From the NCBI GenBank assembly GCA_018883705.1, contig JAHLFQ010000161.1, positions 1-34,322 of the forward strand: DNA of 34,322 nucleotides, given 5' to 3'. The DNA is from Candidatus Cellulosilyticum pullistercoris (GTDB lineage: Bacteria > Bacillota > Clostridia > Lachnospirales > Cellulosilyticaceae). Shown here piece after piece: positions 1 through 34,322 of this stretch. The position numbers and the translations under genes are program-made. How positions within the stretch are numbered: the stretch's first letter is position 1; the number at the start of each line of letters is the position of its first letter. The notes beneath the pieces are model-generated. The model saw nothing but the letters and a program-made list of their open reading frames with translations. It did no database searches and was not told where the DNA came from.

Positions 1-1715
<1,715 letters not shown>

Positions 1716-1757
1716 TTATTACAAAAAACTAAATATCTCTTATTAATCTAAATGAAA

Positions 1758-3221
1758 CTATACATTTTTCATATAGCGCGTAATACTCTCCCAATCTTCA
1801 TGAGTAAAAATTTCATGCAAATTAATAACTGGAATGTTTACTTTTTGTTTTAATGTATGTGTTGCTAAAATAAGATCGATATGCTCCATATGCTCTAGCG
1901 CATAATCAATCTGATGGGTAGAGTAATACCCCTCTATTCTAATCTTCCCATGAAAAGCTTGCTCTATCTTACTCTTTAATCTTTTAATCATAATGGCAGC
2001 ACTATTGCTTACTAGTATGGCATGTACCGTTTTTTTCAAATGTTCTAAAATAGTGGCGATATGAAGTGCTATATAAGCATGTTCAATATCTGTAATCCGT
2101 ATCCCTGTCAGTTCTTCAATAATAGGTACAATCTCACCCGCTATAGCATATTCTGATTGAGCTTGTTTTTTGATTTTCTTGGCCATATAAGCATCTTCAT
2201 GATCATTTAATTTAATCCTACTTAGCATAGCTTTAATATGTCTTTCTAAATCTAAAAGCTGCTCTGGTGCCCTTCTCATATCTATTCCATGCTTTTCTTT
2301 TACAGAGTCTACAAATCTATAAGTAATTTCATCCTTAATCTTTGCTTCATCTTCTACTATGCTATTTTGCCCAATATAAATAATTCGTTTTTGCATAAAA
2401 ATATATTGTAGCCAATATCTTTCTTCCTCATTAAATGTCACATCCAAAATACTTTCTAGTGCATCAAAAGGCACAATACTTTCTTTGCACTCCTCTACAT
2501 AAAAGTCATCTACTATGTAACCTGCTTTCACTCTCCCCGCAAAAGCTAAATTTTCTAGAATTAAAGTAATAAAACCATAGTCGGCAAGCACAATATGACG
2601 CTCATTTAGATGCTTTTGATAAAGTAGTACAAGCTGTCTATACTGCTCTCTTGTTCCTAATCCAAAATGTAAAAATACTCTCATCAGATAATTTGCATCC
2701 ATACGATAATGCTTATAAATCAGTGCAGAAATTAGCTTACGTTTCACTACTTCTATGGCCTTAAATTGAATCCCTATCGCTTTACTGACTTCTAATTCAG
2801 TACCTGTTATCTGTTTTACAAACTCATTGAGCTGTTTAATATCATGAAATATACAACTTCTAGAAACAAACAGCTTCTCGCTCATCTCATCCATTGTTAT
2901 AGGTCTTTCTTCCCATAACAATAAGAACATAATTAAGAACTGTCTTTGTGAAGGGGTTTCAGGGATCCACTGACAAATATTTTCGTAATCCTTTAATATT
3001 TTAGTAAGTTTTTCTTTTTTATCTTCTTCAATATAGTATCTACTATCATTTGTGTATTTTACATCTAATTCATATACTTCTAAGAAGTGATTGATTCCTT
3101 TAAGGTCTTCTTTAAGTGTTCGCTCAGAGATAGAAAGCTTCTCACACAAAAAATCCATTTCAACTGTCTTGGCTGTATTGAGTAATGTAATTAAAATAAA
3201 CTCTTGGCGTGCTGATAACAT
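1758..3221 (-). CDS. PRD-domain transcriptional regulator (LicR/BglG superfamily)
   Basis: This 487-residue cytoplasmic regulator is probably the controller of the adjacent PTS gene. Residues 1-60 and about 85-135 look like two helix-turn-helix segments (HTH_11/Mga-like). Two PRD modules follow at about 175-285 and 295-395. PRD2 keeps the paired histidines H328 (LERHIK) and H387 (YIALH) that PTS proteins phosphorylate in this family. Residues 400-460 resemble a IIB-like domain, but the usual Cys position reads VSNSA, so it lacks the phospho-cysteine. There is no IIA domain. DNA-binding heads rather than an RNA-binding CAT domain place it with LicR/MtlR-type activators, not BglG antiterminators. 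AAGGAGG precedes ATG 3221. A copy of the locus's shared 20-bp element lies upstream at 3292-3311. Confidence 0.85.
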   Translation of the reverse strand: MLSARQEFILITLLNTAKTVEMDFLCEKLSISERTLKEDLKGINHFLEVYELDVKYTNDSRYYIEEDKKEKLTKILKDYENICQWIPETPSQRQFLIMFLLLWEERPITMDEMSEKLFVSRSCIFHDIKQLNEFVKQITGTELEVSKAIGIQFKAIEVVKRKLISALIYKHYRMDANYLMRVFLHFGLGTREQYRQLVLLYQKHLNERHIVLADYGFITLILENLAFAGRVKAGYIVDDFYVEECKESIVPFDALESILDVTFNEEERYWLQYIFMQKRIIYIGQNSIVEDEAKIKDEITYRFVDSVKEKHGIDMRRAPEQLLDLERHIKAMLSRIKLNDHEDAYMAKKIKKQAQSEYAIAGEIVPIIEELTGIRITDIEHAYIALHIATILEHLKKTVHAILVSNSAAIMIKRLKSKIEQAFHGKIRIEGYYSTHQIDYALEHMEHIDLILATHTLKQKVNIPVINLHEIFTHEDWESITRYMKNV

Positions 3222-3291
3222 GATGTCGTCCTCCTTTTAAAACACTCATACTCTTTTATTATACGCTATTTTATAGAAATACTTCTTATCT

Positions 3292-3311
3292 AACCATGAT
3301 AAAGTTACTAC
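3292..3311 (-). promoter_or_regulatory. Shared 20-bp element, site C (PTS regulator)
   Basis: The plus strand reads AACCATGATAAAGTTACTAC. It matches the lichenase-upstream element (13292-13311) at 16 of 20 positions, including an uncut TGATAAAGTTAC. It reads in the same orientation relative to the minus-strand gene and lies about 70 nt before ATG 3221. The best -10 (TATAAA, 3270-3275) is 16 nt away, slightly closer than at the other sites, so this copy is less certain. It also lies in front of the divergent GH5 gene. Confidence 0.4.
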
Positions 3312-3420
3312 TTTATTATAAATAATTACGCTCTTCCTCAAAACACCAACTATTTAAATCTATAAATGCTATACTATTCATAACTGTTTAAAATAAATAT
3401 TGTATAGGATGTGATTATCT

Positions 3421-4572
3421 ATGTTCAAGTGCCTTAAGAAATATCTTGCTTCCACTCTTCTACTTAGCTTACTCGTAACCGGCTGCTCGTCTCCTTCTAG
3501 TAACACCTCTTCTACTTTAAACACAAGCTCTAATCATCCCACTCAGCTTACTGAATCTAAACTCGAAACTAACCTACCTTCTTCTACTCCAGTCACTACT
3601 CCCAATTTTACTCTTCCTGCATCTAAACCTACTCCCACCTTTGATCCTAATACACCTGTAGGCATGCATGGTACATTGAATGTACAGGAAACTTACATAG
3701 TAGATGAAAATAATCAGCCTTTTCAACTTCGTGGTGTGAGTACTCATGGGTTACAATGGTACCCTGGATTTGTGAATGAAGGAAGTTTTGCTACGCTGCG
3801 TGATGATTGGAAGGTTAATGTGGTTCGTTTAGCTATGTATACGGATAATGATTCTGGCTACTTAGGCAATACAGCTGGAATGGAATCTCTTGTCAGAGAA
3901 GGTATTGATCTAGCTACACAAGCCGGTCTCTATGTCATTGTAGATTGGCACTGTTTAAAAGATGGCAATCCCAACACTCATAAAGATGAAGCTATTCGAT
4001 TCTTTAGCCAGATTTCAGCAGAATATATCAACTATCCTAATATCCTCTATGAACTTTGTAACGAACCTAATGGGGAAGATGTAACTTGGAATCAAGATGT
4101 TAAACCCTATTGTGAAACACTCATTGAAACCATTCGTGCTATTGATGAACAAAGTATTATTATAGCTGGTACTCCCACTTGGAGTCAGGATATTCACCTA
4201 GCAGCCCAAAATCCATTAAAAGGTGATAATATTATGTATACACTTCACTTCTATGCAGATACACATCGAGAATTTCTACGTGATCGTTTAGTGGATTGTA
4301 TCACCACTTATAAACTTCCTGTATTTGTTTCCGAATTTGGTACTTGTGATGCTTCAGGTAATACGCATTTCAACGAAGAACAATCTGATATATGGCTAGA
4401 TCTTCTAGATCAAAATCATATCAGCTGGGTGAATTGGAGTCTTTGTGATAAAAAAGAAACTGCCTCTCTTTTAAAACCACTTACTAGTTCACGTGGCAAT
4501 TGGACAGATGAAGATTTAACAGATACCGGATTATATATTAAAAATAGACTTCTAGACGCTTATCCTGATTAA
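3421..4572 (+). CDS. GH5 (subfamily 2-like) endo-beta-1,4-glucanase lipoprotein
   Basis: This is an extracellular cellulase-type enzyme that hydrolyses internal beta-1,4-glucosidic bonds, tethered to the membrane by lipid. The signal peptide ends in lipobox LVTGC (Cys22). A Ser/Thr/Pro-rich linker spans about 23-80. The GH5 barrel runs from about 85 to 378, with acid/base E215 in LCNEPNG, nucleophile E305 in VSEFG, and conserved RGVSTHGLQWYP near 104-115. No carbohydrate-binding module is present. The length (383 aa) fits a single-domain enzyme. It is the only plus-strand gene in the left half. The catalytic domain looks complete, but the stop codon coincides with the edge of an IS4-type remnant, so a few original C-terminal residues may have been lost. 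RBS is weak (AGGATG). A TATACT -10 candidate lies at 3370-3375 without a clear -35. Confidence 0.9.
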   Translation: MFKCLKKYLASTLLLSLLVTGCSSPSSNTSSTLNTSSNHPTQLTESKLETNLPSSTPVTTPNFTLPASKPTPTFDPNTPVGMHGTLNVQETYIVDENNQPFQLRGVSTHGLQWYPGFVNEGSFATLRDDWKVNVVRLAMYTDNDSGYLGNTAGMESLVREGIDLATQAGLYVIVDWHCLKDGNPNTHKDEAIRFFSQISAEYINYPNILYELCNEPNGEDVTWNQDVKPYCETLIETIRAIDEQSIIIAGTPTWSQDIHLAAQNPLKGDNIMYTLHFYADTHREFLRDRLVDCITTYKLPVFVSEFGTCDASGNTHFNEEQSDIWLDLLDQNHISWVNWSLCDKKETASLLKPLTSSRGNWTDEDLTDTGLYIKNRLLDAYPD

Positions 4573-5512
4573 ATCCCGCTTTTTTAAATTTGATCCTACG
4601 AGGATTTTTGCGGTCTTCCCGAACGGGTAATATATTCTTTCGAATAAGAACTTCCACCTCAGGTGGATGTACATTTTCATCCCTAAAGAATTTTTTGTAG
4701 ATATGAATGGCTACAGTAAAATTTACTTGATACTCATTCTTTGTAGGCTTTTGCTGAACGACTACGTGCAGAGTAATCATCTCACACAAGTTATACATAA
4801 CAAGTCTTGCAAATACTTCTTGGATAATGTACTCCACCTTTTTTGCGTGAAAACTTATAAGTCCAAGTGCATATTTCAACTCTCTAAAAGAGGTCTCTAT
4901 TCCCCACCTCATGTGATAAAGTTTTTTCAGCTCTTCTGACGAAAAGGCATCAGCATCAAGATTGGTAATAACTGTTTCATATGTATCATCAGTGATTTTA
5001 AAACGTACAACACGAAACCACATAGGATAAAACTTCTTTTGTTTGCTTTCTTGTAAGTTCACGATAAACATTTTTATAATGATATATTTCCAACCTTTTT
5101 CTTGAATATGTGCTAAAACGTTATAACTTTCATAACCTCGATCTGCCATGATGATAGTATTTTTATCTAAGTTTGATCGATCCACCATATCTGTTAATGC
5201 TTTATACTCATTTTCTTCTCTTCCAGATTTGAAATATTTAAGTCTGATCCATCAACCGCTAATAATCTATACCCTTTATAAGTTTTATGCTGCTTAAATG
5301 ATTCATTAAATTCATGGAATAAAAACTCAAATGCAAAAGGTAGAATTTTATCCCGCTGTTGCACAAAAGTTGAAGAAGTAGCTATATTAGGTGTATAGCC
5401 ACAGTAGTCTAATAGTTCTTTATAAATACTATTTCCATTCATATTTAAGAGTAAACCAAACATGGTTTTGAAATCTAATTTGCGATTACGTGTACGTAAT
5501 GAGTCATTAGTA
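4573..5512 (-). pseudogene. Decayed IS4-family DDE transposase
   Basis: This is the remains of one transposase gene, now in at least two frames. The 5' part (to 5194) carries KLDFKTMFGLLLNMNGN and the first catalytic Asp (VDGSDL). It is followed by a frame break near 5215-5222, where roughly 50 residues expected before NEYKALTDMVDRS are absent. The 3' part (4538-5188) carries the second Asp (MADRGYES) and the Glu region (WGIETSFRELKYALGL). A second internal loss lies between GWKYII and KFYPMWFR, where I would expect some 70 more residues. No in-frame ATG precedes the conserved N-terminus except the internal one at 5463. At the C-terminus the usual last residues after KFKKA are missing and the frame runs into the GH5 gene. 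The expected lengths come from my memory of the family. It is surely non-functional. Confidence 0.85.
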
Positions 5513-5600
5513 TATCTCCTTGAAGTTATATATCATCAAGGGGCTTCGCCGCAAAATTTGTAGGTTTTGTCAAGCTTTTTCACAAAACTTAACTAAATGA
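4573..5600 (-). mobile_element. IS4-family insertion sequence remnant
   Basis: This covers the transposase pseudogene plus about 90 bp upstream, which includes a GTTTTGT (5564-5570) / ACAAAAC (5582-5588) inverted pair that could be part of the element's end. I could not find matching terminal inverted repeats or a target duplication. The end next to GH5 appears deleted, so the boundaries are approximate. Confidence 0.6.
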
Positions 5601-5625
5601 CATTGCTCTAAAGAGAGCGTATTTT

Positions 5626-7014
<1,389 letters not shown>

Positions 7015-7105
7015 CTATTATTTTAATTTAATTAAGTTGCTACTATATGTATTCCAATTCCTGACTGCTCTAAACTTTAATTCTTCTCTTTTACTTATAC
7101 GATAA

Positions 7106-7138
7106 AAAATGACTTCTAAACCCTGTAGAAGTCATTTT
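7106..7138 (-). terminator. Rho-independent terminator after the laminarinase gene
   Basis: A perfect 13-bp stem (7106-7118 with 7126-7138) has a 7-nt loop and is followed on the minus strand by a run of T. It lies about 55 nt past the laminarinase stop codon and separates it from the GH1 gene. Confidence 0.9.
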
Positions 7139-7191
7139 CTAAGTAAACTATTGCTGTATTACTTGTTCATTTTCTTCTGCCTGATTTCTAG

Positions 7192-10100
7192 TTAAATACC
7201 TGCGCCCATAAAAATCTTAAATTCTAATTCTGAACTTGTTTCTAAATTGGTTGTAAACTCATAGTTAAATTCTTGCACTTCAGTTGTTAAGTCAAATGCT
7301 TTAACAAAGTAATCTGCATAACTCTTATTAGAAGTACGCATTTGAATTTTCTTATCTCTATCTGCTTTTCCTTTAAAAGAAAGTACATATCTTTTTCCTT
7401 GTTCTAATGTCGTATTAGGCTGATACATAATAACATCCCAAGGATCTTTCCCCTCATTAGTAATTGTTATTTGAGCACCTGTTGTAGACTCAAATTTGAA
7501 ATTTGCGCCTCCTCCTATAAGCCATGCCCCTTGAGCATTAAAATCTCCATCCTTAAGAAGATTAGTATCTGTACCTTTTTCTACTAGTACAAGATCATCT
7601 AGCGTCACTACGATTTCAGTGCTTTCTTTCACTGGTTCTTCATATAGCATCACATCATTAATTGTAATTTGATTTTTACCACTATGATATGCATTAGTCC
7701 ACTCATCATAGCCCATCTGGAATTTAAGAATTAAATCAGATACAACTTCTGGTGTTACAGTAAATTTATGCTCATAAGTATTGTGACCTTGTTGCAGATG
7801 GATAATTTGAGCATTTTCTCCTATATATTCTTGACTTGATGAATCTTGAAGTGCAATACGTAAACTAGATGCTGTTGTTACATTAGCATTAAATTTGATA
7901 ACATAAGTCTTTCCCTGTTTTAATGAAAGACCATCTTGTTCTAAAGTAATCTGCCATGCTTCGTCACCACTGTTTTCAATATCTACCTGTAATCCATCAT
8001 TACGAGTAAAAGTAGCCTCACCAGGTTTTACTGCATATTGATTCCATCCAAAATCTTCTTTATCCTCAAAATTTCCATTTTGTAAGAGATTACTGATTTC
8101 TGTTGGTACATCTTCTCCACTTTCTTCCTTTTCCTCTCCTGGAACATCCGTTACATAGATATCATCTAAAGTAATGGTTGTAGGTACTGCACCGTCTTGT
8201 TTTCCTGCTTCTAATGCTAGTTTAGCATCTTCATCTGTAGCCTCATTCATTGTGAATCTAAAGACATGTTGTTGCTCCGCCTCTGTAATATCAAAAAATT
8301 GATCATTTGATAAATAGTTAGTATAAGAATAATCTGCTGCCTCATGTCCAACACTTACTTTAAGTTTTGTTGCTGCCTCACTTTGAGCTTTAAATCCTAC
8401 TTCATATGTCTTACCTTTTTCAAGTTTGATACCTCTTTGAGAAAGTTGTATCTCCCATGGATTACTTCCTAACTCTTTAATAGCCATTTGTAAAGCCTCA
8501 TCTAATACGGATATATCAGCTTCTGCGCCTTGGTCACTCGCAACGTAAGTACTCCAATTGTTCGTTCCATCATTAAATTGACCATTTTTTAGTTGTGATT
8601 TTAATAAGACACCATCTTTTACTTCACATACAATATTGTCAATGGTTACTGTATGCGTTTCTATCGGAGCATCTACTGTCTTTCCTATTAAGAATTTAAG
8701 ACCTAAGTCTAAATCTCCATCTGCAGGCATGGTATATTCAAAACTATATTTTTGCTTTTCTGGTGTTAAATTTACAGTCTTCTCAAAGAATGCCCTCCAA
8801 GTACCTTCTTGCTCTGTTTTTACTACCATATCCCTTGGAATTTCTGATGATGCTTCAAAGGAAATTACATATTTCACTCCAGCCGAAAATGGTACGTCAT
8901 TTTGTGAGAGCATCACACTCCATGGATTAGCTCCTATATCACTAATAAAGAACTTTGCTTCATCCTCAAAAGTAACTTCCCCTACTCCACCTTCTACAAA
9001 TAATCCATTCCAGTTTGCTCCATCTTCAGAAAAATCACCATTCTTTAATGGGAAAATATTGACACCTGAAAAATCTTGTCTTGTTTCTACCACACTCACA
9101 TCATCTAATATAATGGTGCTTTGGTCTACTCCGCCCATTTCAAACACTAATCTACCTTTATTGGTACTAGTACCTTTACCTTGCAATACAAATTCATACT
9201 TCTCTTTGGTAGTGGTTAGATCTACTCTCTGTTCTGCATAAATCGTCTTCCCATCTTCACCTAAGAGTTTTACGTTCATGGATTGTGGCTTTTCTGCTTT
9301 TCCAGTAAAAGTCATCGTATAATTAGCGTTTTCACCCAGTTTTAAACCTCTTTGATCCAGTGTAATATCACTTAAATCACGACCACCTGCATCTACTTGA
9401 ATGTGTAAATCTCGTGTAGCTTCTGGAACATGCATTGTAACTGCTCCACCATTTTGAGTGTCTAAATTCCAGTAAGTGAGTCTATCTAATTTCCCTTTAT
9501 CAAATGCGCCATTATAAATTAAGCTACCATTTTTAAGTGGATTTTTAGGTCCATTAAAATCTTCAATAACAGGCTCACTTTCTACTTCTTCTAATTTAAC
9601 GTTGCCAATCCATACATCATTAGAATCTAGCCCAACATTAAATTCAAGACGTGCAGCAGTATCCGTACTACTTTTCATAACGAATGTTTTTTCTATATGC
9701 TGAATTTCTGTACTAATATTTTCAATGTATGTATCTGAATAGACAGCATAGCCCCTTGATTCTCCACCACCTACTTTAAACTGAATGGTTCTATCATCTT
9801 CAGCTTTTGCATCAAAAGAGAGCTTATAGGTTCTACCTCTTCCTAATGTTGTTTGCTCGATCATTTGAATAGAATAATCTTGGTTCCCTTTGTCTTGAAC
9901 TTTAATTCTTGCAAAAGGTACATCTTTCAATAATTCAATAGCTGCTTCTGCCTTTCCACCAAAATTATCTTTATACAGTAGATTCCAACCTTCTCCAAAG
10001 TTTAAATCTCCTTCTTTATTATCCTGAATACCGTAATCAGAATAGGTATTATCATAGATTAAATTACCATCTTCAAGTGGTTTTCTAGCATCTTGTGGAA

Positions 10101-12276
10101 GCTCTGGAATTTTAGAATCTGGATCTGAAGCTTCTGGATAGCTTCCTTCTTTACTTTCATAAAATCTTACATAGTCCACTTCCATCGCATGTTCCTTACC
10201 ACCTTCAAAAATAGATGAATCTACCTCTAAATTCGTTCCTACACCATCATACCAACCGCCTAATGCTAAATTGAGAATCACATGGAACTTTTTATCAAAA
10301 GGTGCTGGGAAAGCATATTTTTCACCTGTATCTGGATCTACTGTAAACCAGTTATCTTGAGTCTGATAAAGCTTACCATCTACATACCATCTGATTTCAC
10401 CTGGCTGCCACTCTATGCCGTAAGTATGGAAACCATCAATGCTCTCTCCTTCTGGGAAAACATAGTTACTGCCTGACTGAGAGTTATTCGGTGTCTTCTC
10501 TCCATAATGTAACGTTCCCCATACCTGATTAGGCACACTTCCTCTACTTTCCATAATGTCAATTTCTCCAGAACTAGGCCATCCTGTATACTCATCATCT
10601 TCTGGAAGCATCCAAATAGCAGGCCATAGAGACTTGCCTAATGGCAACTTTGCTCTGACTTCTATTTTCCCATATTTTTGAGCATATTTTCCTTTAGAAA
10701 CCATTCTAGCAGAAGTATACTCATGTGTTATACCATCAATCGTTACATCTTCTTTTTTACCAGTAATCGTAAGCACGCCATCAGCTACTGTTGCATTCTT
10801 TGCTTGATAAACTTGTTTTTCCTGATTGAGATTCAAGAAACCATTGTTATAATCCCATTTATTAGAATCTACTTGATTTCCATCAAACTCATCACTCCAA
10901 GCAAGCTGCCACTTCGTTTCATCCACATGATCTCCCGGTTTTTCTTCATTTGGCTTTTCTTCTTCTACCAGTTTGTCTTCGGATGGTGACTCATTTTCTT
11001 CTGGCTTATTAATATTAGGAATCTTATTGGTGTTGACATCAATATTAGATTGAATACCTGGTGCAGTCACTATATCATTAGGTTTGATTTCTGTTTTTAT
11101 ACCTGCTATATTTTCATTCAATCGTTTGATTTCACCCTGTCCTACTATGTTCATAGCTCCATCAGCTACAACTAATTGAATAACAGAGCCTTTTACCATT
11201 TCTATTTGAGCTGGTTTAGCATTTTTATCTTGGGTGGTGTTAGGTAGCGTCACTAATTTATCTGCACTTAAAGTGCTTCCTAATTTTAGTGTGACATTGG
11301 AAGGTACCATAATTTCTGAAAAAGTTCCTTCTAGGGTTACTGTTGAATGATTCTGCAAATGAGTAGATATTTTTTTGCCTGTATTAACAATCCTTACTGG
11401 TTTTGCAACTGCCACACTGATTGGATGATCTAGAGTAATATCCTTACAGTGAATAGAGTTTTCTCCTCCGCCTTCCACAAACACTGTCCCTTTTACAGTA
11501 ATATGATCTAGTGTTACATCTCCACGCCCTATACCTTCTGCTAAATATAAATTACCGGATACCGTCATATCCTGGAGGATAACATCTTTTGTATTGATTA
11601 CTAAATTCCCTTTAACATCCACTTTATAGGTTCCTGCTTCTTGTATAATCGTTGATGTTAAACGATCTATAACCATCATCATTTGTGCTCTCGTTAAATA
11701 TGCTTGAGGTGCAAAGCTCCCATCAGGCATTCCTAACATATAGCCATTTCCTACTAAAGCCTGAACTGATTCTATAGCCCAATCAGATATATCTCCTTGA
11801 TCTTTAAAAGTTTTAGCTTCTGCCTTTGTTAAACTATAAGCTCTAGAAAAAGCATAGGCTAATTCTTCACGGGTAACCGGTTGATCAGGTTTAAATCTTT
11901 CTCCTGTATCCTTCATAAGCCCTGCTGAACTGACATGCTCAATGGCAGAGGCATACCATTTACCTTCATTTACGTCTTCATAACTTTTTGCATATGTACT
12001 ATCTTCTAATTTAAATATGCGATCAATAACTGCTGCAAGCTCTGCTCTTGTTACTTGATTTTGAGGTCTAAAACTATAATCCTCATATCCTGATACAATT
12101 CCATTTTGACTCCATTTATAAATAGCTTCACTATACCAAGCATTTTCTTTTACATCATTAAATATTTTTTCTGTGGTTATAGGTGCCGCAATACCAGTTG
12201 CTTGAATCTGAGATAACATCATCGCAGTTACCAACAAGCTAGTTAATCTTCTCTTACTACTACCCATCTTTCTCAT
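7192..12276 (-). CDS. S-layer-anchored GH16 laminarinase with six CBM4-like modules
   Basis: This is a very large (1694 aa) cell-surface endo-beta-1,3-glucanase. A signal peptide spans about 1-31. Three SLH domains (about 38-85, 98-150, 157-206) should bind secondary cell wall polymer. A beta-helix-like region of short V/I/T repeats (215-395) sits where Clostridium thermocellum Lic16A carries CBM54. An acidic Pro/Glu linker leads to GH16 (456-707). Its motif EIDIME gives nucleophile E571 and acid/base E576; the extra Met makes it laminarinase-type, not lichenase-type. Six CenC/CBM4-like modules start at about 736, 915, 1076, 1227, 1396 and 1571, most opening with L-x-(N/D)-G-x-F. The last ends abruptly without its final strand. 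A spare terminal strand (about 1551-1568) follows module five. The RBS is GGGGGA before ATG 12276. Probably co-transcribed with the small peptide and lichenase upstream, since no terminator is seen between them. Confidence 0.92.
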   Translation of the reverse strand: MRKMGSSKRRLTSLLVTAMMLSQIQATGIAAPITTEKIFNDVKENAWYSEAIYKWSQNGIVSGYEDYSFRPQNQVTRAELAAVIDRIFKLEDSTYAKSYEDVNEGKWYASAIEHVSSAGLMKDTGERFKPDQPVTREELAYAFSRAYSLTKAEAKTFKDQGDISDWAIESVQALVGNGYMLGMPDGSFAPQAYLTRAQMMMVIDRLTSTIIQEAGTYKVDVKGNLVINTKDVILQDMTVSGNLYLAEGIGRGDVTLDHITVKGTVFVEGGGENSIHCKDITLDHPISVAVAKPVRIVNTGKKISTHLQNHSTVTLEGTFSEIMVPSNVTLKLGSTLSADKLVTLPNTTQDKNAKPAQIEMVKGSVIQLVVADGAMNIVGQGEIKRLNENIAGIKTEIKPNDIVTAPGIQSNIDVNTNKIPNINKPEENESPSEDKLVEEEKPNEEKPGDHVDETKWQLAWSDEFDGNQVDSNKWDYNNGFLNLNQEKQVYQAKNATVADGVLTITGKKEDVTIDGITHEYTSARMVSKGKYAQKYGKIEVRAKLPLGKSLWPAIWMLPEDDEYTGWPSSGEIDIMESRGSVPNQVWGTLHYGEKTPNNSQSGSNYVFPEGESIDGFHTYGIEWQPGEIRWYVDGKLYQTQDNWFTVDPDTGEKYAFPAPFDKKFHVILNLALGGWYDGVGTNLEVDSSIFEGGKEHAMEVDYVRFYESKEGSYPEASDPDSKIPELPQDARKPLEDGNLIYDNTYSDYGIQDNKEGDLNFGEGWNLLYKDNFGGKAEAAIELLKDVPFARIKVQDKGNQDYSIQMIEQTTLGRGRTYKLSFDAKAEDDRTIQFKVGGGESRGYAVYSDTYIENISTEIQHIEKTFVMKSSTDTAARLEFNVGLDSNDVWIGNVKLEEVESEPVIEDFNGPKNPLKNGSLIYNGAFDKGKLDRLTYWNLDTQNGGAVTMHVPEATRDLHIQVDAGGRDLSDITLDQRGLKLGENANYTMTFTGKAEKPQSMNVKLLGEDGKTIYAEQRVDLTTTKEKYEFVLQGKGTSTNKGRLVFEMGGVDQSTIILDDVSVVETRQDFSGVNIFPLKNGDFSEDGANWNGLFVEGGVGEVTFEDEAKFFISDIGANPWSVMLSQNDVPFSAGVKYVISFEASSEIPRDMVVKTEQEGTWRAFFEKTVNLTPEKQKYSFEYTMPADGDLDLGLKFLIGKTVDAPIETHTVTIDNIVCEVKDGVLLKSQLKNGQFNDGTNNWSTYVASDQGAEADISVLDEALQMAIKELGSNPWEIQLSQRGIKLEKGKTYEVGFKAQSEAATKLKVSVGHEAADYSYTNYLSNDQFFDITEAEQQHVFRFTMNEATDEDAKLALEAGKQDGAVPTTITLDDIYVTDVPGEEKEESGEDVPTEISNLLQNGNFEDKEDFGWNQYAVKPGEATFTRNDGLQVDIENSGDEAWQITLEQDGLSLKQGKTYVIKFNANVTTASSLRIALQDSSSQEYIGENAQIIHLQQGHNTYEHKFTVTPEVVSDLILKFQMGYDEWTNAYHSGKNQITINDVMLYEEPVKESTEIVVTLDDLVLVEKGTDTNLLKDGDFNAQGAWLIGGGANFKFESTTGAQITITNEGKDPWDVIMYQPNTTLEQGKRYVLSFKGKADRDKKIQMRTSNKSYADYFVKAFDLTTEVQEFNYEFTTNLETSSELEFKIFMGAGI

Positions 12277-12320
12277 AATATCCCCCTTATTGAATATAAA
12301 ATGATATATATATCTTCTGA

Positions 12321-12440
12321 TTAATAAAATATCAAGATTCCTATGCAGATTAAAATACTAATCATCAATATAATAGCTACCCCAATACCTACCTTTTGCT
12401 TGATACTTAAAACACTTCTTATCTCATGATGTCCTTTCAT
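12321..12440 (-). CDS. Small single-span membrane peptide (39 aa), function unknown
   Basis: This short gene lies between the lichenase and the laminarinase. I translated it from ATG 12440 to TAA 12321-12323. The Shine-Dalgarno GGGGAG lies 7 nt upstream, just after the lichenase stop codon, so start and spacing look genuine. Residues 1-16 are polar and basic (MKGHHEIRSVLSIKQK). Residues 17-39 are one continuous hydrophobic stretch of Val, Ile and Leu, ending in IFY. It has no Cys lipobox and no obvious cleavage site, so an N-in single membrane anchor is likely. I recognise no family. Its position suggests a role at the membrane alongside the secreted glucanases, but that is inference. A chance reading frame cannot be excluded. 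Confidence 0.6.
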   Translation of the reverse strand: MKGHHEIRSVLSIKQKVGIGVAIILMISILICIGILIFY

Positions 12441-12453
12441 ACATGTTCTCCCC

Positions 12454-13227
12454 TTACTTCTGGTCATAAGCTGTTACTCTCATCCAGTCATACTCTGCGA
12501 TAAGTGGCACTGTACCGTCAAAACGACCTAACCAACTGTCTACACCTATACCTGGCCAAGTATTCATCATGACTTTTCCAGGAGTTTTAGGAATATTTTC
12601 TGTGACTTTATAAACTTCTACCCCATCTACATACCATGTAATGGAATCCTTTAACCATTCAAAACCATATTCATGAAATTCTTGCGCTGCATCAAACCCT
12701 AAATCATATATGTATTCGTGTTGTCCAACCCCATCTGTAAAATAATTAAATTGTACCTTGGTTGTGTCTTTACCTAAAAACTCAATATCGATTTCATCCC
12801 AAGGATTTTGATCACTGGGTCCTGTATAAGTAAAGAATGAAGAAACGACCCCTTCATTTTTAATAGGCTTCATACGTACCTCATACATTCCATAATGATA
12901 CATTTGCCTACTTCTATATTCTGCCCCAGACCATGGTGGCTTTGCCTCACCCTCTTCTTTATCAATCTTTAGTTGCATCTTGCTATCTTCAAAAGTTATG
13001 TTGTTTCCTCTCCACGTACAATTAAACATACTTCCATTTGAATAACCATCTGCTTTTTGCATCCACTCATTTTCTGCTTGTTCAAATTCTAATTCTAGTT
13101 TTATTTTACCTTTCAAATCTCTCATCCCTTTTTGTATAATTTGCTCTTCCACATGATTTTTATTTTCATTATTACATCCACAAAGTACTAATCCAACACT
13201 TAATGCCATGAGTAGGCTTTTTTTCAT
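12454..13227 (-). CDS. GH16 lichenase (beta-1,3-1,4-glucanase) lipoprotein
   Basis: This hydrolyses beta-1,4 bonds next to beta-1,3 bonds in mixed-linkage glucan, releasing oligosaccharides such as cellobiosyl-beta-1,3-glucose. The signal peptide ends in lipobox LCGC (Cys18), so the 257-residue enzyme should be lipid-anchored on the outer face. The active-site strand [10 protein letters not shown] gives nucleophile E145 and acid/base E149. The spacing E-I-D-I-E, without the inserted Met, is the lichenase type. [19 protein letters not shown] and the C-terminal [13 protein letters not shown] also fit this group. It is the first gene of a unit that continues with the 39-aa peptide and the laminarinase. 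GGAG lies 8-9 nt before ATG 13227. Upstream are a TATACT -10 and the shared 20-bp element where the -35 should be, suggesting an activator-dependent promoter. Confidence 0.9.
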
Positions 13228-13265
13228 ATTGGTTTACTCCTTTCATCAGATTACTATTACTTTCT

Positions 13266-13311
13266 AGTATAAAGGCTTTTACACTGAGTCGAAACTTGAT
13301 AAAGTTACGAT
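13266..13311 (-). promoter_or_regulatory. Lichenase promoter with shared 20-bp element, site A
   Basis: The -10 is TATACT (13266-13271, minus strand). The -35 at 17-bp spacing (TTTCGA, 13289-13294) is poor. Overlapping it and upstream, the plus strand reads AAACTTGATAAAGTTACGAT (13292-13311). The same element, differing by four transitions, precedes the ABC importer operon. A weak -35 under such an element is typical of an activated promoter. Confidence 0.5.
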
Positions 13312-13351
13312 TAAACTAGGTAAAATTATGAACCCTTATGAAATTAAAAAA

Positions 13352-13388
13352 GAGCCTATTTACTAGTTGCTTCCTAGTAAATAGGCTC
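13352..13388 (-). terminator. Rho-independent terminator after the anchored binding protein
   Basis: A perfect 15-bp stem (13352-13366 with 13374-13388) has a 7-nt loop and is followed on the minus strand by TTTTTT. It overlaps the region directly after the stop codon of the gene at 13392-14678. Confidence 0.92.
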
Positions 13389-13391
13389 CTT

Positions 13392-14678
13392 CTAACGAGC
13401 TACATTTTCAATGAATTGGTCTGAATCTATTTGACCGCTTACAAGCTGTGATAAAGTTTCATAATATATGCTAGAAAAATTTTCATCAAATACTTGATCA
13501 TATGCAGGATGCATTGTCTTATCTTTTGCAATTTGTGCGCACTGATAGAGTGTTGGAAATACTTTTGGATTAACCTTTTGATTTTCATAGGCAGGTAACC
13601 CTATTCCATATTTTTCTATAGCTTTTGTTGAAACTTCTTTTACGATTTCAAAGTAAGCTTCTTGTAAGGACTCATCCTGGGTAATTTGACTTTGTTTATT
13701 AATGACTAAAGTATCTGCATAACCTCCTACTCCTACCGCTTGGGGGATCTCCGGAAAAGATATAATATCTATTTTACCTTTTACTTTAGAATCTGCTCCC
13801 TCTACATTAGCAGCCACCCAACTTCCAGATAATATCATGGCTGCTTTTCCTTGAGAAAAGTCATAGGAAGCATCATAGGAATCATTTTCCAAATAATTTT
13901 TTCCCCATGGTTTAGCTTGTATCAATGCTTCTAACTTCTGAGCAGCATGATAAAACTGTTCTGTTTTGAATAACTGAGGATTTGTTGCTGCTTCATATAC
14001 ACCTTCAATAGTCCCTTCAGTTAATACTAAATTCATATAGTATAAGGAGGTGAGCCATATTTCTTTTGAGCCACTACTCATAGGCGTAATTCCTTTAGCT
14101 TTTAACTGCTCTATAGTTGTTAGTAGTTCTTCGTAAGTATTTGGATATTGTAACTGGGCCTTCTCAAATAATTCTCTATTACAAAATAAAGCTGTGCACC
14201 ACCCATAAACAGGCATCCCATATATTTGTCCATTATAGGTTACGCCATCCATAGCCCCTTGTAGAGGCTTCTCACCGTCATAATATTTCTCCATTGCCTC
14301 ACTGATATCCCATACTAAATCTAAATCTACAAATTTTTTAAGTTTTTCATATCCCCAGAAAAAAAACACATCTGGAAGCTCATTGGTAATAACTGCATTT
14401 TCAATACTTGATTGATAAACCTCATTTTTAAAGGTAGTCACTTCAATCTTAATATCTGTACGTTTACTTTCATAGGTTCTAGCTACTTCATTAAGAATAT
14501 CTTCAATTCCCCCATGAATTGTCCATATCTTAATTGTTTTTACTGGCACCTCTTTATTTCTAGTACTCTTAGTATTTCTAATATCTGAATAAATGACACA
14601 TAGTAATATTCCTAAAATAGATGTTAAACATATGATAATGCCTACAATCACTCTATTTATGAATCTATCATCCCCCAT
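13392..14678 (-). CDS. Membrane-anchored ABC-type sugar-binding protein (family 1)
   Basis: This is an extracellular carbohydrate-binding protein related to ABC importer receptors (428 aa). Instead of a lipoprotein signal it has an N-terminal membrane segment (about 8-30, IVGIIICLTSILGILLCVIY). No lipobox Cys at the right place and no clear signal-peptidase site are visible, so it should be tethered by a transmembrane helix. The body from about 46 (VKTIKIWTIHGGIEDIL) through PDVFFFWGYEKL, YGMPVYGW and GKAAMILSGSWVAANVEG follows the family-1 binding-protein pattern. It follows the ABC importer operon but is separated from the last permease gene by a terminator, so it may be expressed at another level (TATAAT at 14725-14730 is a possible -10). 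It could feed the same permeases or act as a sugar sensor. The RBS is GGGGAG before ATG 14678. Confidence 0.85.
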   Translation of the reverse strand: MGDDRFINRVIVGIIICLTSILGILLCVIYSDIRNTKSTRNKEVPVKTIKIWTIHGGIEDILNEVARTYESKRTDIKIEVTTFKNEVYQSSIENAVITNELPDVFFFWGYEKLKKFVDLDLVWDISEAMEKYYDGEKPLQGAMDGVTYNGQIYGMPVYGWCTALFCNRELFEKAQLQYPNTYEELLTTIEQLKAKGITPMSSGSKEIWLTSLYYMNLVLTEGTIEGVYEAATNPQLFKTEQFYHAAQKLEALIQAKPWGKNYLENDSYDASYDFSQGKAAMILSGSWVAANVEGADSKVKGKIDIISFPEIPQAVGVGGYADTLVINKQSQITQDESLQEAYFEIVKEVSTKAIEKYGIGLPAYENQKVNPKVFPTLYQCAQIAKDKTMHPAYDQVFDENFSSIYYETLSQLVSGQIDSDQFIENVAR

Positions 14679-14736
14679 ATTAATCTCCCCTTTAGACCAA
14701 AATCAGATCATTTCCCTAGCCTAAATTATAACATAA

Positions 14737-14767
14737 AAAACAACCCTGTTCTAGAACAAGGTTGTTT
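14737..14767 (-). terminator. Terminator after the ABC importer permease genes
   Basis: A near-perfect hairpin is centred on CTAG at 14751-14754, with arms AACAACC and GGTTGTT outside the palindrome TGTTCTAGAACA. One mismatch breaks the stem. A T-run follows on the minus strand. It lies between the last permease gene and the anchored binding protein. Confidence 0.88.
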
Positions 14768-14781
14768 ATTTTCTCATTTTT

Positions 14782-15648
14782 CTATGCTTTTACTGCACCA
14801 GCAGTCATACCTCTTATAAATTGTTTTTGTAAACCAAAGAAGATAATAAGTGGTGGTAACGTTGTTACACATCCTGCTGCCATCAATAGATCATATCTAT
14901 TTTGATAGTTTCCTACATATAATCTGATTCCTACTGGAATAGTCGCTACATCTGAAGAAGTAGTCAGTACCCACGCAAACAACAATTCATCCCATGCCAT
15001 AAGGAAAATATAAATTCCTGTAGCAATTAATCCAATCCTAGCGATTGGTAATATAATTCTTATAAATGCTCCAAGTTTACTACATCCATCAATAATAGCC
15101 GCTTCTTCTAGTTCTGTTGGAATACTTGCAAAGAACCCACGTAAAATCCAAATACTAAAAGGAATAAAGAATGCAGAATACACTAAAATTAAAGCACCAT
15201 AGGTATTAATAATTTTAATACCTAACATATCTTGAATTTTAATAAATACTAAATAAAGAGGTAATAAGAACATAATTCCAGGTACCATCTGAGTTGCCAG
15301 TACAGCAGCTCCAAATATATTAGAACCTGGGAATTTAAATCTAGCTGTTGCATATCCTGCAAAGGTTGCTAAAGCTAGAGCTATAGCTGTTGTTGCACTA
15401 CATACAATAATACTATTCTTGAAATATTTAAAGAAATCTACATTCTTCCACATTTCACTATAATTACTAAAGTGACTTGGTGTCCCTAATTTACCTGTTG
15501 CAATATCTCCTTGTGTCATTAATGAAGTAATTGCCATCCATACAATAGGAAATAAAGCTAGTAAAACAAATATCCAAACAACTACTGTTGCTAGAGTGTT
15601 CATTATATCTTTTCTTCGTTTTATTTGAGATAATTTTTGTGTTTTCAT
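14782..15648 (-). CDS. Sugar ABC transporter permease, MalG type
   Basis: This is an inner-membrane subunit of a carbohydrate-uptake-1 ABC importer (288 aa, usual length). There are about six hydrophobic segments. The cytoplasmic EAA loop that contacts the ATPase reads EEAAIIDGCSKLGAFIRIILPI. The C-terminal QKQFIRGMTAGAVKA is typical of MalG-like proteins. Its ATG shares one base with the TAA stop of the upstream permease gene (TAATG), so the two are translationally coupled. A terminator follows. No ATPase gene is present in the window; such importers in Firmicutes often use a shared MsmX-type ATPase encoded elsewhere. Substrate by context: beta-gluco-oligosaccharides (inference). Confidence 0.92.
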   Translation of the reverse strand: MKTQKLSQIKRRKDIMNTLATVVVWIFVLLALFPIVWMAITSLMTQGDIATGKLGTPSHFSNYSEMWKNVDFFKYFKNSIIVCSATTAIALALATFAGYATARFKFPGSNIFGAAVLATQMVPGIMFLLPLYLVFIKIQDMLGIKIINTYGALILVYSAFFIPFSIWILRGFFASIPTELEEAAIIDGCSKLGAFIRIILPIARIGLIATGIYIFLMAWDELLFAWVLTTSSDVATIPVGIRLYVGNYQNRYDLLMAAGCVTTLPPLIIFFGLQKQFIRGMTAGAVKA

Positions 15649-16622
15649 TAGTCATTCACCACCAAATCATTTTGGAATATTTTATACCATACGCCCACTA
15701 ATGAGAGGACACAAATCATAACAATAACTGTCGCTGCTGCACCAGCACCAAATTGCCAAATTTGGAAGGAGTTACGATTAATATTAGTCATCAATAAATC
15801 TCCATACTTACCTGGGAATCCTGCACCATGTCCAAACATCATTGCTACAATATTAAACGAATAAATATAGTTGATAATACCATTAAGAATTTGTATAGAT
15901 AAAACAGATCTTAATAGTGGCAAGGTAATATTTCTAAATTGTTGCCATGCATTGGCACCATCTATTTCAGCTGCTTCGTAATAATCAACTGGTATTTGCT
16001 GAAGACCTGCTAAAAGCATCAGCATAACAAATGGAACAGTTCTCCATATAGTTGGAATCATAATAGCAATAAGAACTTTAGGTCCTGTTAGCCAGTAAGT
16101 TTTTTCCGGCATGATATGTAAAACATCTACAATAATTCTATTGATAACGCCATCTTGTTGCCACATAAAGCCCCATAATAAACCAACTACAAAAGATGGT
16201 ACAACCCAAGGAGTCATTAATAACGTTCTAGCAAGCCCTTGGAATCTAAATTTTCTGTTTAAGAGTATTGCTAATAATAGTCCAATGGAAATGACTAAAA
16301 TACTACATGAAACTGAAAAAATAGCGGTATTTCTAAAGGCATCAAGAAATCCTGAACGCATCGTACTATTAGGATCTAAGAGCACTTCTTTATAGTTGTC
16401 AAATCCTATAAAAGGTGCTTTTAAAAATTGATTGAGTGTGAATTGGTTTAATTTTAGAAATGACATACAAATTCCCGATACGATAGGAATTACATGTATA
16501 ATGAGCATGGCTACTAGCGCTGGTGCAATCAGACCATATGCTAGTTTATTTTTTTTGATTTGATACATTAACCCTTTCTTAGGTGTTTTATTGGTATGAG
16601 AAACTTTTTGAACTTTAGTCAT
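15648..16622 (-). CDS. Sugar ABC transporter permease, MalF type
   Basis: This partner permease of the MalG-type gene forms the transmembrane channel with it. About six membrane segments follow a basic N-terminus. The EAA loop is YEAAEIDGANAWQQFRNITLPLL, preceded by AGLQQIP as usual. I chose ATG 16622 (324 aa) because AGGAGGAGA stands directly before it. An upstream in-frame ATG at 16640 would include that ribosome binding site in the coding region and has no site of its own. It lies 76 nt downstream of the binding-protein gene and overlaps the next permease gene by one base. Confidence 0.92.
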   Translation of the reverse strand: MTKVQKVSHTNKTPKKGLMYQIKKNKLAYGLIAPALVAMLIIHVIPIVSGICMSFLKLNQFTLNQFLKAPFIGFDNYKEVLLDPNSTMRSGFLDAFRNTAIFSVSCSILVISIGLLLAILLNRKFRFQGLARTLLMTPWVVPSFVVGLLWGFMWQQDGVINRIIVDVLHIMPEKTYWLTGPKVLIAIMIPTIWRTVPFVMLMLLAGLQQIPVDYYEAAEIDGANAWQQFRNITLPLLRSVLSIQILNGIINYIYSFNIVAMMFGHGAGFPGKYGDLLMTNINRNSFQIWQFGAGAAATVIVMICVLSLVGVWYKIFQNDLVVND

Positions 16623-16698
16623 ATCTTCTCCTCCTGTCATAGTATATCTGCTCTATAATTAGTTCATAGAGCAGATATATACAATGCCATTATGTTAT

Positions 16699-18096
16699 CT
16701 ATTGTTGACTATAGATTGTTGTACATTCACTAGCTGTTTGATCTAAGAATTCTTGAGTTTTAGCTGGATCATATGGACCAAATACACCCATAATATTATC
16801 CCATACATTACTTAATCCTTTTTGAAGAAGTGTTTCTGATGGACCCCATCCTGCTACAGAAGGATATGCTTTACCATATTGTAATTGTTCTTTGAAAGCT
16901 ACGCGCATTTCTTCGCGTGTTACGAATTCTGTTTCGAAAGCTGCTTTAACAGCTGGTAAGTTTCCACATTTTTCTTGATATGCTATTTGAGCATCTGGAG
17001 TCATTAAATACTCAAGTACTCTATAAGCTGCTTCTTTGTTTTTAGAATTTTTAAATACTGAAAGACCACTACCACCAAAGAATGCATATCTACCTTCAGG
17101 TCCTTCAGGAATTGGAGCTGTGCCAACTTTTTCAGCAAGTTCTGGTTGTTCTTTTCTTAAAGTTGCAATTTCATAAGCTCCTGAGAACATAGATGCAAAT
17201 TCACCTGCATTAAATAATGCTTCAATTTCTGATGAGTTTTTCTCTAAAGCAGGCATACTCATAAGACCTTCTGTTGCAAGTTCTGTGTAGAATTTAACAC
17301 CTTTGAATGCTTCGTCAGAGTTAATTACAGATGTTTTATTATCTTCTGCAATAAAGTCACCACCTGCACCCCAGATCCATGGTGCATAGTTATGAATAAC
17401 GTTCCAGTCATTTTTACCTGGCATACCTAAAGCAGGTACTTTAACACCATCAATTTCTACATCTTTCATCTTAGTAAGAGCTGCTTTGAAGCTGTCCCAT
17501 GTTTCAAAGTCTTTTGTTGGATCAACACCGGCTGCTTCACAAATATCTTTTCTGTAGAATAATGCTCTTGTATCAATAAACCATGGTGCTGCGTATCTTT
17601 CTTCACCTGCACCAAGAATTTGAGTAGTTGGAAGGGTAGCATCTACGAAAGCTGCTTCTCCACCAAATCTTTCATATACAGGTGTTAAGTCTTCTAAAGC
17701 ACCCATGGCTGCAATAGCTGCAATTTGTGTGGTTCCAAGCTGAGTAATATCTGGTCCCTCTCCACTGGTTGCTGCTGTTGTTAGTTTTGTCCAAGCTGAT
17801 CCCCAGTCTAATACAGTTGGCTGTACCTCTATATCTGGATTCGCTTCTAAAAATGGCTCTAACATAGTCATAAAGTCAGCTTCTGCCTCACCACTGTTTG
17901 GCATAATCCACATGGTAACAACTGTTTTATCTCCTGAAGTTGTATCTTTAGCTGCATCCGGACTAGCTGATACAGTTGTTCCAGTTTCTCCTTTACTAGA
18001 TGTTGTAGTGGTTTCTGTACTACCACTTCCACATCCTACTACAGAAGTAGCTGCTAATGTTGTTGCTAAAAGACTAAGTATTAATTTTTTCTTCAT
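16699..18096 (-). CDS. Sugar-binding lipoprotein of the ABC importer (family 1)
   Basis: This extracellular receptor delivers sugar to the two permeases encoded after it. The signal peptide ends in lipobox VVGC. A Ser/Thr/Gly/Asp-rich spacer then leads into VVTMWIMPNSGEAEADF, the start of a family-1 solute-binding fold. PDITQLGTTQIAAIAAMGALEDL and GEFASMFSGAYEIATL are typical later segments. I placed the start at ATG 18096 (465 aa), with AAGGGTGAG 4-5 nt upstream; the GTG three codons earlier lies inside that site. It is first in the importer operon and so probably the most expressed gene. The promoter carries a shared 20-bp element. Many of these proteins bind oligosaccharides, and beta-glucan fragments are the contextual guess. 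The exact ligand is unknown. Confidence 0.93.
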   Translation of the reverse strand: MKKKLILSLLATTLAATSVVGCGSGSTETTTTSSKGETGTTVSASPDAAKDTTSGDKTVVTMWIMPNSGEAEADFMTMLEPFLEANPDIEVQPTVLDWGSAWTKLTTAATSGEGPDITQLGTTQIAAIAAMGALEDLTPVYERFGGEAAFVDATLPTTQILGAGEERYAAPWFIDTRALFYRKDICEAAGVDPTKDFETWDSFKAALTKMKDVEIDGVKVPALGMPGKNDWNVIHNYAPWIWGAGGDFIAEDNKTSVINSDEAFKGVKFYTELATEGLMSMPALEKNSSEIEALFNAGEFASMFSGAYEIATLRKEQPELAEKVGTAPIPEGPEGRYAFFGGSGLSVFKNSKNKEAAYRVLEYLMTPDAQIAYQEKCGNLPAVKAAFETEFVTREEMRVAFKEQLQYGKAYPSVAGWGPSETLLQKGLSNVWDNIMGVFGPYDPAKTQEFLDQTASECTTIYSQQ

Positions 18097-18131
18097 ATAT
18101 CTCACCCTTTTGTTATGTATTTGATAATATA

Positions 18132-18176
18132 ATTATATACTTATATAAAATTATAAAAACTCAACAAAATTACGAT
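18132..18176 (-). promoter_or_regulatory. ABC importer promoter with shared 20-bp element, site B
   Basis: The minus strand has a perfect TATAAT (18132-18137) but no good -35. Nineteen nt upstream the plus strand reads AAACTCAACAAAATTACGAT (18157-18176). This matches the lichenase element at 16 of 20 positions, with all four differences being transitions. The offset from the -10 is within one base of that at the lichenase promoter. Confidence 0.55.
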
Positions 18177-18225
18177 AATACATTAAAAAATTAACTTTTT
18201 AGCTTTATTGACTATCTTTTTTAAC

Positions 18226-19974
18226 TTAATAAGGTATCTTTAATAGGATTTTTGTATATTCTCCACATCTAGAATCAATTTCTATGACCTCATTTGTATC
18301 TTTTAAATCATAGTAAAGTAATATTCTAGTAATAATTGCCTTCAAACCAAATCCGGATTTTACCTCTAATTTTTCACCAGTTTTAATTTTTTGTATCATT
18401 TCTTCACTTATACCTATGCCATCATCTTCTATTGTAATAAACATCATTTTTTGCTCTTTATTTAGCTTTATAGCAAGATGTACATTAACAGGTTGTCCTA
18501 TTTTTTTTATGCCGTATTTAATACTATTTTCTACTAGCGATTGTAATGTAATCTTAAGAATCTTGTGTTCTAATGCCTCTTCTTCTACATCATAGGTTAT
18601 ATGGATAATATTTGGATTCCTAATAACCGCAATCTTTACATATTCTTTCACAATTTGTAGTTCTTCTTGAATCGTAATAACATCGTCTCCCGTCCCTAAG
18701 CAAGCTCTATAATATTTGGCTAAAGTTTTAATCAGCTCATCAGCTGCTTCCTTTTCTTCTAGAGCAACCATGATACTAGCTGTATTTAGTGTATTATATA
18801 AAAAATGTGGCTTAACCTGATGATTAATAATAGATAATTCTAACCGTTTTTGCATTTTTTCTTTCTCTTTTACTTCACTCACTAATTCTTTGATTTCTTG
18901 CATCATTTCATCTAAGGCATAAGTAATCTCATATACTTCTGTATAACTTGTTGCTATAGTAAAATGAGTGTCTAAATTACCTTGTTTTCCTACCATTCTC
19001 GCTTTATCTGCAATGTGTTTTAACGGGAGAATCACTTTCCTTTTGATGAGTAAAGATGCCCCGCTCAAGAAAATAATATTAACTGTAACTGCAAATAAAA
19101 AAATTGTATTCATATTTGTATTAGCTCTAGCATGGCTGTTAATGCCCATAATCTTACCATTTAATATAGGCATATCTTGTATCACATAATAATACTTTTT
19201 ACTCCCTCTTTTGATATAGTTATATTCCTTATCTTCCCACCTTACGATCTCTTCTATATTGTTTAACTCTATATCCCTAGGTATTTGAAAAGTTTGATCT
19301 AAACTATCTTTAATCCTTACTTTTAAATCAATATTATCCAGCATATCGCGACATGTTTTTTCAAACTCTCTAGGATCTATATAAATGATCAAATAACCCA
19401 ATGACTCTAATTTATCTCTAGAACGTATCATCCTTGCTAAATATAGAGTACTTCCCACTTCTGGTTCTAAGACATTGGTACCTATCCCCCAATATACGCT
19501 TCCTTTCTTTTGCTCTATTAATGATAAATCTAACTGTTCTAAAAAATCTGCTGTATTTTTTAAATAACTAGGTTCCTTAAACTCAGAAATCACATTACCT
19601 TTGCTAGTAATAATATGTATCGATCTTATGCCATCTCTACCCACAAGAGCATCTCTTAATGTCTTATTGACTACTCTCATATTTGTTTCATTTTCTATCG
19701 ATAGTGCCTGCTGAAGAAATGTATTGGTTAATAACTCAGCAGATATTCTCTCATTCTCTTGCATATGCTTAGTTATAAAATAAGATACTGTATTGAGTGC
19801 TTCTTGATCTCCTTTTTTAAGTTTATAATCTACCTCTTTTTGTAACATCAATTGGAATAAAAAAATTCCAAAAAATAAAGAAATACTCATAGTTATAAGA
19901 TAACTTCTAATCAAGATCCAACTTACACTTTTAATATGTATTTTTTGCTTCAAATGTCTATATGGGCTAATCAT
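18226..19974 (-). CDS. YesM-type sensor histidine kinase
   Basis: This is a membrane sensor that phosphorylates the response regulator encoded just upstream. From GTG 19983 it would be 585 aa. I prefer ATG 19974 (582 aa), which has GGGTGAG about 4 nt upstream and overlaps the regulator gene by 8 nt. TM1 is at about 20-45, an extracytoplasmic domain at about 46-288, TM2 at about 290-310, then HAMP. The His_kinase motif NHQVKPHFLYNTLN carries the phospho-His (about residue 390). The HATPase has VENSIKYG, EDDGIGI and SGFGLKAI. This family commonly pairs with AraC-type regulators next to sugar ABC importers and senses the sugar or its binding protein. Only a weak A/T stem follows the gene, so read-through into the importer operon is possible. 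Confidence 0.93.
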   Translation of the reverse strand: MISPYRHLKQKIHIKSVSWILIRSYLITMSISLFFGIFLFQLMLQKEVDYKLKKGDQEALNTVSYFITKHMQENERISAELLTNTFLQQALSIENETNMRVVNKTLRDALVGRDGIRSIHIITSKGNVISEFKEPSYLKNTADFLEQLDLSLIEQKKGSVYWGIGTNVLEPEVGSTLYLARMIRSRDKLESLGYLIIYIDPREFEKTCRDMLDNIDLKVRIKDSLDQTFQIPRDIELNNIEEIVRWEDKEYNYIKRGSKKYYYVIQDMPILNGKIMGINSHARANTNMNTIFLFAVTVNIIFLSGASLLIKRKVILPLKHIADKARMVGKQGNLDTHFTIATSYTEVYEITYALDEMMQEIKELVSEVKEKEKMQKRLELSIINHQVKPHFLYNTLNTASIMVALEEKEAADELIKTLAKYYRACLGTGDDVITIQEELQIVKEYVKIAVIRNPNIIHITYDVEEEALEHKILKITLQSLVENSIKYGIKKIGQPVNVHLAIKLNKEQKMMFITIEDDGIGISEEMIQKIKTGEKLEVKSGFGLKAIITRILLYYDLKDTNEVIEIDSRCGEYTKILLKIPY

Positions 19975-21067
19975 TAAGCTCACCCACCACTTTCTTATAC
20001 TCGTTAGGTGTCATATGAATATACTTCTTAAACAACCTTGTAAAATAAGTGGTATCTGTATACCCCAATAAGTCGCATACTTCATACACCCTTAAATTCT
20101 CTTCTCTTAATAAAAATTGGGCACGTTTCATTTTTATACGCGTTACAAAATGCAGGAAATTTTCTCCTGTTTCATTCTTAAAAAGACTACAAAAATAATT
20201 TTTACTTATAGATAATGTTTCACTTATAGTAGTTAGTGTAATCTCTTCATCTATGTGCTCAACTACATATTGGCAAGCTTGCATTACTACATTATCCTTA
20301 TAGATCACCCGACTTTCTTCCAAAATCTTAAATATTCCTTTTACATTTTTCTCAAATCCCTCTATAAGTTCCTCTTTTATATTCGCTTCTTGCTCTCCAT
20401 AATGAAGATATTGTTCAATATTCTTTAGTTTAGTTAAGTAGATATATTTTTCTTTTACCCTACTTACTAATTCTTCTAATATGTAAGAAAATCTCATACA
20501 CATACTAGAAATATGTCCTTCTCCTAGTTCTCTTTCTTCTTCTACAATCTTCTCTAAAACCTCAAGTGCTTTTGAATTAATTCCCATTATATATTTAATG
20601 AGTAATTTATCATTTTCCCTAGAAAATACCCTCTCTTTACTATTTTCTATTTTTATATCATGTGATTTATATCTATTTTCACTTTCCAACTTTTTCAGTA
20701 GTTTTTCCTTAATCTTATTTAAGGTCTCTATCATCTGCTCTTCCTCTATAGGCTTTAAAAGATAATCTGTTACACCATATTGAATGGCACTTTTAGCATA
20801 CTCAAATTCTCCATATGCAGTTAAAATGACTATTTCTCCTAGATAGCCACTCTTTCTTGCTTCTTTCATTAACTCTATTCCATTCATAATAGGCATTCCT
20901 ATATCCGTAATCATGACATCTATTTTCTGTGTGGCTTGCTGGACTAATGCTTCTTCACCATTTTCTGCTTCACAGACTACCTCAAATCCTAATTCTTCCC
21001 ATCCTATTAGTTTATTTAGCCCTTTTCTTACAATAGGCTCATCATCTACTAATTGTACAGTAAACAT
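19967..21067 (-). CDS. YesN-type response regulator with AraC DNA-binding domain
   Basis: This is the transcription factor of the two-component pair. The receiver domain (1-120) has acidic pocket VDDE, phospho-acceptor D55 in MITDIGMP, T in LTAYG and K in LLKPIEEEQ. A divergent middle section (about 125-265) follows. The C-terminal AraC-type double helix-turn-helix is at about 270-366, with LTTISETLSISKNYFCSLFK and VCDLLGYTDTTYFTRLFKKYIHMTPNEYK. I chose ATG 21067 (366 aa). The upstream in-frame TTG (21085) would put the ribosome binding site GGGGGGG-A inside the gene. It is first in the unit and overlaps the kinase gene. It is the natural candidate to bind the shared 20-bp elements of this locus (inference). 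Its own promoter carries a different, long palindrome. Confidence 0.93.
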   Translation of the reverse strand: MFTVQLVDDEPIVRKGLNKLIGWEELGFEVVCEAENGEEALVQQATQKIDVMITDIGMPIMNGIELMKEARKSGYLGEIVILTAYGEFEYAKSAIQYGVTDYLLKPIEEEQMIETLNKIKEKLLKKLESENRYKSHDIKIENSKERVFSRENDKLLIKYIMGINSKALEVLEKIVEEERELGEGHISSMCMRFSYILEELVSRVKEKYIYLTKLKNIEQYLHYGEQEANIKEELIEGFEKNVKGIFKILEESRVIYKDNVVMQACQYVVEHIDEEITLTTISETLSISKNYFCSLFKNETGENFLHFVTRIKMKRAQFLLREENLRVYEVCDLLGYTDTTYFTRLFKKYIHMTPNEYKKVVGELND

Positions 21068-21083
21068 AAATCTTCCCCCCCAC

Positions 21084-21142
21084 AATAATAGGTATTAGAA
21101 TCATTCTAACACCTATTATACAATACAATTATTTATTTTCAA
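21084..21142 (-). promoter_or_regulatory. Response regulator promoter with long palindrome
   Basis: On the minus strand TTGAAA (21137-21142) and TATAAT (21115-21120) are 16 nt apart. An inverted repeat then starts inside the -10 and covers the expected transcription start. Its arms are 21085-21100 and 21104-21119 around TCA, about 16 bp with one mismatch (a G-U pair in the transcript). No T-run follows it, so it looks more like an operator or a 5' mRNA hairpin than a terminator. The -35 overlaps the upstream neighbour's terminator region. Confidence 0.6.
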
Positions 21143-21143
21143 A

Positions 21144-21175
21144 AAAAGAGTTGAATTTTATCATTCAACTCTTTT
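21144..21175 (-). terminator. Terminator of the receptor-phosphorylase operon
   Basis: A perfect 13-bp stem (21144-21156 with 21163-21175) has a 6-nt loop and is followed by a T-run on the minus strand. It starts a few nt after the stop codon of the second phosphorylase gene. Confidence 0.93.
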
Positions 21176-21181
21176 AATATA

Positions 21182-23881
21182 CTATATTAAGTGAACATAA
21201 ATAGTATGTTCTACTAATGGGGCAAGTGATTCGATATCTTCTCTCTTAATACTAGATTGATTGATATTATATAACTTATTGCCCATTTCTATCTTATCTA
21301 TAGAATAGGTTCCAACTTGTTTTTTATGTGGATTAGAATAAATGATCTTGAGCTTTTTGCCTGCAAATACTAAATGGATTGTAGCTTTATCATCCTGATT
21401 AAATTGATCTAATAATAGTTTAGGTTCAAAATATAAATCACCTAATTTCCCTTTTATACCAAACATTTCTGTAATGACTGTAAGCATTAACCAACTTGCT
21501 GCCCCTGTTAAATAGTGATACATTCCTCGCCCTTTGCCATTGATATATTCCGGGACCCCAGGAAAAATTCGACTTTTTTCAAAATCACTACAATGTTTAT
21601 ACAGTGTATTAATTACTTTAAAACCTTCATGACTAAATCCTCTTTGATACAATGCATTAGCATACATAGTAGCCATGTGACAAAAAACTGCACCATTTTC
21701 TTTATGCCCATAGGCAAAACCAAACATTCTACCAAGATCTGTTTTTACTTCATTAAAGTTAGTATTTAATTTATAGCCACCTACTGATGGATCATATAGA
21801 TACTGATCTGCTGCTTTAACGATATCTATGACTTGCTGATCGGTAGCAACTTTGTTCATAATAGTAAATACCTGACTTGTAAGCATCATACGTGTTCCTT
21901 TTTCATGATCACCTTCTACTCTTCTTCCATGATTATCATAGTACCCATTATACCAACTGTATCCTGACTGATCTGTAAGCCATTCTTCTTTTCTTATATG
22001 CTGCATCATCCAATCAGCTTTGGCCTCTAAATCTGTTATTAGTGTCTCAAGTTCTATTTCTACCTGATGACCAGTGACTCCATATTTTACCCTCTTACAA
22101 TAAGTTTGCAAAATGGTATTCTTTTTTGAAACATCTTCAAAGACTACTACATCTGTACCCATAAGAAGATTTAATTCTTCCGCTAATGTAACTTTTTCTT
22201 CTTGTTCTTTTTCCTTTAGTATACGTAAAAGATTGGCAATTTCTCTCATATTTCCTGCATAAAGCGCAGAGAAAGCAACACTCTCACCTTTTTCATCTGC
22301 CATATCTAAACCATCATTCCAATCTGCTCCATGCAGCCTTAAATGATTATGTTCTCCTACATCGTAGAAGGCCGTAAGATGCTGTACTAAGAGGTGCTCT
22401 AAAATAGTTCCTTGATAAACCATCTGATTACTTTGTTTAAGAGAATTCCCCTTACTAGGTGACCAGCGCTCATCCTTATCTGTTCCTCTATCTACTTGTA
22501 AATCTTTAAAGTAGTTTTGTTTCTCCAATAAAAATTTAATATCTCCACTTTGTTGAATATAGAGATTGGTGGTTAAGAAAGGCCATGCACCATGATCCAT
22601 CCAAACCCTTGTAATATTATTTCTATCTGCTATAAATTCACCTTGCTTGGTACCTATAATCGTGGCATTGGTACCATCAATACGTACGCCTCCAAAATTA
22701 TCTAATAACATACTTCTTACACCACTTGGATCCATGACCAAAAGTGCTAAGCAATCCTGCCATAAATCTCTCCAACCACGTCCACCTTTTCCATAATCAT
22801 GATGTGGCAAAAAAGAACACCCATAAATTCGTCTTAACATAGGTTGGAAATTCACCCAGTACATCCAGTTATCAAACTCCTCATCCCCTGTTTGATAAGA
22901 CACATTGATTTTCTTATCCCAATAAGCCTGAGTTGTTTTAAGCGCTTCATCTACTGCTACTTCACTTAAATACTTTTTAGCCATTTCCTCAAAATGGTCT
23001 TCATTGTCTCCAAATCCCAAAACAAGTATATAAGCTTTTGATTCTTGTGGTCTGAGTAGCGTTTTTTCAAAAACTACTCCTCCCATAGCTTCATATCCTT
23101 CTAGCTCGGAACCAGCATACACATCAGGTGATTTTTGGCACATAATAGCTTCTGGTACTTCAAAAGAACCTCCCTCACCAATGTAATTCTCTACAATAGG
23201 AAAATAACCTATTGGTTTTTGTCCTTGAGCCTCTGAGCCTGACATCCCATAAACAATTGTATTCTTCTTATGACCTCTTTCATCAAACGTTAAGGTCGGA
23301 TTAACAACGATACTATAATCTGTGGTTTTTATTCTATGTAATAAAGAAGTAACGTGTCTATGATCTCTTAAATTATCAGCTGATCGGGCATATAAAGGAA
23401 TTGCTGCTGTTGGTGAAATGACCATTTCCTCTTCACTTGTATTGATAATCGTTACTTTCATAAGCTCTACTGTATCCTCTGAGGCAGGTACAAAAGAGAT
23501 AATTTCTGATTTTATACCTAGTGCTTTAGACTCTCTAGTCACCTTATGCCACATCACTCCAGCTTCTAATTCTGTTTCTTCTTTTTTATCACTAAATAAC
23601 GCAGCCATAGCCATAGGTGATACACCTGTTGCTGACCAAATCCCTCTACTTTCAATAGTAACCCAGAAATTTCTTGAAGATTTATTATTGTGAAGATCTT
23701 CGCTGCTTACTGGCGCTAATAAAAAGGTATTTTGCCCCATCTTACAGTCTCCATTTAAAAAAGGAGTAACACTTGACATCACACCTTTTTCATTAGCCAA
23801 AGGGAAATAGCTGTAGCTATTTCTCTCTGGATCTATAATTTTAAATGTCCCTTTACGATCTATATATGTATATTTACTCAT
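21182..23881 (-). CDS. GH94 phosphorylase, probably laminaribiose phosphorylase
   Basis: This cytoplasmic GH94 enzyme cleaves a beta-gluco-disaccharide with phosphate to glucose-1-phosphate and glucose. The catalytic Asp is D520 in HGADWNDGLDMA. Other family segments are RGWRDLWQD, QGEF...RVWMDHGAWPF, SGYSWYNGYYDN and the C-terminal LTGAASWLM. I set the start at ATG 23881 (899 aa), where AAGGTGG stands upstream; the TTG at 23920 overlaps the preceding gene and has no site. The length is far above cellobiose phosphorylase (about 810) and near that reported for Paenibacillus laminaribiose phosphorylase (about 910, from memory). With two GH16 beta-1,3-active enzymes in the locus, laminaribiose is the favoured substrate; cellobiose is the alternative. 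It follows the first phosphorylase gene by 28 nt. Confidence 0.75.
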   Translation of the reverse strand: MSKYTYIDRKGTFKIIDPERNSYSYFPLANEKGVMSSVTPFLNGDCKMGQNTFLLAPVSSEDLHNNKSSRNFWVTIESRGIWSATGVSPMAMAALFSDKKEETELEAGVMWHKVTRESKALGIKSEIISFVPASEDTVELMKVTIINTSEEEMVISPTAAIPLYARSADNLRDHRHVTSLLHRIKTTDYSIVVNPTLTFDERGHKKNTIVYGMSGSEAQGQKPIGYFPIVENYIGEGGSFEVPEAIMCQKSPDVYAGSELEGYEAMGGVVFEKTLLRPQESKAYILVLGFGDNEDHFEEMAKKYLSEVAVDEALKTTQAYWDKKINVSYQTGDEEFDNWMYWVNFQPMLRRIYGCSFLPHHDYGKGGRGWRDLWQDCLALLVMDPSGVRSMLLDNFGGVRIDGTNATIIGTKQGEFIADRNNITRVWMDHGAWPFLTTNLYIQQSGDIKFLLEKQNYFKDLQVDRGTDKDERWSPSKGNSLKQSNQMVYQGTILEHLLVQHLTAFYDVGEHNHLRLHGADWNDGLDMADEKGESVAFSALYAGNMREIANLLRILKEKEQEEKVTLAEELNLLMGTDVVVFEDVSKKNTILQTYCKRVKYGVTGHQVEIELETLITDLEAKADWMMQHIRKEEWLTDQSGYSWYNGYYDNHGRRVEGDHEKGTRMMLTSQVFTIMNKVATDQQVIDIVKAADQYLYDPSVGGYKLNTNFNEVKTDLGRMFGFAYGHKENGAVFCHMATMYANALYQRGFSHEGFKVINTLYKHCSDFEKSRIFPGVPEYINGKGRGMYHYLTGAASWLMLTVITEMFGIKGKLGDLYFEPKLLLDQFNQDDKATIHLVFAGKKLKIIYSNPHKKQVGTYSIDKIEMGNKLYNINQSSIKREDIESLAPLVEHTIYVHLI

Positions 23882-23909
23882 CGTTTTAAACCACCTTTTC
23901 TTCAGCTTT

Positions 23910-26837
23910 TTATGCTCCAAAAGTAAGTGTTATTTGATGCACCCTACCATCATCTACTAATGAAATCTTATGATCTGACACTTGTTTTCCATCTACTATA
24001 ATGCTGCAGTTTTGATCTTTCATTCTTGATAAACCTATTGGTTTATGGATTTCAATGACATACTTAGATGTGAAGTGTCTTAATGTATAACTTACTTGTG
24101 TCATCTCTTCATCTAATAGTGGCTCAATAACAAGTAAATCTTTCTCATATTTAATTCCTAACATTTCAAACAGGGTAATAGCAAGCCAAGTTGAAGTACC
24201 ACTTAAAGTAGGTCCAATATTTTCACCTGTTAAACTATTATTGTATTGTGTACACCAGCGTGGATTACCACATACTTCAAATGGATTTTCTAAAGCTTTG
24301 TAAGGTAGCACAAGGCCTACCATCCAATACGCTAAATGAGTTAATCTACTAGCTAATGCCTTATCCTCTACTCTCTTAGCTGCTTGAAGCATAGCTGCTG
24401 TTGCCATCATTGTTGCATGCTTAAAGATACCCCCATTTTCTCTATCCCCAGGGAAATACTCTCCTGTAGCTGTTCCTTTTGCAACTTTTGATAAGTCAGT
24501 CGGACTCATTAATTTTAATCCATAAGGTGTTTTTAAATACTGTTCAATTTGATCTAACATCTTACCAATCTGCTTTTCATTAGCACAAGAAGAAAGAATA
24601 GACCAACTGAAAGAATTTAAGAAGTATGTACCATCTACATTTGGATCTGCAGAGAAACCATCGTTTTTTGCACCTAAGAAAGTGATTTCTTCACCAAATC
24701 TATTAAACAGTACTCTTGCAAAGAAATTTTCTTTCCATGCGTGTTTTTGAATATTATCATCCAGTTGCTTGATTAAATCTTTTGTATGTTGCTCATAGTC
24801 TTGATCTTTATGAATACTTGAAAACTCTTTCATATGTTGTAAGGCTAATTTCAGTAAGAATGCATTCATTACACTTTCTGAATAACCTTTAAGTGGTTTG
24901 TCTTGTCTTTCTTTTTCTGGACCTGATACATAATGAGCATCTACTTTTAAGCAGTCATTCCAATCAGCAAAATCAATAAGTGGTAATCCATGTTCACCTA
25001 TAGAGCGCTCTGCTGAATAAGTAATAATTGCTTTTAAAGTTTCATAAACACTTCTTGTCTTTCCGTCTGTTCCTGCTATTTCATACACTTCATCTAGGAA
25101 GCTAAAATCTCCACTATAACTGACATAGCGATAGACTGCTTGAAGCAACCATAAACCATCATCTGACCATTTGCCTGGTTCTTTACCTTGCCAGAAGAAA
25201 TTATGATAGCAGTATCCATAATCAAATACTTTTTCAATCCATTCCCTGAGTAATGATTTTGTATACTCTATCTCACCCATAGAAATAAGGTAATATTGTG
25301 ATACAAAAATATCTTGAATTTCTCTAAACCCAATTTCTCTATAACCTTTTTGAGTTAAATCAAACGAACGAGAAACAAAAGTCTGATAAAGTACTTGGAA
25401 AGGTAGATTTTTGTTCACATAGCTATCAAAAGCTGTATCTCCTGTATGAACTTGTAAGTATGTACTATATTTTTTATAGCTTTCTAATTGTTCATTTAAG
25501 CTTCTTACCACACTTTCTGGTGACTCAAATTGACGATGTAAATTAAGAAGTTGAGTATGGATGACTTCATTAGGCACTCTTGTTTCTTTTAGTTCAGAGA
25601 TGAGACCTATAAAGTGATCCACATAAGTGGTTTCCCCTGCTTCTACATGAATAGGACATCCTAGTGCAAAAAATCCTGGTCCTTTAGTATTGAGGCGGTT
25701 AGATAATTTAAGGATTCCTTGAGGTTTGTATAAATTACCACTGCCTATAAATTCTCCATAGTGTGTGCATATTTCTGTTGGATATTTTTTTACATTTTTC
25801 TCGTAAGCAACCATGGTAGTATAACGAACGTCTCTACTAGCTGGTTCTGGATAGTAGTAAGGCACATATCCTATGAGGTGCTCTTCCTCATCTTTAATTA
25901 ATTGGGATTGCATAATGACTGTAGAATAAACCACATCTTCCATGAGTGCTCCTGGAGCTGCTGTGGCTAACATACCTGTTGTAACTACTTTTAAATCTCT
26001 ATCTTTGGCTGTTTTATTAATAAGAGTTATTCTTTGAACTTCTGTAGCAATTGGTAAACCTTCGTACTGTGGTACTAGGAAAATAGTTCTTAAAATCTTA
26101 AGCCCACATTTCGTCTCATACTCAATCTCTGTATAGTTTTGTCCATGTCTACACTCTGCACGTTCAATATTAGCATCTAATACATCTGCGGAATAAAAAA
26201 TTTGTTTGCCTTCCTCTACAATATAAAACTGTCTATTGGCAGGAAAACCATTTTCTTCTGGTAGCATATCCCATCTTGTTGCTAATACTTGATTGGCTGC
26301 GTGTGCTCTAAAGCTTCCACCACCCAAACGATCTACCACACTTTTAGGCGTAGACTGGAGTGCTAGATCAAAATTCATACGATCTCCTAAAAGCATATTC
26401 GTATAAAAGTGTGGTCCTGGTACTGGTTTCTTTAAATCAATAACATGTTCTCCCTTTTCATTAATATAGCCTGCCCATCTTTTATAGTCTTCACAAATAG
26501 CCATAATACGTTTTTGAATAGATAAGTCTACGGATTTTTCTGTAACTACCCCATTCATATAATAAAAATAATTCACTTTATTTTCTTCTATACAAAAAAG
26601 ATGAGATGCAGTAGATGATAACTGACTGAAATACATACTTAATTCTTGATCTTTAAATAATTCTTTTAAAGCGGGTACTTTAAATACAAATCCTCCAATC
26701 GCTATAATATGTGTGCTACTAACGTCCATAAACTGACTATCATACACAAGATCCTTATTCATATACTCTTTAAAACATTGATTTAATACCTTTGTTGCTT
26801 CATTTAATGTTTCTCTAGCTAATACATTTTTTAACAT
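23910..26837 (-). CDS. GH94 cellodextrin phosphorylase-like enzyme
   Basis: This cytoplasmic enzyme removes a glucosyl unit from the non-reducing end of beta-1,4-gluco-oligosaccharides with phosphate, giving glucose-1-phosphate. The 975-residue length and the run of conserved segments match Clostridium thermocellum cellodextrin phosphorylase as I remember it: GEHVIDL, PGPHFYTN, STPKSVVDR, ENGFPANRQFY, QKGYREIGFREIQD and GENIGPTLSGT. Catalytic D625 is in DFADWNDCLKVD. There is no signal peptide. AGGAGAG precedes ATG 26837, 16 nt after the chemotaxis receptor gene. The pairing with a second GH94 enzyme suggests stepwise breakdown: longer oligosaccharides here, the remaining disaccharide by the neighbour. 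Activity on the beta-1,4 end of mixed-linkage oligosaccharides is my inference. Confidence 0.88.
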   Translation of the reverse strand: MLKNVLARETLNEATKVLNQCFKEYMNKDLVYDSQFMDVSSTHIIAIGGFVFKVPALKELFKDQELSMYFSQLSSTASHLFCIEENKVNYFYYMNGVVTEKSVDLSIQKRIMAICEDYKRWAGYINEKGEHVIDLKKPVPGPHFYTNMLLGDRMNFDLALQSTPKSVVDRLGGGSFRAHAANQVLATRWDMLPEENGFPANRQFYIVEEGKQIFYSADVLDANIERAECRHGQNYTEIEYETKCGLKILRTIFLVPQYEGLPIATEVQRITLINKTAKDRDLKVVTTGMLATAAPGALMEDVVYSTVIMQSQLIKDEEEHLIGYVPYYYPEPASRDVRYTTMVAYEKNVKKYPTEICTHYGEFIGSGNLYKPQGILKLSNRLNTKGPGFFALGCPIHVEAGETTYVDHFIGLISELKETRVPNEVIHTQLLNLHRQFESPESVVRSLNEQLESYKKYSTYLQVHTGDTAFDSYVNKNLPFQVLYQTFVSRSFDLTQKGYREIGFREIQDIFVSQYYLISMGEIEYTKSLLREWIEKVFDYGYCYHNFFWQGKEPGKWSDDGLWLLQAVYRYVSYSGDFSFLDEVYEIAGTDGKTRSVYETLKAIITYSAERSIGEHGLPLIDFADWNDCLKVDAHYVSGPEKERQDKPLKGYSESVMNAFLLKLALQHMKEFSSIHKDQDYEQHTKDLIKQLDDNIQKHAWKENFFARVLFNRFGEEITFLGAKNDGFSADPNVDGTYFLNSFSWSILSSCANEKQIGKMLDQIEQYLKTPYGLKLMSPTDLSKVAKGTATGEYFPGDRENGGIFKHATMMATAAMLQAAKRVEDKALASRLTHLAYWMVGLVLPYKALENPFEVCGNPRWCTQYNNSLTGENIGPTLSGTSTWLAITLFEMLGIKYEKDLLVIEPLLDEEMTQVSYTLRHFTSKYVIEIHKPIGLSRMKDQNCSIIVDGKQVSDHKISLVDDGRVHQITLTFGA

Positions 26838-26853
26838 ATCGTCTCTCCTATCA

Positions 26854-28641
26854 TCAATCTATCATAAATCTATTAATAATATGATCTAAGGTATGAACTA
26901 CTGTAGATAACGTATGAGTAGCCTTTCCTAGATCATTAATAAGCTCTATCTGCTCATTCATCTCTAATGTAATATCATTTGTTTTCTCACTTACACTATT
27001 GCCTAAAACATGAATAGCATTCATACTTTCCAAAATACTCTCTACACCCTTACTAGATTGAGTGACCGCCATATTCATGTCCTCAAGTCTGGCAATTGTA
27101 GCTTTTAAATTTTCTTCTATTACATTAAATTTATTGAGTGTATCTCCTGCGAATACTTCACTTTGAGTTGCTTCTTGATTCGCTTCATCTACTAATTGAC
27201 CTGTATGACCAATTAAATGTCCCATTTTATCTATGCAGCTATTAATTTCTACTGTAGAATTTCTACTTACATTCGCTAAATTATTAATTTCTTGTGCTAC
27301 CACAGCAAATCCTTTGCCGCTTTCACCCGCTCTTGCTGCTTCGATAGAGGCATTTAAAGCTAATAAGTTGGTTTGTTCACTAATTTGATTGATAATATCT
27401 GTAGATTTACTAACAATAACAGACTCCTGTTTTAATGCACCTATAACCTCTACTACTTCTTCAATGAACTCTCTAATATGCTTCATCTTCTCAATCATTC
27501 TATGTAACATATCAATGCCATTTACAGCTTCTTCTATGATTTCTACTGTAGTACTTGTAATATTTTCTGTAGTCGCACTTGTTTCTTCACTATTACTTGT
27601 TAATTCTTCTGTTACCTTAGTAACCATACTTACTTCTTTTTTCCAAACACGCATTTCCTCTACTACTCCATCTAAATTGTCATTAATACTATCAAAGGCT
27701 TCTTTGGTATGTATTGTTTTATGGTCTAGATGTGTATCTACCTGTTGTAATTCACCAATAGAATTTTTAAGTATCTGCACCATATCCTGTAGTTCTTGAG
27801 CCATCTTTTTTATGCCTTCATCTATCTCATAAACTTCATCTCTAAATAATCTTTTTCTAGATAGACTCTTATCTTTTAAGCTATGGCTTAATTCAAGTTT
27901 AGATATACTGTTAATCTTATCTGTAATATTCTTTAAAGCCATTTTTAAGTTTTTAATATAAATACCAAAAATTATAATAGCTACTATACTTACTATGCTA
28001 ACAACTAATATACTTATTTCTTCTATTTTGTTGAGCGCTTTTATTGTTATGTCTACTTGCTTACTTGTCTTATCTGTGGTTAATTGATCTATATCCTTAA
28101 ATATTTTTTGGATTTGAGCCATATACTCTTGACCATCTTCCACCATAAATACATGAGCCTTATCAAACCGTTTGGCTTCTAGTGCTTCTTGACTTAATGT
28201 ATCGTTTGCTTCGATCACCTCTATTAATTGCTCTACCTTTTGTGTAAGAGTAGGGTCTATTTCTATTAAAGCCTCTTTCATTCCTTCAAGTCTTCCTAAT
28301 TCTTGCTGTATGACTTCATGCTCTTTGTTATACTCTTCTGCATAACGCATAAAATCTTCCCCATAGAATAAAAGAGCGGATTGTAAATTATTAAATCCTC
28401 GCATCGCCTGAGTATATATTTTTTTAATGAGTGTTACTATTTCCTGAGACTCGGCATACTGGCTATACGCATGAACCATGTGATTCATTTGCCGATTATT
28501 AAAAACAAATATACTTATAAAGATGATGAAAATAGATAACATAAATATTGAAAGCTGTTTAGACAAAGATAAAGCAACTTTTCTCTCATTCCCTTGACCG
28601 TTATTGATAGGCCTTGGTTGTTTTTTCATATTATTACGCAT
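26854..28641 (-). CDS. Methyl-accepting chemotaxis protein
   Basis: This is a membrane chemoreceptor of 595 aa. TM1 is at about 30-47, followed by a helical four-helix-bundle-like sensory region (about 50-205) outside the cell and TM2 at about 208-228. A HAMP-like and coiled-coil signalling domain follows. The hairpin tip that contacts CheA/CheW is [24 protein letters not shown] (split here as [11 protein letters not shown] and [13 protein letters not shown], about 417-440). No C-terminal CheR/CheB pentapeptide is seen. It is the first gene of the unit with both GH94 phosphorylases, 16 nt before the next gene and with no terminator between. It may steer the cell by glucan-derived sugars or intracellular state (inference). 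AGGAG lies unusually close to ATG 28641; ATG 28629 is the alternative. Confidence 0.9.
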
Positions 28642-28716
28642 AGCTCCTCATCCCTCTCTATAAATATATACATTTTTCTTTCTCTTTTTTTATTATCATA
28701 AGATATTTTGTCCTAT

Positions 28717-28761
28717 AACATAACCTTATAATATTATGCTTTTTCATGAAATAATTACTAT
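28717..28761 (-). promoter_or_regulatory. Receptor-phosphorylase operon upstream element, site D
   Basis: The plus strand 28742-28761 reads TTTCATGAAATAATTACTAT. It matches site C at 13 of 20 and site A at 12 of 20 positions. A weak -10 (TATGTT, 28717-28722) lies 19 nt away, the same offset as at the importer promoter. This is the weakest copy by sequence and is offered because of its position. Confidence 0.3.
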
Positions 28762-28793
28762 CTTTTTTATACTTCCTTAAGAAGCATGCATGC

Positions 28794-28832
28794 AAAAAAA
28801 GCTCACCTTTTATTTTAAGGTTGAGCTTTTCT
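28794..28832 (-). terminator. Terminator of the ABC exporter operon
   Basis: On the minus strand AAAGCTCAACCTT and AAGGTGAGCTTT form a stem with one bulged A and a loop of about 7 nt, followed by seven T. It lies just after the stop codon of the second exporter gene. Confidence 0.9.
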
Positions 28833-28834
28833 AG

Positions 28835-30628
28835 TTAGTTATTTAATTCTACATGAGAGGGTGGTGCAAATTGGCTATTATACAGTGATTCATAGAAACC
28901 ACCTTGTGCCATTAACTCTTCATGTGTTCCTTTTTCTATAATATCTCCTTCATTAAGAACTAAAATCAAGTCTGCACTTTTGATAGTTGAAAGTCGATGA
29001 GCAATCACAAAACTTGTTCTTCCCTTCATAATATTTTTCATTGCATTTTGAAGCATAAGTTCGATTCTTGTATCTACTGAACTTGTCGCTTCATCTAGAA
29101 TCAAAATAGCTGGATCTGCTAATATAGCCCTAGCAATGGTTAATAGCTGCTTCTCACCTTGTGAGATATTAGATGCTTCTTCATTTAGCATCATATCATA
29201 ACCATCTGGCAAAGTTTTAATAAAGTGATGCACATTAGCAATCTTCGCTGCTTCTATAATTTCTTCCCTCGTTGCACCAAATCTTCCATACTCGATATTT
29301 TCAGCAATTGTACCTTTATAGAGCCAAGTATCTTGTAACACCATTCCAAAAATGCTTCTTAGATCTTCTCTCTTCATGTCACGAATATCAACACCGTCTA
29401 TTTTTATAGAACCTCCATTTACATCATAAAAACGCATAAGTAAGTTAATAAGTGTTGTTTTTCCTGCTCCTGTTGGCCCTACGATGGCTACCATCTGACC
29501 ACTCTTGACTTCTACATTTAAATCTTTAATCAGTGTCCTTCCTTCTTTATAACCAAACTTAACATGTTCAAAAGTTACATTCCCTTTAACATCAGTTAAT
29601 TTAGAAGTATTGTTTACGTCACTTATTTCTTCCTCTTCTTCTAAAAATTCAAAAACACGCTCTGCTGCTGCAAATGCGGATTGAATAGCTGATGAAAGTT
29701 GAGTTACTTGTGTGAGGGGCTGATTAATCTGCCAAATATAACGGATAAAAGCTTGTAAATTTCCTACAGTTATAGCACCTCTGATGGTTAGTATCCCTCC
29801 CATAGCACCTACAATAGCAATCCCTAAATAGCTTATAAGTGATACTAAAGGCGACATAATGCTTGAAATAAATTGTGCCTTAAATCCTGTCTGGCAAAGT
29901 TCTTCATTAATGCCTACAAATTCTTCTATAGCATCTTCTTGCTTACCATATAATTTAATTTCATTAAACCCTGTATACATTTCTTGTACAGCACCATTTA
30001 ATTTACCTAATGCTTGTTGTTGATTATAAAATAAGCGTTGTGATTTACCTACAATAAACTTAGATACTAAATAACTGAGCGGTATAATAAGAGTGGCTAT
30101 TAGTGCCATTTGAATATTAATGGCATACATCATACCAAGTGCAAGCGCGAGCACTAAGACCGAATTAATCACTTGGCTAAAACTTTGTTGCATGGCATTA
30201 GAGATTGTATCAATATCATTAGTTATACGACTTAGTACATCTCCAAAGCTATTTTGATCGAAATAGCTAATAGGTAATTTTCTTATCTTACTTTGTACAG
30301 CATCTCTTAAGTCCTTAATCGTATTTTGAATCGCATTGGTTAATAAGTAACTTGCTACATACGTAGATACTGCACTTATAACATAAAGGACACCTAATAA
30401 ACTAAGTATTTTAATAATATAAGGAAAATTAATCCCTGCATTTTCTATCCCTTTATTCATAGCTAATACATCTTCTGTAAGTTGCGTAATAATTAACCCT
30501 TCTGTTCTTGGTGTAATAGCATTAATAACGGCTGCAGCGACAATAAATACAACAGCTCCTAAAAAAGGAAGCATATAAGGTTTTAGAAAAGGAATGAGTT
30601 TTTTAATTGTTTCTTTAAAGTTTCTCAT
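28835..30628 (-). CDS. ABC exporter half-transporter with catalytically complete Walker B
   Basis: This is one half of a heterodimeric ABC exporter of the multidrug/LmrCD-YheHI type (597 aa). The six-helix membrane domain covers about 1-320. The nucleotide-binding domain has Walker A GPTGAGKTT, Q-loop GMVLQDTW, signature NISQGEKQ, Walker B ILILDEATSSVD with catalytic Glu, and H-loop IAHRLS. The signature departs from LSGGQ, while Walker B and H-loop are intact. The partner has the reverse pattern, so one canonical and one degenerate ATP site are expected. Its ATG overlaps the partner's stop (ATGA), with GGAGG upstream. Control by the divergent MerR-type gene is likely. Substrate unknown (drug or peptide export are usual). 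Confidence 0.92.
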   Translation of the reverse strand: MRNFKETIKKLIPFLKPYMLPFLGAVVFIVAAAVINAITPRTEGLIITQLTEDVLAMNKGIENAGINFPYIIKILSLLGVLYVISAVSTYVASYLLTNAIQNTIKDLRDAVQSKIRKLPISYFDQNSFGDVLSRITNDIDTISNAMQQSFSQVINSVLVLALALGMMYAINIQMALIATLIIPLSYLVSKFIVGKSQRLFYNQQQALGKLNGAVQEMYTGFNEIKLYGKQEDAIEEFVGINEELCQTGFKAQFISSIMSPLVSLISYLGIAIVGAMGGILTIRGAITVGNLQAFIRYIWQINQPLTQVTQLSSAIQSAFAAAERVFEFLEEEEEISDVNNTSKLTDVKGNVTFEHVKFGYKEGRTLIKDLNVEVKSGQMVAIVGPTGAGKTTLINLLMRFYDVNGGSIKIDGVDIRDMKREDLRSIFGMVLQDTWLYKGTIAENIEYGRFGATREEIIEAAKIANVHHFIKTLPDGYDMMLNEEASNISQGEKQLLTIARAILADPAILILDEATSSVDTRIELMLQNAMKNIMKGRTSFVIAHRLSTIKSADLILVLNEGDIIEKGTHEELMAQGGFYESLYNSQFAPPSHVELNN

Positions 30629-32355
30629 AGCATTAACTCCTCCTTTGATAGTTGTGATAAAGCAATTTCTTTATAAATCTCACAATTTCTTAGTAAGTCT
30701 TCATGTTTACCAATACCTACTACTTCTCCCTCATTGAGTACAATAATTTGGTCTGCTTCTAAAATAGAACCAATTCTTTGTGCAACAACTAACACAACAG
30801 ATTCTGTCGTTTCCTCTTTAAGTTTGGCACGTAACATGGCATCTGTTTTAAAGTCTAATGCTGAGAAACTATCATCAAAAATATAGATTTCTGGTTTTCT
30901 TACAATCGCTCTAGCAATAGACAACCTTTGCTTTTGTCCCCCTGACATATTAGCTCCACCTTCACTAATAGGCTCATCAAATTGTTTCGCTTTACGCTGA
31001 ATGAAAGAGTAAGCCTGTGCAATCTTTGTAGAATGCTCTACTTCTACTTTCGTTGCATCTTTCTTACCAAATCTAATGTTATTTGCAATCGTACCTGTAA
31101 ATAATCTTGTTTTTTGTGGTATAAAACCTATTTTGCTTCTTAGTGCTTTAAGATCATAGTCTCTTACATCTACACCATTAACTCTTATAGCACCTTCTGT
31201 TACATCATAAAATCTTGGAATTAAATTAATAAGTGTACTCTTTCCGCTTCCTGTACTTCCAATAAAGGCAACCATTTCTCCTTTTTTAGCAGTAAAACTA
31301 ATATCACGTAGTATAGGCTCTTCTCCGTCTGGATAAGTAAAAGTAACATGATCAAATTCTACTAAACCTTGCTCTTTCGTTTCAGTTACCCCATTTTCTG
31401 GACTTGTAATAATAGGTTTAGTTTCTAATAATGCCTGAATACGATTAGCCGATACCTGTGCTTTAGGGTACATAACAAATACCATCGAGAAAAGCATAAT
31501 AGAGTACATAGCATGGAATAAATAATCACCGAACGCTACTAATTCCCCTACCTGAAGTGTTCCTCTACTAATCATCTGGCTTGAAATCCAAAGAAGTCCA
31601 ATAAACGCTAGATTAAGTAGAAAGAAGAATGTAGGTTGTGAAATAGCCATGAGTTTAAACAGTTTTTTAGAAATGTTTGCATACTTTTCGTTGGTATGAG
31701 CAAAACGTTCATTTTCATAGTCGTCATTACCAAAGGCACGAATGACTCTAATCCCTGTTAAATTTTCTCTGGAAATACGATTAAGCGTATCTAACCTATC
31801 TTGTTGAATTTGTGAAAGTGGCCCCGACTTCTTAGCGATAATAATGACCCCTAATATAATAAAAGGAACCGTAATCGCCACAACGCCTGACAAAGTTAAA
31901 TTTGTTCTTACAATCATCACAATACTTACTAAAAACATAATAGGTGTTAAAAGCGCCGTTCTCAGTAAGGTATTTGTAAATTGTAAAATTTGAAATGCAT
32001 CATTAGTTGTTCTTGTAATCATTGAAGAAACCCCAAATGCATCATACTCAGTGTGAGAAAATTCCTGTGCTTTTCTAAAAATATCATTTCGTATATCACG
32101 CGTTACATTACTTGATATTCGAGAAGAACAGTAACCAAGTAGTATGGTTCCTAATACACCGATAACTGAAATAATTGCCATTAATATACCCATTCGATAA
32201 ATATAGGGCATGTTACCTTCGGCAATACCCTTGTCAATAATCTCAGCCATAATGGTTGGTATACCAAGCTCTACAAGTGCGAAACCAAAGACAGAAATAG
32301 TATTGATGCACACTAAAAGCTTATACTTTTTCAAATAGCTTAAAATGAGTCTCAT
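30625..32355 (-). CDS. ABC exporter half-transporter with degenerate ATP site
   Basis: This is the other half of the heterodimeric exporter (576 aa). The membrane domain covers about 1-310. The nucleotide-binding domain has Walker A GSTGSGKST, canonical signature NMSGGQKQ, Walker B IYIFDDSFSALD with Asp in place of the catalytic Glu, and Gln in the H-loop (VAQRIGS instead of AHR). These two substitutions mark the non-hydrolysing site of heterodimeric exporters, while its LSGGQ-type signature completes the partner's active site. It is first in the operon, with AGGAGG about 9 nt before ATG 32355 and a MerR-type promoter upstream. Confidence 0.92.
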   Translation of the reverse strand: MRLILSYLKKYKLLVCINTISVFGFALVELGIPTIMAEIIDKGIAEGNMPYIYRMGILMAIISVIGVLGTILLGYCSSRISSNVTRDIRNDIFRKAQEFSHTEYDAFGVSSMITRTTNDAFQILQFTNTLLRTALLTPIMFLVSIVMIVRTNLTLSGVVAITVPFIILGVIIIAKKSGPLSQIQQDRLDTLNRISRENLTGIRVIRAFGNDDYENERFAHTNEKYANISKKLFKLMAISQPTFFFLLNLAFIGLLWISSQMISRGTLQVGELVAFGDYLFHAMYSIMLFSMVFVMYPKAQVSANRIQALLETKPIITSPENGVTETKEQGLVEFDHVTFTYPDGEEPILRDISFTAKKGEMVAFIGSTGSGKSTLINLIPRFYDVTEGAIRVNGVDVRDYDLKALRSKIGFIPQKTRLFTGTIANNIRFGKKDATKVEVEHSTKIAQAYSFIQRKAKQFDEPISEGGANMSGGQKQRLSIARAIVRKPEIYIFDDSFSALDFKTDAMLRAKLKEETTESVVLVVAQRIGSILEADQIIVLNEGEVVGIGKHEDLLRNCEIYKEIALSQLSKEELML

Positions 32356-32408
32356 ATTGTTATACCTCCTTTTATATTTGCCTTACTTTTTAATAGTTTT
32401 CATCATTA

Positions 32409-32446
32409 TTGTATGTTAAACTATATGGTAACCATATAGTCAAGAG
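32409..32446. promoter_or_regulatory. Divergent MerR-type promoter/operator
   Basis: The palindrome ACTATATGGT-A-ACCATATAGT (32420-32440) has perfect 10-bp arms. On the minus strand it sits between TTGACT (32441-32446) and TAACAT (32416-32421), a 19-bp spacer as expected for promoters twisted open by MerR-family activators. On the plus strand TTGTAT (32409-32414) and TATAGT (32435-32440) are 20 bp apart and could drive the regulator gene. The site would serve both directions. Confidence 0.75.
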
Positions 32447-32458
32447 GAGATTCTATTT

Positions 32459-33301
32459 ATGGACAAAAAATTAGAAATCTATTTTACAACAGGTGAGTTT
32501 GCTAAACTTTGCGGAGTAAAAAAGCAGACTTTATTTCATTATGATGAAATCGGTTTATTCTCTCCTGCTATTATTAAAGAAAATGGCTATCGCTATTATT
32601 CTTATCGTCAACTTTATATTTTTACAATGATTCTTACACTTAAAGACCTTCATATGCCTTTAAAGGATATTAAAACCTATCTTGATACACGTACACCAGA
32701 AACTTATATGCAGCTTCTTAAGGAGAAGCTATCTGAAGTAGATATGGCTATAGCAGATCTCATAGCAATAAAAAATCGCCTGACAACAGCTGCCCATCAT
32801 ACAGCATTAGCACTTAATACAGAACACGCCAAACCCATTTTAATAGAACAAGAAGAAGAAGAATATCTTATCGTTAGTTCTGATTTAAGCTCCGCTACAC
32901 ATAAAGAATTCTCAACTTATATGCTAGAATACATTCAGTTTTGTAATAAGTATGCCTTAACGACTCATGATTCACTTGGTACACTCATTAAATTTGAGGA
33001 TATAGCAAATGGACGTCAGGATTGCTTTACAAGTCTCTATGCTAAAATGCATGATACAACCGTCCCATCTGTTATTGTGAAACCTAAGGGCTTATATGCG
33101 ACTGTTTATCACCATGGCACTTTCAAAGGTACATATGAATCATATAACAAGATTCTAGAATTTATTCAAAGAAATCATCTGGAAGTAGGTGAATTCTTTT
33201 ATGAGGATTATTTAATACATGATATTGCCACTTGTAATCCAGATGATTTTGTAACACGTATTATGATACAAGTAAAAGGAATGCCAATACATGAAAAATA
33301 A
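32459..33301 (+). CDS. MerR-family regulator with GyrI-like effector domain (BmrR type)
   Basis: This is a transcription activator responding to small, often lipophilic or drug-like, ligands (280 aa). The N-terminal winged helix (about 8-78) has the family pattern [25 protein letters not shown] and [10 protein letters not shown] (quoted in pieces: [21 protein letters not shown]). A dimerisation helix spans about 80-118. The rest (about 125-278) looks like the GyrI/BmrR ligand-binding fold, ending [11 protein letters not shown]. It lies divergent from the exporter operon with a MerR-style operator between, so it should control the exporter and itself. GAGGAG lies 9 nt before ATG 32459. The stop codon lies in the left arm of a terminator shared with the convergent kinase gene. 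Confidence 0.9.
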
Positions 33302-33332
33302 GCGAAGCTCAAGAATAGCTTCGCTTATTTTT
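33294..33332. terminator. Bidirectional terminator between converging genes
   Basis: A perfect 16-bp stem (33294-33309 with 33317-33332) has a 7-nt loop, with A-runs on one side and T-runs on the other on both strands. The MerR-type gene's stop (33299-33301) lies in one arm. The kinase gene's last codons and stop (33309-33311) run through the other arm and the loop. Confidence 0.93.
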
Positions 33333-34322
33333 CAGTAAGTTATTCATAGGAAGCTTTATGGTAACGACTCCACCACTCTTATCTTCCTTATTACCATACA
33401 TCAAGCTTCCATCATGTCTTTCAATAATCTGTTTTGATATATACAGCCCTAATCCATAATGAGTTCCTGTTCGTGAGACATTTTGGGTAAAAAACTGCTC
33501 AGTGGCATGTTTTAAGGCTTCTTCTGTAAAACCTACTCCAAAATCTTCTACTTGAATGACTAATTCACCCTCTTCTTCTATCAAACTAAGCCTAATTTCC
33601 TTTTGTTCTCCTGAATGCTCTAACGCATTTTTTACAACATTTAAAAGAGCACGCATAACACTTTCCTCATCAATCATTAATGTACTATTTTGCAATAAAC
33701 TTACTTGTTCCACTAAATGCATCTGACAACTTTTACATAGTGCCTTACTTTGCTTAGTCACTTGCCTTACAAAATCTTTAGTCTTTACCCTTACTACCTT
33801 CATTTCTAATTCTTTTTTCTCTTTAGCTGCCTCTATTAACAAGCCAATGTACCTTTCAATTTGCTTTGTACTTCTCTCTATACTTTCTATATACTCCTTC
33901 ATATCCGATGGTATGTTCTCTTCCATGATCAATTCGGTATTACCCTTGATAATAGTTAGAGGTGTTTTTATATCATGTGCTAATGCTGAAATATGTTTTT
34001 TCCTTCTTTCTTCTGTTTCCCATTCCTTTTTTAAAGCTTCAGACAAAGCAGTTTTCATATCCTGAATAGAATTAATAACCTCATTAAATTCCTGTATATG
34101 TGATGCTCTTAACTCAAACTCAAGATTTTTTTCTTTAATTTGCTGTGTTGCTTCCATAACAGGCATTAATTCTTTCTTAAGCTTTCTTGCAAATAAAAAA
34201 GCCATAGCTATCACTAATGCTAAAAATAGAGCAAAGAATCCAAGAAGCAAGGTAAGTTCTAATTTAGGAAATAAACGATTCAAAACTGGAGAGGCAAAAT
34301 GAGCACTAATATCGTATTGAAT
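33309..34322 (-). CDS. HisKA sensor histidine kinase (partial, N-terminus off the right edge)
   Basis: This is a membrane sensor kinase. The frame is open to the last base. An in-frame TTG at 34283 is not the real start, since 13 more codons without a stop precede it. Visible are the end of an extracytoplasmic part, a membrane segment (LTLLLGFFALFLALVIAMAF), HAMP, HisKA with phospho-His in SALAHDIKTPLTIIKG, and a HATPase with NVVKNALEHS, VEDFGVGF and HYGLGLYIS. The C-terminus ends inside the shared terminator. A response regulator gene probably lies just beyond the right edge. The signal is unknown, and no link to the glucan genes is evident. Confidence 0.88.
   Translation of the reverse strand: MQYDISAHFASPVLNRLFPKLELTLLLGFFALFLALVIAMAFLFARKLKKELMPVMEATQQIKEKNLEFELRASHIQEFNEVINSIQDMKTALSEALKKEWETEERRKKHISALAHDIKTPLTIIKGNTELIMEENIPSDMKEYIESIERSTKQIERYIGLLIEAAKEKKELEMKVVRVKTKDFVRQVTKQSKALCKSCQMHLVEQVSLLQNSTLMIDEESVMRALLNVVKNALEHSGEQKEIRLSLIEEEGELVIQVEDFGVGFTEEALKHATEQFFTQNVSRTGTHYGLGLYISKQIIERHDGSLMYGNKEDKSGGVVTIKLPMNNLLKNKRSYS

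Follow-up and report, generated by a model that had tools for sequence, protein, structure and literature searches.

The gap between two GH16 glucanase genes of Candidatus Cellulosilyticum pullistercoris holds a 39-codon open reading frame whose conservation makes it very probable that this is a genuine gene for a small membrane protein. The stretch of DNA analyzed, hereafter the window, comprises 34,322 nt. Within it, the peptide belongs with the lichenase and the upstream ABC-importer/two-component operon, and not with the downstream SLH 'laminarinase'. The best explanation, to which we assign a probability of roughly 0.4, is a lichenase-coupled small-protein gene whose helix would act as an accessory to the membrane proteins of a beta-glucan uptake locus.

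The frame ends in a TAA stop, lies on the same strand as both GH16 genes, and translates as MKGHHEIRSVLSIKQKVGIGVAIILMISILICIGILIFY. It sits in a gap of 177 nt (lichenase stop at 12454, SLH-GH16 start at 12276), and its ATG is spaced 7 nt from the Shine-Dalgarno GGGGAG. The sequence 5′ of the start reads TAAGGGGAGAACATGT-ATG, wherein the TAA is the lichenase stop, placing the peptide start 13 nt past that stop. A very hydrophobic span (peak KD(19) hydropathy of 3.19) and a predicted helix covering residues 3-38 classified the product as having one transmembrane helix. Hence the layout described by an earlier sequence-only reading, namely 39 residues with a Shine-Dalgarno, an ATG, a basic head, and a single hydrophobic span, was present in full, as was a gap of the claimed size. 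When the gap was shuffled 5000 times with dinucleotides preserved, a comparable frame (starting with ATG, 30-60 aa long, and having both a Shine-Dalgarno match and a hydrophobic span) arose on the same strand in 0.14% of trials and on either strand in 0.32%. Two further frames in the whole window passed the same filter, 15648-15791 (-) and 30594-30737 (+), both within or across larger genes.

Table 1. Coordinates of the peptide gene and its neighbors in the window.
Feature	Position	Strand	Remarks
39-aa single-span membrane peptide gene	12321..12440	-	ATG 12440-12438, TAA 12323-12321
Shine-Dalgarno GGGGAG	12448..12453	-	Directly behind lichenase stop codon (TAAGGGGAG)
GH16 lichenase-type lipoprotein	12454..13227	-	Immediately upstream; constant neighbor of the peptide
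Second solute-binding protein, SBP2	13392..14678	-	N-terminal hydrophobic span, no obvious lipobox; conserved upstream neighbor
Two ABC permease genes	14782..16640 (14782-15648, 15648-16640)	-	Conserved upstream neighbors
First solute-binding protein, SBP1, lipoprotein	16699..18105	-	
His_kinase-family sensor kinase	18226-19983	-	Within 18226..21085
AraC-type response regulator	19967-21085	-	Within 18226..21085
SLH-GH16-CBM4_9 surface glucanase	7192..12276	-	Downstream; in window and G001, not in C. ruminicola

A search of the genus recovered the peptide in two other members of Cellulosilyticum. The orthologue in genome G001 has 39 aa (L002:1492-1611, minus strand), and that in C. ruminicola JCM 14822 (G005) has 41 aa (L003:1492-1617, minus strand); the same peptide was recovered from a named C. 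ruminicola record (L049). Each lies right behind an orthologous lichenase, with 13 nt (G001) or 11 nt (C. ruminicola) from lichenase stop to peptide start and with GGAGA as the Shine-Dalgarno. The two were 49% and 51% identical to the window peptide, and 17 positions were invariant in all three peptides, including K2, Q15-K16, G18, A22, C32, and G34. Frame-breaking changes in relatives, which the sequence-only reading had named as a ground for refutation, were not seen, the sole length difference being an in-frame 6-nt insertion in C. ruminicola. Three of the seven sampled Cellulosilyticum genomes had the peptide, always in single copy, and these were exactly the ones with the importer and this lichenase; in the other four, some of them incomplete, we found none of the importer permease, a close lichenase, or the peptide. 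The block is present or absent as a whole, and its distribution therefore does not distinguish among the importer, the kinase, and the lichenase as the partner.

We then compared substitutions over the 39 codons shared by the three peptides, in three pairs that are not independent of each other. Differences at codon positions 1/2/3 numbered 8/12/22, 15/13/23, and 12/9/20. By NG86, pN was 0.25-0.35 and pS 0.62-0.83, the latter so near saturation that dN/dS is given as well below 1 with no precise figure. When the same nucleotide changes were relocated at random and scored by BLOSUM, the observed protein was more conserved than this null in each pair (p = 0.0024, <5e-5, and <5e-5), and just 8-24% of relocations were free of stops. 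Synonymous change thus greatly exceeds nonsynonymous change, the bias that the sequence-only reading had proposed to look for, and this marks the frame as a protein-coding gene. With the orthologues, this protein-level selection strongly supports its claim of a membrane-peptide gene, and we consider it very probable that the frame yields a real translated protein. One mirror antisense frame scored above its own null in two of the three pairs, an excess that is expected because wobble positions face each other; we rejected the antisense frame as a real gene, since in-frame stop codons interrupt it in two species.

In the direction of transcription, the Pfam order of the locus is GH94, GH94, AraC-type response regulator, His_kinase, SBP1, permease, permease, SBP2, lichenase GH16, peptide, SLH-GH16-CBM4_9, and GH1, and the portion from the first GH94 to the peptide is kept in all three species. 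No minus-strand terminator was found between the lichenase, peptide, and SLH genes in the window or G001, and 44 nt separate the peptide end from the SLH-GH16 start in the window. In C. ruminicola, the SLH-GH16 gene is absent, and the peptide is followed after ~40 nt by a 12-bp terminator and then by a convergent gene, which makes the peptide a member of the importer-lichenase unit, independent of the SLH enzyme. Placement in a glucanase transcript, as suggested earlier, agrees with the 11-13 nt distance behind the lichenase in three species and with a gap free of terminators. We infer that the peptide is cotranscribed with the lichenase, to which it is probably also translationally coupled.

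In all three species, SBP2 appears to begin with an N-terminal membrane span that is not cleaved off (window sequence MGDDRFINRVIVGIIICLTSILGIL). SBP1 is a lipoprotein, unlike SBP2, and the two flank one permease pair, such that one of them perhaps serves sensing. Paralogy of the peptide with the SBP2 N-terminal span was considered and rejected, as alignment scores equaled those of shuffles.

Beyond the genus, the peptide appears to be an orphan small membrane protein of narrow distribution. Among the 80 best named lichenase loci (76 extend 300 nt or more beyond the gene, and four end sooner), it occurred in C. ruminicola only. Five Clostridia outside the genus, namely Clostridium sp. KNHs205, Kineothrix, Herbinix, and two MAGs (loci L047, L048, L050, L051, and L053), share the arrangement HK-SBP1-permease-permease-SBP2-lichenase, each operon being partly visible; no such peptide was seen behind the lichenase in these five, and the importer and the lichenase can therefore generally work without it. 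In KNHs205, the ~510-nt gap after the lichenase (L048:6711-7222), where Cellulosilyticum has the peptide, contains an apparent long inverted repeat (TTTTGTGCT ... TATTATAAAACAGA and complement). Samples of 392 genomes from the order and 391 from the class held no credible relatives outside the genus; their only matches, with E between 1e-4 and 1e-2, fell for the most part within long frames, and we took them as chance hydrophobic similarity. Across 399 genomes of the phylum, nothing outside the window matched at 1e-3. Pfam, NCBIfam, and PHROG gave no match over a curated cut-off or with E below 1e-3, and a PDB search with the peptide returned nothing significant. The rest of the locus and its surroundings, the vicinity of the second GH16, and that of the SBP2 paralogues held no similar peptide, apart from an unrelated 44-aa frame near the edge of L173 (141-275).

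AlphaFold2 returned a single helix at residues 3-38, with pLDDT of ~95 over the span. Basic residues occur only N-terminal to the span, and by the positive-inside rule the N-terminus would therefore be cytoplasmic; we infer an N-in/C-out single helix, with the C-terminus predicted to be just at the outer face. The invariant cysteine is preceded by I in all three peptides, which departs from the lipobox [LVI][ASTVI][GAS]C, and no signal-peptidase site was evident by eye, so that the peptide should stay as a membrane helix. Since almost nothing lies outside the membrane, it could hardly anchor a secreted enzyme. The partner is more likely another membrane helix, and the operon offers two permeases, the SBP2 span, and the kinase, which modestly favors an accessory of the importer or sensor over an enzyme anchor. 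If the helix bound a partner, one conserved face would be expected, but across the three orthologues no such face reached significance (p ~0.2).

We thus tentatively view the peptide as an accessory of the importer/sensor machinery, with the partner proposed from its neighbors. Here, the single helix would modulate membrane proteins from the same transcript, candidates being the beta-glucan-oligosaccharide ABC permeases, the TM-anchored SBP2, or the sensor kinase, in a manner that may resemble the action of AcrZ, MgtS/MgtU, and LucB on their transporters. A narrower version of this proposal is doubtful: here the peptide would be a small subunit, confined to the genus, of a Gram-positive system for beta-glucan uptake, and it would tune either the ABC importer or the SBP2/sensor-kinase pair while being produced in parallel with the lichenase.

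The peptide could instead serve the lichenase itself, its helix aiding export, holding, or quality control of the lipoprotein enzyme, in keeping with its constant position 11-13 nt directly behind the lichenase and the co-occurrence of both in all three genus genomes. However, as a lipoprotein the lichenase already has a lipobox (LCGC in the window and LVGC in C. ruminicola), and SLH-GH16 has its own SLH anchor, which weakens the idea of anchoring. A second lichenase-like GH16 in G001, beyond SLH-GH16 (L147; G001:C1:4378188-4379357, +; 389 aa; 57% identity to the lichenase over 198 residues), has no peptide nearby, and among the 80 best lichenase loci the C. ruminicola one is alone in having it. 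The suggestion of the sequence-only reading that the peptide helps to secrete, anchor, or quality-control the surface enzymes therefore found no direct support: the peptide is kept in C. ruminicola, which lacks the SLH enzyme, and nearly all lichenases outside the genus do without it. We consider service to the lichenase unlikely.

Still less probable is a hydrophobic type I toxin-like peptide, or a small membrane peptide unrelated to glucan use. The size and layout are toxin-like, and the best NCBIfam match was to YonT, but at E 0.7 and 10.1 bits this was far below the cut-off of 45, leaving no match to a curated toxin family. Moreover, no Rfam RNA family matched in the window, promoter-like sites, antisense ones included, were no commoner than in shuffles, and the peptide holds a fixed operon position in single copy in three species. 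A leader or coupling frame, whose translation controls the downstream SLH-GH16 while the peptide itself is unimportant, would suit the short, terminator-free interval in the window; it is largely refuted by C. ruminicola, where a terminator and a convergent gene stand in place of that enzyme, and selection acts on the amino acids, making this reading very improbable. Least credible is a chance open frame in the intergenic gap, since, although AT-rich DNA does give short hydrophobic frames, the shuffle frequency was 0.0014, the orthologues show an in-frame indel and protein-level selection, and the codon-substitution pattern, while short of proof of translation, has already refuted it.

An importer or sensor accessory would have precedents among the small proteins that modulate bacterial transporters. 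AcrZ, MgtS, MgtU, MgtR, and SgrT are, like the window peptide, <50 aa, are mostly membrane helices, and several of them are co-produced with a transporter or bind to one (PMC10710835). Their targets, however, are RND, P-type ATPase, PitA, or PTS proteins. Operon position is what links the window peptide to a candidate transporter. LucB of the Mycobacterium MCE lipid importer is a small transmembrane protein on an ABC-type importer and a proposed regulator (PMC9882608, PMC10710835), but the transporter is of another type, and the sequences, compared through the PDB search only, showed nothing significant. YtrG of the Bacillus subtilis ytr operon (PMC12772383) is also among the closest systems, although that operon differs in concerning cell-envelope stress. 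In the accessible text of its description, the Blautia producta mixed-linkage beta-glucan locus is of the same kind as that in the window, sharing a GH16 endo-glucanase with CBM4 modules, an ABC importer with SBP, a GH94 phosphorylase, and an AraC-type regulator, and that text mentions no small membrane peptide (PMC10318527). In the literature searched, we found no Gram-positive polysaccharide-utilization locus described as containing a small membrane protein; open reading frames of such length escape most annotation.

If the peptide tunes the importer or the SBP2/sensor-kinase pair and its production parallels that of the surface lichenase, import capacity would follow enzyme output, and if it modulates import or sensing, it would represent a new regulatory layer in cereal beta-glucan use by rumen and related Clostridia. 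Its role is testable in culturable species such as C. ruminicola.

Finally, elsewhere in the window, a DDE transposase frame (4538-5188, 216 aa) matched only the C-terminal part of its model and overlapped the end of a GH5 gene (3421-4572), and is probably an insertion-sequence remnant.
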